Below the pieces are notes generated by a model. That model was not told the origin of the DNA. It saw only the letters and a list, made by a program, of their open reading frames with translations, and made no database searches. From assembly GCF_021401245.1 (NCBI RefSeq), contig NZ_JACBFY010000006.1:62001-126000 (forward strand): a DNA stretch of 64,000 nucleotides, written 5' to 3'. The position numbers were made by a program, and so were the translations under genes. Of this stretch, positions 1 to 64,000 are shown piece by piece; within the stretch, counting starts at the first letter, position 1, and each line of letters starts with the position of its first letter. This DNA comes from Pseudacidovorax sp. NFM-22 (GTDB taxonomy: Bacteria > Pseudomonadota > Gammaproteobacteria > Burkholderiales > Burkholderiaceae_C).

Positions 1-986
1 ACGATCTGCGTCGCGCCCAGCATCAGCGGCCCGTAGGCGATGTAGGTGTGGCCGGTCACCCAGCCGATGTCGGCGGTGCACCAGAAGATGTCGCTGGCCT
101 TCATGTCGAAGGTCCAGTGGCAGGTCAGGGCCGCATGCAGCAGGTAGCCGCCGGTGGCGTGCTGCACCCCCTTGGGCGTGCCGGTGGAGCCCGAGGTGTA
201 GAGCAGGAAGAGCGGATGCTCCGCCTCCACCCATTCGGGCTCGCAATGCTCGCTCTGGCCCTCGACCAGCTCGTCCAGCCACAGGTCGCGCGGCGCCTGG
301 AAGGGTACGGCCGCGCCGGTGCGCCGCGCCACCAGCACATGGCGCACGCTGGCGCAGCCGCCCTGGGCCAGGGCCTCGTCCACGATGGCCTTGAGCGGCA
401 GCTGCTTGCCGCCGCGCACCTGCTGGTCGGCCGTGATGACCAGGCAGGCGCCGGTGTCGGCGATGCGGTCGCGCAGGGCGTGGGCGGAGAAGCCGCCGAA
501 CACCACCGAGTGGATGGCGCCGATGCGCGCACAGGCCTGCATGGCCGCCACGCCGTCGATGGACATGGCCATGTAGATGACGACGCGGTCGCCCTTCTTC
601 ACGCCCAGGGCGCGCAGCGCGTTGGCGATGCGGTTGACCCGCACCAGCAGCTGGCGGTAGCTGACGTGCGTGACGGCGCCGTCGTCGGCCTCGAAGATCA
701 GCGCCGTCTTGGCGCCCAGGCCGCGCTCGATGTTGCGCTCCAGGCAGTTCCAGCTGGCGTTGAGGGTGCCGTCGTTGAACCACTCGAAGAAGGGCGCGCG
801 GCTGTCGTCCAGCACGCGGGTGAAGGGCGTCTTCCAGCCCACGTACTCGCGGGCCAGGCGGCCCCAGTACCCCTCGGGATCGGCCTCGGCCTCGGCGACC
901 AGGCGGTCGTAGGCGGCGCGGCCGGAGACATGGGCCTTCGCGGCCAGGGCGGTGGGCGGGGGATAGAGGGCGGCGGTGTCGCTCAT
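1..986 (-). CDS. acs: Acetyl-CoA synthetase (propionyl/acetyl type), 3' part beyond the window
   Basis: This AMP-forming ligase activates acetate (or propionate) to the acyl-CoA in the cytoplasm. The first 328 residues are present; the family is about 650 aa, so the C-terminal half lies beyond the left edge. Residues 263-273 read [11 protein letters not shown], the ATP/AMP-binding P-loop, and the visible end carries the family stretch [15 protein letters not shown]. The ATG is preceded by GGAGACGACC, a good ribosome site. It lies 26 bp behind the acyl-CoA ligase on the same strand, so the two are probably co-transcribed. A sensor pair and the acetate permease actP lie on the other side of the divergent promoter, which supports acetate as the substrate. 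Acetate versus propionate cannot be decided from the visible half. Confidence 0.9.
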
Positions 987-1012
987 GGTCGTCTCCGTCA
1001 AGGGAAAAAGGG

Positions 1013-2677
1013 TCACTCGATGGCGCGGGCGGAATGCACCCGCTCGCGCAGCACGAACTTCTGGGTCTTGCCGGTGGAGGTCTTGGGCAGCTCGCCGAAG
1101 ACGATCCGCTTGGGCATCTTGAAGCGGGCCAGCAGCGGCCGGCAGAAGTCCAGCAGCGTGGCCTCGTCCACCGCCATGCCGGGCTTGAGCTCGACGAAGG
1201 CGCAGGGCACCTCGCCCCACTTGGCATCGGGCATGGCCACCACGGCGGCGGTCAGCACGGCGGGGTGGTGGTGCAGCGCGTCCTCCACCTCGATGGACGA
1301 GATGTTCTCGCCGCCCGAGATGATCACGTCCTTGCTGCGGTCGGTGATCTTCACGTAGCCGTCGGGATGCAGCACGCCCAGGTCGCCGGTGTGGAACCAG
1401 CCGCCGGCAAAGGCCTCCTCGGTGGCGCGCGGGTTCTTGAGGTAGCCCTTCATCACCGCATTGCCGCGGAAGAAGATCTCGCCCACCGTCTCGCCATCGG
1501 CTGGCACGGGCTGCAGCGTGGCGGGGTCGAGCACCGTCACCGCCTCCTGCAGCGGATAGGGCACGCCCTGGCGGCCGTTGAGCCGTGCGCGCTCGACCGG
1601 CGGCAGCTGGGCCCACTCCGGCTTCTGCGCACACACGGCCGAGGGGCCGTACACCTCGGTCAGGCCATAGACATGGGTGATGGCGATGCCGGCGGCCTCG
1701 CAGCCCTCGATCACGGCGGCCGGCGGCGCCGCGCCGGCCACCAGGCCCTGCACCGGGTGGTCGATGCCCGCGCGCAGCGCGGCGGGCGCGGCGATCAGCA
1801 GGCTGTAGACGATGGGCGCGCCGCACAGGTGCGTGATGCGGTGCTCGCGGATCAGGCCATAGATCACCGCCGGATCGACGCGCCGCAGGCACACGCTGGT
1901 GCAGGCCATCAGCGCCGTGGTCCACGGAAAGCACCAGCCGTTGCAGTGGAACATCGGCAGCGTCCACAGGTAGACCGCGCCCGGGGGCAGGTTCCAGGCC
2001 AGGGCATTGCTGGCCGCGTTGAGGTAGGCGCCGCGGTGGTGGGTGACCACGCCCTTGGGGTTGCCGGTGGTGCCGCTCGTGTAGTTGAGGGCGATGGCGT
2101 TCCATTCGTTGGAAGGCGGCTGCCAGTCGAAGGCGGGGTCGCCGGTGGCCAGCAGGGCCTCGTAGCCGATCTCGCCCAGCCGGGCGCCGGGCGGCGCCGT
2201 CTCGTCCTCCACCTCGATCACCAGCGGCCGGTGCGGGCCCAGGGCGCTCAGCGCCTGCGCCACCACGCCGGCGTACTCGCGGTCCACGAGCAGCACCTTG
2301 GCCTCGCCATGCTGGAGCATGAAGGCGATGGCCTGGGCGTCGAGCCGGGTGTTGAGCGTGTTGAGCACGGCCCCCGTCATGGGCACGCCGAAGTGGGCCT
2401 CGTACATGGCCGGCACGTTGGGCAGCATGCAGGCCACCGTGTCGCCAGGGCCCACGCCGCGCTGCGCGAGGGCGCTGGCCAGGCGCCGGCAGCGCTCGTA
2501 GGTGGTGGCCCAGCTCTGGCGCAGCTCGCCATAGATGAGCGCGGTGCGCTGCGGAAACACATGCGCCGCCCGCGCCAGGAAGGACAGGGGCGTCAGCGCC
2601 ACGAAATTGGCCGCGTTGCGGTCCAGGCCGAGGTCGTAGGGATTGATGTGCGTCAAGCTTGTCTCCTGCGCAGTCAT
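1013..2677 (-). CDS. AMP-forming acyl-CoA ligase (medium/short-chain fatty acid type)
   Basis: A 554-aa ANL-superfamily ligase, the usual full length for bacterial acyl-CoA synthetases. The P-loop [11 protein letters not shown] is at residues 199-209, and the C-terminal end has the catalytic-lysine motif [11 protein letters not shown]. The N-terminal stretch [14 protein letters not shown] resembles the MmdB/fatty-acid ligase branch, so the substrate is probably a short or medium-chain, possibly branched, acid; this is inference. The annotated ATG at 2677 has no clear ribosome site. A TTG at residue 8 (2656) sits behind AGGAGAC and may be the true start. It is first gene of a leftward unit with acs and is divergent from the sensor kinase at 2829. 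Confidence 0.85.
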
Positions 2678-2745
2678 GCCATCGTTCGACGGCGGTCATT
2701 TGTTGGCTTGGGGTCAGCCACATGCAGCAGACTCCGCCGCCGCAA

Positions 2746-2789
2746 GGGATGCGCTTCACGAATCCAGCAGCATTCATGAAGCGCATCCC
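2746..2789. promoter_or_regulatory. Perfect 13-bp inverted repeat between ligase and kinase promoters
   Basis: The arms GGGATGCGCTTCA (2746-2758) and TGAAGCGCATCCC (2777-2789) are perfectly complementary. Three further pairs continue inward after one mismatch (GAA 2760-2762 with TTC 2773-2775), leaving a 10-nt loop. The repeat sits in the 151-bp gap between the divergent ligase (2677) and kinase (2829) starts. No T-run follows, so a terminator is unlikely. An operator for the adjacent OmpR-type regulator, or a leader hairpin, is the likelier role. Confidence 0.5.
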
Positions 2790-2828
2790 AAGGATGAACC
2801 CCGAAGATTGCAGGAGACGCCGCCGAAT

Positions 2829-4835
2829 ATGACGAATGTTTGCAGCCCTGCTGCAGCCGACGACGGCGGCGGCCCGGCGCCCCTGCAGCGCTACGTCACG
2901 CTGCAGACCGGCCTGGACATGCTGGACGACGGCATCTCCATCTTCGATGCCGAGCTGCGGCTGGTGGCCTGGAACAAGGCCTACCTGCGCCTCCTGGGCT
3001 TTCCGCCCGAGCTGGTGTGGCTGGGCGCACCCTTTCGCGACTTCATGGTGTTCAACGCCCGCCGCGGCGACTACGGCGCGGGCGACCCCGATCAGCAGGT
3101 GGAAGAACGCATGGCGCTGGCCCGGCGCTTCGAGCCGCACGACGTGGAGCGCACCCGGCCCGACGGCCGTGTGCTGCGCATCCGCGGCCAGCCAGTGCCG
3201 GGCCTGGGCTTCGTCACCCTGTATTCCGACGTGACCGAGCGCCACCGCGCCGAGGCCACCATCCGGCGCCAGAACGCCGAGCTCGAAAGCCGCGTGGCCG
3301 CACGCACCGCCGAGCTGCAGCGCAGCGAGCAGCGCGTGCGGCTGGTGATGGACTCCATCCCGGCGCTGGTGGCGTACTTCGATGCTGGCCGCGTCTACCG
3401 CTACCTCAACCGCGGCTATGCGGACTGGTTCGGCGTGGACACCGCGCGGCCCGAGGGCGTGAGCGCGCGCCGCTTCCTGGGCGAGGCGGTCTATGCGCAT
3501 GTCAGGCCGCATGTCATGCGCGCCCTGGCCGGCGAGCCGCAGAGCTTCGCCTACGACCTGCGCACGCAGGACGGCCAGACCCGCACCGTGCGCACCTCGC
3601 TCGCGCCCGAGCGAGCGGCGGATGGTCGCGTGGCGGGCTGCTTCGAGCTCACCTTCGACATCACCGAGCAGCGCCGCGCGCAGGAGCTGGTGGCGAGGGC
3701 GCAGAAGCTGGAATCGCTCGGCCACCTCACCGGCGGCCTGGCGCACGACTTCAACAACATCCTCACGGTGGTGATCGGCAACCTCGACGCGCTGCTGCGC
3801 CGCGGCGCAGCCGACGACGAGGCGACGCGCGAGTTCGCCCAGCCGGCCCTGGACGCCGCCCGCCGCGGCGCCGAGCTGGTGCGGGCGCTGCTGAGCTTTG
3901 CGCGCCGGCAGCCGCTGCAGGCGGCCTCGGTGCACGTGGGTGCGCTCATCGAGACGGTGGCGCGCCTGGTGCGCCGCGCGCTGCCCGACACGCTGGCGCT
4001 GGAGGTGGACGCCGGCCCTTCGGCGCTGTGGACCTGGATCGACGCCACGCTGCTCGAGCAGGCGCTGGTCAACCTGGTCCTGAACGCGCGCGACGCCACC
4101 GGGCCGCTGGGCCGCATCGTGCTGCGGGCGCGCGCCGCCCGGCTCGATGCCGCCCGGGCGGCGCCCCTGCAGATGTCCGCCGGCGACTGCGTGTGCATCG
4201 AGGTGCAGGACGATGGCTGCGGCATGGACGCCGACACGCTCGCCCGCGTGTTCGAGCCCTTCTTCACCACCAAGCCGCCGGGCAGCGGCACGGGCCTCGG
4301 CATGGCCGTCGTCTACGGCTTCATCCGCCAGTCGGGCGGCGCCATCGACCTGCGCAGCACGCCGGGGCAGGGCACCACCGTCACGCTGTGGCTGCCCGCG
4401 GCCGAGGCACCCCCGCCCGAGGCCGATGAACTGCCGCCCGGCCAGAGCGCCGCACCGGCCTCGCAGGGCCTGGCGCTGCTGGCCGACGACGACGCGCAGG
4501 TGCGCCGCGTGATCCGACGCAGCCTGCTGGAGCTGGGCTACTCGGTGCTGGAGGCCGAAAGCGGCGCCGAGGCGCTGCAGCTGCTGGCCCACATGCCGGG
4601 CCTGGCGCTGGTGCTGTCGGACGTGCAGATGCACGGCCCGGTCGACGGCGTCGCCGTGGCCACCGCCGCCTGCGCCTTGCCGGCGTCGGACGGCGCGCCG
4701 GCACCTTCCGTGGTGCTGATGAGCGGCCACGCGCCCGAGGCCATCGCCCGGCCGGCCGGCGTGCCCGTGATCACCAAGCCATTCACCGCCGAGCAATTCG
4801 CGCGGGCCATCGAGGAAGGGAGACGACCGCCATGA
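2829..4835 (+). CDS. Hybrid sensor histidine kinase, two PAS domains plus receiver
   Basis: A cytoplasmic hybrid kinase of 668 aa with no membrane segment visible. Domains in order: PAS at about 25-140, a short coiled linker (about 140-170, [16 protein letters not shown]), a second PAS at about 170-285, then HisKA with phospho-acceptor His306 in GGLAHDFNN. The HATPase domain follows at about 405-525, with the N-box around [15 protein letters not shown] and [12 protein letters not shown]-terminal receiver (about 547-665) has Asp598 in VLSDVQM. The open frame extends upstream, but ATG 2829 follows AGGAGA at 2812-2817 and homology begins just after. Its stop overlaps the regulator start by 4 bp. 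It likely senses a soluble metabolite linked to acetate or acyl-CoA use, judged from its neighbours. Confidence 0.85.
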
Positions 4836-5605
4836 ACACGCCACGCCACGGCATGCCCCCAGCACCGGGTGCGCGCAGCCCCGGCGCCCACGACGAGGGC
4901 GGCGCGTCCGACCTCATCTACGTGATCGAGGACGAGCCCGAGGTGGCGCGCATCGTGCGCGCCACGCTGCAGGACTTCGGCTTCGCCTGCGAGGTCTTCG
5001 CGAGCGGGGCGGCGGCGCTGCGCCGGCTGCAGGTGGAAAAGCCCGACCTGTGCATCATCGACCTGGGCCTGCCCGACATGGACGGCCTGGACCTGATGCG
5101 CCGCATCACGGCGGCCAGCAGCGCCGGCGTGCTGATCCTCACCGGCCGCGGCCACCCTGCCGACCGCGTGATGGGCCTGGAACTGGGCGGCGACGACTAC
5201 GTGACCAAGCCCTTCGAGGCGCGCGAGCTGGTGGCGCGGGTGCGCAGCATCCTGCGCCGCCGCGGCCAGGCGGGCGCTGCTGCGGCCACCCAGCGTCGCC
5301 GGGCGCGCTTCAACGGCTGGTGCATCGACTGGGCCTCGCACGTGCTCACCGCCCCCGATGGCACCGAGCACCTGCTGGGCACGGCCGAGGCGCAGGTGCT
5401 GCGCAGCTTCATCGAGCGGCCGCACCAGATCCTGACGCGCGAGCAGCTGCTGGGCACGCGCGACCTGCTGCCCACCGACCGCAGCATCGACGTGCGCATC
5501 TCGCGCCTGCGCAAGAAGATCGAGGCCGACACCGAGGCGCCGCAGGTCATCAAGACCGTCTACGGCGCGGGCTACCTGTTCGCGGCCAATGTGGAGTGGG
5601 ACTGA
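4832..5605 (+). CDS. OmpR/PhoB-type response regulator
   Basis: A 257-aa regulator: a 27-residue disordered N-terminal extension, a receiver with the acidic pair in EDEP and phospho-acceptor Asp77 in CIIDLGLPD, the switch Lys in TKPFEA, then a winged-helix DNA-binding domain ending [27 protein letters not shown]. It overlaps the kinase by ATGA and is surely its partner. The kinase has its own receiver, so phosphotransfer may be branched or the kinase receiver may be inhibitory. The first likely targets are the actP operon 138 bp downstream and the acs/ligase unit divergent from the kinase; palindromes occur in both upstream regions. Confidence 0.88.
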
Positions 5606-5619
5606 AGTCGGCGTCAGCC

Positions 5620-5641
5620 TCGCGCAAGCCTCATTGCGCGA
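5620..5641. promoter_or_regulatory. Inverted repeat upstream of the DUF485-actP pair
   Basis: Positions 5620-5641 form TCGCGCAA-N6-TTGCGCGA, with 8-bp perfect arms, starting 14 bp after the regulator stop and about 100 bp before the DUF485 start. No T-tract follows. It could be an operator for the actP unit or a weak intercistronic hairpin; the sequence does not decide. Confidence 0.4.
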
Positions 5642-5742
5642 CTTGGATTGCAATGTGACGAATGATTGCGCCGGGTCCGCGCGCCGGGACCGGCATCGAA
5701 GAATGCGGCACAGGCTCATTCCAGATGCCAGGAGACAACCCC

Positions 5743-6051
5743 ATGAAAGACCCGGTCGCGGAGCGCATCCGCTCCCATCCCAAATACCTTGAGCTGCGGC
5801 GGCGCCGCAACCGCCTGGGCGGCTGGCTCACCGCGATCATGCTGCTCGTCTACTACGGCTATGTCGCGCTGATCGCCTTCGACAAGCCCTTCCTCGCGCA
5901 GCCCATCGGCCAGGGCGTGACCACGCTGGGCATTCCCATCGGCCTGGGCGTGATCGTCTTCACCATCGTCATCACGCTGGCCTACATCCGCCGCGCCAAT
6001 GGCGAGTTCGACCGGCTCACGGCCGAGATCCTGAAGGAGGCCGGCCAATGA
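5743..6051 (+). CDS. DUF485 inner-membrane protein, ActP partner
   Basis: A small (102 aa) inner-membrane protein of the DUF485/YjcH family, which is almost always encoded just before the acetate permease. Two hydrophobic segments are visible (about 27-46 and 66-87), flanked by basic residues (ELRRRRNR and YIRRANGE). An earlier in-frame start exists, but the ATG at 5743 has AGGAGA 7 nt upstream and matches the family N-terminus ([14 protein letters not shown]). Its stop overlaps the actP start as ATGA, so translation is coupled. The molecular role is unknown; a helper of ActP assembly or activity is the usual guess. Confidence 0.9.
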
Positions 6052-7790
6052 CGCGCGTTTCCTTGCGCACCACCGCGGCCCGCCTGGCGCCGGCCGCGCT
6101 GCTCCTGCTGGCCGGCCTGGCCCATGCCGCAGGCGGCGACGTCGGCCAGGTGGCCAAGCAGCCCACCAACTGGATCGCCATCGGCATGTTCATGGTGTTT
6201 GTCGCGGGCACGCTCTACATCACCAAGTGGGCGGCCAAGCGCACGCGCTCGGCGGCCGACTTCTACACCGCGGGCGGCGGCATCACCGGCTTCCAGAACG
6301 GGCTGGCCATCGCGGGCGACTACATGTCGGCCGCCTCCTTCCTGGGCATCTCGGCGGCCGTGATGGCCACGGGCTACGACGGGCTCATCTATTCCATCGG
6401 CTTCCTGGTGGGCTGGCCGGTGCTCACCTTCCTGATGGCCGAGCGGCTGCGCAACCTGGGCAAGTTCACCTTCGCCGACGTGGCCGGCTACCGCTTCCGG
6501 CCCGGCCCCATCCGCGCCTTCGCGGCCAGCGGCACGCTGGTGGTGGTGGCCTTCTACCTGATCGCGCAGATGGTGGGCGCGGGCCAGCTCATCAAGCTGC
6601 TGTTCGGCCTTGACTACTGGGTGGCGGTGGTGATCGTGGGCGCGCTGATGATGGTCTACGTGCTCTTCGGCGGCATGACGGCCACCACCTGGGTGCAGAT
6701 CATCAAGGCCGTGATGCTGCTGGCCGGCGTGACCTTCATGGCGGTGATGGTGCTGGCGGCCTTCCACTTCAGCCCCGAGGCGCTGTTCGCCAAGTCGGTG
6801 GAGGTGCGCACGCAGATCGCCGCCAACGCCGGCAAGTCGCCCGACGAGGCGCGCAGCATCGGCCTGGCCATCATGGGCCCGGGCGGCTTCGTCAAGGACC
6901 CGATCTCGGCCATCAGCTTCGGCATGGCGCTGATGTTCGGCACCGCCGGGCTGCCGCACATCCTGATGCGCTTCTTCACCGTGCCCGACGCCAAGGAGGC
7001 GCGCAAGTCGGTGGGCTGGGCCACGGTGTGGATCGGCTACTTCTACCTGCTGATCTTCATCATCGGCTTCGGCGCCATCACGCTGGTGCTGACCAACCCC
7101 GAGTTCGCCAACGTGGCCACGGGCGTGATCCACGGCGGCGCCGGCGCGACCAACATGGCGGCCGTGCTGGTGGCCAAGGCGGTGGGCGGCAACGTGTTCT
7201 TCGGTTTCATCTCGGCGGTGGCCTTCGCGACCATCCTGGCCGTGGTGGCGGGCCTGACGCTGTCGGGCGCCTCGGCGGTGTCGCACGACCTCTATGCCAC
7301 GCTGATCAAGCAGGGCCGTGCCGAGCCGCGCGACGAGCTGCGCGTCTCGCGCATCACCACCGTGGCGCTGGGCGTGATCGCGGTGCTGCTGGGCATTGCC
7401 TTCGAGAAGCAGAACATCGCCTTCATGGTGTCGCTGGCCTTCGCCATCGCGGCCTCGGCCAACTTCCCGGTGTTGTTCATGAGCGTGCTGTGGAAGGACT
7501 GCACCACGCGCGGCGCGGTGATCGGCGGCACGCTGGGCCTGGCCGCCTCGGTGGGGCTGACCATCGTCTCGCCCTCGGTGTGGGAGGCGACGCTGGGCTA
7601 TCCCAAGGGCTCGGCGCTGTTCCCCTACACCTCGCCGGCCCTGTTCTCCATGGCCATCGGCTTCGCGGGCATCTGGCTGTTCAGCCTGCTCGACCGCAGC
7701 CGCCAGGCCGCCGCCGAACGCGCGGCCTTCCCGGCGCAGCAGGTGCGGTCGGAGACCGGGCTCGGCGCGTCGGGCGCCTCCGGGCACTGA
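6048..7790 (+). CDS. actP: Cation/acetate symporter ActP
   Basis: A 580-aa member of the sodium:solute symporter family that takes up acetate and related short acids (glycolate, propionate) with a cation. The first 25 residues are a cleavable-looking signal segment ending [11 protein letters not shown], as in E. coli ActP, followed by about 13 hydrophobic helices. Family stretches include the [20 protein letters not shown] core after the first helix and the [14 protein letters not shown] loop. It is translationally coupled to the DUF485 gene. With the kinase/regulator pair upstream and acs divergent, the locus couples sensing, uptake and activation of acetate. Confidence 0.93.
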
Positions 7791-7913
7791 GCGCAGCATC
7801 TCGCGGGTGGGGCGGCATCCTTCGCTCCGCGCCTTTCCCGGGGGTGCGGCCCGCGCCAGGGGTGCGCCGGCAAGGACAGCTGGCGGCAAGGCGCAGCGGG
7901 GCATGATCGGGCC

Positions 7914-9464
7914 ATGCCGTCTTCCGTCCGACTCCTGTCGCAGCTCTCCCGCCGTCGCCTGCTGCAAGGCGCGGCGGGCGCGGCGCTCGCCGCTCCCTTC
8001 CTCCGCTTGCATGCCCAGGGCGGCGACAGCCGGCCGCTCTTCACGCTGGGCGTGGCCTCCGGCTGCCCCACGGCCGAGGGCGTGGTGCTGTGGACCCGCC
8101 TTGCCCCCGATCCGCTGGCGGGCGGCGGCATGGGCGAGGCGCCGGTGCCGGTGGACTGGGAACTGGCCGAGGACGAAGGCTTCGCCCGCATCGTCGCCCG
8201 CGGACGGGCCATCGCGATGGCCGACCTGGCGCACTCGGTGCACGTCGAGGTCGCAGGCCTGGCGCCCGGCCGCGACTACTGGTACCGCTTCACGGCGCAG
8301 GGCATGCGCAGCCCCGTCGGCCGCACCCGCACCGCGCGGGCGCTGCAGGACGCGCAGCCGCTGCGGCTCGCCTTCGGCTCCTGCCAGCAGTACGAGCAGG
8401 GCTTCTACAGCGCCTACCGCGACATGGCCGCGCAGGACCTGGATGCGGTGGTGCACCTGGGCGACTACATCTACGAGTCCTCCTGGGGCCGCCACCATGT
8501 GCGCCGCCACGAGGCCGGCCTGCCGCAGGACCTGGCCGGCTACCGCAACCGCTACGCGCTCTACAAGGGCGACGCCGACCTGCAGGCGGCGCATGCGGCC
8601 TTCCCCTGGTTCGTCACCTGGGACGACCACGAGGTGCAGAACGACTATGCCAACGACCGCTCGCCGCAGACGCCCGATCCCGCGCAGTTCATGGCCCTGC
8701 GCGCGGCCGCCTACCAGGCCTGGTACGAGCACATGCCGGTGCCGGCCTGGATGCGTCCGCAGGGCGCGCAGGCCCGCATCCACGGCCGCTGGCAGATGGG
8801 CGGCATGGCCGAGCTCTTCGTGCTCGACGGCCGCCAGTACCGCTCGGCCCATCCCTGCGTGCCGGTGACCGGCAACAAGGGCTTCGTCGACTGCGACGAG
8901 CGCACCGCCGCCAGCCGAAGCTATCTGGGCGCAGAGCAGGAGGCCTGGCTCTACCAGGGCCTGGCGCGCGCCCAGGGCCGCTGGACGCTGATCGCGCAGC
9001 AGACGCTGATGGCGACGGCCCCGCGCAGCCGTGGCGAGGAGCGCGGCTACTGGGTCGACGGCTGGGACGGCTACGCCGCCAACCGCGAGCGCCTGTACGG
9101 CGCGCTGGCGGCGCGGCCCGAGCGCAACGCGCTGGTGCTCAGTGGCGACGTGCACTGCTTCTGGGCCGCCGACCTGCAGCGCGCCGGCGACGCGGCGCCA
9201 CTGGCCACCGAATTCGTGGGCGGCTCCATCAGCTCGCAGGGTCCGTCGATAGCCACGGTGGCGGCGCTGCAGGCCAGCAACCCGCAGCTGCGCTGGGGCC
9301 GTGGCGACGTGCGCGGCTATGCGCTGGCCACGCTGGCGCCAGCCGAGGCGCGCGTGGAGTTCCGCGCGGTGGACGACATCCGGCGCGCCGATTCCAGCGT
9401 GAGCCGGCTGGCGCGCTTCGTGGTCGAGCACGGTTCGCCGGGCGTGCACACGGTGGCGGGCTGA
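7914..9464 (+). CDS. phoD: PhoD-type alkaline phosphatase/phosphodiesterase, Tat-exported
   Basis: A 516-aa metallophosphoesterase of the PhoD family, exported to the periplasm and releasing phosphate from phosphomono- or diesters. A twin-arginine signal is at residues 11-18 (LSRRRLLQ), followed by a hydrophobic run and an AQG cleavage region near residue 37. The N-terminal PhoD domain (LGVASGCPTAEGVVLWTRL) is followed by the catalytic domain, with FGSCQQYEQGFYSAYRDMA, HLGDYIYE, TWDDHEVQNDYAN and LSGDVHCFWAADL as metal-site segments. Nothing nearby belongs to a phosphate operon, and no Pho box is obvious in the 123-bp gap upstream. Start chosen as the ATG directly before the Tat motif. Confidence 0.9.
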   Translation: MPSSVRLLSQLSRRRLLQGAAGAALAAPFLRLHAQGGDSRPLFTLGVASGCPTAEGVVLWTRLAPDPLAGGGMGEAPVPVDWELAEDEGFARIVARGRAIAMADLAHSVHVEVAGLAPGRDYWYRFTAQGMRSPVGRTRTARALQDAQPLRLAFGSCQQYEQGFYSAYRDMAAQDLDAVVHLGDYIYESSWGRHHVRRHEAGLPQDLAGYRNRYALYKGDADLQAAHAAFPWFVTWDDHEVQNDYANDRSPQTPDPAQFMALRAAAYQAWYEHMPVPAWMRPQGAQARIHGRWQMGGMAELFVLDGRQYRSAHPCVPVTGNKGFVDCDERTAASRSYLGAEQEAWLYQGLARAQGRWTLIAQQTLMATAPRSRGEERGYWVDGWDGYAANRERLYGALAARPERNALVLSGDVHCFWAADLQRAGDAAPLATEFVGGSISSQGPSIATVAALQASNPQLRWGRGDVRGYALATLAPAEARVEFRAVDDIRRADSSVSRLARFVVEHGSPGVHTVAG

Positions 9465-9749
9465 TGCCGCGCGGGTCTGCCGTCCCTGGAGTGGCGGACG
9501 ACGCGCGGTGCCTGCCGGCATTGGGCGCCGTTCGGCCCCGGACGGCGCTCCGTGGCCCCTCGCAACCGCTGCACGGGAAGACCCCGCCTGCCGACCCGGA
9601 TTCGCCCCTCTGTCGCCGCCATGCCCGCCGACGCTGTTAGGGTCGGCGATTTCCGGGTTTTCCCTCATCCTTGGCCGACCACCGGTTCCGCTTGCCGATT
9701 GGCAATGCCGGCCGGCGTCCTGCGCCCTGTTCTGTCCCGCGCCTTGCCC

Positions 9750-10958
9750 ATGACTTCCGCCGCTTACCTCGCCGACGCCCAATCCGAACGCACGCTATTG
9801 CGGGCCGTGCTCGCCCTGGGCCTGGGCGGTTTCTCCATCGGCACGGGCGAGTTCGTCATCATGGGCCTGCTGCCCGAGGTGGCGCGCGACATCGGCACCA
9901 GCATTCCGCAGGCCGGTCATGCGATCAGCGCCTATGCGCTGGGCGTGGTGGTGGGTGCGCCGGTGCTGGCGGCGCTGGCCGCGGGCTGGCGCCGCCGTGT
10001 GCTGCTGATGGCGCTCATGGCCTTCTATGCCATCGGCAACATCGCCAGCGCCCTCGCGCCGGATTACCTGTCGCTGCTGGGCCTGCGGCTGTTGACCGGC
10101 CTGCCGCACGGCACTTATTTCGGCGTCGCGGCGCTGGTGGCGGCGGCCCTGGCACCGCCCGGGCAGCGGGCGCGCGCGGTCGGTCTGGTGATGCTGGGCC
10201 TGACCGGCGCCACGCTGGTGGGCGTGCCCATCGCGGCCTGGCTGGGCCAGCATTTCGGCTGGCGCGCGGCCTTCGTCTTCGTCGGGCTCATCGCCGCCGC
10301 GGCGGTGCTGATGATCCGCCTGTGGGTGCCCGACATGGCGGCGGCGCAGGGGGCCAGCCCCATGCGCGAACTGGGCGCGCTGCGCCGGCGCCAGGTGTGG
10401 TTCACCCTGGGTATCGCGGCCATCGGCTTCGGCGGCATGTTCTGCGTGTTCAGCTACGTCAAGCCCACGCTGACCGAGGTGGCCGGCCTGTCGGTGGGCC
10501 GTGTGCCGCTGGTGCTGGCGCTGTTCGGTGTCGGCATGGTGGCGGGCAACCTGGTCGGCGCGCGCCTAGCCGACCGGGCGCTGATGCCGACCATCGGCGG
10601 CATCCTGGCCTATGCGGCGGTCGTGCTGGCGGCCTTCTCGGTCACGGCCCACCACCCGGTCGCGGCGTCGATCAACATCCTGCTGGTCGGCACGCTGGTG
10701 GCCATCGGCCCGGCGCTGCAGATCCGGCTGATGGACGTGGCCGGCGACGCCCAGACCCTGGCCGCGGCCCTGAACCATTCGGCCTTCAACATGGCCAACG
10801 CCTTGGGCGCGTGGCTCGGCGGCGTGGCCATCGACGCGGGTCTTGGATGGACCTCGACGGGCTGGGTGGGCGCGCTGCTGGCGCTGGCCGGGCTGGCGCT
10901 GTTCGCGGCGGCCCTGGCAGATGGGCGTCGCACGTCGCGGGGGGCGCGGCTGGCGTGA
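9750..10958 (+). CDS. MFS transporter, AraJ/YdhP-type (DHA1)
   Basis: A 402-aa major-facilitator protein with 12 predicted helices. The first-helix signature GTGEFVIMGLLPEVARDIG and the following SAYALGVVVGAP are typical of the AraJ/YdhP/PbuE branch, which exports sugars, purines or drugs. An earlier in-frame start exists, but residues before MTSAAYLADAQSERTLLRA do not look like transporter sequence, so ATG 9750 was chosen. No regulator lies next to it and the substrate cannot be inferred. The 285-bp gap before it, after phoD, holds nothing recognised. Downstream it opens onto the repeat island. Confidence 0.85.
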   Translation: MTSAAYLADAQSERTLLRAVLALGLGGFSIGTGEFVIMGLLPEVARDIGTSIPQAGHAISAYALGVVVGAPVLAALAAGWRRRVLLMALMAFYAIGNIASALAPDYLSLLGLRLLTGLPHGTYFGVAALVAAALAPPGQRARAVGLVMLGLTGATLVGVPIAAWLGQHFGWRAAFVFVGLIAAAAVLMIRLWVPDMAAAQGASPMRELGALRRRQVWFTLGIAAIGFGGMFCVFSYVKPTLTEVAGLSVGRVPLVLALFGVGMVAGNLVGARLADRALMPTIGGILAYAAVVLAAFSVTAHHPVAASINILLVGTLVAIGPALQIRLMDVAGDAQTLAAALNHSAFNMANALGAWLGGVAIDAGLGWTSTGWVGALLALAGLALFAAALADGRRTSRGARLA

Positions 10959-11140
10959 GTTCGTTGTCTTGGCGGGCGCTTCTGCTGGGCGCTTCGTATT
11001 GGATGGTGAGCCGGGATTGCGTGTGTTCGGTGGTTGGCCTGGGTGGCTTGCTCATTGGCTGGCCCACGACTCCTGTTGCTTGATCTGCCAAGTGCCAACT
11101 TCGTCGGATGACCACCGGCAGGGGTGCTAACCGGCGGAGG

Positions 11141-11293
11141 GCGCCGGCATGCGTGCTCCCGGTGCACGCTCGCGCTGACCGGCTTGGTGCACACGGCGGG
11201 TGCTCGCTTTCCGTCGACGTGCTTGCCGCACTGCACGGCGCCGCGAATGGCACCTCCGCACGCACACCGGCACCCTCCGCCTCGACGCTGCGC
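11141..11293 (+). repeat. Left arm of 153-bp inverted repeat
   Basis: This segment matches the reverse complement of 11728-11880 over 153 positions without an indel. The inner 79 bp (11215-11293) are identical; the outer part has about 20 differences clustered around 11186-11214. The arms flank a 434-bp core that contains the REP-like pair and the 8-bp array. The arrangement resembles a non-autonomous inverted-repeat element or an invertible segment. Confidence 0.85.
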
Positions 11294-11328
11294 CCGAACG
11301 GCCGGGTTCGGCCGCCCAGGTCCTCACT

Positions 11329-11352
11329 CCGTTCGCCCTGAGCCTGTCGAAG
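11329..11352 (+). repeat. REP-like element, copy 1
   Basis: A 24-bp sequence beginning CCGTTCGCCCTGAGC and ending CTGTCGAAG. It belongs to a dispersed palindromic repeat also found inverted at 11422-11445 and as another inverted pair at 19907-19930 and 19954-19977. Confidence 0.75.
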
Positions 11353-11421
11353 GGCAGAGCGGCGCGCTGGGTATATGAGCGGCGCTCCTGAGCCGCCTCC
11401 ATGCAACCGCTAGGGGAGGGG

Positions 11422-11445
11422 CTTCGACAGGCTCAGCCCGAACGG
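11422..11445 (-). repeat. REP-like element, copy 2 (inverted)
   Basis: Reads CTTCGACAGGCTCAG and ends CCCGAACGG, the inverse of copy 1 with two internal changes. The pair lies inside the 153-bp inverted arms, 69 bp apart. Confidence 0.75.
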
Positions 11446-11538
11446 GTTGGGTTTGACTGGCCGGCATTAGCTCCTGCGCCCGAAGGGTCCAGAGCACCCC
11501 AAGACCCAACAACGCCAAAGATCCAATGGTGTCAAAGG

Positions 11539-11690
11539 CCCAACGGCCCAACGGCCCAACGGCCCAACGGCCCAACGGCCCAAAGACCCAAAGACCCAAA
11601 GACCCAAAGACCCAAAGACCCAAAGACCCAAAGACCCAAAGACCCAAAGACCCAAAGACCCAAAGACCCAAAGACCCAAAGACCCAACGG
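11539..11690. repeat. Exact 8-bp tandem array, 19 units
   Basis: Five copies of CCCAACGG (11539-11578), thirteen copies of CCCAAAGA (11579-11682) and one more CCCAACGG (11683-11690), with no imperfection. Since 8 is not a multiple of 3, each frame reads the same peptide every 24 bp, so open frames here have no coding meaning. Block-wise homogeneity of the two unit types suggests recent slipped-strand expansion. Confidence 0.95.
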
Positions 11691-11727
11691 CGCCAAAGAC
11701 CCAGGATCCAAAAAACGGAGGGCTCGC

Positions 11728-11880
11728 GCGCAGCGTCGAGGCGGAGGGTGCCGGTGTGCGTGCGGAGGTGCCATTCGCGGCGCCGTGCAGTGCGGCAAGC
11801 ACGTCGGTGGAGAGCGCGCACCCGTGTGGTGAGGCAAGCCGGTCAGCGCGAGCGTGCACCGGGAGCGCGCATGCCGGCGC
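11728..11880 (-). repeat. Right arm of 153-bp inverted repeat
   Basis: Reverse-complement partner of 11141-11293. The identical 79-bp part is 11728-11806, again on the side facing the core. No target-site duplication was found just outside either arm (outer flanks CCGGCGGAGG versus CCCTCTGCCG). Confidence 0.85.
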
Positions 11881-11902
11881 CCTCTGCCGGGTTACCGCCC
11901 CG

Positions 11903-12052
11903 ACGACCTGCGAACCCAGGCATTCATAGCGCCCCGACGACCTGCGGACCCGGGCCTTCAGAGCGCCGCGACGACTTGCGAACCCAGGCCTTGAGATCGC
12001 CTCACGACTTGCGAACCCAGTGCTTTCAGATCGTCCCTACGACTGGCAACAG
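11903..12052 (+). repeat. Degenerate 34-bp direct repeats, 4.4 units
   Basis: Units start at 11903, 11937, 11971, 12004 and (partial) 12039, each opening with a form of GACGACYTGCGAACCCAG. Spacing is 34, 34, 33 and 35 bp. Whole units repeat, with no unique spacers between them, so this is not a CRISPR array. It abuts the right arm of the inverted repeat and ends 33 bp from the stop of the leftward MFS gene. Confidence 0.8.
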
Positions 12053-12084
12053 TCCCCCCGGACTGCCCCACCCACCCGACCGGC

Positions 12085-13545
12085 TCAAGACCCCCGCCGC
12101 GCCCCCTCCATCGGCGGCGCGATCTCCTCCAGCGTGCGCCGTTCCGCATCCACGCCCCAGCGCAGCGCCGCCAGCCCCGCCGCGATCACCAGCGCTGCAC
12201 CGATGCCGTAGCCGATGGCCACCGCCCCGCGGCTGCCCGTCTCGATCAGCGCACCGAAAAGCCAGGGCGCCACGAAGCCCCCCGCACCCGTGCCCACCGC
12301 ATAGAACAGCGCAATCGCGATGGCCCGCATCTCCAGCGGGAACACCTCGCTCACCGTCAGGTAGGCCGAACTGGCCGCCGCCGAGGCCAGAAAGAACACC
12401 GCCGACCAGGCCAGCGCCTGCGTCAATGCATCCAGCCAGCCCGCCATGAAGGCCACGCCCGTCAGCGCCAGGCCCACGCCCGCGCCCGCATAGGTGAGGG
12501 CGATCATCCGCCGCCGGCCCACGCTGTCGAACAGCGGTCCCAGCAGCAGCGGCCCCAGCACATTGCCCAGCGCGAAGGGAAAGATGTAGAGCGCCACCCG
12601 CGACGCATCCACGCCGTGGAAGCGCGTCAACACCAGCGCATAGGTGAAGAAGATCGCGTTGTAGAAAAAGGCCTGCGACAGCATCAGCCCCAGCGCCACC
12701 GCACTGCGCTGGCGGTAGTGCACCAGCAGCACGCGCGCCACCTCGCGCAGGCTGGGACTGGGCCGGTGGCCCACCGGCGCATGCACGGCCGGCGGCGGCA
12801 GCGGCCTGTGCTCCCGCGCCACCCGGGCCTCGATGTCGGCCAGGATCCGCTCGGCCTCCGCCGCCCGCCCGTGCGCGGCCAGCCAGCGCGGACTTTCGGG
12901 CACATGGCGGCGGATCAGCACGATGGCCAGGGCCAGCAACGCACCCAGCGCGAAGCCCACCCGCCAGCCCCACACCGGGCCGAACACCCGCGGGTCGAGC
13001 ACCACCAGCGCCAGCCCCGCGCCCAGCGCGGCGCCCAGCCAGAAGCTGCCGTTGATCGCCAGATTGACCCGGCCCCGCACCCGCGCCGGCACCAGCTCGT
13101 CGATGGCGGAGTTGATCGCCGCATATTCGCCGCCGATGCCCAGGCCGGTGAAGAAGCGGCAGACCGCGAAGACCGCGAAGGTGGGCGAGAAGGCGGTGGC
13201 GAAGGTCGCAGCGGCGTACACGGCCAGGGTGAGCATGAACAGCTTCTTGCGGCCCAGCCGGTCGGTCATGCGGCCGAAGACCAGCGCACCGGTCACCGCC
13301 CCCGCCACGTAGAGCGAGCCGGCCAGGCCCACCTGCGCGGCCGTCAGGCCCAGGGTGTCGCCGCGCTCCAGCACGCCGCCGATGGAGCCGACCATCGTCA
13401 CCTCCAGCCCGTCGAGCACCCAGGCGATGCCCAGCGCGATCACCACGCGCCAGTGCCAGCGCGACCAGGGCAGTCGGTCCAGTCGTGCGGGGATGTCGGC
13501 GCCTGCAGGCGCCGAGGGAGAGGCAGAAGTGGCAAGGGTCGTCAT
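12085..13545 (-). CDS. MFS transporter, metabolite:H+ symporter type
   Basis: A 486-aa transporter with 12 helices split by a hydrophilic middle loop of about 60 residues (ESPRWLAAHGRAAEAERILADIEARV), the layout of the sugar/metabolite porter family. The first-helix motif WRVVIALGIAWVLDGLEVTM carries the Asp typical of aromatic-acid and metabolite symporters, and GRMTDRLGRKKLF is the MFS loop motif. The longer open frame begins at 13668, but the ATG at 13545 has GGAGC just upstream and precedes the first recognisable residues. The substrate is not inferable from its neighbours. Confidence 0.85.
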   Translation of the reverse strand: MTTLATSASPSAPAGADIPARLDRLPWSRWHWRVVIALGIAWVLDGLEVTMVGSIGGVLERGDTLGLTAAQVGLAGSLYVAGAVTGALVFGRMTDRLGRKKLFMLTLAVYAAATFATAFSPTFAVFAVCRFFTGLGIGGEYAAINSAIDELVPARVRGRVNLAINGSFWLGAALGAGLALVVLDPRVFGPVWGWRVGFALGALLALAIVLIRRHVPESPRWLAAHGRAAEAERILADIEARVAREHRPLPPPAVHAPVGHRPSPSLREVARVLLVHYRQRSAVALGLMLSQAFFYNAIFFTYALVLTRFHGVDASRVALYIFPFALGNVLGPLLLGPLFDSVGRRRMIALTYAGAGVGLALTGVAFMAGWLDALTQALAWSAVFFLASAAASSAYLTVSEVFPLEMRAIAIALFYAVGTGAGGFVAPWLFGALIETGSRGAVAIGYGIGAALVIAAGLAALRWGVDAERRTLEEIAPPMEGARRGS

Positions 13546-13667
13546 GGCGCTCCGATCAGCGGGCCACGCTAGCGCGGCCCGGGACGCGGAGGCGTCGGCC
13601 ATGGCTGACAGGCGATGTGGCGAATGGACGTAGACGGACCCGGGCGCCCGGCCGCAGCGTCGTGCCA

Positions 13668-13904
13668 ATGACCCAAGCCCAAGACCCCTCCCAGGACGTC
13701 GCCGCGCAAGGCGCGACGCCCACCTCGTCGCCGCAGCGCGAGACGTCCCGCCAGGACAAGGCCTCGCCCGGCACGCATTACAAGGACGAGCCGGAAGTCA
13801 CCCAGGAAGAATCCGTGCCCCTCGACGGCAAGGACCCGGTGGGCGAGAAGATGATGGAAAAGCTGGGCGACGAACGTCGCCAGCAGCAGGAGGATCGCCA
13901 ATGA
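13668..13904 (+). CDS. Small hydrophilic hypothetical protein, 78 aa
   Basis: A 78-residue very polar protein (MTQAQDPSQDVAAQGATP at the start, EKLGDERRQQQEDRQ at the end) without hydrophobic segments, probably intrinsically disordered. It is divergent from the MFS gene and its stop overlaps the start of the next tiny ORF as ATGA. I recognise no family. High polarity and Gln/Glu/Lys content recall small stress-type proteins, but that is only a resemblance. An in-frame upstream start at 13485 would overlap the MFS gene and was not used. Confidence 0.55.
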   Translation: MTQAQDPSQDVAAQGATPTSSPQRETSRQDKASPGTHYKDEPEVTQEESVPLDGKDPVGEKMMEKLGDERRQQQEDRQ

Positions 13905-14077
13905 AGCGCGGGCACGACGCACTACTGGCAATGGGCGACCCGGTGCCCGTCATCGATCCGCCGCAGCCCACCCCGGTGCCGCCGTTGACCGAACCCTTCC
14001 CGCCCGGCACGGAGCCGGCGCCGCCCGTGCCGCCGTCGCCCTCGCCGGAGCCGCTGCCCGCGCCGTTTCCTGCGTAG
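13901..14077 (+). CDS. Tiny proline-rich ORF, 58 aa
   Basis: A 58-codon frame from ATG 13901 to TAG 14077, overlapping the previous gene by ATGA. After MKRGHDALLAMGDPVPVIDP the protein is almost wholly Pro, Glu, Thr, Ser and Ala in PxP pattern, with no Cys and no membrane segment. The overlap and sustained PxP pattern argue for a real coupled gene; the high local GC argues for caution. Function unknown. Confidence 0.4.
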   Translation: MKRGHDALLAMGDPVPVIDPPQPTPVPPLTEPFPPGTEPAPPVPPSPSPEPLPAPFPA

Positions 14078-14171
14078 CCGGCGAGACGGGCCGGAAGCCC
14101 CACGCCCCACGCCCCGGCCGCCCGGCCACGCGTGACGACCGATGCCGGGCCCATGCCGGCAATGGGCCGGC

Positions 14172-15002
14172 TCAGGTGGACCAGATGCGCGGTGGCGCCC
14201 CGTCCAGCCGCCACAGTTCGCGGCGCCAGTCGGTCCAGATGCCGCGCAGCAGCTGCATCGCCGGCTCGACCACCGGCGCCAGCACCCGAACGACGATCAC
14301 CGAGGGCTGCGGGCTGGTGGCGCCCGCGGTCTCGCCCAGGGCGTGGCTGTCGATGCGGGTGCGTGCGATCTCCAGCAGGGCCTCGCGCCGTTCGCGAGGG
14401 ATGGGCGTGCCGCTCACATGGAAGAGCGAGGCAAGGCAGCGCCGACCGGCCAGGCCCAGCGCACCGTCGAGCAACGGGGCATCGCCCGCCTCGATGCGCC
14501 CTCGCTCCAGCCAGACACCGGGCACCTCCAGGTGCTGCTGCAGGCGGCCCGCCACGAAGGGCTGGCCTGCATGGGGCAGGCCGAGGGCCGTCACGTCCCA
14601 GCCGATGAGTTCGCCGCCCGGTGCCACATCCAGGCGCAGGCGGTTGTGGGCCTGGCAGCCGCTGTAGCACAGGGCTTCCAGCGGCAGCCATTCCAGCCGT
14701 GCCCCGGCCTGCACCTGCAGCTGCGTCTGCTGCACTGCGGCTTCGCCTTCGCTGCGGTAGAAGCGGGATGCGCCCGGTGTGGTGACCAGGCCGTGGCTGC
14801 CGGCAGCGGCCGTCACGCGGATGTCGAGCGTGTCGCCACCCACCAGGCCGCCGGGTGGGTGCACCAGCACGTTGTGGCAGATGGCGTCGCCTTCAGGGTA
14901 GAGGCTCTGCAGGATGCGCAGCGGACCGTCGTGGCGGAAACGCGCCACGCTGCGGCCGTCGCGCGCGGCATAGTCGATGGAGAGTCGGGCGTGCCAGGGC
15001 AT
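14172..15002 (-). CDS. ureD: Urease accessory protein UreD (orphan)
   Basis: A 276-aa UreD/UreH-type chaperone, normally part of the UreDFG complex that loads nickel into urease. Family stretches include FRHDGPLRILQSLYPEGDAICH, VHPPGGLVGGD, TTPGASRFYRS and EALCYSGC. Length is normal and the frame is intact. No ureA, B, C, E, F or G lies in the window; in this group ureD usually starts that cluster. Upstream on the same strand is a guanine-deaminase-like gene, so a purine/urea nitrogen theme is possible. Whether it still works depends on a urease cluster elsewhere. Confidence 0.85.
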   Translation of the reverse strand: MPWHARLSIDYAARDGRSVARFRHDGPLRILQSLYPEGDAICHNVLVHPPGGLVGGDTLDIRVTAAAGSHGLVTTPGASRFYRSEGEAAVQQTQLQVQAGARLEWLPLEALCYSGCQAHNRLRLDVAPGGELIGWDVTALGLPHAGQPFVAGRLQQHLEVPGVWLERGRIEAGDAPLLDGALGLAGRRCLASLFHVSGTPIPRERREALLEIARTRIDSHALGETAGATSPQPSVIVVRVLAPVVEPAMQLLRGIWTDWRRELWRLDGAPPRIWST

Positions 15003-15133
15003 CGGGGGGAGTCTAAGCAGGCAGAAAGTGCGATCCCGGCGGCACGGGCCGCACAGACGGCCTGCCGCCGACGACTGCGTCGCGGCATCGCAGTGCGGCG
15101 GCCGGAAACGCGTCCGGAATGAAGCCGCTCAGG

Positions 15134-15652
15134 TTATGCGGCCTTCCACGCCCCGACGTGCGCCGCACCGGCCTCGTCGATCAAGGCGGGGCCGAGGCAG
15201 TCGATGGCATGCGGTGAGGCGCGGAACACGTCGCGGCAGGAGAGTTCGGCATCGCGCTGGTCCGAGCGCTCGCCACGGAATTCGCGCAGCCGCTCGGCGT
15301 CGATGCCGAACACCACCCGGCCGATGCCCGACCAGAAGATCGCCCCCGCGCACATCACGCAGGGCTCGGCCGAGGAATAGAGGGTGGCCTTGGCCAGCAC
15401 CTCGCGGCCCAGGCCCAGGCCGGCGAGCTTGCGGATGGCGTTGGTCTCGGCATGGCCGGTCACGTCGCCGGTTTCGCCGCTGTTGCAGTAATCCTCGGTC
15501 AGCACGCGGTTGTCCTCGGAAACGATGACGGCGCCGAAGGGCCGGTTGCCGCGGCGGCGGCCGGCATGCGACCAGCCGATGGCCTTGCGCAGGTAGCGAC
15601 CGTCGCGTTCGTCGAGCGCGACTTCCGGGGGAAGCAGGGAGGCAGAAGACAT
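15134..15652 (-). CDS. Nucleoside/guanine deaminase, cytidine-deaminase fold
   Basis: A 172-aa zinc deaminase. The active-site motif TGHAETNAIR places zinc-ligand His67 and catalytic Glu69; EPCVMC supplies ligands Cys98 and Cys101. The later CRDVF and acidic C-terminal region resemble guanine deaminase (guanine to xanthine) more than TadA, which would be shorter and more basic. ATG 15652 was chosen over an upstream in-frame start because the earlier residues look unlike the family; no strong ribosome site is present. It is 131 bp upstream of ureD on the same strand, consistent with purine breakdown toward urea. Confidence 0.78.
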   Translation of the reverse strand: MSSASLLPPEVALDERDGRYLRKAIGWSHAGRRRGNRPFGAVIVSEDNRVLTEDYCNSGETGDVTGHAETNAIRKLAGLGLGREVLAKATLYSSAEPCVMCAGAIFWSGIGRVVFGIDAERLREFRGERSDQRDAELSCRDVFRASPHAIDCLGPALIDEAGAAHVGAWKAA

Positions 15653-15842
15653 CAGGGAAGGCGGCGGGCAGTTGCCGCGGAACGAAGGGGGAGAGGCAGA
15701 ACGGCCGGTCGCCGCAGACTGCAGGAGGCATGCCAGCCGCGCCGGAAAGCGCGCGGTGGGCACGGGACAGGGATTTCAATGCGCCAGGCTTGGCGACGGT
15801 GGACGGCCTGCGATGAAGCCGGCGGGAAGGACAGGATCAATC

Positions 15843-15879
<37 letters not shown>

Positions 15880-15883
15880 ACGA

Positions 15884-16153
15884 TCAGGCGTCGAAGTCCA
15901 GCGAACGCTCCTGCCGGTGCAGCGGTGCCTCGGGCGGCAGCGTCGACTGGCGAAGGGTGCGCAGGCCCAGCTCGGTGATGCCGAAGACGACCGCCTCGCG
16001 GGCGGAGCCCGGCCCGAAAGGCCCTACAGCCGGCACGCTGGCGGTGATCAGCTGGGCGGCCTTCAGCAGCAGCACGTGGTCCACCTCGGCCGTCTGTCGG
16101 ACGGCCAGCGGAAAGCGTTCCTTCTCGATGCGAGCCAGGTATTCGAGCGACAT
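15884..16153 (-). CDS. Conserved-looking hypothetical protein, 89 aa
   Basis: An 89-residue soluble protein starting MSLEYLARIEKERFPL. A central hydrophobic/helical part (HVLLLKAAQLITASVP) is followed by GITELGLRTLRQ, and the tail is acidic and polar. No family recognised. The start is fixed by an excellent ribosome site, AGGAGGTG at 16157-16164; a GTG six bases earlier is inside that site and is unlikely. A strong palindrome 28 bp upstream suggests it is regulated. It precedes the deaminase and ureD on the same strand. Confidence 0.65.
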   Translation of the reverse strand: MSLEYLARIEKERFPLAVRQTAEVDHVLLLKAAQLITASVPAVGPFGPGSAREAVVFGITELGLRTLRQSTLPPEAPLHRQERSLDFDA

Positions 16154-16180
16154 CGCCACCTCCTGTGCGAGCCGTGATTC

Positions 16181-16196
16181 TGTGACTTAATTCACA
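16181..16196. promoter_or_regulatory. Crp/Fnr-like palindrome upstream of the 89-aa gene
   Basis: TGTGACTTAATTCACA matches TGTGA-N6-TCACA exactly in both half-sites, the consensus of Crp-type regulators. It lies 28-43 bp upstream of the ATG at 16153, in the only AT-rich patch of the neighbourhood. It could equally belong to another dimeric regulator with an extended TTAA centre. Confidence 0.55.
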
Positions 16197-16293
16197 AATA
16201 AGTGTGACGCTGGATCAAGGCCTTGTGTCGACTGTGAGTACTTGTTCGCGACAGCGGCACGGGCCGGCGCCGGCAGCGCGGCGCGCCGCCGCA

Positions 16294-17256
16294 TCAGGCC
16301 GCGGCGGCGATGCCGTAGGTGCGGCGGTACATCTCCACCAGGTGCTCGCCAGCGGTGCAGGGCGCGAAGCGCGGCGCCTCGCCCGCGGGCACGGTGCCGG
16401 GCACCGCCTCGATGCGGGCCAGGTAGTCGGGTTCGTAGAAGAAGGGGATGGAATAGCGCGGCGCGCCGCCCGAATGCAGGTTGCGCACGCGGTGCGGGTT
16501 GGAGTGGTACAGACCGTTGGTCCAGCGCGGGATCATGTCGCCCAGGTTGACCACGAAGCACCCGTCGACGGGCGTGGCGGGCAGCCAGTCGCCGCCGGGC
16601 ATCTGCACCTCCAGGCCGCCATGGCCGTCCTGCGCCAGGATGGTGATGGCGCCCCAGTCGGTGTGGGCCCCGGCGCCGAAGGTGCGCTCGTCCGCGCCTT
16701 CGGGATGGGCGGGGTAGCGGATCATGCGCAGCGTGACCATGGGGCTGTCGCTGGTGGCGTCGAACCAGGTCTCGGGGAGCTGCAGCGACAGGGCCATCAG
16801 CTGCATCAACCGGCGCGACAGGGCCAGCATGGCCTGGATGTAGGCCTCGCACCGGGCGGGCGCCTCGGGCACCTCGGCCGGCCACTGGTTGTGGCCGTAG
16901 GTCTGGTAGCCGGCCAGCACATAGGGATGGTCGGCCGGGTAGGCCATGCCGCAGTAGAAGCTTTCCTTCAGGTCGGGCCGCGCCGCCGCATCCAGCGTCT
17001 GCGCGCCCATCAGCTCGTAGCCGCGCATCGCGGGCGACTTGTGCATCTCCAGCGCTTCGCGCGTGGCCATGGGCACGTCGAGCAGCCGGCGGGCCAGCTC
17101 GAACTGGGCCTGCACCTGTTCGGCCGGCACGCCGTGGTGGCGCACGTAGAAGAAGCCCGAGGCCATGGCGGCGGCGCGCATCTGCGCGGCCACCTCGGCG
17201 CTGCGCGGCCCGCCCAGGGCGAGCGCGCCGTCCAGGTCGATGACGGGGATGGTCAT
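16294..17256 (-). CDS. Isopenicillin-N-synthase-family Fe(II)/2-oxoglutarate oxygenase
   Basis: A 320-aa mononuclear non-heme iron oxygenase. The iron triad is His198 and Asp200 in AGAHTDWGA plus His255 in NPHRVRN; Arg267 and Ser269 in RYSIPFF would bind the 2-oxoglutarate carboxylate. The N-terminal DIOX_N part contains MAASGFFYVRHHGV-like family sequence. Such enzymes hydroxylate or oxidise small molecules. It lies 17 bp downstream of an ABC receptor gene on the same strand, so the receptor may deliver its substrate. A second family member is divergent at 18834; the two are only distantly alike. ATG 17256 follows ACGAGG. Confidence 0.87.
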   Translation of the reverse strand: MTIPVIDLDGALALGGPRSAEVAAQMRAAAMASGFFYVRHHGVPAEQVQAQFELARRLLDVPMATREALEMHKSPAMRGYELMGAQTLDAAARPDLKESFYCGMAYPADHPYVLAGYQTYGHNQWPAEVPEAPARCEAYIQAMLALSRRLMQLMALSLQLPETWFDATSDSPMVTLRMIRYPAHPEGADERTFGAGAHTDWGAITILAQDGHGGLEVQMPGGDWLPATPVDGCFVVNLGDMIPRWTNGLYHSNPHRVRNLHSGGAPRYSIPFFYEPDYLARIEAVPGTVPAGEAPRFAPCTAGEHLVEMYRRTYGIAAAA

Positions 17257-17273
17257 GACGGCCTCGTACGCGC

Positions 17274-18302
17274 TCAGGCCTTGAGCTTGCGGTCGGCGGC
17301 CGCGGGCAGGAAGCGGTCGGTCCAGATGTCGGCCACGGTGGGCGAGCCCTTCAGGCCGAAGGCGGCGACGGTCTCGTCGATGGTGGCCTGCAGGCGCTCG
17401 GGCGTCGCGGCGCCCCAGCCGTGGGCCATCGTACCGGGCGTCCTCATGCTGCCGTCGACGATCAGCTGCAGCCGCTCGTGCTCGATGGCCTCGTTGGCCA
17501 GCGGCTCGCGGGCCTTGATGGCGGCGGCGCCGGCCTTGGTGTCGGCCATGGCCTCGATCCAGCCGCGCGTGGTGGCCTTGACGAAGGCCTTCATGGCCTC
17601 GGCGTTCTCCATGCTCTTCGCGTTGGCGACCAGGCCGTTGCCGTACGACTTCATGCCGTAGTCGGAGAAGCGGAACGCCGTGATCTGCTCCGGCCCCATG
17701 CCGCGCAGCTTGAGGTTGAGCAGGCCGGTGAAGTAGAAGTAGCCCGCGCCATCGAAGTCGCCCTTGACGAAGCGGGTGTCGCCGATGTCGGGTGCCACGT
17801 TCTCCCACTTCACGCTGGCCGGATCGAAGCCCTGGGCCTTGGCGAAGACGGGGAACAGCTTGCGCGAGGCGTTGAAGGGCTGGCCCAGCAGCGTCTTGCC
17901 CGCCAGGTCGGTGGGCTTCTTGATGGGGCCGTCCTTGCGCACGAGGATGGCGTTGGGGTTCAGGTCGTACTGGATGGCCACGGCCTTGAGGCCGGCCGTG
18001 GGGTTGTTGACGTCGAACTCGACCATGGTCGCCAGGTCGGCCGAGGCGCAGTCGTAGGCGCCGCTGCCCACCAGGCTGATGGCGGCGGCCGAGCCGTTGC
18101 CGGTGTCGATGGCGACGTCCAGTCCGGCGTCCTTGTAGTAGCCGCGCTGCTGCGCCAGCAGGAAGCCGGCGGCCGTGGCCTCGACCTTCCAGCCCAGGTT
18201 GAACTTGAACTTCTGCAGGGAACCCTGGGCCCGCACGAAGGGCGTGGCGGCAAGCAGGGTGGCGGCGCCCGAGGCGGCCAGGAGGGAGCGGCGGTGCAGC
18301 AT
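17274..18302 (-). CDS. ABC transporter substrate-binding protein, NMT1/SsuA-like, orphan
   Basis: A 342-aa periplasmic receptor. Signal peptide MLHRRSLLAASGAATLLAAT with cleavage near FVRAQG (about 26). The mature part begins FKFNLGWKVEATAAGF, typical of the NMT1/THI5 and SsuA/TauA receptors for pyrimidine precursors, sulfonates or similar. It is clearly paralogous to the receptor at 35971 (shared pattern SGAYD..ADLA.MEF..NNP), but has no permease or ATPase beside it. It is followed by the oxygenase at 16294, suggesting uptake then oxidation of one compound. The start is the ATG before the signal peptide. Confidence 0.87.
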   Translation of the reverse strand: MLHRRSLLAASGAATLLAATPFVRAQGSLQKFKFNLGWKVEATAAGFLLAQQRGYYKDAGLDVAIDTGNGSAAAISLVGSGAYDCASADLATMVEFDVNNPTAGLKAVAIQYDLNPNAILVRKDGPIKKPTDLAGKTLLGQPFNASRKLFPVFAKAQGFDPASVKWENVAPDIGDTRFVKGDFDGAGYFYFTGLLNLKLRGMGPEQITAFRFSDYGMKSYGNGLVANAKSMENAEAMKAFVKATTRGWIEAMADTKAGAAAIKAREPLANEAIEHERLQLIVDGSMRTPGTMAHGWGAATPERLQATIDETVAAFGLKGSPTVADIWTDRFLPAAADRKLKA

Positions 18303-18398
18303 GGTGCGGTCTTCGAAAGGATGCGTTGGAAAGCCTCGCGGGCCATGGGCCAGACGCGGGGATGCCAGAGCAATTTCCGGGCGGCTCCGGGTGGGGCC

Positions 18399-18415
18399 GC
18401 TGAACGCTTCTACTC
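18399..18415 (-). promoter_or_regulatory. 17-bp motif upstream of the receptor gene
   Basis: Read on the minus strand this is GAGTAGAAGCGTTCAGC, about 97 bp upstream of the receptor ATG. An exact copy reading toward the divergent oxygenase is at 18643-18659. Each gene thus has the motif in the same orientation relative to itself, as expected for a shared operator or promoter element. Confidence 0.55.
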
Positions 18416-18642
18416 CTGCAAGGGTTTCAGCACGATCCATGCCGCGCGCGTCGCAATGCCTGCGCGCCCGCGCCGGCTGGGCTTGACTCATTAGCGCTCG
18501 CGTGTGGTGCAGGTATGGCAACGCGCGCACCGCCCTGGTTGGTCGCGCCCCGGCTTGGCGCAAGAGACCCTTGGTCGATCTCGGAAAGCGCACAAAACGC
18601 TTGCCGCGCCCCGGGGTGCGCCGCCCATAATCGCGGCCCAAA

Positions 18643-18659
18643 GAGTAGAAGCGTTCAGC
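18643..18659 (+). promoter_or_regulatory. 17-bp motif upstream of the divergent oxygenase
   Basis: GAGTAGAAGCGTTCAGC, identical to the minus-strand copy at 18399-18415. A -10-like CATAAT at 18626-18631 lies just before it, so the motif may overlap the transcription start. The rest of the 531-bp gap between receptor and oxygenase (18303-18833) holds nothing else I recognise. Confidence 0.55.
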
Positions 18660-18833
18660 AACGCCCGCCTGCCGCACCGGCAGGTGTCAGCGGCCCGGGA
18701 ATTGCTCTTGACGTCCTGCCCACGTGCACCGTGGCGCGGCGCGATCAGGATGCAACAGCAGCCCGAAGCCCGCCCTCCATGGTCTCCGACGGACGGACAT
18801 CTTTCCTTCCACCCACTCACGGAGAGCCCCACC

Positions 18834-19838
18834 ATGACCGCCATCGCCACCACCGCCCCCGACTTCGCCCTTGCCGAGCTTGAAAAGGAATCGCGCATGG
18901 GCGCGATGGGCTCCGAGACCAACACCCGCGAAGTCCGCCGCATCAGCCTGGCCGACTTCGACGCCCGCCGCGCCGAGATCGCCGACCAGCTGTGGGACGC
19001 CGCCGTCGACGTCGGCTTCTTCCAGCTGGTGGACCACGGCATCGACTTGGCCGACATCCGCGCCGCCTTTGCCGAAGCCGAACGCTTCTTCGCGCTGCCC
19101 GATGCGGTGAAGGCCCAGTACCCGCTGGCCAACAACGCCGGCTGGGAAAGCAAGGCCCAGGTGCGGCCGTCGACCGGCACCGCCGACCAGAAGGAGAGCT
19201 ACCAGATCACGCTGCCGCTGATGGGCCCGCTCTTTCCGACCGAGGCGGAGCTGCCCGGCTTCAAGGCCGCCATGCTGGCCTTCGAGCAGAAGAGCTGGGA
19301 GATCGGCATGAAGGTGCTGTCCTGCTTCGCGCTCAAGCTGGGCTTCGACACCGAGTTCTTCACGCGCGCCCACGACAAGTCCAGCGCCGAGTACCAGAGC
19401 ACGCTGCGCCTGCTGCACTACTACGCCATCCCGCCCGAGGCGCAGGCGAACCTGGACCTCTGGCGCGCCGGTGCGCATACCGACTTCGACTGCCTGACGA
19501 TCCTGTATCAGCGCCAGGGCCAGGGTGGGCTGCAGGTGTGCCCGGGCAAGGAATTCGAGAAGCAGGAGTGGACTTCCATCCCACCCGATGAGGACGTCAT
19601 CACCTGCAACATCGGCGACATGCTCATGCGCTGGAGCGACGACCAGCTGCCCAGCAACTTCCACCGCGTGCGCAACCCGCTGCCGGGCGAGTACATGGGC
19701 CCGCGCTACAGCATCGCCTTCTTCTGCCAGGCCAACCGCGACGCGCTGATCGAATCGCCCTCTGGCAAGTACCCGTCCATCACGGCGGGCGACTATCTCA
19801 AGCAGCGGATTGCGGCGAACTTCGGCAAGAAGTACTGA
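18834..19838 (+). CDS. Isopenicillin-N-synthase-family Fe(II)/2-oxoglutarate oxygenase
   Basis: A 334-aa oxygenase. Iron ligands are His215 and Asp217 (RAGAHTDFDC) and His277 (NFHRVRN); Arg291 and Ser293 (RYSIAFF) fit 2-oxoglutarate binding. The N-terminal half contains AAVDVGFFQLVDHGID, the family fold entry. ATG 18834 follows GGAGAGCCCC; upstream in-frame sequence has no family match. It is divergent from the orphan receptor/oxygenase pair and shares an upstream 17-bp motif with it, so the three genes may serve one pathway. Substrate unknown. Confidence 0.87.
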   Translation: MTAIATTAPDFALAELEKESRMGAMGSETNTREVRRISLADFDARRAEIADQLWDAAVDVGFFQLVDHGIDLADIRAAFAEAERFFALPDAVKAQYPLANNAGWESKAQVRPSTGTADQKESYQITLPLMGPLFPTEAELPGFKAAMLAFEQKSWEIGMKVLSCFALKLGFDTEFFTRAHDKSSAEYQSTLRLLHYYAIPPEAQANLDLWRAGAHTDFDCLTILYQRQGQGGLQVCPGKEFEKQEWTSIPPDEDVITCNIGDMLMRWSDDQLPSNFHRVRNPLPGEYMGPRYSIAFFCQANRDALIESPSGKYPSITAGDYLKQRIAANFGKKY

Positions 19839-19906
19839 GCCTCGGGGCGTGGGCCTGGGGCCCAACGCCAGTCAGCGAGCCAAAGACCGTTTGGGCTGAT
19901 CGAAAG

Positions 19907-19930
19907 CCGTTCGGGCTGAGCCTGTCGAAG
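19907..19930 (+). repeat. REP-like element, copy 3
   Basis: Starts CCGTTCGGGCTGAGCC and ends TGTCGAAG, same family as 11329-11352. A decayed partial copy (CCGTTTGGGCTGATCGAAAG) precedes it at 19888-19907. It is in the 211-bp gap after the oxygenase. Confidence 0.75.
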
Positions 19931-19953
19931 CCGGGCACGCGCCTGGCAAAGCC

Positions 19954-19977
19954 CTTCGACAAGCTCAGGGCGAACGG
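19954..19977 (-). repeat. REP-like element, copy 4 (inverted)
   Basis: Begins CTTCGACAAGCTCAGG and ends GCGAACGG, inverted partner of 19907-19930 with a 23-bp spacer. The pair can form a long hairpin between the convergent oxygenase and GntR genes and may act as a bidirectional transcription stop. Confidence 0.75.
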
Positions 19978-19993
19978 CTCAACTGACGTGCCT

Positions 19994-20035
19994 GGGCAAC
20001 GGGCAACGGGCAACGGGCAACGTGCAACGTGCAAC
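19994..20035. repeat. Heptanucleotide tandem repeat (GGGCAAC x4, GTGCAAC x2)
   Basis: Four exact GGGCAAC units (19994-20021) followed by two GTGCAAC units (20022-20035) lie 14 bp past the stop of the GntR gene. Seven-base units of related composition recur upstream of the DUF2272 gene at 29094. Confidence 0.9.
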
Positions 20036-20049
20036 GGGCAGGCTTGCGC

Positions 20050-20739
20050 TCAGGCCAGCACGTAGTCCGGGTACTGCCGGCAGATTTCGTCCACCGCGCT
20101 GAGCGTGCCCGACAGGTGCGTGCGCAGCGCCTGCTGTGCGGCGGCCGGGTCGCCGGCCTCGATGGCGCGCACGATGGCGCGGTGGTCGCGCAGGATCGAC
20201 TCGGTCTTGCCCGCCGTGGGCAGGTGCAGCCGCCGCAGCCGGTCCACATGGCCCGAGGCCTTGTTGACCAGCGTCCACAGGTCGGGCACCTCGGCCGCCT
20301 CGTACATCAGGCGGTGGAAGTCGCGGTCGGCGTCCACGAAGTCGCCGTAGCGCTGGGCCTTGGCCAGGGCCGACTGCTGCGTCAGCGTGGCCTTCAGCCG
20401 CGCCAGAAGATCGGGCGGCGCGCTCGTCGCCAGCTGGTGCACCAGCTCCAGCTCCAGCGAGCGGCGAAGGAAGTGCGCCTGCCGCGCGGCCGCGATGTCG
20501 ATGCGGCTGACCAGCGTGGCGTGCTGCGGAAACACGTCCACCAGCCCTTCCTCGGCCAGGCGCAGCAGGGCCTCGCGCACCGGCGTCTGGCTCACGCCGA
20601 AATGGTCGGCCAGCTCCTGGCGCGCGAGCACCGAGCCGGGGGGGAGGTCGAGCGCGAGGATCGCGCCGCGCAGCGTTTCGAGCACCTGCGGCGCGGCCAG
20701 GCGCGTGCGGTCGAGTCGGGTCCTGGACAGGGGAGCCAT
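20050..20739 (-). CDS. GntR-family transcriptional regulator (FCD type)
   Basis: A 229-aa regulator. A winged-helix domain occupies residues 10-75, with recognition segment ELADHFGVSQTPVREALLRL, followed by an all-helical FCD ligand domain with metal-site residues in DADRDFHRLMYEAA and DHRAIVRAIEAGD. FadR-subfamily members of this kind usually sense an organic or sugar acid and repress the adjacent catabolic operon. It is divergent from the dehydratase operon, with a perfect 16-bp palindrome between them (20766-20781), so it very likely controls that operon and itself. Confidence 0.9.
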   Translation of the reverse strand: MAPLSRTRLDRTRLAAPQVLETLRGAILALDLPPGSVLARQELADHFGVSQTPVREALLRLAEEGLVDVFPQHATLVSRIDIAAARQAHFLRRSLELELVHQLATSAPPDLLARLKATLTQQSALAKAQRYGDFVDADRDFHRLMYEAAEVPDLWTLVNKASGHVDRLRRLHLPTAGKTESILRDHRAIVRAIEAGDPAAAQQALRTHLSGTLSAVDEICRQYPDYVLA

Positions 20740-20759
20740 CAGCGCCCGGATTCTGGCAT

Positions 20760-20788
20760 TTGACGCACTAATATATTAGTGTTTCAAT
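20760..20788 (+). promoter_or_regulatory. Promoter of the sugar-acid operon with GntR operator in its spacer
   Basis: A -35 TTGACG (20760-20765) and a -10-like TTCAAT (20783-20788) are 17 bp apart. The spacer is filled by the perfect palindrome CACTAATATATTAGTG (20766-20781). A protein bound there would block RNA polymerase. The divergent GntR gene is the obvious candidate. Only four of six -10 positions match consensus. Confidence 0.65.
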
Positions 20789-20842
20789 GCGCCTCGACCG
20801 CCGGATCGACGAACACCGGCGGCATCGGAGACACGCCCCTTC

Positions 20843-22573
20843 ATGACCCGCCGCACCCCCGAGAGCCTGCGCAGCGCGCGCTGGTTCGCCCCTGACGACT
20901 TCCGCTCCTTCGGCCACCGCTCGCGCGTGCTGCAGATGGGCTATGGCTACGAGGACTGGATGGGCAAGCCCGTCATCGCCATCGTCAACACCTGGAGCGA
21001 TGCCAACCAGTGCCACAGCCACTTCAAGCAGCGGGTGGAGGACGTCAAGCGCGGCATCCTGCAGGCCGGCGGCTGGCCGCTGGAGCTGCCGGCCATCTCG
21101 CTGTCGGAGAGCATGGTCAAGCCCACCTCCATGCTCTACCGCAACTTCCTGGCCATGGAGACCGAGGAGCTGCTGCGCAGCCATCCGGTGGACGGCGCCG
21201 TGCTCATGGGCGGTTGCGACAAGACCACGCCCGGCCTGGTGATGGGCGCCACCAGCATGGGCCTGCCCTTCATCTACCTGCCGGCCGGCCCCATGCTGCG
21301 CGGCAACTGGAAGGGCCGCGTGCTGGGCTCCGGCTCCGACGCCTTCAAGTACTGGGACGAGCGCCGCGCCGGCCGCCTGGACGAGACCGCCTGGCGCGAG
21401 ATGGAGGCCGGCATCGCCCGCAGCCACGGCACCTGCATGACCATGGGCACGGCCGCCACCATGATGGGCATCGCCGAGGCCGTGGGCCTGACGCTGCCGG
21501 GCGCGAGCAGCATTCCGGCCGCCGATGCCAACCACATCCGCATGAGCGCCGACTGCGGCCGCCGCATCGTCGAGATGGTGTGGGACGACCTCACGCCCGC
21601 GCGCCTGCTCAGCCGCGCCAGCTTCGAGAACGGCATCGCCTGTGCCATGGCCATGGGCTGCTCGACCAACGCCATCATCCATCTGATCGCCATGTCGCGC
21701 CGCGCCGGCCACCCGGTGAGCCTGGAGGACTTCGACGCCGCCAGCCGCCGCGTGCCGGTGATCGCCAACATCCGGCCCAGCGGCGATGCCTACCTGATGG
21801 AGGACTTCTATTACGCCGGAGGCCTGCGCGCCCTCTTGGAGGCGATCCGCGGCCACCTGCAGACCGAGGCGCTCACCGTCAACGGCCGCACGCTGGGCGA
21901 GAACATCGCCGGTGCCGAGGTGCACCACGCGGACGTGATCCGGCCGCTGGACAACCCCATCTATGCCGAGGGCGCGCTGGCCGTGCTGCGCGGCAACCTG
22001 GCGCCCGATGGCGTGGTCATCAAGCCCAGCGCCTGCGCGCCGCACCTGCTGCAGCACACCGGCCGCGCGCTGGTGTTCGACGACTATCCCTCGCTCAAGA
22101 AGGCGGTGGAAGACCCGGCGCTGGACGTCACCGGCGAGGACATCCTGGTGCTGCGCAACGCCGGCCCGCGCGGCGCCGGCATGCCCGAATGGGGCATGCT
22201 GCCCATCCCCACCAAGCTGCTGCGCCAGGGCGTGAGCGACATGCTGCGGCTGTCGGATGCGCGCATGAGCGGCACCAGCTACGGCGGCTGCCTGCTGCAC
22301 TGTTCGCCTGAGGCGGCGGTCGGCGGCCCGCTGGCACTGGTGCAGACCGGCGACCGCATCAGCGTGGACGTGCCTGCGCGCCGCATCCACCTGCATGTGG
22401 ACGACGAGGAACTCGCCCGCCGCCGCGCCGCCTGGGCCCCGCCGCCGGCGCGCTACGAGCGCGGCTATGGCTGGATGTTCGGCCGCCACATCAAGCAGGC
22501 CCACGAGGGCTGCGACTTCGACTTCCTCGAGACCAGCTTCGGCCGGCCCGTGCCGGAGCCGGACATCTTCTGA
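20843..22573 (+). CDS. IlvD/EDD-family sugar-acid dehydratase, L-arabinonate dehydratase-like
   Basis: A 576-aa Fe-S dehydratase that removes water from an aldonic acid to give a 2-keto-3-deoxy acid. Cluster cysteines fall at 57 (DANQCHSH), 125 (GGCDKTTPG) and 198 (SHGTCMTMG), the spacing of the [2Fe-2S] L-arabinonate dehydratase branch, and the late MSGTSYGG supplies the catalytic serine region. Sequence and length fit L-arabinonate dehydratase better than IlvD or Edd, but related pentonates, fuconate or xylonate are possible substrates. First gene of the GntR-controlled operon; GGAG lies 14 bp before the ATG. Confidence 0.85.
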   Translation: MTRRTPESLRSARWFAPDDFRSFGHRSRVLQMGYGYEDWMGKPVIAIVNTWSDANQCHSHFKQRVEDVKRGILQAGGWPLELPAISLSESMVKPTSMLYRNFLAMETEELLRSHPVDGAVLMGGCDKTTPGLVMGATSMGLPFIYLPAGPMLRGNWKGRVLGSGSDAFKYWDERRAGRLDETAWREMEAGIARSHGTCMTMGTAATMMGIAEAVGLTLPGASSIPAADANHIRMSADCGRRIVEMVWDDLTPARLLSRASFENGIACAMAMGCSTNAIIHLIAMSRRAGHPVSLEDFDAASRRVPVIANIRPSGDAYLMEDFYYAGGLRALLEAIRGHLQTEALTVNGRTLGENIAGAEVHHADVIRPLDNPIYAEGALAVLRGNLAPDGVVIKPSACAPHLLQHTGRALVFDDYPSLKKAVEDPALDVTGEDILVLRNAGPRGAGMPEWGMLPIPTKLLRQGVSDMLRLSDARMSGTSYGGCLLHCSPEAAVGGPLALVQTGDRISVDVPARRIHLHVDDEELARRRAAWAPPPARYERGYGWMFGRHIKQAHEGCDFDFLETSFGRPVPEPDIF

Positions 22574-22647
22574 CGCCAACTGGGCGCGGATTGCAGCGCG
22601 CCCGTGCCTCCCGCACCGACTTCCTCTTCTTCCGACAGGAGCCCTCC

Positions 22648-23358
22648 GTGAAATACCAGACCCGCGCGCTGCTGATGAAGGTCAGCACCGCCACGCTGTG
22701 CACCGCGCTGTTCAAGCGCGGCCTGCGCCACCAGATGATCCAGGACGTGCGTCCGCTCAACCCCGGCCTGCCCAACATGGTGGGCGAGGCCTTCACGCTG
22801 CGCTACATGCCGGCGCGCGAGGACCGCAACCGCATCGACGTCTTCCTCGACCGCAACCATCCGCAGCGCCAGGCCGTGGAGCAGTGCCCGCCCGGCGCCG
22901 TGCTGGTGATCGACAGCCGCAAGGACGCGCGCGCCGCCTCGGCCGGCGGCATCCTGGTCGCGCGGCTGATGAAGCGCGGCGTCGCCGGCGTGGTCACCGA
23001 CGGCGGCTTTCGCGACAGCCCCGACATCGCGCGCTACGACATGCCGGCCTACCACCTGCGGCCCAGTGCCCCGACCAACCTGACGCTGCACGAGGCCATC
23101 GAGATCAACGGCCCCATCGGCTGCGGCGATGCCCCGGTGTTCCCGGGCGACGTGGTGGTGGGCGATGCCGAGGGTGTGGTTGTCATCCCGGCCCACCTGG
23201 CCGACGAGATCGCGGCCGAGGCCACCGAGATGACGGCCTTCGAGGATTTCGTGCAGGAGAAGGTGATGGAAGGCCGCTCCATCCTCGGCCTGTACCCGCC
23301 CACGGACGAGCAGAGCCGCAGCGACTTCGCCGCCTGGCGCGCCGAGCGCGGCCGCTGA
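22648..23358 (+). CDS. RraA-fold protein, probable class II aldolase
   Basis: A 236-aa protein of the RraA/HMG-aldolase fold. The GTG start is set by AGGAG at 22637-22641, 6 nt upstream; an earlier in-frame ATG has no ribosome site. The metal/substrate motif GGFRDSPD gives Arg122 and Asp123, conserved in 4-hydroxy-4-methyl-2-oxoglutarate and related pyruvate aldolases. Length exceeds RraA of E. coli (161 aa). In this operon, directly after a dehydratase, it may cleave the 2-keto-3-deoxy acid to pyruvate and an aldehyde; an RNase E regulator role is unlikely here. That assignment is inference from context. Confidence 0.75.
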   Translation: MKYQTRALLMKVSTATLCTALFKRGLRHQMIQDVRPLNPGLPNMVGEAFTLRYMPAREDRNRIDVFLDRNHPQRQAVEQCPPGAVLVIDSRKDARAASAGGILVARLMKRGVAGVVTDGGFRDSPDIARYDMPAYHLRPSAPTNLTLHEAIEINGPIGCGDAPVFPGDVVVGDAEGVVVIPAHLADEIAAEATEMTAFEDFVQEKVMEGRSILGLYPPTDEQSRSDFAAWRAERGR

Positions 23359-23402
23359 GCCCCGCAGGCCCGCACCCATCGAACAACAACGGAGACGACA
23401 CC

Positions 23403-24383
23403 ATGACCATCAACCGCCGCCAGGCCCTGCAGGCCGGCATCGCCCTAACTTTGCCCAGCCTGGCCTTTGCCCAGGGCGAATGGCCCACCGCCAAGCCCAT
23501 CACCTACGTGGTGCCCTTCACGCCGGGCGGCTCCACCGACATTGTCGGCCGCACCCTGGCACAGAAGCTGGGCGAGAGCCTCAAGCAGTCCGTGGTGGTG
23601 GACAACCGCCCCGGCCAGGCCGGCGGCATCGGCGCCGCCTACGTGGCCAAGGCCGCGCCCGATGGCTATACCCTCTTCGGCGGCACCATCAGCACGCATG
23701 CCATCAATGCCAGCCTGTACCGCAAGCTGCCCTACGACCCGGTGAAGGATTTCGAGCCGGTCTGCCTCACGGCCCGCCTGCCCAACGTGCTGATCGTGAA
23801 CACGCAGCTGGGCGTCAACTCGGTGGCCGAGCTGGTGGCACTGCTCAAGAAGGATCCGTCCAAGCGCAACTTCGCCTCGTCGGGCGCGGGCACTTCCACG
23901 CACCTGGCGGGCGAGATGTTCGCGGACGCCATCGGCGTCAAGTTGACCCACGTGCCCTACAAGGGCACGCCGCCGGCCATGACCGACGTGGCCGCGGGCC
24001 TGGTGCCCTTCATGTTCGACCAGGTGACGGCGGCCCTACCGCTGGTGCAGAGCGGCAAGCTCAAGCTGCTGGCCGTGACCACCGCCAAGCGCATCGCGCT
24101 GCAGCCCCAACTGCCCACCATGATCGAGGCCGGCCTGCCCGGCTTCGAGATGTCGTCCTGGCAGGCCGTGTATGCGCCCAAGGGCACGCCCAAGCCCATC
24201 GTGCAGCGCCTCAATGCCGAGATCGTGAAGGCCCTGCGCCAGCCCGACGTCAAGGACAAGCTCGAAGGCCAGCTGGCCATGGAGATCGTGGCGAGCTCGC
24301 CCGAGGAGCTGCGCGACTTCATGGCGCAGGAGATCCCGCGCTGGGCCGAGCTGGTGAAGAAGTCCGGCGCGACCGCCGACTGA
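23403..24383 (+). CDS. Bug-family periplasmic receptor (1 of 3)
   Basis: A 326-aa tripartite-tricarboxylate (TctC/Bug) receptor. Signal peptide MTINRRQALQAGIALTLPSL with cleavage near AFAQG. Family motifs: PITYVVPFTPGGSTDIVGR, VVVDNRPGQAGGIGA and YKGTPPAMTDVAAG; the second-domain loop contains PKGTPKPIVQRLN. It binds a carboxylate, sugar acid or similar for a TctAB-type permease, but no membrane subunit is encoded nearby. The ATG at 23403 follows GGAGACGAC and is 44 bp after the aldolase stop. Confidence 0.9.
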   Translation: MTINRRQALQAGIALTLPSLAFAQGEWPTAKPITYVVPFTPGGSTDIVGRTLAQKLGESLKQSVVVDNRPGQAGGIGAAYVAKAAPDGYTLFGGTISTHAINASLYRKLPYDPVKDFEPVCLTARLPNVLIVNTQLGVNSVAELVALLKKDPSKRNFASSGAGTSTHLAGEMFADAIGVKLTHVPYKGTPPAMTDVAAGLVPFMFDQVTAALPLVQSGKLKLLAVTTAKRIALQPQLPTMIEAGLPGFEMSSWQAVYAPKGTPKPIVQRLNAEIVKALRQPDVKDKLEGQLAMEIVASSPEELRDFMAQEIPRWAELVKKSGATAD

Positions 24384-24396
24384 AAGGGCGCGCGCC

Positions 24397-25368
24397 ATGC
24401 AACGCAGACACCTGCTCGGCGCCCTGGGCGCCAGCGCCGCCGCCTGGGCCCTGCCGGCCGCGGCGCAGACGGCCTTTCCCAGCCGCTCGCTGACCATCGT
24501 GGTGCCCGCCTCGCCGGGCGGTGCCATCGATCTGGCCGCCCGCCTGATCGGCCAGAAGCTCTCCGAGGCCTGGGGCCAGCCGGTGGTGGTGGACAACCGC
24601 GCCGGGGCCACCGGCATCATCGGCACCGACTTCGTGGCCAAGAGCCCGCCCGACGGCCACACGCTGGCGCTGGTGGCCAGCAGCCATGCCATCAACCCGA
24701 GCATGGTGCGCAAGCTGCCCTTCGACACGCTGCGCAGTTTCGAGCCCGTGGTGCTGACCCATGTGGTGCCGCTGGTGCTGGTGGTGGCGCCCAGCCTGCC
24801 GGTGCGCAGCGTGCAGGAGCTGGTCGCCTATGCCAAGGCGCGGCCGGGCCAACTGGCCTTCGCCTCCAGCGGCTCGGGCGGCGCGCCGCACTTCTCGGGC
24901 GAGCTGTTCAAGAGCATGGCGGGGCTGGACCTCACGCACATTCCCTACAAGGGCAGCACGCTGGCCCATCCGGACCTGATGAGCGGCCGCGTGGCGCTGA
25001 TGTTCGACACGCTGGCGGCGGTCAATGCCCAGGTCAAGGCCGGCAAGCTGCGCGCCCTGGCCGTGACCACGCCGCGGCGCGTGGCCATGCTGCCCGACGT
25101 GCCCACCATGGCCGAGGCGGGCCTGCCCGGCTACGAGACCAGCACCTGGGGCGGCCTGCTCGCGCCGGCCGGCACGCCGGCGGCGGCCATCGGCCGGCTG
25201 AACACCGAGGTCGACCGCATCCTGGCGCTGCCCGAGGTGCGCCAGCATTTCCAGAACGCCGGCATGGAGCCCGGCGGCGGCACGCCGCAGCAGTTCGGCG
25301 CCTTCATCGCCAGCGAGATGGCCAAGTGGGCGCAGGTGGCCCGCCAGGCCGGCATCCAGCCCGAATGA
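24397..25368 (+). CDS. Bug-family periplasmic receptor (2 of 3)
   Basis: A 323-aa receptor starting 13 bp after the previous one. Signal peptide MQRRHLLGALGASAAAWALP with cleavage near AAAQT. Typical segments: LTIVVPASPGGAIDLAARLI, PVVVDNRAGATGIIGTD, HIPYKGSTLAHPDL, and LLAPAGTPAAAIGRLN. The substrate-contact loop ASPGGAID differs from the TPGGSTD of the first receptor, suggesting a different or broadened ligand. No TctA/TctB genes accompany it. Confidence 0.9.
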   Translation: MQRRHLLGALGASAAAWALPAAAQTAFPSRSLTIVVPASPGGAIDLAARLIGQKLSEAWGQPVVVDNRAGATGIIGTDFVAKSPPDGHTLALVASSHAINPSMVRKLPFDTLRSFEPVVLTHVVPLVLVVAPSLPVRSVQELVAYAKARPGQLAFASSGSGGAPHFSGELFKSMAGLDLTHIPYKGSTLAHPDLMSGRVALMFDTLAAVNAQVKAGKLRALAVTTPRRVAMLPDVPTMAEAGLPGYETSTWGGLLAPAGTPAAAIGRLNTEVDRILALPEVRQHFQNAGMEPGGGTPQQFGAFIASEMAKWAQVARQAGIQPE

Positions 25369-25432
25369 GCGGCCGTGCGCCCTTGACGAACGCAGCCCGG
25401 CGACGGTCGCCCGGGCGCACTTTGCGAGAACC

Positions 25433-26392
25433 ATGACCCTCGACACCCGACCCCGCATCCTCCAGAACGGCCCGCTGCTCCCGCAGCTCGAACAGGCGCT
25501 GGCCGCCACCTACCGGCTCACGCTGCTGCAGGCCCAGCCCGACCCGGCGGCCTTCCTGGCAGCGGAGGGCGCGCAGTTCGACGGTATCGCCTGCACGGCG
25601 CGCATCGGTGCGCCGCGGGCGCTGATCGATGGGCTGCCCTCGCTGCGCGTCATCTCCAACTTCGGCGTGGGCTTCGAGACCATCGACGTCGAGCGGGCCC
25701 GCGAGCGCGGCATCGCAGTGGGCTACACGCCCGACGTGCTCAACGACTGCGTGGCCGACACGGCCTTCGGCCTGGTGATGGACGTGGCGCGCCGCTTCAG
25801 CGCGGCCGACCGCTTCACCCGCCGGGGCGACTGGCTGCGCGGGCAGTTTCCGCTCAGCCACCGCGTCAGCGGCAAGCGCCTGGGCATCGTGGGCCTGGGC
25901 CGCATCGGCCGTGTCATCGCCCGGCGTGCCAGCGGCTTCGACATGGACGTGCGCTACCACAACCGCCGGACGGTGGACGACGTGCCCTACGGTTACGAGC
26001 CCACGCTGGAGGGTCTGGCGCGTTGGGCGGACTTCCTGGTCGTGGCCAGTGCCGGCGGGCCCGCCACGCGCGGATTGATCTCGGCCGCGGTGCTCGATGC
26101 GCTGGGGCCGCAGGGCTTCCTCGTCAATGTGTCGCGCGGCACCGTGGTCGACCAGGCGGCGCTGGTTCAGGCCCTGCAGCAGGGCCGCATCGCCGGCGCC
26201 GGGCTCGACGTCTTCGAGCAGGAGCCCCAGGTGCCCGAGGCCCTGTTCGCCATGGACAACGTGGTGCTGCTGCCCCACGTGGCCAGCAATACGCACGAGA
26301 CCCGCCAGGCCATGGCCGACCTCGTGATGGACAACCTGGCCAGCTACTTCGCCACCGGCCGCGTCCGCGTGCCGGTGCCGGGCTCGGCCTGA
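25433..26392 (+). CDS. D-isomer-specific 2-hydroxyacid dehydrogenase
   Basis: A 319-aa NAD(P)-dependent reductase of the glyoxylate/hydroxypyruvate reductase (GhrB-like) group. The nucleotide motif GIVGLGRIG is at 151-159. Substrate and catalytic residues are visible as Arg in VSRGTVVD, Glu in EQEPQVPE and His in LLPHVAS. N-terminal substrate loop ISNFGVGFETID is standard. It reduces a 2-oxo acid such as glyoxylate or hydroxypyruvate, or oxidises a 2-hydroxy acid that enters the pathway. Its position inside the dehydratase/aldolase operon suggests it handles a C2-C3 product. Confidence 0.85.
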   Translation: MTLDTRPRILQNGPLLPQLEQALAATYRLTLLQAQPDPAAFLAAEGAQFDGIACTARIGAPRALIDGLPSLRVISNFGVGFETIDVERARERGIAVGYTPDVLNDCVADTAFGLVMDVARRFSAADRFTRRGDWLRGQFPLSHRVSGKRLGIVGLGRIGRVIARRASGFDMDVRYHNRRTVDDVPYGYEPTLEGLARWADFLVVASAGGPATRGLISAAVLDALGPQGFLVNVSRGTVVDQAALVQALQQGRIAGAGLDVFEQEPQVPEALFAMDNVVLLPHVASNTHETRQAMADLVMDNLASYFATGRVRVPVPGSA

Positions 26393-26439
26393 CTCAAGCA
26401 GCCTTCGACGAATCCACAGACCAACGAGGAGCAGATCCC

Positions 26440-27441
26440 ATGGAGACAAGACCTTTCCTTCGGCGCCGCGGCGCCCTGCTGGCGGCCACGGCCACGGCCA
26501 CGGCCCTGGCCGTCCTGGCGCCATGGGGCGCGCTGGCGCAGCCGGCCTGGCCGGTGCGGCCGGTCACGCTGATCGTGCCTTTTTCGCCCGGCGGCGGCAC
26601 CGACATCGCGGCGCGCCTGCTGGCCACGCGGCTCAGTGCCAAGCTGGGCCAGTCGGTGGTGGTGGAGAACCGCGCCGGTGCCGGCGGCCTGGTGGGCGCC
26701 GACCTGGTCGCCAAGGCCAAGCCCGACGGCTACACGCTCTTCTTCGGCAACGTGGGCACGCAGTCCATCAACCCCTGGCTCTACAAGATGCCCTACGACC
26801 CGGACAAGGCCTTCGCACCGGTGTCGCTGTTCGCCGAGCTGCCCTTCGCCTTCGTCATCAACACCGCGCTGCCGGCGCGCACGCCCAAGGAGCTGGTGGC
26901 ACTGGCCAAGGCCGCGCCGGGCAAGTACACCTTCGCCAGCTCGGGCAACGGCGGATCGCCGCACCTCACGGGCGAGATCTTCCAGCAGGCCACGGGCATC
27001 GAGCTGCGGCATGTGCCCTACAAGGGCGGCGGGCCGGCCATGGCGGACCTGATCGCCGGCCATGTGGACATGCTCTTCGCCTCGGTGCTGGAGACCTCGG
27101 GCTACGTCAAGGCCGGCAAGCTGCGCGCGCTGGCCGTGACCAGCGCCCAGCGCTCGCCCGCCATGCCCGACGTGCCGACGCTTGCCGAACTGGGCGTGCC
27201 GAATGCCGAGTCCGGCTCGTGGACGGCCGTGATGGCGCCGGCCGGCACGCCGCCGGCCATCGTCGAGCGGCTCTCCACGGCCGTGCAGGAGGTGGCCCGC
27301 ATGCCCGAGGTGAAGGAGGCGCTGATCGCGCAGGGCGCCACGCCGCGCGGCAGCACCGCGGCCGAGCTGCAGCAGGTGATCGATGCCGACAAGGCCCGCT
27401 ACGGCCAGGTGATCAAGACGCGGGGCGTGCGCATCGACTGA
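26440..27441 (+). CDS. Bug-family periplasmic receptor (3 of 3)
   Basis: A 333-aa receptor with a long Ala/Thr-rich signal peptide (RRRGALLAATATATALAVLA) that contains a short in-frame GGCCAC repeat; cleavage is expected near ALAQP. Core motifs: VTLIVPFSPGGGTDIAARLL, VVVENRAGAGGLVGAD, HVPYKGGGPAMADLIAG. ATG 26440 follows CGAGGAGCAG. Last gene of the rightward operon and convergent with the NlpC/P60 lipoprotein, with 43 bp between the stops and no clear terminator. Confidence 0.9.
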   Translation: METRPFLRRRGALLAATATATALAVLAPWGALAQPAWPVRPVTLIVPFSPGGGTDIAARLLATRLSAKLGQSVVVENRAGAGGLVGADLVAKAKPDGYTLFFGNVGTQSINPWLYKMPYDPDKAFAPVSLFAELPFAFVINTALPARTPKELVALAKAAPGKYTFASSGNGGSPHLTGEIFQQATGIELRHVPYKGGGPAMADLIAGHVDMLFASVLETSGYVKAGKLRALAVTSAQRSPAMPDVPTLAELGVPNAESGSWTAVMAPAGTPPAIVERLSTAVQEVARMPEVKEALIAQGATPRGSTAAELQQVIDADKARYGQVIKTRGVRID

Positions 27442-27484
27442 GGCCGATGCCGCGCGCGGCCGGGCTGCCGTGGTGCGCGACGAG

Positions 27485-28024
27485 TCAGGGCCGCCGGGCG
27501 CTCACCGGCTGCTTGGCCCAGTACACGCCGGCAAGTTGATCCAGCCGCACCGTGCCGCCGGTCGACGGCGCGTGCACGAAGCGCCCGCCGCCCACGTAGA
27601 TGCCGGCGTGCGTGGGCCGGCCGCGACCGAAGAGCACGAGGTCACCTGTGCGGAGCGCGTCGACGCGCACCGGCTCGCCGAACTCGTCCAGCTGCGCCAC
27701 GGTGCGCGGTGGAACGAGGCCGGCGCGGGTGCGGTAGACATAGCCGATCAGCCCGCTGCAATCGAAGCCGCCGTCGGGCGTGTTGCCGCCATAGCGGTAG
27801 GGTGTGCCGACCAGGCCCAGGGCGTGGATGGCGATGTCGCTGGCCTGGTCGGGTGTGAGCGCGGGATAGTTGAAGCGGTCGGGCCGCGGTGGCGCGCTGC
27901 CGCAGCCTGCCAGCAGCAGGCCCTGTACAAGCATCGCCGAGAGGAAGAGTCGCTTGCCGGGCGTCACGGCCGCGATTCTGGCGCAGGCCGCTGCCCGCGC
28001 ACCGACGGCCGACCCTGCTGCCAT
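27485..28024 (-). CDS. NlpC/P60 (C40) cell-wall peptidase, lipoprotein
   Basis: A 179-aa envelope peptidase. The basic n-region and hydrophobic segment RLFLSAMLVQGLLLAGC end in a lipobox with Cys41. The NlpC/P60 domain has catalytic Cys89 in FDCSGLIGYVY and His139 in RPTHAGIYVGGG. Such enzymes cleave the gamma-D-Glu to diamino acid bond in peptidoglycan stems. It starts at ATG 28024, sharing one base with the stop of the upstream DUF2272 gene (TGATG), so the two are translationally coupled; an ATG 9 bp earlier is also possible. Confidence 0.85.
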   Translation of the reverse strand: MAAGSAVGARAAACARIAAVTPGKRLFLSAMLVQGLLLAGCGSAPPRPDRFNYPALTPDQASDIAIHALGLVGTPYRYGGNTPDGGFDCSGLIGYVYRTRAGLVPPRTVAQLDEFGEPVRVDALRTGDLVLFGRGRPTHAGIYVGGGRFVHAPSTGGTVRLDQLAGVYWAKQPVSARRP

Positions 28025-29073
28025 CAGCGCCATTGCAGCAGCAGCACCCACGGTGCGGTGTTCATGTGACGGTCGGTGCAACCGCTGCAGCCAGGCTGGT
28101 AGCTCGCATCCAGAAGTCGGGTGCCCGGCGCGAAGGCCAGGCGCCGACCAGTGACGCCCTCGAGCACATTGCCGCCGACGGTGTCGAGGCCGCCGTCGTC
28201 CACCTGCACGACCACGTCGCAATGCATGGGCAGGCCGCTGCCGGTGGCGCGGCGGCGCTCCAGCGCTTCGCCCAGTTCGTCCAGCGTCACGAGGTCGCGG
28301 CTGGCGGCGCGGGCATGGCACACCAGGTCGCCCACGCGGGGCGTGGTGGTGCGCAGGTCGCAGGCCCGCATCGCGCCCGCGGACGGGGCGCCGGCGCTTT
28401 CCTGCAGGCGGGTGTGCCAGGCCTCGGCCGCATAGTCGGCATGGGCCTCGGAGAAGATGAACTCGCCCGGCTGCAGGCCGGCCTCGCGCGCGACCCAGCT
28501 GACGAAGGCGGCGGACCAGGGCGTGTCGATCACGGCGACGCGGGCCAGTGCCACGGCGATGGCGCGGCGCTCGTCGCTCTGCAGTCCGACGCCCGTGCCG
28601 ACGCCCAAGCCCTGCAGCAGGTCGGCAGAGGCCATCTGCAGCGCCTGTTCCAGCAGTTCGCGTTGCGCCGGGCGCAGGGCGCCGAAGCGCACGGCCGAGG
28701 GCCAGTGGGCCCGCTCGGCCTCGTCGACGGCGGACCAGTAGCGCATCACGCGCTGCCAGGGCGCGGGCCGGGCGAAGGCGCCGCGCTCCTCGGCTTCCGC
28801 GGCGCCGCTGCGGATCAGGCGGCCTTCGGCATCCAGCTGCGCGCCGCCCCAGGCGGCGTGCTCGGCCTGCGCGATGCGGGCCATGGCGAGGGCGCGCGGC
28901 GGCGAAGGCTGGCCGCTCGTGGCCGCGCAGCGTTCAGGTGGGGACGATGCCGCCGCCCTGTCGCTGGCGGCGGCGCAGGGCAGGCTGGCGATCAGCACAA
29001 GGCCGGCGACGAGACGGGCCTGCGCCCAGGTGCGCAAGCGGGATCGCGGCGCGGCGAGAGCCGATGGAGACAT
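28024..29073 (-). CDS. DUF2272 exported protein
   Basis: A 349-aa protein with an N-terminal signal segment (ARLVAGLVLIASLPCAAAS) and the DUF2272 domain in the C-terminal half. DUF2272 resembles CHAP/NlpC amidases; its DTPWSAAFVSWVAREAG stretch aligns by eye with the catalytic-Cys helix of CHAP enzymes, but with Ser instead of Cys, while MHCDVVVQV carries a His. Whether it is catalytic is therefore unclear. It is coupled to the NlpC/P60 lipoprotein and both probably act on the cell wall. Start at ATG 29073, immediately before the signal; a heptamer repeat sits 21-55 bp upstream. Confidence 0.75.
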   Translation of the reverse strand: MSPSALAAPRSRLRTWAQARLVAGLVLIASLPCAAASDRAAASSPPERCAATSGQPSPPRALAMARIAQAEHAAWGGAQLDAEGRLIRSGAAEAEERGAFARPAPWQRVMRYWSAVDEAERAHWPSAVRFGALRPAQRELLEQALQMASADLLQGLGVGTGVGLQSDERRAIAVALARVAVIDTPWSAAFVSWVAREAGLQPGEFIFSEAHADYAAEAWHTRLQESAGAPSAGAMRACDLRTTTPRVGDLVCHARAASRDLVTLDELGEALERRRATGSGLPMHCDVVVQVDDGGLDTVGGNVLEGVTGRRLAFAPGTRLLDASYQPGCSGCTDRHMNTAPWVLLLQWR

Positions 29074-29093
29074 GGCGCGCGAGCATACGCTGC

Positions 29094-29128
29094 GCGGGTT
29101 GCGGGTTGCGGGTTGCGGGTTGCGGGAT
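29094..29128. repeat. Heptanucleotide repeat upstream of the DUF2272 gene
   Basis: Four exact GCGGGTT units (29094-29121) and a fifth, GCGGGAT (29122-29128), lie 21-55 bp upstream of the leftward DUF2272 start. Unit-number change would alter promoter or leader spacing of the peptidase pair. Confidence 0.9.
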
Positions 29129-29344
29129 GCGTCAGTGCGCGCGGCGCAGGCGATGTCGCACCGGCGTTGCGCGAAGCGGGGCTTGGCCCTCCTGTATCGT
29201 CCATCCGAGACGTCGGCCAGCGCTTGAACGGCACATGGACTTGGAACACCGTCGCGCAGCCGTCGTCCCGTGGATTCCGGCCACGGCGCATCGCGGTTGA
29301 GCCGGACCCTTTCTTTTCCTTCCTTCCAAATCCAGGAGCACCGA

Positions 29345-29758
29345 ATGACCGTCACCGTTCGCCGCAACGGCAGCAGCGGCACTGCCCACACGCTGCAGAT
29401 CCGCGGCCATGCCATCACCGTCGACGCCTCGATCGCAGGCGGCGGCACCGATGCCGGCCCCGAGCCGCACGACCTCTACGACGCCGCGCTGGCCGCCTGC
29501 AAGGCGCTCACGATGCTGCTGTACGCACAGCGGCGCGGCATCCCGGTCGAGGACATCCAGGTCGACGTCGACCGCGACGCCAGCCAGGAGCGGCAGGGCA
29601 TCTACCGGCTGTCGGCCCGGCTGCAGGTGGGCGGCGCGCTCAGCGATGCCCAGCGCGACGAGTTGCTGCGCGTGGCCGGCAAATGCCCGGTGCACAAGCT
29701 CATGACGGAAGTGAAGGCCGAGATCGAGACAGGCTGGGCGGACGGCCCGGCTGCCTAG
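29345..29758 (+). CDS. OsmC-family peroxidase
   Basis: A 137-aa OsmC/Ohr-fold protein, which reduces organic hydroperoxides by a redox-active cysteine pair. The cysteines are Cys52 (LAACKALTML) and Cys114 (AGKCPVHKLM), both in the expected family contexts, and PHDLYDAALAACK is the usual helix. ATG 29345 is preceded by CAGGAGCACCGA; an earlier in-frame start lacks one. It stands alone, divergent from the DUF2272 gene. Membership of the OsmC rather than Ohr subgroup is likely but not certain. Confidence 0.88.
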   Translation: MTVTVRRNGSSGTAHTLQIRGHAITVDASIAGGGTDAGPEPHDLYDAALAACKALTMLLYAQRRGIPVEDIQVDVDRDASQERQGIYRLSARLQVGGALSDAQRDELLRVAGKCPVHKLMTEVKAEIETGWADGPAA

Positions 29759-29862
29759 GGCCGGCCGACCTTGGGCAAAGGGCCGTTTCCCTTCGGGCTG
29801 CGCCGCGCCTGCTCCTGTCCCATCGCGAAGCGGCGCGGCCCCCGTTCATCGCGCCGACAACC

Positions 29863-30276
29863 CTAGCCCGGCATGCGCTCGAAGGCCGTGAGCGACGGAT
29901 CCACGCGGTCCCAGGTCAGGCCGCGCACGCGGTAGGTCACCACCTGCGGCGCAAAGCGCGCCGGTTCGTCCAGGCTGCCGGCGGGCACGGCGACCAGATC
30001 GGGCATGGCGGTGAAGCGCAGGGCCACCGATGTGCCGCACACCGGGCAGAAGGCGTGGATCTTGGTGTTTCCGCTGTCGCCCACTGTCTCCCAGTGCCGC
30101 AGTTCGCCGGTCAAGGCCAGCTCGGCGCTCGACGCGAAGGTCAGCCAGGAGCCATGGCCTGTACCGCTGCGGCGCTGGCAATCCCGGCACTGGCAGTGGT
30201 TCTGGAACACAGGCGCATGCGGCGTGCTGTAACGCACCGCGCCGCATGCACATCCGCCGGTGAAGGGCAGGTTCAT
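29863..30276 (-). CDS. GFA-family (CENP-V/GFA fold) zinc protein
   Basis: A 137-aa protein of the glutathione-dependent formaldehyde-activating family. Zinc cysteines are visible as Cys9 and Cys11 (GCACGAV), Cys28/30/33 (HCQCRDC) and Cys77/80 (FCPVCG). Most members are not proven formaldehyde enzymes, so function stays at the level of a zinc-binding, perhaps glutathione-adduct, enzyme. It is the last gene of the ArsR-SRPBCC-GFA unit, 12 bp after the SRPBCC stop. Confidence 0.85.
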   Translation of the reverse strand: MNLPFTGGCACGAVRYSTPHAPVFQNHCQCRDCQRRSGTGHGSWLTFASSAELALTGELRHWETVGDSGNTKIHAFCPVCGTSVALRFTAMPDLVAVPAGSLDEPARFAPQVVTYRVRGLTWDRVDPSLTAFERMPG

Positions 30277-30288
30277 GGCGGTGCCTGT

Positions 30289-30747
30289 TCAGGCCTGCGT
30301 GGGCTTGGCGAAGACGTCGATGCCTTCGCCGGTCTCGAGCAGGGACTTGAGGCTGGACAGCACGATCGGCCAGCCCTTCTGGATGCCGTTGGCCATGCCG
30401 CTGCCGGCCTCCAGCTCGTCGTGGGTCACGGTCAGCCGCACCATGCCCTGGTACTCGACGATGTCGAAGCTCACGCGGCTGCGGCTCGCCGGATCGCTGG
30501 CCTGCGAGGCATTGGCCCAGGTGATGACCAACCGGGTCGGCGGGGAGATTTCGAGCACCTCGCCCACCAGCTCGACGGTGCGCGCATCGTTGGCGCGCAC
30601 ATGCTGCCAGGGCGACCCGGGCCGCCAGTCGGAGATGTTCTCGTGGCCCCAGTAGCGCAGCGAGACGTCGGGCTGGGTGATGGCCTCGAACACCTTCTCG
30701 GGTGTCGCTCGGATGTAGGTCACGTAGACGAAACAGGTCTTGCTCAT
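30289..30747 (-). CDS. SRPBCC (AHSA1-like) domain protein
   Basis: A 152-aa START-like cavity protein: the START motif TYIRATPEKVFEAITQPD at the N-terminus, RYWGHENISDWRPGSPW in the middle, and a C-terminal helix GWPIVLSSLKSLLETG. Such proteins bind hydrophobic ligands and are commonly paired with an ArsR regulator, as here. ATG 30747 was chosen because AAGGAG lies 7 nt upstream (30755-30760). A GTG two codons earlier overlaps the regulator stop and is less likely. Confidence 0.85.
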   Translation of the reverse strand: MSKTCFVYVTYIRATPEKVFEAITQPDVSLRYWGHENISDWRPGSPWQHVRANDARTVELVGEVLEISPPTRLVITWANASQASDPASRSRVSFDIVEYQGMVRLTVTHDELEAGSGMANGIQKGWPIVLSSLKSLLETGEGIDVFAKPTQA

Positions 30748-30749
30748 CC

Positions 30750-31064
30750 TCACTCTCCTTCCAGTTGCTTCTTCAGGTCATGCAGCAGGCCGAGGCGCTG
30801 GCGCTCGAACTTCCGTACCCAGCGTTCGTAGACCTCGTGCAGCGGCACCGGGTTGATGAAGTGCAGCTTCTCGCGGCCGCGCCAGACGGTCGTCACCAGC
30901 TGTGCGGCTTCGAGGATGCCGAGGTGCTGCGTGGTCGACTGGCGCGCCATGTCGAGGTGTTCGCAAAGTTCGCCCAGCGTCTGCCCGTTGTTCTCGTACA
31001 GCAGGTCCAGCAGCTTCCTGCGCGTCGGGTCGGCCAGGGCCTTGAAAACCTTGTCTTCATCCAT
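30750..31064 (-). CDS. ArsR-family regulator (SRPBCC-associated)
   Basis: A 104-aa winged-helix repressor. DPTRRKLLDLLYENNGQTLG is helix 1-2, and HLDMARQSTTQHLGILEAA is the recognition helix pair. It lacks the cysteine pairs of metal-sensing ArsR proteins, and belongs to the group encoded with SRPBCC proteins, probably sensing an organic effector. ATG 31064 precedes the first conserved residue; upstream codons run through the promoter. A well-formed promoter with internal palindrome lies just upstream, which suggests autoregulation of the three-gene operon. Confidence 0.88.
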   Translation of the reverse strand: MDEDKVFKALADPTRRKLLDLLYENNGQTLGELCEHLDMARQSTTQHLGILEAAQLVTTVWRGREKLHFINPVPLHEVYERWVRKFERQRLGLLHDLKKQLEGE

Positions 31065-31086
31065 TCGTTCTTGGGTGTGCGAGCCA

Positions 31087-31114
31087 ATTATGCAGGCAGA
31101 TGCCTGCATGTCAA
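31087..31114 (-). promoter_or_regulatory. arsR-operon promoter with operator in the spacer
   Basis: On the minus strand a perfect -35 TTGACA (31109-31114) and a -10 CATAAT (31087-31092) are 16 bp apart. The spacer is occupied by the inverted repeat ATGCAGGCAGATGCCTGCAT (31090-31109; 9-bp arms, 2-bp centre). Transcription would start near 31080, 16 nt before the ATG at 31064. The rest of the 322-bp gap to 31386 holds the SnoaL-gene promoter. Confidence 0.75.
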
Positions 31115-31279
31115 TCCGATCGAGGCGATGCGCTGACTGCACGCCGGGCAAAGCGGCGGTCAGCCGCGGCCGGCCGCATCAACTGCGATGAGCCCATCCA
31201 ATGGCCGCTCGTCGAGCGTTGGAAGGTCTTATCGAATGGTGTGGCGGAGTCTTCCCCTTGGCGGGTGAACGCGGCGCAA

Positions 31280-31324
31280 TTGTGTCCGGCGGCACCTGCG
31301 GGCAGAATATGACCGGTCGTCTTA
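31280..31324 (+). promoter_or_regulatory. SnoaL-gene promoter with TetR-type operator
   Basis: A TTGTGT (31280-31285) and CAGAAT (31303-31308) pair has 17-bp spacing. Overlapping the -10 and start region is AATATGACCGGTCGTCTTA (31306-31324), centred on the palindrome GACCGGTC. The same 19-mer with a single change occurs in reverse orientation at 33507-33525 beside the tetR gene, so both are probably bound by that regulator. Confidence 0.65.
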
Positions 31325-31386
31325 AGTCGACTCCGCCTCGTATCCGTGGCCCTTTCCGGGGCCACTCCCCCTGAACTGGAGCCTCC

Positions 31387-31758
31387 ATGAACAACAAGGA
31401 ACTGGTCCTCGCCGCCATGACGCGGCTGTTCGGCCAACGCGATCTCAGTGCCCTCGACGCCTATTGGGACTCGGGCTATGTGCAGCACAACCCGCGCATG
31501 CCCAACGGCCTGGCCTTCTTCCGGCAGGTCATCCCCAGCCTGCCGGCGGACTTCCGCTACGAGCCCGGCCTGGTGCTGGACGACGGCGAGTTCGTGTCCA
31601 TCCACGGCCGCTACGTCAACTGGAGCGGCAAGACCATGATCGGCGTGGACATCTTTCGCGTGAAGGACGGCCGACTCGTCGAGCACTGGGACGTGATCCA
31701 GGAAGAGGTGCCCGCTGCGCAGACGCTGAGCGGCAACGCGATGTTCCCGATCGCCTGA
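31387..31758 (+). CDS. SnoaL-like / NTF2-fold protein
   Basis: A 123-aa alpha+beta-barrel protein of the SnoaL/NTF2-like type (LFGQRDLSALDAYWDSGYVQHNP at the start, VDIFRVKDGRLVEHWDVIQE near the end). Such proteins are often small-molecule isomerases, cyclases or of unknown function. Preceded by TGGAG 7 nt before the ATG. It is convergent with the cardiolipin-synthase-like gene and has a TetR-type operator in its promoter, so it belongs to a small repressor-controlled unit, perhaps a response to a toxic electrophile; the latter is only a guess. Confidence 0.8.
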   Translation: MNNKELVLAAMTRLFGQRDLSALDAYWDSGYVQHNPRMPNGLAFFRQVIPSLPADFRYEPGLVLDDGEFVSIHGRYVNWSGKTMIGVDIFRVKDGRLVEHWDVIQEEVPAAQTLSGNAMFPIA

Positions 31759-31763
31759 CGAGC

Positions 31764-31799
31764 GGCGTTCCGGCACCCCGCGCTGGGTACCGGAACGCC
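31764..31799. terminator. Bidirectional hairpin between SnoaL-like and PLD genes
   Basis: GGCGTTCCGG (31764-31773) pairs perfectly with CCGGAACGCC (31790-31799). A further ACCC/GGGT pairing (31775-31778, 31785-31788) extends it inward. It sits between two convergent stops, as a two-way terminator would, though a T-run is lacking on either side. Confidence 0.5.
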
Positions 31800-31834
31800 T
31801 CGGTCCGGCACATGGCGCCGGGCCGAGCTGGCTC

Positions 31835-33418
31835 CTACAGGAGCTTCTCGCTGATCAGCCGCGAGAAGAAGAAGATCTTCAGGCGGGTGGCCAGGTCTAC
31901 ACCCGGTTCGTCGTCGTAGACCCGGGCCTGGCCGTCGCGGGTCTCGACCCACTGCACATGTTGATCGTCAGTCGACAGCCGCAACTGGTAGCTGCCGAGG
32001 CGCCGGAGCGTATCGATCAGCTGGATCACGTCCTCAGCCAGCGCGGGCGAATCCACCAGCAGGCCGACCTCGGTGTTCAGGCGGGATGAACGGAAGTCCA
32101 TGTTCATCGAGCCCACGAAGGTGATGCGGCGATCGATGACGAAGCCCTTGACGTGCATGCGCCCGGCGCTGGAGCCGCCCGGCCGGTGCGCGGCGGCTTC
32201 CCGGTCGAGCACCTTGGGGCTGATCTCCACCACCTGCACGCCTTCGCGCAGCAGCATGGGGCGGTAGCGCGCGAAGGCCGCGCTGACGAAGGACTCGTCG
32301 GTTGCCGCGAGCGAGTTGGTCACCAGCGTGATGGCCACGCCCTTGCGCCGGCCCTCGCGGATCGCGGCCATGCCGCGCTCGCCCGGCACGAAGTAGGGCG
32401 AGACCAGCAGCAGCTCGCGCTGAGTGCGCAGGATGGCTGTCAGCGTCTGCTGGGTCACGGTGTGCGGGTCGTCGCCGTCCTCGGCCCGACCGGCGGCCTT
32501 CTCGGGGTCGTCGACCAGGACCTGCACGGTGCCGCGCAGCATCTTCATGGGGGGATGCATCAGGGCCGCGGAAACGGGGCCATAGCCGAGCAGGTCCTGC
32601 GCGGCAGCAGGCAGCGGCGGCAGCGTGTCGTGCGACCGGGCGGTCGCGGCGTCGAAGCGCGCCTGCCGCGCGGCTGGCGGCTCGTCGGAGGGCAGCAGGC
32701 GGGCCAGGGCATGGACGCGCGGACTGTTCCAGTAGGCGTCGAAGCCGGTCGCCAACGTGGGCACCGCGGCGCCGGTCAGCAGCAGGTCGAAATCCGCGAA
32801 GTTGCCACTGGCGTGCTGCAGGAAATACTCGTCCGCCATGTTGCGCCCACCCACCACGGCCAGCACGCCGTCCGCCACCAGCAGCTTGTTGTGCATGCGC
32901 CGGTTGAGGCGCGAGATGTCGAGCAGCGACAGCCCCCATCGTGTCGTGTCGAGCCGCCGCCCCGCGGGGAAGGGATTGAACAGCCGCACTTCCACATTCG
33001 GCGTGGCTTCGAAGTCGGCGAGCAGTTCCTGCGTGTCGGCGGTGTAGAGGTCATCGACCAGCACACGCACACGCACACCGCGCAGCGCCGCATCGCGCAG
33101 GGCGCGCAGGAAGTGACGCCCGACGCCGTCGGACTGAAGGAGGTAATACTGCACGTCGATGCTCCGCTGGGCCCGGGCGATCAGGGCCAGGCGCGCATCG
33201 AGGGCATAGGCGCTCAGTGCCAGCGGACGGAAGGCCGACTCCTGCGGCCCCAGTCCGGGTTGCGCCGCGGCGCGCGAAAGAAAGTCCTCCGGCGACGCAG
33301 GCATCGCCGCGACGGGTGGGTTGTGCGACGGCGCCAGCGCCACGCAGCCCTGCAGGAAGGCCAGCAGCGCCACGCTCGCCAACGCCGACCACCAGCGCAC
33401 GCCAGCGAACATGTTCAT
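31835..33418 (-). CDS. Cardiolipin-synthase-like phospholipase D family lipoprotein
   Basis: A 527-aa PLD-superfamily protein with both HKD motifs: His176-Lys178-Asp183 (MHNKLLVAD) and His422-Lys424-Asp429 (MHVKGFVID). Together they form one active site, as in ClsC (YmdC)-type enzymes that make cardiolipin from phosphatidylglycerol and phosphatidylethanolamine. The signal segment ends in a lipobox FLQGC (Cys25), so the protein is probably membrane-anchored in the envelope. AAGGAGATCACCG precedes the ATG. It is divergent from a tetR gene, and a TetR-type operator lies between them. Confidence 0.88.
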   Translation of the reverse strand: MNMFAGVRWWSALASVALLAFLQGCVALAPSHNPPVAAMPASPEDFLSRAAAQPGLGPQESAFRPLALSAYALDARLALIARAQRSIDVQYYLLQSDGVGRHFLRALRDAALRGVRVRVLVDDLYTADTQELLADFEATPNVEVRLFNPFPAGRRLDTTRWGLSLLDISRLNRRMHNKLLVADGVLAVVGGRNMADEYFLQHASGNFADFDLLLTGAAVPTLATGFDAYWNSPRVHALARLLPSDEPPAARQARFDAATARSHDTLPPLPAAAQDLLGYGPVSAALMHPPMKMLRGTVQVLVDDPEKAAGRAEDGDDPHTVTQQTLTAILRTQRELLLVSPYFVPGERGMAAIREGRRKGVAITLVTNSLAATDESFVSAAFARYRPMLLREGVQVVEISPKVLDREAAAHRPGGSSAGRMHVKGFVIDRRITFVGSMNMDFRSSRLNTEVGLLVDSPALAEDVIQLIDTLRRLGSYQLRLSTDDQHVQWVETRDGQARVYDDEPGVDLATRLKIFFFSRLISEKLL

Positions 33419-33506
33419 CGGTGATCTCCTTGAAGCGAGGGCCTGCCTGCGCGACGCGGCGCTCGGGCCTTGTCACTCCTGCTCCACAGTTGCGGAGGAC
33501 GTGAAC

Positions 33507-33525
33507 TAAGACGACTGGTCATATT
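33507..33525. promoter_or_regulatory. TetR-type operator between the PLD gene and tetR
   Basis: TAAGACGACTGGTCATATT is the reverse complement of the SnoaL-promoter site at 31306-31324 with one change. It overlaps a -10-like TATTAT (33522-33527) for the rightward tetR gene, and CATAAT on the other strand for the leftward PLD gene. Placement suits repression of both. Confidence 0.65.
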
Positions 33526-33591
33526 ATGTCCAGCCAGACCGGCTGGCACAATGCGGACCCCGTTCAACCTCCCGCGCAAGGACGATCAGCC

Positions 33592-34227
33592 ATGGGAAGA
33601 CCCAGTGTCCGGCACAAGCTCGTGGATGCCGCCCTCGATGTGTTCGAGGTGCATGGCTTCAACGGGGCGAGCGTGCAGGACCTGACCGATGCGGCCGGCG
33701 TGCCCAAGGGCTCGTTCTACAACCACTTCGACAGCAAAGAGAAGCTGGCGCTCGAAGCGCTGCAGGCCTACATCGCCCGCAACGGCATCGAGGTGCTGCA
33801 CGACGAGAAGCTGGCGCCGCTGGAGCGGCTGAGGCGCCACTTCCGCGCCAACTGGAAGACGGTGAAGGACCGCGGCTACCGCAGCGGCTGCTTCCTGGGC
33901 GCACTGAGTTCGGAGATCGCCGACAGCCACGAGACCTCGCGCGCGGAATTCGGGCGGCTCTTCCACCACTGGAGCGTGGCCATCGCCGGGGTCATCCGCC
34001 AGGCCCAGGCTGACGGTTCGGTGGCCGCCGCCACCGAGGCGCCGGTGCTCGCCCGCTTCGTGCTCAATGCCTGGCAGGGCACGTTGATCCGCGCGAAGGT
34101 GGTGCGAAGCGATCAGCCCTACGAGGACTTCGTGGCGATGGTCTTCGCCACGCTTCTGGCGCCGCCCGCGGCCCCCGCTGTCGCGGCACCTGCCAAGAAG
34201 GTGCCGCGAGCCGTCCGGCAAAAGTAG
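33592..34227 (+). CDS. TetR-family transcriptional regulator
   Basis: A 211-aa repressor. The N-terminal helix-turn-helix is at about 8-55 (KLVDAALDVFEVHGFNGAS, then DLTDAAGVPKGSFYNHFDSKE), followed by a helical ligand domain (YRSGCFLGALSSEIADSHETSR). The tail is Pro/Ala/Lys-rich and probably disordered. ATG 33592 follows CAAGGACGATC; an in-frame ATG at 33526 would overlap the operator. The one-to-one match of operators upstream of this gene and the SnoaL-like gene indicates they form one regulon with the PLD gene. Confidence 0.88.
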   Translation: MGRPSVRHKLVDAALDVFEVHGFNGASVQDLTDAAGVPKGSFYNHFDSKEKLALEALQAYIARNGIEVLHDEKLAPLERLRRHFRANWKTVKDRGYRSGCFLGALSSEIADSHETSRAEFGRLFHHWSVAIAGVIRQAQADGSVAAATEAPVLARFVLNAWQGTLIRAKVVRSDQPYEDFVAMVFATLLAPPAAPAVAAPAKKVPRAVRQK

Positions 34228-34245
34228 CCCGGCGGCGCGCCGGGC
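34227..34245. terminator. Short GC hairpin between tetR and the ABC permease
   Basis: GCCCGGCG-GCG-CGCCGGGC is a perfect 8-bp stem directly at the tetR stop and 10 bp from the permease stop. The two genes converge here, so it probably ends both transcripts. No T-run is present. Confidence 0.45.
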
Positions 34246-34254
34246 CTGGCGCGC

Positions 34255-35022
34255 TCAGCCGCCCTGCGTGCCCCGGTGCGCCCAGCCCGTGGTGTGCTTC
34301 TCCAGCGCGCTGAAGAGTTCGTACATGACCATGGCCATCGCGCCCACCACCATCAGCCCCGCAAAGGCCAGGCCCATCTGCATGGCCGAGCCGGCCGAGA
34401 TCAGCAGGTAGCCGATGCCTTCGTTGGCGGCGGTCATCTCCGACACCGTGGTGCCGACGAAGGCCAGCGTGATCGCCACCTTGAGCGAGGCATAGAAGTA
34501 GGGCATGGAGCGCGGCAGGCCGATCTTCATCAGCACGTCCCAGCGCTTGGCGCCCAGCACCCGCAGCACGTCCTCCAGCTCCGGCTCCAGCGTGGCCAGG
34601 CCGGTGGCGATGTTGACCATGATCGGGAAGAAGCTGATGAGGAAGGCCGTGAGGATGGCCGGCCCGACCCCGATGCCGAACCACACCACCAGGATCGGCA
34701 CGAAGGCCGCCTTGGGCAGGGCGTTGAAGGCGGTCATGAGCGGGTACATGGCGGCATAGGCCAGGCGCGAGCTGCCGATCACGAAACCCAGCAGCACGCC
34801 CACCACGATGGCGAGGCCGAAGCCCGCCATCGTCACCCAGAAGGTGCGCCAGGCATGGCCGGCGATGATGGCCTTGAATTCCCAGAACTGGGTCCAGATG
34901 CGCCAGGGGCTGGGGAAGATGAATTCCGAGACGGCGAAGGCCGAGCAGATGATCTGCCACAGCAGGATCACGGCCACCAGCAGCAGCCATGGCGACCAGC
35001 GTTCGAGCAATTTGTTGTTCAT
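34255..35022 (-). CDS. ABC transporter permease, SsuC/TauC/ThiX-like
   Basis: A 255-aa inner-membrane permease of the BPD_transp_1 family with six predicted helices. The EAA-loop equivalent is LEDVLRVLGAKRWDVLMKIGLPRSMPYF (written in parts: EDVLRVLGAK, then GLPRSMPY). Length and sequence match importers for sulfonates, taurine, nitrate or the thiamin pyrimidine. It is the last gene of an operon of receptor, ATPase and permease; 24 bp separate it from the ATPase stop. Confidence 0.9.
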   Translation of the reverse strand: MNNKLLERWSPWLLLVAVILLWQIICSAFAVSEFIFPSPWRIWTQFWEFKAIIAGHAWRTFWVTMAGFGLAIVVGVLLGFVIGSSRLAYAAMYPLMTAFNALPKAAFVPILVVWFGIGVGPAILTAFLISFFPIMVNIATGLATLEPELEDVLRVLGAKRWDVLMKIGLPRSMPYFYASLKVAITLAFVGTTVSEMTAANEGIGYLLISAGSAMQMGLAFAGLMVVGAMAMVMYELFSALEKHTTGWAHRGTQGG

Positions 35023-35046
35023 GGGCGGACGGCTCCCTGAGCGTTC

Positions 35047-35892
35047 TTACTGGGGCAGCGGCACGGCGGGTGCGCCGGTGGCGGCGCCCTGGCGGATGGC
35101 GCCGATGTGGCCGCGCAACTCGTGCACGATGTCGCTGAATTCCTTGGTGTAGGTCACTTCGAGCTCGCGCGGGCGCGGCAGCTCGATCTCGCGCTTGACC
35201 ACGAAGCGGCCGGGTGACTTGCTCATCACGTACACCGTGTCGGCCAGGAAGACCGATTCGCGCAGGTCGTGCGTCACCAGGATCACGTTGAAGCGCTGCT
35301 CGGTCCAGAGGTCGCGCAGGATGCACCACAGCTCCTCGCGGGTGAAGGCATCGAGCGCGCCGAAGGGCTCGTCCAGCAGCAGCATCTTGGGCTCGTGGAT
35401 CAGCGCGCGGCAGATGCTGGCGCGCTGCTGCATGCCGCCCGACAGCTGCCAGGGGAACTTGTCCTCGTAGCCGGCCAGGCCCACCTTCTGGAGCAGGCGG
35501 CGGGCGCGCTCCTCGTAGTCCTTCTTCTTGGCCTTGAAGGTGGAGCGGTAGGGCTCCACGATCTCCAGCGGCAGGAGCACGTTGTCCACCGTGGTGCGCC
35601 ACGGCAGCAGCGACGGCGCCTGGAAGGCCATGCCCGAAATCTTGAGCGGCCCGGTCACCGGCTGGCCGTCGATGCGGATCTTGCCCATCGACGGCATTTT
35701 CAGGCCGGTGGTGAGCTTCATGAAGGTGGACTTGCCGCAGCCCGAGGGGCCGACGATGGCGATGAACTCGCCCTTCTTCACCTTGAGGTCGATGGCCTCG
35801 ACGGCGAAGTGGTTCTCGCGCAGCAACTGCTCGTTGTAGGCGAGCCAGACGTCCTGGAAGTCGACGAAGGGGGTGGCGTTTTGCGTGTCCAT
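35047..35892 (-). CDS. ABC transporter ATPase, SsuB/TauB-like
   Basis: A 281-aa nucleotide-binding subunit. Walker A GPSGCGKST at 48-56, Q-loop in FQAPSLLPWRT, signature LSGGMQQRASICRAL, Walker B MLLLDEPFGALD and the switch His in LVTHDLRE are all present. A C-terminal extension of about 30 residues follows the NBD. ATG 35892 is preferred; upstream in-frame codons lie in the 78-bp gap after the receptor gene. It powers the importer formed with the neighbouring permease and receptor, and might also serve the orphan receptor at 17274. Confidence 0.92.
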   Translation of the reverse strand: MDTQNATPFVDFQDVWLAYNEQLLRENHFAVEAIDLKVKKGEFIAIVGPSGCGKSTFMKLTTGLKMPSMGKIRIDGQPVTGPLKISGMAFQAPSLLPWRTTVDNVLLPLEIVEPYRSTFKAKKKDYEERARRLLQKVGLAGYEDKFPWQLSGGMQQRASICRALIHEPKMLLLDEPFGALDAFTREELWCILRDLWTEQRFNVILVTHDLRESVFLADTVYVMSKSPGRFVVKREIELPRPRELEVTYTKEFSDIVHELRGHIGAIRQGAATGAPAVPLPQ

Positions 35893-35970
35893 GGGCGGTG
35901 CACAAGAAACGGCCTGCGCCGGCCGCAACGGGCCGGCCACAGGCCGAGGATGAGAAGGCGCGGGCGCCGC

Positions 35971-37002
35971 TTACTTCTTGAGGATGGCCAGCTCGGCGGC
36001 CGGCGGCAGCACGGAGCCGTTCCACACGGCCTCGGGCTTGACGCGGGTCTTGGTGCCGTAGGCGTCGGACACCTGCGAGGCCATCAGCGCCAGGCGCGAC
36101 GGCACCACGTTGCCGAAGCCTTCGGCGCGGGCGTCGGGGCTGTTGATGACGGTGTCGATGGCCAGCTGCAGGCGGCGCGTCTCCAGCTTGGTGTCGATGA
36201 TGCCGTCGCGGGCCTTGACCGACTCGATGGCCACGGCCGGGTTGGCGATGACTTCCTTGGCGCCCTTGGTGAAGGCCGACAGGAAGGCCTTGACCACCTG
36301 CGGCTTCTCGGCCAGCAGCTTGGGCGAGACGATGATGGCGTTGCCGTAGAGCTTCACGCCGTAGTCGGGATAGGGCAGCACCACCACGTCGCTGGCCTTG
36401 GCGCCGCGGGCTTCGAGGTTGAGCAGCGAAGTGAAGGTGAAGCCGGTGATGGCGTCGATGTCGCCGCGGATCAGCATGGTCTCGCGCAGCGTCGGGTCCA
36501 TCGCCGTCCAGGTGACGTTGGTGATGTTGTTGGCCTTGGCGAAGATGGGGAAGGCGCGGCGGCCGGCGTCGAACACCGGGGCGCCCAGCTTCTTGCCCGA
36601 GAGGTCGGCCGGCTTGGTGATGCCGCTCTTCTTGAGCGCCATGGCCGAGGCCGGCGTGTTGTTGTAGACCATCATGACCGCGACCGGCTTGTTGGGGCTG
36701 TCGGGGTTGTTGGCGTGGAACTCCATCAGGGCCGCCAGGTCGGCGAAGCCCATGTCGTAGGCGCCCGAGGCCACGCGGGTGACGGTGCCGCCCGAGCCGT
36801 TGCCGGCGTCGATGGTCACGTCGATGCCGGCCTGCTTGAAGTAGCCCTTGGCGGCCGGGTGCAGGAACAGGGCGGCGGGGCCTTCGAAGCGCCAGTCCAG
36901 CTGGAACTTGATCGGCGTGGTGGCCTGGGCATGGGCCGCGCCCAGGCCGAGGGCGAAGGCCGAGGCGGCCAGGAAGGACTGCAGGACTTGTCGCTTGTTC
37001 AT
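35971..37002 (-). CDS. ABC substrate-binding protein, NMT1/SsuA-like
   Basis: A 343-aa periplasmic receptor, first gene of the importer operon. Signal peptide MNKRQVLQSFLAASAFALGL, cleavage near AHAQA. The mature start IKFQLDWRFEGPAALFLHPAAKGYF follows the NMT1 pattern, and DAGNGSGGTVTRVASGAYD lines the ligand site. It is paralogous to the orphan receptor at 17274. The ligand could be a pyrimidine precursor, sulfonate or aromatic acid; neighbours do not tell. The leader contains palindromes described separately. Confidence 0.9.
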   Translation of the reverse strand: MNKRQVLQSFLAASAFALGLGAAHAQATTPIKFQLDWRFEGPAALFLHPAAKGYFKQAGIDVTIDAGNGSGGTVTRVASGAYDMGFADLAALMEFHANNPDSPNKPVAVMMVYNNTPASAMALKKSGITKPADLSGKKLGAPVFDAGRRAFPIFAKANNITNVTWTAMDPTLRETMLIRGDIDAITGFTFTSLLNLEARGAKASDVVVLPYPDYGVKLYGNAIIVSPKLLAEKPQVVKAFLSAFTKGAKEVIANPAVAIESVKARDGIIDTKLETRRLQLAIDTVINSPDARAEGFGNVVPSRLALMASQVSDAYGTKTRVKPEAVWNGSVLPPAAELAILKK

Positions 37003-37080
37003 GAAGACTCTCGCTGAGGGATGTGGCAGGAAAAAGCAATAACGGTGCCTGCACCGTTGGGGTGCGATCCTCAGCCTTGC
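37003..37080 (-). promoter_or_regulatory. Structured leader of the ABC importer operon
   Basis: Read on the minus strand, the leader contains AACGGTGC-N2-GCACCGTT (37041-37058, perfect 8-bp arms). Outside it, GCTGAGG (near 37070) can pair with CCTCAGC (near 37014), the latter next to the GAGAG ribosome site of the receptor gene. The nested pairings could form an RNA switch or simply contain a repressor operator. It has scattered resemblance to a TPP riboswitch but lacks that element's conserved second half. Confidence 0.4.
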
Positions 37081-37118
37081 GCCAAAGCGGTGCACCCGGG
37101 TCATCCCGGAGCGGACAG

Positions 37119-37153
37119 CAAAACGCCCCACGGCGTGCACGCACGTGGGGCGT
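37119..37153 (-). terminator. Rho-independent terminator of maeB
   Basis: ACGCCCCACG (37123-37132) pairs perfectly with CGTGGGGCGT (37144-37153) around an 11-nt loop. On the minus strand it is followed by TTTTGC. It begins 38 bp after the maeB stop, a suitable place for its terminator. Confidence 0.7.
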
Positions 37154-37190
37154 CGATGCGCCAAGTTGGCGCGTCTTCAGCGGCGGGAAC

Positions 37191-39491
<2,301 letters not shown>

Positions 39492-39820
39492 GCAATCTCC
39501 TTGGGGACGGGAAACGGTCGGATTCGGGGGAAGGGGGCCGAGGCTAACGCAAGGGCGCTCGCCTGCGGGCTTGGGTGCGGGCGGGCCTTCGGGCATCCCA
39601 TGCCGATCAGGCATGGCGTGATGCATGGCTGCCGCCGAGGGTGGGGCGGTCCCGGGCGCCGGTGAACCCGGCTGGGGTGGGGCCGGTCCGGGGGCAGATT
39701 GTCGCGCGGACCTGGGCGCCGCACCGTGGCTGCGACCACGGTTTCCTACACTGCCGCCGTCGCGTGGGCACGGTCAACTCGGCTGCGCACGGCGGCAATA
39801 CCAAAAAGGGAGTGTCAAGA
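39492..39820. other. 329-bp gap between divergent maeB and lipoprotein genes
   Basis: No gene is seen here. A small hairpin, ACCGTGG-N6-CCACGGT, lies at 39723-39742, followed by a -10-like TACACT at 39747-39752 that could serve the rightward lipoprotein gene. No convincing -35 was found and nothing else is recognised. Confidence 0.4.
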
Positions 39821-40432
39821 ATGATCCGTTCCACCCGATCGGGCCGCCGGCGTGCGGCCCTGGCGCTGGGCGCCACTGTGTTGGCCCTGGGCGGCTGCGC
39901 CACGCGGCTGCAACCGCCCATCACCGGCTATCTCTGCTGCAACCTGCCGGTGCAGAGCGACATCATCTATGCGAGCAATGTGCTGGGCGGCCCCGTGGCC
40001 CGGCTGGGCCTGCCGGTGCGCGTCGAGCAGACCAAGCGCCATGCCTATTTCTGGGGCTATGTCGGCAACACCTACATGGGCTTCACGGACGACGTGACCC
40101 CCGGTTCGCGCAGCGCGACCGGCTCGCGCGAGTGGCTGGGCCGTATCGTGGTGTCGCAGGACCCCGCAGCCCGGTTGGCCACCTGGTCCACCGACGTGCA
40201 GCGCGCCGTCCGCAGCGGCCGCGTGCGGCAGGGGATGACGCGCGAGCAGGTGGCGATGGCCTTGGGCTATCCCTCGGCAGAGCTCACGCCGGAGCCGGCC
40301 ACGGCCCCGTCCTGGGCCTATTACACGATGCAGGACGAGCAGCCGGTGACGCTCCGGTTCGACACGCAGGGACGGCTGGAGCGCGTCGATGGCTCCGAGG
40401 ACGCCAAGGCGCTGGTCGACCCGGGGCTCTGA
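39821..40432 (+). CDS. Putative outer-membrane lipoprotein with SmpA/OmlA-like C-terminus
   Basis: A 203-aa exported lipoprotein: a basic start, hydrophobic AALALGATVLALGGC with lipobox Cys26, then an unfamiliar middle part (GYLCCNLPVQSDIIYASNVLGG). The C-terminal section RVRQGMTREQVAMALGYPSAE resembles the BamE/SmpA fold, where this phrase marks the first helix. AAAAGGGAG precedes ATG 39821. Monocistronic; its stop is 9 bp from that of the convergent glxR gene. Function unknown beyond envelope localisation. Confidence 0.75.
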   Translation: MIRSTRSGRRRAALALGATVLALGGCATRLQPPITGYLCCNLPVQSDIIYASNVLGGPVARLGLPVRVEQTKRHAYFWGYVGNTYMGFTDDVTPGSRSATGSREWLGRIVVSQDPAARLATWSTDVQRAVRSGRVRQGMTREQVAMALGYPSAELTPEPATAPSWAYYTMQDEQPVTLRFDTQGRLERVDGSEDAKALVDPGL

Positions 40433-40441
40433 CGTCGGGGT

Positions 40442-41416
40442 TCAGCTGGTGGCGTCGGGCGCCACGGGATGCCCGGCCATGGCCTCCAGCGCGCGTACGA
40501 GCGCGGAATGGTCCGCCTGGCCGTGGCCGAGGGCGGCGCAGGCGTTCATCAGCTGCGCCGCGCTGGCCGTCTGCGGCAGGGCAACGCCCAGGCTGCGGGC
40601 GCTTTGCATCGCAAGGTTCAGGTCCTTCTGGTGCAGCGCGATGCGAAAGCCGGGCGCGAAGCTGCGGGTGATCATGCGCTCGCCATGCACTTCGAGGATG
40701 CGGCTGGCCGCGAAGCCGCCCATCAGCGCCTGCCGCACCTTGGCCGGGTCGGCGCCGGCCTTGCTGGCAAAGACCAGCGCCTCGCCGACGGCCGCGATGT
40801 TGAGCGCCACGATGATCTGGTTGGCGACTTTGGTGATCTGGCCGGCGCCGACCTCGCCGACGCGGGTGACGTTGCGGCCCATCGTGTGCAGCAGCGGGCG
40901 CACGCCCTCGAACACCGCCTCGTCGCCGCCGCACATGATCGTGAGGCTGGCGGCCTTGGCACCGACCTCGCCTCCGGAGACGGGCGCATCGACGTAGCCG
41001 GCACCGAGTGCCACGATGCGACAGGCGAAGTCCTGCGTGGCGATGGGGTCGATGGAACTGCAGTCCACCACGGTCTTGCCCGCGCCGCCGCCGGGCGCGT
41101 CGGCCAGGCCCTCGGCCACGCCGTGCTCGCCGAACAGCACCTTCTCGACGTCGGGCGTGTCCGGCACCGTGAGGAAGACGACCTCTGCATGGCGGGTCAC
41201 CTCGGCCGCGCTGGCGCAGACCTCGGCCCGGCCGGCCAGCGCCGCCGGTACCTGGCCGCGGGTATGGACGAAGAGCGTGTGGCCAGCCGCGGCCAGGTGG
41301 CCGGCCATGGGCGTGCCCATGATGCCGAGGCCGATGAAGCCGATGCGGCGGGGTTCCATCGGCTTGCCGGTCGGCGGGCCATCGGTGTGGGTGTCGCGGT
41401 GCGTGTGGGTGTTCAT
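40442..41416 (-). CDS. glxR: Tartronate semialdehyde reductase (2-hydroxy-3-oxopropionate reductase)
   Basis: A 324-aa beta-hydroxyacid dehydrogenase that reduces tartronate semialdehyde to D-glycerate. NAD(P) motif IGFIGLGIMGTPMAGHLAAAG at 25-45 (first part GLGIMG), substrate motif DAPVSGGEVGA, and the catalytic Lys in GQITKVANQIIVALN. A 20-residue His/Thr-rich N-terminal extension (THTHRDTHTDG) precedes the domain; the start could be internal, at the Met of MEPRRIGF. Last gene of the gcl-hyi-glxR unit. Confidence 0.9.
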   Translation of the reverse strand: MNTHTHRDTHTDGPPTGKPMEPRRIGFIGLGIMGTPMAGHLAAAGHTLFVHTRGQVPAALAGRAEVCASAAEVTRHAEVVFLTVPDTPDVEKVLFGEHGVAEGLADAPGGGAGKTVVDCSSIDPIATQDFACRIVALGAGYVDAPVSGGEVGAKAASLTIMCGGDEAVFEGVRPLLHTMGRNVTRVGEVGAGQITKVANQIIVALNIAAVGEALVFASKAGADPAKVRQALMGGFAASRILEVHGERMITRSFAPGFRIALHQKDLNLAMQSARSLGVALPQTASAAQLMNACAALGHGQADHSALVRALEAMAGHPVAPDATS

Positions 41417-41457
41417 GGGGCGGGTCTCCTTCAGTGCTTCGTTGGCGGCCGTGCGGC

Positions 41458-42237
41458 TCAGGCGGCCAGGGCGCGCATCCAGCCCAGGCCTTCCTGCGTG
41501 CTGGCGCGCGGCTTGTATTCGCAGCCGATCCAGCCCTCATAGCCCAGCGCGTCGATCTGCTGGAACAGCCAGCGGTAATGGATCTCGCCCGTGCCCGGCT
41601 CGCCGCGGCCGGGGTTGTCGGCCACCTGGATGTGGCCGATGCGGCCCAGGTGCCGGCTCAGGGTGCCCGCCAGTTCGCCTTCCATGCGCTGGGCGTGGTA
41701 GATGTCGTACTGGATGCGCAGGTTGGCCTCTCCCACCTGGTCGAGCAGGGCCAACGCTTGGTCGGTGCGGGTAAGGGCGAAGCCGGGAATGTCGAAGTGG
41801 TTGATGGGCTCGACCAGCAGCCGAAGCCCGGCGTCTTCCAGCGCGCGGGCCGCGAAGCGCAGGTTGTCGACCAGCACCGGCTGCACGTCGGCGCAGGTCG
41901 CGCCTTCGGGCAGCTTGCCGACCAGGCAGTTCAGCTGCGGGCAGCCGAGCGTCTTCGCATAGCCGATGGCGCGGCCCACGCCGTCGCGGAACTCGGCCAC
42001 GCGGTCCGGATGGCAGGCGATGCCGCGCTCGCCCGCCGCCCAGTCGCCGGCGGGCAGGTTGTGCAGCACCTGCACCAGGCCGCGGGCACGCAAGGCCTCG
42101 GCCAGTTCGCGGGCTTCGAAGTCGTAGGGGAAGAGGTATTCCACCCCTTCGAAGCCGGCGCGGGCGGCGGCCTCGAAGCGCTGCAGGAAGGGCAGCTCGG
42201 TGAACAGCATGGTCAGGTTGGCGGCAAAGCGGGGCAT
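41458..42237 (-). CDS. hyi: Hydroxypyruvate isomerase
   Basis: A 259-aa TIM-barrel isomerase interconverting hydroxypyruvate and tartronate semialdehyde. Family stretches: MPRFAANLTMLFTELPFLQR at the start, EPINHFDIPGF and QYDIYHAQRMEG as metal-site segments, HIQVADNPGRGEPGTGEI, and a final GCEYKP. ATG 42237 was chosen since upstream codons are not conserved-looking. It lies between gcl and glxR in one leftward operon, 41 bp before glxR. Confidence 0.92.
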   Translation of the reverse strand: MPRFAANLTMLFTELPFLQRFEAAARAGFEGVEYLFPYDFEARELAEALRARGLVQVLHNLPAGDWAAGERGIACHPDRVAEFRDGVGRAIGYAKTLGCPQLNCLVGKLPEGATCADVQPVLVDNLRFAARALEDAGLRLLVEPINHFDIPGFALTRTDQALALLDQVGEANLRIQYDIYHAQRMEGELAGTLSRHLGRIGHIQVADNPGRGEPGTGEIHYRWLFQQIDALGYEGWIGCEYKPRASTQEGLGWMRALAA

Positions 42238-42328
42238 GGCAGTCTCTTGATTTCGGAATGGGACGGTGCTCAGCAGGCGTGAGTGAATCCGGCGTGGCCG
42301 AGCGGCCATGGCGGGTTCGCTCGCACCT

Positions 42329-44122
42329 TCAATCGAGCATGGCGGCGGCAAGTGCCGTGGGTGCGTCGGCGATGCCAGCGGCCAGCGGTTCGAACTCGCG
42401 GATGGCGTCGATCTCGGTGCCCATGGCGATGTTGGTCACGCGCTCCAGCATCACCTCGATCACCACCGGCACGCGGTGCTCGGCCATCAGCGCCTCGGCC
42501 TGGTCGAGCGCGGGTTGCATCTCCTCGGGCCGCTGCACGCGGATGGCCTTGCAGCCCAGGCCCTCGACCACCTTCTTGTGGTCCACGCCGTAGTGGCGCT
42601 CGATGCCGGCGTCGGGCGCGGCATTGATGTTCTCGAAGCCCAACTGCACGCAGTAGTCCATGTCGAAGCCGCGCTGCGCCTGGCGGATCAGGCCCAGGTA
42701 GCTGTTGTTGACCACGATGTGGAGGTAGGGCAGCTTGAACTGCGCGCCCACGGCCAGTTCCTCGACCATGAACTGGAAGTCGTAGTCGCCCGACAGCGCC
42801 ACCACGCGGCGTGACGGGTCGGCGGCGCGTACGCCCAGGGCGGCCGGCACCGTCCAGCCCAGCGGGCCGGCCTGGCCGCAGTTGATCCAGTGCCGCGGCT
42901 GGTAGACGTGCAGGAACTGCGCGGCGGCGATCTGCGACAGGCCGATGGTGCTGACGTAGCAGGTCTCGCGGTCGAAGTGCCGGTTCATGCACTGGTAGAC
43001 GCGCTGCGGCTTCATGGGCACGTCGGCGAAGTCGGTCTTGCGCAGCATCGTGCGCTTGCGTTCGCGGCACTCGGCGGCCCAGGCGCTGCGGTCGGGCAGG
43101 CGACCCTCGGCCTTCATCGCCTCGGCCACTTCGACGAACAGCGCCAAGGCCGCGCTGGCGTCCGACACGATGCCGAAGTCGGGCATGAACACGCGGCCGA
43201 TCTGCGTGGGCTCGATGTCCACATGCACGAAGGTCCGGCCGTGCGTGTAGACGTCGACCGAGCCCGTGTGCCGATTGGCCCAGCGGTTGCCGATGCCCAG
43301 CACGAAGTCACTGGCCAGCAGCGCGGCGTTGCCGTAGCGATGGCTGGTCTGCAGGCCGCACATGCCGGCCATCAGCGGATGGTCGTCCGGGATGCTGCCC
43401 CAGCCCATCAGCGTCGGGATGACCGGCGTGCCGGTCAGCTCGGCCAAGTGCACCAGCAGCGCGCTGGCGTCAGCATTGATGACGCCGCCGCCGGCCACGA
43501 TCAACGGCCGCTCGGCCGCATTCAGCATGGCCAGCGCCTTCTCTATCTGCGCCCGCGTGGCGGCCGGCTTGTAGGCTGGCAGCGGGGCATAGGTGTCGAT
43601 GTCGAACTCGATCTCGGCCATCTGCACGTCGAAGGGCAGGTCGATGAGCACCGGCCCCGGCCGGCCCGAGCGCATCAGGTGGAAGGCCTGCTGGAAGACC
43701 TGCGGCACCTGCGCTGGCTCGCGCACGGTGACGGCCCACTTGGTGACGGGCTTGGCGATGGATTCGATGTCCACGGCCTGGAAGTCCTCCTTGTAGAGCC
43801 GGGCCCGCGGCGCCTGGCCCGTGATGCACAGGATGGGGATGGAGTCGGCCGATGCCGAATAGAGCCCCGTGATCATGTCGGTGCCCGCCGGGCCCGAGGT
43901 GCCGATGCACACGCCGATGTTGCCGGCCACCGCCCGGGTGTAGCCCTCGGCCATGTGCGAGGCGCCTTCCACATGCCGCGCCAGGATGTGGCCGATGCCG
44001 CCATGGGCGCGCAGCGCGGCGTACAGCGGATTGATGGCGGCGCCGGGCACCCCGAAGGCCTGCGTGATGCCCTCGCGTTCCATCACCAGCACGGCGGCCT
44101 GGGCCGCGGTCATTCTTGCCAT
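42329..44122 (-). CDS. gcl: Glyoxylate carboligase
   Basis: A 597-aa thiamin-diphosphate enzyme that condenses two glyoxylates to tartronate semialdehyde and CO2. The usual catalytic Glu of this superfamily is Val51 here ([15 protein letters not shown]), the hallmark of Gcl. ThDP/Mg binding is visible as [21 protein letters not shown] followed by [13 protein letters not shown]. Length equals E. coli Gcl (593). First gene of gcl-hyi-glxR. No glycerate kinase or regulator is adjacent, and the 174-bp gap upstream toward ppc holds only the probable ppc terminator. Confidence 0.95.
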
Positions 44123-44235
44123 GAGTGGTCTCCTCGTTCGATGGATCGCACTCTAGGAAGGGCGAGGCGAACGCAGAAGACGCAGGCGGGCGATAAGCGC
44201 TATTCCGTCAGCGAATGGCGCGGCCCGCACGGGCG

Positions 44236-44270
44236 AAGAAAAGCCGCGCGGGCCCTGGGCCGGCGCGGCT
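44236..44270 (-). terminator. Probable ppc terminator
   Basis: AGCCGCGC (44242-44249) pairs with GCGCGGCT (44263-44270). On the minus strand the hairpin is followed by TTTTCTTC (44236-44243), a serviceable T-rich tail. It begins 26 bp past the ppc stop. Confidence 0.6.
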
Positions 44271-44296
44271 GTGCGAGGGCGGGTGCCGCCGAAGAA

Positions 44297-47158
44297 TCAG
44301 CCCGTGTTGCGCAGGCCCGCGGCGACGCCGTTGATCGACAGGTGGATGCCGCGCTGCAGCCGCTCGCTGCCGTCGCCGCCGCGGAAGCGGCGCATCAGCT
44401 CGACCTGCAGGTGGTGCAGCGGGTCGATGTAGGGGAAGCGGTGGCGCACCGAGCGCTGCAGCTCGGCATTGCCTTCCAGCCGCTGCCTGGCGCCGGTGAT
44501 GAGCGTCAGCGCATCGGAGGTGCGGCGCCATTCGGCCTCGATCATCGAGAACACCTTCTGGCGCAGCTTGCGCTCGCCCACCAGCTCGGCGTATCGCGCA
44601 GCCAGCTGCAGGTCGCTCTTGGCCAGCACCATGTCCATGTTGGACAGCAGCGTGCGGAAGAAGGGCCACTGGGCATACATCTTCTGCAGCAGCGCCTCGC
44701 GCTCCTTGCGGCCGGCCACGTCCTTGGCTTCGCCCAGGAAGGCCTGGATGGCGCTGCCGAAGCCGTACCAGCCGTTGATGGTGAGCCGGCACTGGCCCCA
44801 ACTGAAGCTCCAGGGCACGGCGCGCAGGTCCTCGATGTTACGCTTGGGATTGCGCGAGGCCGGGCGCGAGCCGATGTTGAGCTCGGCGATCTCGCGGATG
44901 GGCGTCGAGCCGAAGAAGTAGTCGACGAAGCCGGGCGTCTCGTACACCAGCGCGCGGTAGGCGTCCATGCTGGCCTGCGAGATGGTCGACGCGGCATTGA
45001 TGAAGGCCGTGGGCGCGGACTTGGTGGAGCCGAGGAAGGTGGCCTCCAGCGTGGCGGCGACGAGCGTCTCCAGGTTGCGCCGGCCGATCTCGCGGTTGGC
45101 GTACTTGGAGCCGATCACCTCGCCCTGCTCGGTCAGGCGCAGCTGGCCGCGCACGGTGCCGGGCGGCTGCGCCAGGATGGCCTGGTAGCTGGGGCCGCCG
45201 CCGCGGCCGACGGTGCCGCCGCGGCCGTGGAACATGCGCAGGCGGATGCCGTCCTTCTGGCCCTCGTTCAGCTCGTCGAACAGCTTCACCAGCGCCATGC
45301 CGGCGCGGTAGAGCTCCCAGTTGCTGGTGAAGATGCCGCCATCCTTGTTGCTGTCGCTGTAGCCCAGCATGATGTCCTGCTCGCCGCCGGAGCGCTGGAT
45401 CATGGCGCGCACGCCGGGCAGTTCGTAGACGGCCCGCACGATGGGCGCGGCGTTGCGCAGGTCGGCGATGGTCTCGAACAGCGGCACGACGATCAGATCG
45501 CACACCGCGTCCTCCTGCAGCGTGCCGCGCAGCAGGCCCACTTCCTTCTGCAGCACCATGGCCTCGAGCAGGTCGCTCACGGTCTCGGTGTGGCTGATGA
45601 TGTAGTGGCGGATGGCGGCGCGGCCGTAGCGGCGGTGCGATTCCAGCGCCTGCTGGAAGATCGCCACCTCGCTCACCGTCAGCGGCTGGTAGCTGGCGCC
45701 GGGCACACGCAGCGGCCGCGCGTCGTTCAGCAGCCTGAGCAGCAGCGTCTGCTTGTCCTCTTCGGCCAGCTCGGCGTAGGCCGGTTCGATGCGGGCCACC
45801 TTGAGCAGGTCGGCGATCACGGCCTCGTGCTTGTCGGAACTCTGGCGCAGGTCCACCGTGGCCAGGTGGAAGCCGAAGACTTCCACCGCACGCATCAGCG
45901 GCCGCAGGCGCTGGTCGAGCAGCACGCCGCCATGCTTGTCGACCAGCGATTCCTCGATCGTGCGCAGGTCGGCCAGGAACTCCTCGGCCGACTTGTAGGG
46001 GTTCTGCGGCGCCACGGCATGGCGCGCGGCCACGCCGCCGGTCAGGTCGCGCAGCGTGGCGGCCAGGCGGGCATAGATGCCGGTGAGCGCGCGGCGGTAG
46101 GGCTCGTCGTGGCGGTGCTCGTTGGGATCGGGCGAGGCCTCGGCCAGGGCCTGCATCTCCACGGTCACATCCACCAGCGTGGCGGACATCGACAGCTCGC
46201 CGCCCAGGTAGTGCACTTCGGTGAGGTAGTGGCGCAGGGCCAGTTCGCACTGGCGGCGCAGGGCGTATTCGAGCGTCTCGGCCGTGACGTTGGGGTTGCC
46301 GTCGCGGTCGCCACCGATCCACTGACCCATGCGGAAGAAGGAGGCGATGTGCTCCGCGCCCAGGGCCTTTTCCAGCGTGGCATAGACCTTGGGGATCTCG
46401 CGCAGGAAGGTGGCTTCGTAATAAGAGAGCGCGTTCTCGATCTCGTCGGCCACCGTGAGCTTGGTGAAGCGCAGCAGCCGCGTCTGCCAAAGCTGCACGA
46501 CGCGGGTGCGCAGCAGGGCTTCGTTCTCTTCGAGTTCGCGCGGCGTGAGCGTGTCCTTCTGGCCGGCGAACAGGGCTTGGCGCTGCCGGATCTCGTCGCG
46601 CGCCGTCAGCAGCTGCGCGATGCCGCGTTCGGCGTCGAGGATGGATTTGCGCTGCACCTCGGTCGGGTGCGCGGTGAGCACCGGGGACAGGTAGCTGTGG
46701 GCCAGCGTGCCCACCACGTCTTCGGCCGAGACGCCCGCCTTGCGGATGCGGGCCAGGGCCGCGTCCAGGCTGCCGTCGATGGCCTCGCCCGAGCGTTCGG
46801 CCTCGGTGCGGCGGCGGATCAGGTGCCGGTCCTCGGCCAGGTTGGCCAGGTGGCTGAAGTAGGTGAAGGCGCGGATCACCTGCACCGTCTGCGCCGCCGA
46901 GAGGCCCTTGAGCAGCTGCTTGAGCGCCCGGTCGGCCGAATGGTCGGCATCGCGGCGGAAGGCGACCGACAGCGTGCGCACCTTCTCGACCAGTTCGAAG
47001 CTGTCCTTGCCTTCCTGCTCGCGGATGACGTCGCCCAGGATGCGGCCCAGCAGCCGGATGTCCTCGATCAACGGGGCGTCGTCCGTGCCTTTGCGCAGTG
47101 ACGGGGTGGCGGAGTCGCCGGGCTTCTTCGTGCTTTTCGTCCGGGGGGCGGGCGGCAT
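44297..47158 (-). CDS. ppc: Phosphoenolpyruvate carboxylase
   Basis: A 953-aa anaplerotic enzyme making oxaloacetate from PEP and bicarbonate. Catalytic His164 lies in [12 protein letters not shown]; the second signature [14 protein letters not shown] and the metal-site [10 protein letters not shown] are intact, and the C-terminus ends RNTG, matching the QNTG end of the family. A TTG further upstream is possible, but ATG 47158 has AGGAG 9 nt before it. Divergent from hemC across 105 bp, the common arrangement in Burkholderiales. Confidence 0.96.
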
Positions 47159-47263
47159 GCAGGACTCTCCTCTTCGCAATGGTTGTGGTGTGCGCCATCA
47201 GTCGTTGCTGCGGCGCAACATGCTAGCATCCAAGACCCAGCAAACCCACGCGGAGACCGCTCT

Positions 47264-48175
47264 GTGAGCCACATCGTGATCGCCACGCGCGAAAGTCGCC
47301 TCGCCCTTTGGCAGGCCGAGCATGTGCGGGACCTGCTGCAAGAACAGGGCCACACGGTCGAACTGCTGGGCATGACCACCCGCGGCGACCAGATCCTGGA
47401 TCGCACGCTCAGCAAGGTCGGCGGCAAGGGCCTGTTCGTCAAGGAACTGGAGCTCGCGCTGGAAGAAGGCCGCGCCGACATCGCCGTCCATTCGCTCAAG
47501 GACGTGCCGATGGAGCTGCCCGAAGGCTTCGAGCTCGCGGCCGTGCTGGAGCGCGAGGATGCGCGCGATGCCTTCGTCTCCCCCAACCATGCGCGGCTGG
47601 AAGACCTGCCCGAGGGCGCCGTCGTCGGCACCTCCAGCCTGCGGCGCACGGTGCTGCTGCGCGCCCTGCGGCCCGACCTGCGCATCGAGCCGCTGCGCGG
47701 CAACCTCGATACCCGGCTGCGCAAGCTCGACGAAGGGCACTATGCCGCCATCGTGCTGGCGGCGGCCGGCCTGATGCGGCTGGGCTTGGCCTCTCGCATC
47801 CGCACCGTCTTCGAGCCCGAACAGATGCTGCCCGCCGCGGGGCAGGGCGCGCTGGGTATCGAGATCCGCGCGGACCGGGCCGACCTGCGCGAAGCCCTGG
47901 CACCCCTGGTCGACATGACCACCTGGCGCCGCGTGGCTGCCGAGCGCGCAGTGAGCCGGGCGATGGGCGGCAGCTGCTCCATGCCGCTGGCCGCCTTCGT
48001 GCAAGACCTGGGCGACGGCCGCCTGCATGTGCGTGCCGCCTGGGGCGATGCCGAGCAGGCCGGCGCGCTGGTGCGGGCCGAGCTGACCGATGTCGCCACC
48101 GACCTGGCTGCGGCCGAGGCCCTGGGCACCGAGGCGGCACGGCGTCTGCAGGCCGGTGGTGCCCGGCTCGGCTGA
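47264..48175 (+). CDS. hemC: Porphobilinogen deaminase (hydroxymethylbilane synthase)
   Basis: A 303-aa enzyme polymerising four porphobilinogens to hydroxymethylbilane. The dipyrromethane cofactor Cys is Cys238 in [11 protein letters not shown]; other marks are [22 protein letters not shown] and GTSSLRR. The start is GTG 47264 after CGGAGACC; the in-frame upstream frame runs through the divergent promoter and is not conserved. First gene of hemC-hemD-hemX-hemY. Confidence 0.94.
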
Positions 48176-48213
48176 GCGGCGCCGGCAACCTGCGGCCCGA
48201 GCGCTTTCCTGCC

Positions 48214-48972
48214 ATGACTGCGGCGCCGTCGCTGATCGTCACGCGGCCCGAGCCCGAGGCCACGCGCTGGACCGAGGCGCTGCGCGCGCGGGGCATCGAT
48301 GCGCACGCCTTGCCGCTGATCGAGATCGCGCCGCTCGCCGGTGTCATCGCCTGGCCTGTGGGCACGCCGCCGCAGGCCTTGATGTTCGTGAGCGCCGCCG
48401 CCGTGCGGCACTTCTTCGCCACTCGGCCGCCAGAGGTCGTTGCCGCCTGCCGTTGCTGGGCCACGGGCCCCGGCACGGCCCGCGCGCTGGCCGAAGCCGG
48501 TGTGGATGCGACCCGCATCGACCAGCCGCCTGCCGAAGGCCCCTTCGACTCGGAATCGCTGTGGGCCCGCGTCCATGACCAGGTCGGGCCGGGCGCCTGC
48601 GTCTGGCTGGTGCGCGGTGCCGATGCCCAGGGCCGCGCCGCGGGCCGCGACTGGCTCTCGCGCCAGATCGAGGCTGCAGGGGGCGTGGCCGTGCAACTGG
48701 CCGTCTACCGTCGGCTGGCGCCCGCGCTCGGCGACGGGGATGCCCGAGTCGTGCAGGCCGGCATCGAGGGCGGGGCGACCTGGCTGTTCAGCAGCTCGGA
48801 GGCCGTGGGCAACCTGCGCGGCCTGGTGCCCCAGGCCGACTGGTCGCGCGCCGCAGCCCTGGCCACGCACGAGCGCATCGCCCAGGCCGCGCGCGATGCC
48901 GGCTTCGGCCTTGTCCGCGTGGTGTCGCCCGACCTGGACGTCGTGGCCGCGTCGATAGAATTCCCGCGATGA
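48214..48972 (+). CDS. hemD: Uroporphyrinogen-III synthase
   Basis: A 252-aa cyclase closing hydroxymethylbilane to uroporphyrinogen III. The family is poorly conserved, but IVTRPEPEATRWTEALRARG at the start, LMFVSAAAVRHFF, and WLFSSSEAVGNL are the expected landmarks. ATG 48214 lies 38 bp after hemC. Its stop overlaps hemX by ATGA, so the pair is translationally coupled. Confidence 0.9.
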   Translation: MTAAPSLIVTRPEPEATRWTEALRARGIDAHALPLIEIAPLAGVIAWPVGTPPQALMFVSAAAVRHFFATRPPEVVAACRCWATGPGTARALAEAGVDATRIDQPPAEGPFDSESLWARVHDQVGPGACVWLVRGADAQGRAAGRDWLSRQIEAAGGVAVQLAVYRRLAPALGDGDARVVQAGIEGGATWLFSSSEAVGNLRGLVPQADWSRAAALATHERIAQAARDAGFGLVRVVSPDLDVVAASIEFPR

Positions 48973-50054
48973 GCGCACCCCCCGCGACCGACGACACCGT
49001 CACCGATCCCGTCGCGCGACCCCTGGCCCCCGTTCCCCCATCTCCCATGCCCGCCCCCGGCGCCATGCTGGTGGTGCGGCTGGCCTTTGGCGCCATCACC
49101 CTCGCGGCGCTGGTCGCCATCGTCATGGCCGCCATGCTGTGGCAGAAGGTGGGCGGCATGCAGGAGCAACTGGCACGCCAGAGCGCCGATGCCACGCGCC
49201 AGGCCACCGAGGCCCGCACCCTGGCCCGCGAGGCGCAGGAGACCGTGCGCGCCGCCGATGCCCGCGTGGCGCTGCTCGAAACCCGCCTGGCCGAGGTCAG
49301 CCTTCAGCGCGCACAGGTCGAAGAGGCGCTGCAGAGCCTGTCCCGCTCGCGCGACGAAAGCCTGCTGGTGGACATCGACGCCGCCCTGCGGTTGGCACTG
49401 GAACAGGCCCAGGCCACCGGCAACGTGCAGCCGTTGCTGGCCGCCCTCAAGGCCAGCGACCAGCGCATCGTGCGCGCCAGCCAGCCCCGGCTGCAGCCCG
49501 TGCAGCGCGCCATCCAGCGCGACGCCGACCGCATCCGCGCCACGGCCAGTGGCGACGGTGGCGAGGCCCTGTCGCGCCTCGACGACCTGCTCAAGGGCGT
49601 GGACGAACTGCCCGTCATGAACGCGCTGGCGCCGCGCGGCAACCGCGCCGCGAGCGACGGCTGGGCCAACGAGGCCGTGCCGGCCGACGCGCCCTGGTGG
49701 CAGCGCATCCTGCTGGGCGTGCGCAACGAGGTGCGCTCGCTGATCCGCGTCTCGCGCATCGACCGGCCCGAATCGGTGCTGCTCGCCCCCGACCAGACCT
49801 ACTTCCTGCGCGAGAACCTCAAGCTCAAGCTGCTGAGCGCCCGGCTGGCGCTGCTGGCCGGCCAGGTGGCGCCGGCACGGGCCGAGCTGGCTGGCGTGAC
49901 GGCCTCGCTCAACCGCTACTTCGACCCCGCCTCGCGCCGCGTGCAGGCGGCCGCCACGCAGCTGCAGCAGGTGCAGGCGCTGGTGCGCGCCGCCGAGCCG
50001 CCGCGCATCGACGACACCCTCACGGCCCTGGCCGCCGTGTCCGCGGGGCGCTGA
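48969..50054 (+). CDS. hemX: HemX, inner-membrane protein of the heme cluster
   Basis: A 361-aa protein: a Pro-rich cytoplasmic start, one membrane segment (about 34-56, VVRLAFGAITLAALVAIVMA), then a long periplasmic coiled-coil region (about 57-125, QKVGGMQEQLARQSAD onward) and a helical C-terminal domain. Often annotated as uroporphyrinogen-III C-methyltransferase, but it has no methylase motif; it is thought to organise heme enzymes at the membrane. Lies between hemD and hemY with 4-bp overlap on both a functional and physical basis. Confidence 0.88.
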   Translation: MSAPPATDDTVTDPVARPLAPVPPSPMPAPGAMLVVRLAFGAITLAALVAIVMAAMLWQKVGGMQEQLARQSADATRQATEARTLAREAQETVRAADARVALLETRLAEVSLQRAQVEEALQSLSRSRDESLLVDIDAALRLALEQAQATGNVQPLLAALKASDQRIVRASQPRLQPVQRAIQRDADRIRATASGDGGEALSRLDDLLKGVDELPVMNALAPRGNRAASDGWANEAVPADAPWWQRILLGVRNEVRSLIRVSRIDRPESVLLAPDQTYFLRENLKLKLLSARLALLAGQVAPARAELAGVTASLNRYFDPASRRVQAAATQLQQVQALVRAAEPPRIDDTLTALAAVSAGR

Positions 50055-50058
50055 GGTC

Positions 50059-51333
50059 ATGCGCGCGGCCGTCTGGCTCCTGGTGCTCTTCGCGGTCGCC
50101 GCCGCGGTGGCGCTGTTCGCGGGCAACAACCAGGGCATCGTCACCGTCTTCTGGCCGCCCACGCGGGTGGACCTGTCGCTCAACTTCGCGCTGCTGCTGC
50201 TGATCCTGGTGTTCATGCTGCTCTATGGCGCGTTGCGCGCGCTGCAGGCGCTGTTCGCGCTGCCCGTGCAGGCGCGGCAGTGGCGGCTGCAGCAGAAGGA
50301 GCGCAATCTGCACGCGGCCCTGCTGGATTCGGTCGTCCAACTGCTGGCCGGCCGCTTCACCCGCGCGCGCAAGTCGGCGCTGGCGGCGCTGGCGCAGGAG
50401 CATGTGCTGGCCGGGCTCGACGCCCGGCTGCCCCAGTCGCAGCAGGTGCGGGTGTTGGCGCACCTGATGGCCGCCGAGAGTGCCCAGGCGCTGCAGGACC
50501 GTGCGGCGCGCGACGCCCATCTGCAGCATGCGCTGAACGAGGGCCGCGACCGCGGCGGCATGTCCGCCGAGACACGCGATGGCGTGCAGTTGCGCTCGGC
50601 CCGCTGGGCCCTGGAAGACCGCAATGCCGTGGCCGCGCTGGACCGCCTGGCCGAATTGCCGCAGGGCGTGCAGCGTCGCACGCTGGCACTGCGCCTGCGT
50701 CTGAAGGCCACGCGCCTGTCGGCTCGCACGCAGGATGCGCTGGACACCGCGCGCCTGCTCGCCAAGCACCGCGCCTTCTCGGAAGACGGCGCGCGCAGCA
50801 TCCTGCGCGGGCTGGCGCTGGAGCTCATCGGACAGGCGCACGACCCGGCCCAGCTGATGCGCGCCTGGAACGAACTGGACGCGGCCGAGCGCGCCATTCC
50901 CGAGGTGGCCATCCAGGCCGCGCAGCGCATGGTGGTGCTTCGCGGCGACCTTGCGATGGCGCGGGCCTGGCTGCTGCCGGTGTGGGAGCGCTCGCTGGCG
51001 CAGCCGGACGCGCTCAGCGACAGCCAGCGTGCCAAGCTCGTGCGTGCGCTGGAGGCGGGGCTCGACACGGTCGATCCCGAATGGCTGGCCCGCATCGAAG
51101 GCGCCCAGCGCGCCCAGCCGCGCGATGCGCACCTGCAGTACCTGGCCGGCATGGCCTGCATGAAGCGCCAGCTCTGGGGCAAGGCGCAGCAGCTGCTGAC
51201 GCAGGCCGGTCTGGGCCAGCAGGACGCGGAACTGCATCGCCGCGCCTGGGTGGCCGTTGCCCAGCTCGCCGAGCAGCGCGAGGATGCCGAGCAGGCCCTG
51301 ATGGCCTGGAAGCGGGCCGCGCAGGGCGGCTGA
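50059..51333 (+). CDS. hemY: HemY-like TPR membrane protein
   Basis: A 424-aa protein with two N-terminal membrane segments (about 4-21 and 40-60) and a cytoplasmic or periplasmic helical-repeat domain of TPR type (for example AWNELDAAERAIPEVAIQAA and RRAWVAVAQLAEQREDAEQAL). The NNQGIVTVFWPP stretch near the first helix is the family signature. It is unrelated to protoporphyrinogen oxidase of the same name. Last gene of the hem operon, 4 bp after hemX; a strong two-way terminator follows about 100 bp on. Confidence 0.88.
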   Translation: MRAAVWLLVLFAVAAAVALFAGNNQGIVTVFWPPTRVDLSLNFALLLLILVFMLLYGALRALQALFALPVQARQWRLQQKERNLHAALLDSVVQLLAGRFTRARKSALAALAQEHVLAGLDARLPQSQQVRVLAHLMAAESAQALQDRAARDAHLQHALNEGRDRGGMSAETRDGVQLRSARWALEDRNAVAALDRLAELPQGVQRRTLALRLRLKATRLSARTQDALDTARLLAKHRAFSEDGARSILRGLALELIGQAHDPAQLMRAWNELDAAERAIPEVAIQAAQRMVVLRGDLAMARAWLLPVWERSLAQPDALSDSQRAKLVRALEAGLDTVDPEWLARIEGAQRAQPRDAHLQYLAGMACMKRQLWGKAQQLLTQAGLGQQDAELHRRAWVAVAQLAEQREDAEQALMAWKRAAQGG

Positions 51334-51431
51334 AAGGCCAAGGCGCGCCCGAGGGACGGGCCGGTGTCTTCGGACCGGCGGTGTTGTTCGGGCTCGGGTC
51401 CGGCATCTCCCGGTGACCGGCCGACTCCCAT

Positions 51432-51467
51432 GCAAAAGGCCCGTGGTTTGCGCCACGGGCCTTTTGC
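51432..51467. terminator. Bidirectional terminator between hemY and rne
   Basis: GCAAAAGGCCCGTGG (51432-51446) and CCACGGGCCTTTTGC (51453-51467) form a perfect 15-bp stem with a 6-nt loop. The A-run on one side and T-run on the other provide a tail in both directions. It lies between the convergent hemY and rne genes. Confidence 0.9.
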
Positions 51468-51541
51468 TTTGCCGCAACCTGCAAGACGGGTCGGGCCTGG
51501 GCTGCCGGCCCGCCGCAGCGGGTCCGGCATGTTCCTTTCGA

Positions 51542-54500
51542 TCAGGACACGGTTGCAGCCGGCTGGCTGCCGAGATCGGCCGCCTTCTCGAAGGGCAGCG
51601 TGATGGCGCCCAGGTCGCGACGGGTCTCGACCAGCACCAGCGGGCCTTCGTCCAGCACCACCACCGGCGGCCGCTCGCGCGGCACATGGACCGGCTTGGG
51701 TTCGGCTGCGATGGCCGCCCGCACTTCGGCGATGCGCTCAGGGTTGGAGTTCACCCATTCGAGGCCGGCACCCTGGGCCACGGCGGCCAGCTCGTCCGTC
51801 GGCAGGGCGAAGGCGGTCACACGGGGCAGTGCGCCGCGGCCCGGCGCGGCCGCAGCCGGTGCGGGCGCTGGCACGGGCGCGACGGCCACGGGTGCAGCGG
51901 CGACGGTCGGCTCGGTCGCCGGTTCGGCGACCGGCGCGGCAGCGGTCAGGCCCGGCTCGACGGCGGATGCCAGCGGCGCGTCGGCGGGTACCGCCTCCTC
52001 GCGGCCCGCCTCGCCGGCCTCACGCTCGCGCGAGGCGCGGTCGCGGCGGTCACGGCCATAGCGGTCGCGGGAGCGGCGGCGCTCCTCGCCTTCGCGGCGC
52101 GGCGCCTGGTCGTCGCCCACCGCGGCGTCGGCCGCTTCGGCCACGGCGGCCGCCTCGGCCGGCGTCTGGTGCAGGGCTTCGGCCTCGGTCACCGCGGCCG
52201 GCAGAGCGTCGACCGGGCGCCGCTCGCGGCGGCCCTCACGCGGCGCCTGGTCGCCGCCACGCGGTGCGTCCTCGCCCTCGGCAGCGGCGCCTTCGCGCAC
52301 CATGCCTTCGTCGCGGCGGCGTTCGCCGCGCTCGCCGTTGCGTTCGCCGCGTTCACGGCGTTCGCCCTGGCGGCCGTTGCGTTCGCCGCGCTCTCCACGC
52401 TCGCCACGCTCGCCGCGTTCACGGCGCTCCGCGGGCGCATCGCTGCCCTCGACCGTGCCGTCGACCGGCGCCTGCAGGACTTCGACCGGCATGGCGTCCC
52501 GGCGCTCGCCGCGGCCGTTGCGGCGTTCGCGTTCACCCCCTTCGCGCGGTGCGCGGCCTTCGCGGCCCGCGGTGTCGCCGTTGCGGGCTTCACGCGGCTC
52601 ACGGCCCTCGCGGGCCTCCCGGCCTTCGCGCGGCTCGCGCCGGCCTTCGCCGTTCAGTGCCTCGCGGCGTTCGCCACGGCCTTCCCCCCGCTCGCCCCGG
52701 TCGGCACGGCCTTCGCGGTTGCCACGACCTTCACTGCGACCTTCGCCACCACGGCCTTCACCGCGGCCGTTGCGACCTCCGCGTTCGCTGCGGCGATTGC
52801 CGCCGCCTGGGCGTGCCGTTTCTTCCGCGGCCGGTGCCGGTGCAGGGGTCGGGGCGGCGATGGGCGCCGGCGCCGGCGTGGCGCCGAACAGGCCCTTGAG
52901 CCAGCCGAAGAAGCCGCGTTCGGCCGGTGCGGGCGCAGCCGGCGCCGGTGCGACCACGGGTGCGGCGGCGACGGGCGCCGGCGCCGCGGGCTTTTCCTCG
53001 CGCGCGGGCACGACAGGCGCCGGCGCATCCGGCAGCACGCCCTTGATGACGGGGCTCTGGCGGTTGGTCGGCTCCTGCGAGCGGCGCGTGATGCGCGTCG
53101 GGTCCTCGACCTCGTCGGCCATGGTGTAGCTGGCACGCAGCTGGTCCAGGCGCGGGTCGTCGTGCTTCATCCGCTCCAGCTTGTAGTTGGGCGTCTCCAG
53201 CGTCTTGTTCGGGATCATCAGCACGTTCACGCGCTGCTTGAGCTCGATCTTGGCGATCTCGGTGCGCTTCTCGTTCAGGAGGAAGGAGGCGACCTCCACC
53301 GGCACCTGCACGTGCACGGCGGCGGTGTTGTCCTTCATGGACTCTTCCTGAATGATGCGCAGGATCTGCAGCGCGCTCGACTCGGTGTCGCGGATGTGGC
53401 CGGAGCCGCCGCAGCGCGGGCAGGGGATCGAGGAGCCTTCGGACAGCGCGGGCTTGAGGCGCTGGCGGCTCATCTCCATCAGGCCGAACTTGCTGATCGT
53501 GCCGAACTGCACGCGGGCGCGGTCCTGGCGCAGCGCGTCGCGCAGGCGGTTCTCGACCTCGCGGCGGTTCTTCGACTCGTCCATGTCGATGAAGTCGATG
53601 ACGATCAGGCCGCCCAGGTCGCGCAGGCGCATCTGGCGGGCCACTTCGTCGGCGGCTTCGAGGTTGGTGCGGGTGGCCGTCTCCTCGATGTCGCCGCCCT
53701 TGATGGCGCGGGCCGAGTTGACGTCGATGGACACCAGCGCCTCGGTGTGGTCGATCACGATGGCGCCGCCCGAGGGCAGTTGCACGGTGCGGGCATAGGC
53801 CGACTCGATCTGGTGCTCGATCTGGAAGCGGCTGAACAGCGCGGCATCGTCGCGGTAGCGCTTCACGCGGGCGGCATGCTCGGGCATGACGTGCGCCATG
53901 AACTGCTGCGCCTGCTCGTAGATGTCGTCGGTGTCGATGAGGATGTCGCCGATGTCGTGATTGAAGTAGTCACGGATGGCGCGGATGACGAGCGACGACT
54001 CCTGGTAGATCAGGAAGGCGCCCTTGCCACCCTTGGCGGCGCCGTCGATGGCGGTCCACAGCTTGAGCAGGTAGTTCAGGTCCCACTGCAGCTCGGGCGC
54101 GGTGCGGCCGATGCCGGCGGTGCGCGCGATGATGGACATGCCCTTGGGGTACTCGAGCTGGTCCATCGCCTCCTTGAGCTCGGCGCGGTCCTCGCCCTCG
54201 ATGCGCCGGCTGACGCCGCCGCCGCGCGGGTTGTTGGGCATCAGCACCACGTAGCGGCCGGCCAGGCTGACGAAGGTGGTGAGGGCGGCGCCCTTGTTGC
54301 CGCGCTCTTCCTTCTCGACCTGGACCAGCAGTTCCTGGCCCTCGCGGATCGCATCCTGGATGCGCGCCTGGCTGGCGGAGACGCCTTCGGCGAAGTACTG
54401 CTTGGAGATTTCCTTGAAGGGCAGGAAGCCGTGGCGGTCTTCACCGTAGTCGACGAAGCAGGCCTCCAGGCTGGGCTCGACGCGCGTGACGACGGCTTTG

Positions 54501-54625
54501 TAGATGTTGCCCTTGCGCTGTTCGCGCCCTTCGATCTCGATTTCGTAGTCGAGCAGCTTCTGCCCGTCCACGATCGCCAGGCGGCGTTCTTCGGCCTGCG
54601 TGGCGTTGATCAGCATCCGTTTCAT
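51542..54625 (-). CDS. rne: Ribonuclease E
   Basis: A 1027-aa endoribonuclease, core of the RNA degradosome. The S1 domain is at about 37-115; catalytic Asp301 (VSIDVNSA) and Asp344 (IVIDFIDM) match E. coli Asp303 and Asp346; the zinc-link Cys402 and Cys405 are in [10 protein letters not shown]. The C-terminal half is low-complexity: an amphipathic [11 protein letters not shown] (571-581) like the membrane-targeting helix, a Pro/Ala stretch, then an Arg/Gly/Glu-rich RNA-binding region (about 605-775) with repeated RGE triplets. The start is ATG 54625, giving the normal [21 protein letters not shown] opening. Upstream is a long untranslated leader. Confidence 0.96.
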
Positions 54626-55195
54626 GGGAGTGCGTGTCCTTGTTCGTGTGTGTCTTCACTGGCCCGGAAGGGGCCCACGATGCGCGGACGACGCGGCGAA
54701 ACGACGGGACAGCGCCGTTCTCCTTTCCGCAGGTGTGCAGGCGGCACGCAGCCACCGGCCGGGCATCAGCCCGCAGGACGCAGCAGGGGAGGGGGCGCGA
54801 GGATGGGCGCGAGACCGATCTGCCGCCGGCCGGACATCTTGGGGACGTCGGGTGGCTGGGCAGGCACCGAGGTGGCGGGCGCTGGATGCATGGGCGCTGC
54901 CACCGGCATCAGCCAGCGCAGGCACATACGGAGCAGCCACATCAGCAGCACAAGGGGGTCTCGCATCGATCCGCCGTCCGGCGCCCGTCTCTGAAAGAAC
55001 AGGCCGCCGGCTGGCAAGGGGGGAATCCGTCTCGGGGTTTCGTCGGCGTCGGCTCGCCTTGCGCATCCGGCGCCGCCCGTGGCCTGGTGGGCGCGGGGCC
55101 GGCGATGGTGGAGCACGCAAGTGGCATCGACCTCCAGCGCTTCCGGCGGGTGCTCTAAACTTCTCGTTCGAATAAGCACTGACCGAGCCGCGCTG
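54626..55195 (-). other. Long rne leader / rne-rluC divergent region
   Basis: 570 bp without a credible gene lie between rne and rluC. In E. coli rne likewise has a long 5' leader through which RNase E controls its own mRNA, and rluC is divergent. A -10-like TATAAT on the minus strand at 55205-55210, inside the rluC start, would give a leader of about 570 nt. No individual stem-loop was verified by folding. Confidence 0.5.
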
Positions 55196-56254
55196 GTGAC
55201 AAATATTATAGGTCTTAAGCCCGGCCCCAAAGAGCGTCCGGCGCGGGCGCCGGCCCCCGAAGTCCGGTTGGTGACGGTGGACGCCGAGTCCGCCGGCCAG
55301 CGTCTGGACAACTTTCTTTTCCGTCATCTCAAAGGCGTCCCCAAGACGCATGTCTACCGCATCATCCGTTCGGGTGAGGTGCGGGTGAACAAGGGCCGCG
55401 TGCAGGCCGACTCCCGGGTGGAAGAGGGCGACGTGGTGCGCCTGCCGCCGGTTCGCGTGACGGCGGCTCCAGCGCCTTCCGCGCCGACCGCGCCGGCCCG
55501 CGACTTCGATCTGCTGATGGAGGACGAGGTGCTCCTGGCCGTCAACAAGCCCGCCGGCACGGCCGTGCATGGTGGCAGCGGGGTGAGCTTCGGCGTGATC
55601 GAGCAACTGCGCGCCGCCCGGCCGACGGCACGCTTCCTCGAACTCGTGCACCGGCTGGACCGCGAGACTTCCGGCATCCTGCTGGTCGCCAAGCGGCGCA
55701 GCGCGCTAACGGCGCTGCAGGCGCAGTTCCGCACCCGCGAGACGGGCAAGACCTACCTGGCCCTGGTGGACGGCGACTGGCCGGCCCGCCGCAAGGTGCT
55801 CGACGCCCCGCTCGCCCGCTACCTGCTACCGCCCAAGGATGGCGCCGCCGAGGGCGAGCGCCGGGTGAAGGTGGTGGACAAGGACCATCCCGATGCCATG
55901 CGTGCCCTCACGCTGGTGCGCGTGCTGGCGCGCCTGCAGCTCCCTGGCGACGACTCGCCGATGAGCCTGCTGGCCGTGACCATCAAGACCGGCCGCACCC
56001 ACCAGATCCGCGTGCACCTGGCGCACGAAGGCCATCCCATTGCCGGCGACGACAAGTACGGCGACTTCGAGCGTCGCCGTACGCTGGCGCGGCTGGGCCT
56101 GCGCCGCATGTTCCTGCATGCCTGGCGGCTGCGCTTCCAGCATCCCGTCTCCGAGGCGCCCGTGGCGCTGCAGGCGGCGCTTCCCGACGAACTGGCGCAA
56201 CTGCTGCCGCCGCAGGCGCTCGCCGCCCTGACCGATCCCCATGACGAACACTGA
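55196..56254 (+). CDS. rluC: 23S rRNA pseudouridine synthase RluC
   Basis: A 352-aa RluA-family enzyme that makes pseudouridine in 23S rRNA (positions 955, 2504 and 2580 in E. coli numbering). An N-terminal S4 domain (about 27-85, QRLDNFLFRHLKGVPKTHVY) precedes the catalytic domain with the Asp in HRLDRETSGILL; RTHQIRVHLAHEGHPI and DDKYGD are later landmarks. GTG 55196 is the first start in frame with the conserved part; the upstream extension to 55079 looks non-coding. Divergent from rne, the classical arrangement, and overlapping the HAD gene by 14 bp. Confidence 0.9.
   Translation: MTNIIGLKPGPKERPARAPAPEVRLVTVDAESAGQRLDNFLFRHLKGVPKTHVYRIIRSGEVRVNKGRVQADSRVEEGDVVRLPPVRVTAAPAPSAPTAPARDFDLLMEDEVLLAVNKPAGTAVHGGSGVSFGVIEQLRAARPTARFLELVHRLDRETSGILLVAKRRSALTALQAQFRTRETGKTYLALVDGDWPARRKVLDAPLARYLLPPKDGAAEGERRVKVVDKDHPDAMRALTLVRVLARLQLPGDDSPMSLLAVTIKTGRTHQIRVHLAHEGHPIAGDDKYGDFERRRTLARLGLRRMFLHAWRLRFQHPVSEAPVALQAALPDELAQLLPPQALAALTDPHDEH
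55205..55210 (-). promoter_or_regulatory. Candidate rne -10 element inside rluC
   Basis: An exact TATAAT on the minus strand, in the only AT-rich patch of the region. Only a weak -35 (CTTTGG or TTTGGG, 16-17 bp away) is seen. Confidence 0.4.
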
Positions 56255-56921
56255 CACGCCCGCGGCCAGCCGCCGCTTCGACCTGATCGCCTTCGACTGG
56301 GACGGCACGCTGTACGACTCCACCGCGGTCATCGTGCGCTGCATCCAGGAGGCGGTGGTCGACGTCGGCGGCCGCCGGCCCAGCGACCAGGACGCGGCCT
56401 GGGTCATCGGCCTGGGCCTGGCCGAGGCGCTGGCCCGCGCCGCGCCGGACGTGCCGCCCGAAAAATACCGCGAGTTGGGGGAGCGCTACCGCTTCCACTA
56501 CCTGCGCCACCAGGACGACCTCGTGCTCTTCGATGGGGTGCTCCCGTTGCTCGATGCGCTGGCGGCGCGCGGCCATAAGCTGGCGGTGGCCACCGGCAAG
56601 TCGCGGCGGGGACTGGACCAGGCGCTTCATACCGTCGCGCTGCGCCATCGCTTCGATGCCTCGCGCACGGCCGACGAGACCTTCGGCAAGCCGCATCCGC
56701 GCATGCTGCTCGAGCTGATGGAAGAACTGGACGTGACGCCCGAGCGCACGCTGATGATCGGCGACACGGTGCACGACCTGCAGTTGGCACGCAATGCCGG
56801 CTGCGCCAGCGTGGGCGTGGGCTATGGCGCCCATTCGACCGAGGGCTTCGAGGCGCTGGGGCCGTTGCATGTGGCCCATTCCGTGGCGGAACTGAGCGAC
56901 TGGCTTCTGCGGCACGGCTGA
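56241..56921 (+). CDS. HAD-family phosphatase, Gph-like
   Basis: A 226-aa haloacid-dehalogenase hydrolase. The nucleophile motif FDWDGTLYDS gives Asp19 and Asp21; VATGKSRRGLD is motif II, the KPHP context holds the Lys, and MIGDTVHDLQLA is motif IV. It resembles phosphoglycolate phosphatase; downstream of rluC it is commonly annotated as HAD-IA hydrolase. It overlaps rluC by 14 bp and is likely co-transcribed with it. Confidence 0.88.
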   Translation: MTNTDTPAASRRFDLIAFDWDGTLYDSTAVIVRCIQEAVVDVGGRRPSDQDAAWVIGLGLAEALARAAPDVPPEKYRELGERYRFHYLRHQDDLVLFDGVLPLLDALAARGHKLAVATGKSRRGLDQALHTVALRHRFDASRTADETFGKPHPRMLLELMEELDVTPERTLMIGDTVHDLQLARNAGCASVGVGYGAHSTEGFEALGPLHVAHSVAELSDWLLRHG

Positions 56922-57038
56922 GGCCGCCCCGCCCCTGGCCGCGCAGGGGGCACTGCCGGTGTCGCCAAGCGGTGGCCGGTGTGGCGCTGCGGCAACCCCC
57001 GATACGGCATCCGGGGCGTTCTTTGGTACGCTGCCCAA

Positions 57039-57410
57039 GTGGCCGACGACGCCCCCATTCCCTTGTGCCGCAGCGCCGACCTGACCGATGGTGGGCTGGC
57101 GGTGTCATTCGACGTCATCTATGGCGGCCAGACCTGCCGGGCCTTCGCCATCCGCTGGCAAGGTCGGCCGCATGCCTACCTGAACCGTTGCACCCATGTC
57201 GCCATGGAAATGGACTACCAGGAGGGGCGCTTCTTCGATGACACCGGCCGCTGGCTGCTGTGCGCCACCCATGGCGCGGCCTATTCCCCCGACACCGGCG
57301 CCTGCGCCGGCGGGCCCTGCCGCGGCGGGCTGGTGCGCATCGAGCTCAGCGAAATCGAGGGCGTGGTGCACTGGCATACTGCCTGGAACCTGCGCCCGTT
57401 CACCTTCTGA
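57039..57410 (+). CDS. Rieske [2Fe-2S] domain protein
   Basis: A 123-aa soluble single-domain Rieske protein. Cluster ligands are Cys51 and His53 (NRCTHVAME) and Cys75 and His78 (LLCATHGAAY), with the usual proline/glycine loop SPDTGACAGGPCRGG. The start is uncertain: GTG 57039 gives a compact domain; a GTG at 56979 would add 20 residues of unlike sequence. It probably carries electrons for an unidentified reaction. Sits between the HAD phosphatase and the peptidase, as it often does in this group. Confidence 0.82.
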   Translation: MADDAPIPLCRSADLTDGGLAVSFDVIYGGQTCRAFAIRWQGRPHAYLNRCTHVAMEMDYQEGRFFDDTGRWLLCATHGAAYSPDTGACAGGPCRGGLVRIELSEIEGVVHWHTAWNLRPFTF

Positions 57411-57455
57411 ACCCGAGCCTGCATTGATCATCACGGCTCGACGGCCTTCCGCATC

Positions 57456-58505
57456 ATGAGTCCTCCCGACCGCCTGGAACCCTCCGGCTTCGAGCCTTTC
57501 GAGCCCAAGCCCGCGCCCTTGAACGAATCCGCAGCCCCTGCACCCACTTCCGTGAAAAACGATCCGACCTCCGCGCCCGGTTGGGAACGCGCCACCCTGG
57601 AAAAACTCGCCTTCGCCTCGTTGAAGGAGCAGCGCGCCGCGCGCCGCTGGAAGACCTTCGTCCGCCTGGCCTGGTTGGTGTTCTTCATAGCGCTGGCCTG
57701 GATGGCCCTGAGCCGCGCAGCGCCCAGCACAGCCACCACGACCGCCCACACCGCGGTGGTGAGCATCCGTGGGGAGATCGCCGACGGCGCCGACGCCAGT
57801 GCCGAATTCATCATCGCCTCGCTCAAGAGCGCCCTCGAGGATCCGGGGTCCAAGGGCGTCGTGCTGCTGATCAACTCGCCAGGCGGCAGCCCGGTGCAGG
57901 CCGGCATCATCCATGACGAGATCAAGCGCCTGCGCGCCAAATACGGCAAGCCGATCTACGCCGTGGTCGAGGAAAGCTGCGCTTCGGCCGCCTACTACAT
58001 CGCCGCCGCCGCCGACAAGATCTACGTGGACAAGGCCAGCCTCGTCGGCAGCATCGGCGTGCTGATGGACGGGTTCGGCTTCACCGGCACGATGGAGAAG
58101 CTGGGCGTCGAGCGCCGGCTGCTCACCGCTGGCGAGAACAAGGGGTTCCTCGACCCGTTCAGCCCCATGAGCGATGCCCAGCGCGCCCACGCCCAGCGCA
58201 TGCTCGACCAGATCCATGCGCAGTTCATCGACGTGGTCAAGAAGGGCCGGGGCGACCGGCTCAAGCTCGACACGCCCGGCCTGTTCAGCGGCCTGTTCTG
58301 GACCGGCCAGGAGGCCGTGGACCTGGGCCTGGCCGACCAGCTTGGCAGCATCGACTACGTGGCGCGCGACGTGATCCAGGCCGAGGACGTGGTCGACTAC
58401 ACCCGCCGCGACAACGTGGCCGAGCGCCTGGCCAAGAAGTTCGGTGCGGCCTTTGCCGATGTGGCGGTGCACGCCACCCTGCGCGCCGCGCCTTCGGTGC
58501 GCTGA
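57456..58505 (+). CDS. S49 signal-peptide-peptidase-like protease (SppA type)
   Basis: A 349-aa membrane protease. A 65-residue Pro-rich cytoplasmic start is followed by one membrane segment (about 66-86, KTFVRLAWLVFFIALAWMAL) and a periplasmic S49 domain. The catalytic pair is likely Ser177 (EESCASAAYY) and Lys229 (TAGENKGFLDPF), as in short SppA enzymes. It degrades cleaved signal peptides or other membrane-derived peptides. Follows the Rieske gene by 45 bp. Confidence 0.88.
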   Translation: MSPPDRLEPSGFEPFEPKPAPLNESAAPAPTSVKNDPTSAPGWERATLEKLAFASLKEQRAARRWKTFVRLAWLVFFIALAWMALSRAAPSTATTTAHTAVVSIRGEIADGADASAEFIIASLKSALEDPGSKGVVLLINSPGGSPVQAGIIHDEIKRLRAKYGKPIYAVVEESCASAAYYIAAAADKIYVDKASLVGSIGVLMDGFGFTGTMEKLGVERRLLTAGENKGFLDPFSPMSDAQRAHAQRMLDQIHAQFIDVVKKGRGDRLKLDTPGLFSGLFWTGQEAVDLGLADQLGSIDYVARDVIQAEDVVDYTRRDNVAERLAKKFGAAFADVAVHATLRAAPSVR

Positions 58506-58511
58506 GCCGGC

Positions 58512-58531
58512 AGCGGCGACGCCGCTTCTTT
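58512..58531. terminator. Terminator-like hairpin after the SppA-type gene
   Basis: AGCGGC-GAC-GCCGCT followed by TCTTT forms a small terminator 7 bp past the protease stop; it overlaps the stop codon of the convergent MFS gene. Confidence 0.5.
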
Positions 58532-59708
58532 AGCGGGCGGTGCCGCGTGCCGCGAGCGGTGCCGACATCGCCAGTGCCAGCGCGAACAGCACCACCACCG
58601 AGAGGGCGTGGGTCAGCGAACTGGCGCCGGCGATGAGGCCGATGACGGGCGGCCCGGCCATGAATCCCAGGTAGGCGGCCGCAGAGACGGCGGCGATCCC
58701 CCGCGCGGGCTCCACGCCCGGGACGCGGGCCGCGGCTGCAAAGAGCAGCGGCACCACGTTCGCGAAGCCCAGGCCGACGCCTGCGAAGGCGGCCAGCGCC
58801 ACCCAGGGTGAATGGGTGAGCAGGCCGACCGTCATGGAGGCGGCGGCCAGCAGGGCGCTTCCTGCCAGCAGCCGCGTCGACGGGACGCGGGCCCGCAAGG
58901 CATCGCCGCCAAAGCGCGCCGCGGCCATGGCCGCCGAGAAGCTGGCGTAGGCGAGGGCGGCCTGCTGCTGCGGGCTGCCGAGTTCCTGCTGCAGGTACAG
59001 CACGCTCCAGTCGTACATCGCGCCTTCGGCCACCAGGCCCAGGGCCGCCAGCAGGCCCAGGACGAGCAGCGGGCCGCCCGCATCGCGCAGGCCGCCGCCT
59101 TCGTCTGCGCTGGCGGTGGACGTGTGCGAGGTGGGGAGCATGCGCGTCGCTGCTACGCCGATGGCGAGCGCCATCGCCCCGGCGACGACAGCAAGGTGTG
59201 TGACGGGCGGGCAGCCGGCCGCGAGCAGCGCGGCGCCACTGCTGGCGCCTGCCATGCCGCCCAGGCTGAACATGCCATGCATGCCGCTCATGCGCGGCAC
59301 GCCTTCGGCCAGTTCGATGGCGGCGGCCTCGGTGTTGATCGCGACGTCGAACACGCTGGTGAGCAGGCCGAACACGGCCAGCAGCGCGAGCAGGGCGGCA
59401 TAGCCCGGCATGGCCAGCAGCAGGGCGAGCAGCAGCGCATAGCAGCAGCCGGCTGCGCCGGCGATGCGGTTGGCACCGTGGCGGCCGATCCAGCGGCCGG
59501 CGCGCGCAAGGCCGAGCAGCGCCCCCGCGCCAGCGGCCAGCATCGCGAGGCCCAGCGCCGCCTCGTCGATGCCGTAGTGCGCCTTGACGGTGGGAATGTG
59601 CACGCCCCAGGTGGCGAAGATGAAGCCGGAACAGAAGAACTGCGTGCGCGCCGCCCAGCGGGCGGCGGGCAGGCGGGCCGCCGGGTGAATCAGCGGTGGC
59701 GCACTCAT
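58530..59708 (-). CDS. MFS transporter
   Basis: A 392-aa transporter with 12 hydrophobic helices, beginning ARTQFFCSGFIFATWGVHIPTVKAHYGID, which is typical of the YbjJ/fucose-permease-like MFS branch. ATG 59708 overlaps the stop of the methylase gene by 4 bp, so it is likely translated from the same mRNA (Maf, methylase, MFS). Substrate unknown. Confidence 0.85.
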   Translation of the reverse strand: MSAPPLIHPAARLPAARWAARTQFFCSGFIFATWGVHIPTVKAHYGIDEAALGLAMLAAGAGALLGLARAGRWIGRHGANRIAGAAGCCYALLLALLLAMPGYAALLALLAVFGLLTSVFDVAINTEAAAIELAEGVPRMSGMHGMFSLGGMAGASSGAALLAAGCPPVTHLAVVAGAMALAIGVAATRMLPTSHTSTASADEGGGLRDAGGPLLVLGLLAALGLVAEGAMYDWSVLYLQQELGSPQQQAALAYASFSAAMAAARFGGDALRARVPSTRLLAGSALLAAASMTVGLLTHSPWVALAAFAGVGLGFANVVPLLFAAAARVPGVEPARGIAAVSAAAYLGFMAGPPVIGLIAGASSLTHALSVVVLFALALAMSAPLAARGTAR

Positions 59709-60511
59709 CGGCCGAACGCGAAGACGGCCGGCAGCTTGCCGAGGGCGCGCTCGGGCAGGGCTCGCCAGGCCTTCACGCTGCGGCTGCTGATCTGCGCCTG
59801 CGGCAGGGTGAGTCCCGAGGCCACGGCCAGCCGCGTGTTCGGCTGCAGCGTCTGCACCAGGGCCTGGAGCACGGCCTCGTTGCGGTAGGGCGTCTCGATG
59901 ACGATCTGCGTCTGGCCGCGCTTGAGGGCCAGGCCCTCCAGGTCGCGGATGCGCTGGCGCCGGGCCTCGGCGTCCTGCGGCAGGTAGCCGGTGAAGGCGA
60001 AGTCCTGGCCGCCCAGCCCGCTCGCCGCCAGCGCCAGCAGCAGGGACACGGGCCCGACCAGCGGCACCACCGGCGCGCCCAGGTCGTGGGCCGCGCGCAC
60101 CACGGACGAACCGGGATCGGCCACGGCCGGCATGCCGGCCTCGCTCAGCAGCCCGACGTCGTGGCCGGCCTGCAGGTCGACCAGCAGCCCGCGGGCGTCG
60201 AAGCCGCCGCCGTGGTCGCCCTTCTTGTGCACTTCGCGGGGCAGCTCCCGGATCGACATCTGCTGGATCGGCACGGTGAGCGGCGCCACGCTGTCGATGC
60301 GCTTGAGCAAGGCCCGGGCGCTCTTGGCGTTCTCGCAGACCCAGTGGCCGAGGCCGGCGGCCGCGCGCAGGGTGGCGGCGGTCAGGCTGTCCTCGACCGG
60401 CACCTGGGTCTCGCAGCCGAAGTCCAGGGGGGCGGGCACCAGATAGAGCGTGCCGGGGCGCGGATGCCCGTCGGGTGGAAGGGCGTGGGCTGGCGTGGAG
60501 GGCTCGCTCAC
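59705..60511 (-). CDS. RsmI-like SAM-dependent methylase (tetrapyrrole-methylase fold)
   Basis: A 268-aa methyltransferase of the TP-methylase family. SEAGMPAVADPGSSVVRAAHD is the RsmI-type SAM/substrate segment, and GTLYLVPAPLDF opens the domain. RsmI proper methylates C1402 of 16S rRNA, but this protein diverges (ENAKSARALLKR, VPIQQM), matching the paralogous group found beside maf in betaproteobacteria. Overlaps both neighbours by ATGA. Confidence 0.83.
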   Translation of the reverse strand: MSEPSTPAHALPPDGHPRPGTLYLVPAPLDFGCETQVPVEDSLTAATLRAAAGLGHWVCENAKSARALLKRIDSVAPLTVPIQQMSIRELPREVHKKGDHGGGFDARGLLVDLQAGHDVGLLSEAGMPAVADPGSSVVRAAHDLGAPVVPLVGPVSLLLALAASGLGGQDFAFTGYLPQDAEARRQRIRDLEGLALKRGQTQIVIETPYRNEAVLQALVQTLQPNTRLAVASGLTLPQAQISSRSVKAWRALPERALGKLPAVFAFGR

Positions 60512-61089
60512 AGCAGTTCCACTCCCGCGGCACGCAGCATGCGGCAGGTGCGGATCAGCGGCAGGCCCACCAGGGCCGTCGGATCGTCGTTGTCGATGGC
60601 GTCGAGCAGCGCGATGCCCAGGCCCTCGCTCTTGGCACTGCCGGCGCAGTCGTAGGGCTGTTCGGCACGCAGGTACTGTTCGATGGCGGCGTCGCTGAGC
60701 GTGCGGAAGGTGACGCGCACGGGCGCCAGGTCCTGCTGCACGAAGCCCGTGCGCTGGCAGACCACGGCCAGCGCGGTCTGGAAGACCAGGGTGCGGCCGC
60801 TCATCCGGCGCAGTTGGACGGTGGCGCGCTCGTGGTCGCCGGGCTTGCCCAGTGGCTCCCCGTCGAGGTCCGCGACCTGGTCGGAGCCGATCACGATGGC
60901 CTCGGGAAATCGCTCGGCCACCGCGCGGGCCTTGGCCAGCGCCAGGCGGGCGGCGAGCGCGGCGGGCGCCTCGCCGGGGTGGGGCGTTTCATCCACCTCG
61001 GGCGGCTGGACATCGAAGGGCAGGCGAAGCCGCGACAGCATTTCGCGGCGGTAGCGGGACGTGGACCCGAGGATGACGGTGCGTTGCAT
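60508..61089 (-). CDS. maf: Maf/YceF-family nucleotide pyrophosphatase
   Basis: A 193-aa Maf protein hydrolysing non-canonical nucleotides to monophosphates; the YceF subgroup prefers 7-methyl-GTP. Opening ILGSTSRYRREML, Asp70 in IGSDQVADLDG, and the late QPYDCAGSAKSEGLGI and DDPTALVGLPL are the family marks. First gene of the leftward trio and divergent from yceD across 82 bp, the conserved arrangement near rpmF. Confidence 0.92.
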   Translation of the reverse strand: MQRTVILGSTSRYRREMLSRLRLPFDVQPPEVDETPHPGEAPAALAARLALAKARAVAERFPEAIVIGSDQVADLDGEPLGKPGDHERATVQLRRMSGRTLVFQTALAVVCQRTGFVQQDLAPVRVTFRTLSDAAIEQYLRAEQPYDCAGSAKSEGLGIALLDAIDNDDPTALVGLPLIRTCRMLRAAGVELL

Positions 61090-61171
61090 GCGCGGATTCT
61101 CTGCGAGCCTTCGGGGGTGGCGGGTCGGCCGCGATGCCGTGCGGCCAGAGGCGGGACGTAGACTGCGCCCC

Positions 61172-61738
61172 ATGAAGACGGAATTCGATGCGGCCCGCCT
61201 GGACGTGAAGGCCTTTGCCCAGGCCGGTGCCACCCTGGCCGAAACCAGCCCGCTCGCGCAATGGGCGCGCCTGACTGAAGAGGCGGCGCAGGCCACCGGT
61301 AATGCAGGACCTGTGGAAGTCGCCTGGAGCGCGCACGGTGAAATGCGCGGCAGCGCCGCCGGCCCCGGCGTGCCCTGGCTCCATGTCGAGGCCGAGGTGC
61401 AACTGCCACTGGTATGCCAACGCTGTCTGGGCCCTGTGCAGACGGTGCTGTCGGTGGACCGGTGGTTCCGCTTCGTCGCCGACGAGGCCACGGCCGCGGC
61501 CGAGGACGAAGAAGCCGACGAGGACGTGCTGGCCCTGGCGGCCGACTTCGACCTGCGCGCACTGGTCGAGGATGAATTGCTGATGGACATTCCCGTGGCG
61601 CCGCGCCACGAGGTCTGCCCCGAGCAGCCGCGCTTTTCGGCGGCGGACGAGGATTTCGACGCGGCCGGCAGCGACAAGCCCAACCCCTTCGCGGTGCTCG
61701 AAGGCCTGCGCAAGCCCAAGCCGGAATCGAACGATTGA
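61172..61738 (+). CDS. yceD: YceD/DUF177 family protein
   Basis: A 188-aa protein of the DUF177 family, linked to 23S rRNA precursor handling and usually encoded directly before rpmF. The cysteine motif LVCQRCLGPV (Cys82, Cys85) and the acidic middle (AEDEEADEDV) are typical. The tail ends NPFAVLEGLRKPKPE, the conserved terminus. ATG 61172 was chosen because the family starts there; the longer frame overlaps the maf start. Confidence 0.9.
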   Translation: MKTEFDAARLDVKAFAQAGATLAETSPLAQWARLTEEAAQATGNAGPVEVAWSAHGEMRGSAAGPGVPWLHVEAEVQLPLVCQRCLGPVQTVLSVDRWFRFVADEATAAAEDEEADEDVLALAADFDLRALVEDELLMDIPVAPRHEVCPEQPRFSAADEDFDAAGSDKPNPFAVLEGLRKPKPESND

Positions 61739-61781
61739 CGCCCGAGCCGGCCAGCTCTGGTGCTGACCCGGCCGGCTGGGT

Positions 61782-61787
61782 TATACT
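61782..61787 (+). promoter_or_regulatory. Candidate rpmF promoter -10
   Basis: TATACT inside TGGGTTATACT in the 274-bp gap between yceD and rpmF. No good -35 is seen at 16-18 bp, so it is weak evidence for an extra promoter with a leader of about 220 nt. Nothing else is recognised in the gap. Confidence 0.35.
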
Positions 61788-62012
61788 CATTGGCTTCGCG
61801 CGCATGCCGCAGGCCCTGTCAGACGATGCACGAATGCTTCGTGCATGTCCGGGCCGCCCCCGGTGCTCCGCTCTTTGGTCGGCATTGCTGACTGATTGTT
61901 GGCTGGGCACTCGCGGGTTGCAGCGCGGTTAGCCAGCCGGTTCGACCGCTGGCGCCGCTGCCTCAGGGTCTCGCGCCTTTCCGCCACCCCAACAGATTCG
62001 CAGGAGCCAACC

Positions 62013-62195
62013 ATGGCCGTTCAGCAAAACAAGAAGTCGCCTTCCAAGCGCGGCATGCACCGTTCGCACAACGCGCTGGGCGTGCCCGGCATTGCAGTCG
62101 AGCCCACCACGGGCGAAACCCATCTGCGTCACCACATCAGCCCCAACGGCTTCTACCGTGGCCGCAAGGTGCTGAAGACCAAAAACGAAGCCTGA
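62013..62195 (+). CDS. rpmF: 50S ribosomal protein L32
   Basis: A 60-aa basic ribosomal protein of the large subunit. [20 protein letters not shown] and [14 protein letters not shown] are unmistakable. It is of the Cys-free type, lacking the zinc cysteines. CAGGAGCCAACC precedes ATG 62013. Upstream of the lipid genes plsX and fabH, as is usual. Confidence 0.97.
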
Positions 62196-62211
62196 TTGCC
62201 CCTTCAAGGCC

Positions 62212-62254
62212 AAGGCCCGAGGCTACTGAACCCGTAGCGTCGGGCCTTTGTTTT
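62212..62254 (+). terminator. Terminator/attenuator between rpmF and plsX
   Basis: AAGGCCCGA (62212-62220) pairs with TCGGGCCTT (62240-62248), and GCTAC (62222-62226) with GTAGC (62234-62238), around a 7-nt loop. TTTGTTTT follows. The structure ends one base before the plsX ATG, so it may reduce read-through from the abundant rpmF message into plsX while masking its ribosome site. Confidence 0.75.
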
Positions 62255-62255
62255 G

Positions 62256-63347
62256 ATGTCCAGCACCGATCTGCACGCTTCTGCTGCCACGGCAATCACC
62301 CTTGCGGTCGATTGCATGGGCGGCGACCATGGCCCCCGCGTCACGCTCGCGGCTTGCCGTCGTTTTCTCGACAACCATCCTGATGCCCGCCTCGTGCTGG
62401 TTGGCGTCGAATCGGCCGTGTCCGGCTTCAGCCACGAGCGGGCACGGCATGTCGTCGCCACCGAGGTGGTGGGCATGGACGACCCCGTCGAGGTGGCGCT
62501 GCGCCGCAAGAAGGACTCGTCCATGCGCGTGGCCATCCAGCAGGTCAAGGACGGCGCCGCGCATGCGGCCGTCTCCGCCGGCAACACCGGCGCGCTGATG
62601 GCCATCGCCCGCTATGTGCTCAAGACGCTGGACGGCATCGATCGGCCGGCCATCGCCACGCAGCTGCCCAACATGAAGGGTGGGGCGACCACCATGCTCG
62701 ACCTGGGTGCCAATGTGGACTGCGATGCCGAGACGCTGCTGCAGTTCGCAGTGCTGGGCTCGGCACTGGTGTCATCCATGAGCGGCGACGATTCGCCCAC
62801 GGTCGGCCTGCTCAACGTCGGCGAAGAGGTCATCAAGGGCAGCGAGGTCATCAAGCGCGCCAGCGTGCTGCTGCGCCAAGCGGCCGAGTCGCGTGACCTC
62901 AACTTTCACGGCAACGTCGAAGGCAACGACATCTTCAAGGGCACCACCGACATCGTGGTGTGCGACGGCTTCGTCGGCAACGTGGCGCTCAAGGCCACCG
63001 AGGGCGTGGCGTCGATGATCGTGGACTTCCTCAAGCAGGAGTACTCGCGCGGCCTGCTGAGCAAGGTCGCGGCGCTGGTCTCCTACCCGGTGCTCAAGGC
63101 CCTCAAGAAGCGCCTTGACCACCGCCGTTACAACGGCGCAGCGCTGCTGGGCCTGCGTGGGCTGGTGTTCAAGAGCCACGGGTCGGCCGACGAGCTGGCC
63201 TTCGGGCACGCTCTGGATCGCGCTTATGATGCCGCCCGCAACAACCTGCTCGACCGCGTCCGCGCCCGCATCGCCCATGCCGCCCCATTGCTGGCGCGGC
63301 CCGAGGTGACGGCGCCCACCGACAACGCGGCACTCCAAGCCTCATGA
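62256..63347 (+). CDS. plsX: Phosphate acyltransferase PlsX
   Basis: A 363-aa enzyme making acyl-phosphate from acyl-ACP, the first step of phospholipid synthesis in this pathway. [21 protein letters not shown] opens the domain, with [33 protein letters not shown] and [25 protein letters not shown] later (each a known PlsX landmark). ATG 62256 is just after a terminator-like hairpin; a TTG one codon earlier is possible. Overlaps fabH by ATGA. Confidence 0.95.
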
Positions 63348-64000
63348 CGCTCTATTCCCGCATCACCGGTACCGGCAGCTACCTGCCGCCGCGCCGGGTC
63401 AGCAACGACGAACTGGCGCAGGAACTGGCTGGTCGCGGCATCGAGACCTCCAACGAATGGATCGTCGAGCGCACCGGCATCCATGCCCGCCATTTCGCGG
63501 CGGACGGTGTCAACAGCAGCGATCTGGCGCTGGAAGCCTGCCGCCATGCCCTGGAGGCCGCCGGCCGCAATGCGGTCGAGGTGGACCTGATCATCGTGGC
63601 CACGTCCACGCCCGACATGGTGTTCCCCTCGTCGGCCGCCATCCTCCAGCACAAGCTCGGCATCGCCGGCTGCCCCGCCTTCGACGTGCAGGCGGTGTGC
63701 AGCGGCTTCGTCTATGCGCTGACGGTGGCCGATGCCATGGTGCGCACCGGCGCGGCCAAATGCGCGCTGGTCGTCGGCGCCGAAGTGTTCTCGCGCATCC
63801 TCGATTTCAACGACCGCACCACCTGCGTGCTGTTCGGTGACGGTGCCGGCGCCGTGGTGCTGGAGGCCAGCGACACCCCCGGCATCCTGGCCAGCGACCT
63901 GCATGCCGACGGCTCGCACGTGGGCATCCTGTGCGTGCCTGGCCATGTGTCGGGCGGCCAGGTGCTGGGCACGCCGCTGCTGCACATGGACGGCCAGGCT
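63344..64000 (+). CDS. fabH: 3-oxoacyl-ACP synthase III, 3' part beyond the window
   Basis: The first 219 residues of FabH (about 320-330 in full), which starts fatty-acid synthesis from acetyl-CoA and malonyl-ACP. Catalytic Cys119 is in [10 protein letters not shown]; the opening [18 protein letters not shown] and [10 protein letters not shown] are standard. The second catalytic pair (His, Asn) lies beyond the right edge. Coupled to plsX through ATGA. Confidence 0.94.

Follow-up and report, generated by a model that had tools for sequence, protein, structure and literature searches.

An IlvD-RraA sugar-acid operon of Pseudacidovorax sp. NFM-22 and its RraA-fold protein as a candidate second dehydratase

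Described systems and operon layout

FlDet of Flavobacterium sp. UMI-01 is a 237-aa member of the RraA family described as a dehydratase/decarboxylase of 2-keto-3-deoxy-D-glucarate (KDGR), from which it produces alpha-KGSA, the recombinant protein converting KDGR by itself (PMC8563752). FlDet accepted only the hexarate KDGR and was inactive on 4-hydroxy-2-oxoglutarate, KDG, KDPG and DEHU; its gene adjoins, in the opposite direction, one for an alpha-KGSA dehydrogenase that was itself assayed (PMC8563752). RraA-fold enzymes also include the HMG/CHA aldolases, whose turnover is reduced by mutations of G144, T145 and, mildly, R195; two metal motifs are described among RraA homologues, and those with metal-site motifs are held to be likely class II pyruvate aldolases (PMC5065237). 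KDP dehydratases occur among FAH-fold enzymes (PMC6336799), and Cys200 is a cluster ligand of the L-arabinonate dehydratase of R. leguminosarum, RlArDHT (PMC11316719).

The window analyzed here, a stretch of 64,000 nucleotides from contig NZ_JACBFY010000006.1 of Pseudacidovorax sp. NFM-22, carries a GntR-linked sugar-acid catabolic operon. The genes and coordinates given in an initial annotation agree with the open reading frames, and the gene order is a divergent GntR gene, IlvD/EDD, RraA, two TctC (Bug) genes, a 2-hydroxyacid dehydrogenase gene and a third Bug gene:

20050..20739, minus strand: GntR/FCD-family regulator, divergent (PF00392 57.7 bits, PF07729 91.8 bits)
20766..20781, no strand: palindrome CACTAATATATTAGTG, likely GntR operator (predicted; motif scans)
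20843..22573, plus strand: IlvD/EDD sugar-acid dehydratase, AraD-like, P0001 (PF00920/PF24877)
22648..23358, plus strand: RraA-family protein, P0002, candidate 2-keto-3-deoxy acid dehydratase(/decarboxylase) (PF03737, 119.7 bits, cut-off 24.5)
23403..24383, plus strand: TctC/Bug solute-binding protein 1 (PF03401 231 bits)
24397..25368, plus strand: TctC/Bug solute-binding protein 2 (PF03401 248 bits)
25433..26392, plus strand: D-2-hydroxyacid dehydrogenase, 2-keto acid reductase type (PF02826 175 bits)
26440..27441, plus strand: TctC/Bug solute-binding protein 3 (PF03401 268 bits)

The initial annotation made no mention of the palindrome, of the GntR gene or of any of the TctC/Bug genes. The RraA protein has a GTG start and 236 aa; P0002 numbering begins three codons upstream of this GTG, so that R125/D126 correspond to 122/123 in the protein itself. 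A promoter and terminator scan gave no signal exceeding that of shuffled sequence.

The palindrome CACTAATATATTAGTG is a single site in its own genome, allowing up to 2 mismatches. Its core, CTRATNNATYAG, was found 70 times, spread over 60 of 163 related loci, whereas five permuted controls gave 0, 3, 0, 4 and 5. For 51 of these 70 sites a GntR gene is no more than 300 bp away, and the six found more than 300 bp from any reference gene may be due to chance. The palindrome is thus likely to be the operator of the GntR protein, as predicted from these scans, and offers a handle on identifying the substrate of the operon.

The IlvD/EDD dehydratase and the RraA-family protein

P0001 passes the 'L-arabinonate dehydratase' equivalog NF009559 (1065 bits, cut-off 882) and scores 571 bits against RlArDHT (5j83). 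The L-arabinonate-dehydratase-type cysteines previously noted in this protein were found, Cys57, Cys125 and Cys198 being candidate [2Fe-2S] ligands; Cys198 aligned onto RlArDHT Cys200, and we take Cys57 and Cys125 to be equivalents of the remaining cluster ligands. The C-terminal residue of P0001 is Phe, not a His corresponding to the pocket residue His579 of RlArDHT, and a C-terminal His is present in 8 of 115 relatives. A second IlvD in the same genome, on C17, has the C-terminal His and is closer to RlArDHT (849 bits) than P0001, whereas NF009559 ranks the two paralogues oppositely, with the C17 protein at 834 bits, below the cut-off. The C17 gene adjoins a DHDPS-family gene whose product scores 543 bits against L-2-keto-3-deoxyarabonate dehydratase, an arrangement parallel to that in the window. 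Since C17 already holds this pair, a role of the operon in L-arabinose use only was rejected, and its substrate is perhaps a sugar acid other than L-arabinonate.

P0002 passes NF006093 (PRK08245 RraA-like subfamily; 349 bits, cut-off 208), as do 6/6 of its relatives from different contexts. Its AlphaFold2 model (mean pLDDT 88) has 5x15 as top PDB match, with 3noj ranking seventh. The fold had initially been thought one not normally assigned to aldol cleavage, a view that fails because the HMG/CHA aldolase 3NOJ shares it; RraA-fold pyruvate aldolases have long been known, and hence the fold is unsurprising. Nevertheless, P0002 belongs to NF006093 and not to the HMG/CHA subfamily, scoring far below the models NF006731 and TIGR02798 (84 vs 179 and 70 vs 304.5 bits); an HMG/CHA-type paralogue in the same genome (L176) exceeds both cut-offs.

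The metal-site Arg-Asp previously noted in P0002 is indeed present, and this metal/enolate motif is invariant in 168/168 family members, these being the alignment rows left after exclusion of those with a stop or shorter than 210 aa. An acid flanking the site (position 129, or Asp104) occurs in 129/140 members, where counts out of 140 refer to family members at 60% identity or more. Six of the 11 members with neither acid are ALDH-linked (L152, L153, L227, L231, L240 and L246), so these members may differ from P0002. Mazurkewich reportedly distinguished, in 2014, two classes of metal motif in RraA proteins, D-X20-RD and G-X20-RD-X2-D/E. A PTNLTxH block and a Met are also conserved across the family, which numbers at least 560 relatives in one scan.

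Relatives of P0002 carry the public annotation 'ribonuclease activity regulator RraA', and P0002 might accordingly be an RNase E regulator placed in the operon by chance. We consider this highly improbable, given a score of 43.4 bits against the E. coli-type RraA model NF006875 (cut-off 136), the conserved metal-site residues, and the linkage of RraA to sugar-acid dehydratases from both the IlvD and the MR/MLE superfamily.

The initial annotation predicted retro-aldol cleavage. On this reading P0002 would be a class II pyruvate aldolase, splitting a 2-keto-3-deoxy acid into pyruvate and an aldehyde of two or three carbons, and the dehydrogenase would reduce the second product. The chemistry is better served by starting from a pentaric acid: this would give 4-hydroxy-2-oxoglutarate, then pyruvate and glyoxylate, which the dehydrogenase would convert to glycolate. 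The existence of RraA-fold HMG/CHA aldolases, the opinion cited above on homologues with metal-site motifs, the Arg-Asp and the flanking acid all speak for this reading, as does the alignment of HMG/CHA Asn71, which is important in turnover, with P0002 Asn73 (Asn in 21/140 members). However, besides the low HMG/CHA scores, residues G144, T145 and R195 of 3NOJ are not conserved in the P0002 family, aligning by eye to the PTNLTxH block and the conserved Met, and FlDet is inactive on 4-hydroxy-2-oxoglutarate (PMC8563752). Cleavage is therefore an unlikely role for P0002, and the evidence here gives it no preference over dehydration.

Comparison with FlDet used its 19 published N-terminal residues. 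Across the P0002 family (n=152, at least 50% identity) the mean was 8.7 matches (range 4-13), with 12/19 for the RraA of locus L062 and 6/19 for P0002; 43 other reference proteins reached 5/19 at most, and two HMG/CHA-type paralogues in the same genome 2/19 and 4/19. On the basis of these residues, length and context, the NF006093 subfamily of P0002 probably includes FlDet, which, judged on this partial sequence, would be the closest relative of P0002 with a published activity.

Genomic neighbours and later enzymes

IlvD lies near RraA in 65 of 80 genome_contigs loci and in 34 of 46 neighbourhoods of an even draw, these being all of its matches outside the own genome. IlvD-RraA is a conserved pair, bearing out the initial annotation of a sugar-acid operon that joins an IlvD dehydratase to a metal-site RraA. 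A gene of the GntR cluster accompanies RraA in 46/80 and 22/46 of these loci, respectively. No paper on the pair was among the matches listed in a search of largely open-access literature, and we know of no activity for any IlvD-linked member of the P0002 family.

Against the glyoxylate/hydroxypyruvate reductase 5j23, the 2-hydroxyacid dehydrogenase of the operon scores 278 bits; it matches generic 2-Hacid_dh domains, but fails the glyoxylate reductase model NF009714 (232.6 of 455 bits) and is under the cut-off in all 21 NCBIfam models among the matches listed. Such a gene is near RraA in 7/80 loci (gene cluster), 9/46 neighbourhoods (three at less than 35% identity) and 19/140 family members; S. 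meliloti 1021 has IlvD, RraA and 2HADH together at L085. The 19/140 count is compatible with pyruvate aldolase activity; however, the substrates of 2-hydroxyacid dehydrogenases are 2-keto acids, not glycolaldehyde, and the ALDHs linked to RraA resemble alpha-KGSADHs. A core pathway step, as initially envisaged for this enzyme, was rejected because it is optional (7/80 and 9/46); it would be peripheral, and might feed the pathway by reducing a 2-keto sugar acid.

The operon itself contains no alpha-KGSA dehydrogenase. The later enzymes were correctly said to be missing locally, but this does not extend to the genome: by similarity, two type-II-like alpha-KGSA dehydrogenases (C16 and C15) are encoded elsewhere, as is a DHDPS-family gene adjoining a glucarate-dehydratase-like gene. 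In some relatives, later enzymes stand beside RraA. A strict count took an ALDH only if it shared 50% identity or more with an alpha-KGSADH-like reference and lay no more than 6.5 kb from RraA; 10/46 evenly drawn neighbourhoods have such a gene and 36/46 do not. Of the closest 80 loci from genome_contigs, L062 alone has one, in an AraD-RraA-ALDH-TctC run with ALDH adjoining an RraA 80% identical to P0002; TctB and TctA, named by eye, follow TctC. Other arrangements are AraD-ALDH-RraA-SMP30 without a DHDPS hit (L232), RraA-ALDH-TctCBA without another dehydratase in the 8.2 kb shown (L153) and TRAP-RraA-cupin-SDR-ALDH (L154). On a tree thinned from 168 rows to 123 members (<93% identity), the ALDH label requires 18 changes, at least 14 of them forced by supported branches; labels here and in the 140-member counts take in loose hits below 50% identity.

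Alpha-KGSADH-like genes occur in 34/44 genomes with RraA and 68/353 without, these being related genomes and not independent; both ALDH types searched are absent from 10 of the 44. The type-II-like ALDHs reach 512-530 bits (cut-off 770) and are alpha-KGSADH-like by similarity only, and the NADP+ ALDHs matched no alpha-KGSADH model above cut-off. Type III KGSADHs are similar to the Vibrio harveyi ALDH. PDB scores in the ALDH search were 467 bits for 1eyy and 846 for 3v4c; phmmer searches of the PDB with the C16 and L062 ALDHs at strict limits (1e-100, 1e-110) gave no matches.

RraA has a KdgD or other DHDPS gene in its neighbourhood in 18/140 members (e.g., L149, L150 and L152), KdgD being directly adjacent in L229; such a gene would be redundant if RraA performed the same step. 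Together with the KdgD/DHDPS-type genes in the own genome, and with the FAH-RraA fusion family NF009399, whose match to P0002 runs over its C-terminal half and whose FAH fold includes KDP dehydratases (PMC6336799), this would fit an accessory RraA (decarboxylase, tautomerase or furanose ring-opening), the second dehydration falling to a KdgD/DHDPS-family enzyme elsewhere. Such a role is quite doubtful, considering that L062, L153, L232 and L240 have RraA and ALDH with no other second dehydratase seen in the stretch, and that FlDet alone converts KDGR.

Proposed pathway and comparison with known systems

The probable kinship with FlDet, the ALDH genes near RraA in relatives and the KGSADH-like genes of the own genome suggest that RraA is probably the 'missing' second dehydratase, and that it more likely forms alpha-KGSA than splits its substrate in two. 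At a probability of roughly 0.6, we favour a Weimberg-type (Route II) operon with an RraA-fold protein in the place of the second dehydratase of DHDPS or FAH fold. The Bug proteins would serve sugar-acid uptake, and the IlvD enzyme would dehydrate the sugar acid to a 2-keto-3-deoxy acid. RraA, with a divalent metal at Arg-Asp, would stabilize the C2 enolate and eliminate the C4 hydroxyl to give alpha-KGSA, with an additional loss of CO2 in the case of a C6 aldaric acid. An alpha-KGSA dehydrogenase acting in trans (C16 or C15) would then yield 2-oxoglutarate, and the GntR protein would bind the palindrome.

That the large P0002 family, now annotated as ribonuclease regulators, consists of sugar-acid dehydratases is a proposition to which we give even odds. 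If true, a misleadingly named protein family could be assigned both a reaction and a role in the catabolism of sugar acids, and operons seemingly without a second dehydratase would be complete.

Four described systems invite comparison. FlDet is of nearly the same length as P0002 (237 vs 236 aa), has an N-terminus resembling those of P0002-family members and, like some P0002 relatives, is paired in its genome with an alpha-KGSA dehydrogenase(-like) gene, the likeness resting on 19 residues, length and context; FlDet is supplied by DEHU oxidation, whereas P0002 is paired with an IlvD dehydratase. The P. putida HMG/CHA aldolase 3NOJ shares the RraA-like fold and the Arg-Asp site but is of a different subfamily, and the Asp of its D-X20-R-D motif is Gly in P0002, which has an acid at +4 instead. 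RlArDHT (5J83) is, like P0001, a sugar-acid dehydratase of the IlvD/EDD type, and one of its cluster cysteines has a counterpart in P0001; its C-terminal His lines the pocket and is lacking in P0001. Finally, the Weimberg (Route II) pentonate pathway shares a sugar-acid dehydratase as first and an alpha-KGSA dehydrogenase as last enzyme; its second dehydration is carried out by a DHDPS- or FAH-fold KDP dehydratase (PMC6336799), where an RraA fold is proposed here, and in this genome the last enzyme would be encoded in trans.

The operon and its RraA-family protein

All of the genes named in the initial annotation are present in the window, where a GntR/FCD regulator gene is divergent from the plus-strand dehydratase gene:

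20050-20739, -, GntR/FCD regulator
20843-22573, +, IlvD/EDD dehydratase (P0001)
22648-23358, +, RraA-family protein (P0002), GTG start
23403-24383, +, first TctC/Bug binding protein
24397-25368, +, second TctC/Bug binding protein
25433-26392, +, D-2-hydroxyacid dehydrogenase
26440-27441, +, third TctC/Bug binding protein

At 16294-19838, two open frames resembling, by eye, 2-oxoglutarate/Fe(II) oxygenases flank an ABC-type binding protein gene.

Among the matches listed in a scan of genome contigs, the closest relative of P0002 is from Pseudacidovorax (98% identity). P0002 scores 349 bits against NF006093 (cut-off 208) and falls below the cut-offs of the HMG/CHA aldolase models (84 versus 179 and 70 versus 304.5 bits) and the E. 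coli RraA model (43 versus 136 bits). The top PDB match of its AlphaFold2 model (mean pLDDT 88) is 5x15, with HMG/CHA aldolase 3NOJ ranked 7. P0002 also matches positions 269-496 of NCBIfam NF009399 (PRK12764), a model of 501 positions labelled 'fumarylacetoacetate hydrolase family' that apparently contains an RraA half, and the RraA-fold structure 5ir2 carries a cellulase title.

The metal-site Arg-Asp reported earlier is indeed kept: Arg125 and Asp126 (numbered three higher than the count from the GTG of P0002) are unchanged in 168/168 family members. Among the 140 members with at least 60% identity, 129 carry a flanking acid, either at +4 (120) or as Asp at position 104 (9) and never together, while the remaining 11 have Ser/Gly at these positions, six of them being linked to a candidate alpha-ketoglutarate semialdehyde (alpha-KGSA) dehydrogenase gene. 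This pattern fits metal-enolate chemistry and is neutral between an aldolase and a dehydratase.

Partner genes and regulation

Gene clusters built from the best 80 of at least 560 RraA relatives found in a single scan contain IlvD in 65 cases, GntR in 46 and a 2-hydroxyacid dehydrogenase in 7. Of 397 evenly drawn Pseudomonadota genomes, taken as a less biased sample with every match at E <=1e-70 kept, 44 carry RraA, own genome counted. With the own genome excluded, an AraD-like IlvD lies within 6.5 kb of RraA in 34 of 46 neighbourhoods, GntR occurs in 22, a 2-hydroxyacid dehydrogenase in nine (three at <35% identity) and an enolase-superfamily (MR/MLE) enzyme in seven. In some alphaproteobacteria (loci L050 and L070) the MR/MLE gene is immediately upstream of RraA, and no IlvD was detected within the stretch examined. 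By these counts and examples, the RraA partner is usually a sugar-acid dehydratase from either of two superfamilies, and the 2-hydroxyacid dehydrogenase is an optional member. The operon type is widespread, and the public annotation of its second enzyme, RraA, is likely wrong or empty. The S. meliloti 1021 pSymB locus (L085, 6147-15732) has contiguous IlvD, RraA and 2-hydroxyacid dehydrogenase genes.

The palindrome CACTAATATATTAGTG at 20766-20781, between the GntR and IlvD genes, is the sole site in the 6.4 Mb own genome with up to two mismatches permitted. Its core, CTRATNNATYAG, has 70 sites, spread over 60 of the 163 related loci scanned (2.7 Mb in all), compared with 0, 3, 0, 4 and 5 for five permuted controls. 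GntR genes lie within 300 bp of 51 core sites, AraD of 29 and RraA of 5; six sites are without any reference gene nearby. At L037 and L050 a site separates a glucarate-dehydratase-like gene and GntR, and at L229 and L235 sites stand ahead of RraA-KdgD and in the interval between KdgD and a TRAP-AraD-MR/MLE run. These positions tie the GntR protein, which presumably binds the palindrome, to sugar-acid genes, aldarate-type included. L085 has two palindrome copies, the second preceding a peptide-type ABC transporter.

Two IlvD pairs in the own genome

A second sugar-acid locus is present on contig C17:

L168 (G000:C17:292000-308000), 7355-10058, sugar ABC genes (by eye), IlvD, DHDPS-family gene

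Against the L-arabinonate dehydratase characterised from R. leguminosarum, the C17 IlvD scores 849 bits and P0001 571 bits; the C17 IlvD has the C-terminal His, whereas P0001, which is 47% identical to the C17 IlvD, has Phe as C-terminal residue. The NCBIfam L-arabinonate model (cut-off 882) runs against this ranking, with P0001 passing at 1065 and the C17 IlvD failing at 834. The C17 DHDPS-family protein scores 543 bits to L-2-keto-3-deoxyarabonate dehydratase. We read the genome as holding two parallel pairs, IlvD with a DHDPS-fold dehydratase and IlvD with RraA, in which case the L-arabinonate label of P0001 is a family name rather than a proven substrate. By similarity, two type-II-like alpha-KGSA dehydrogenase genes lie on contigs C16 and C15; the former, beside a glucarate-dehydratase-like gene (806 bits, slightly below the cut-off of 829), encodes a protein 66% identical to the Noviherbaspirillum massiliense enzyme.

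Proposed dehydration or aldol cleavage by RraA

FlDet, an RraA-family enzyme of Flavobacterium sp. UMI-01, converts 2-keto-3-deoxy-D-glucarate to alpha-KGSA, and its gene adjoins that of an assayed alpha-KGSA dehydrogenase; FlDet is without activity on 4-hydroxy-2-oxoglutarate, KDG, KDPG and DEHU (PMC8563752). Its printed N-terminus, 19 residues only, matches 152 members of the P0002 family at up to 13/19 (mean 8.7; N. massiliense 12/19, P0002 6/19) and 43 other reference proteins at <=5/19.

Of the 46 even-draw neighbourhoods, 10 have, close to RraA, a dehydrogenase sharing at least 50% identity with an alpha-KGSADH-like reference, and no such linked gene was found in the other 36. Among loci of the best 80 of at least 560 relatives, N. 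massiliense (L062) alone has one at 50% identity. There, AraD, RraA (sharing 80% identity with P0002), a dehydrogenase resembling GucD (529 bits, below the cut-off of 770) and TctC form a single run, with TctB and TctA by eye, preceded by the same palindrome as the window operon. Other arrangements include AraD, dehydrogenase, RraA and a lactonase-like gene (L232, no DHDPS match at the locus); RraA, dehydrogenase and TctCBA in Rhodobacteraceae SC52 (no further dehydratase within the 8.2 kb examined); and TRAP, RraA, FadR, cupin, SDR and dehydrogenase in Sulfitobacter pontiacus, which would resemble the route of FlDet, provided that the SDR is a dehydrogenase of DEHU and the cupin resembles KdgF. 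On a 123-member tree, RraA-dehydrogenase linkage requires 18 changes, 14 forced by supported branches, under labels that include loose matches. Type II- or III-like alpha-KGSADH occurs in 34/44 genomes with RraA (neither type in 10) versus 68/353 without, an odds ratio of 14 that is inflated by related genomes. The linked dehydrogenases are alpha-KGSADH-like only in terms of similarity, and FlDet is active on a hexarate only.

KdgD or other DHDPS genes near RraA in 18/140 members, together with the existence of an FAH-RraA fusion family, make an accessory role for RraA possible. The initial annotation had proposed that dehydration is followed by RraA-fold retro-aldol cleavage to pyruvate and a C2 aldehyde, in an operon with a hydroxyacid dehydrogenase. 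In the P. putida HMG/CHA aldolase, mutation of G144, T145, R195 or N71 reduces turnover (PMC5065237). By eye, G144, T145 and R195 of 3NOJ align with a PTNLTxH block and a Met conserved in the P0002 family, and N71 with an Asn that is kept in P0002 and present in just 21/140 members. The aldolase step is possible, but alpha-KGSA-forming dehydration by RraA is likelier, given the FlDet precedent and the linked alpha-KGSADH-like genes.
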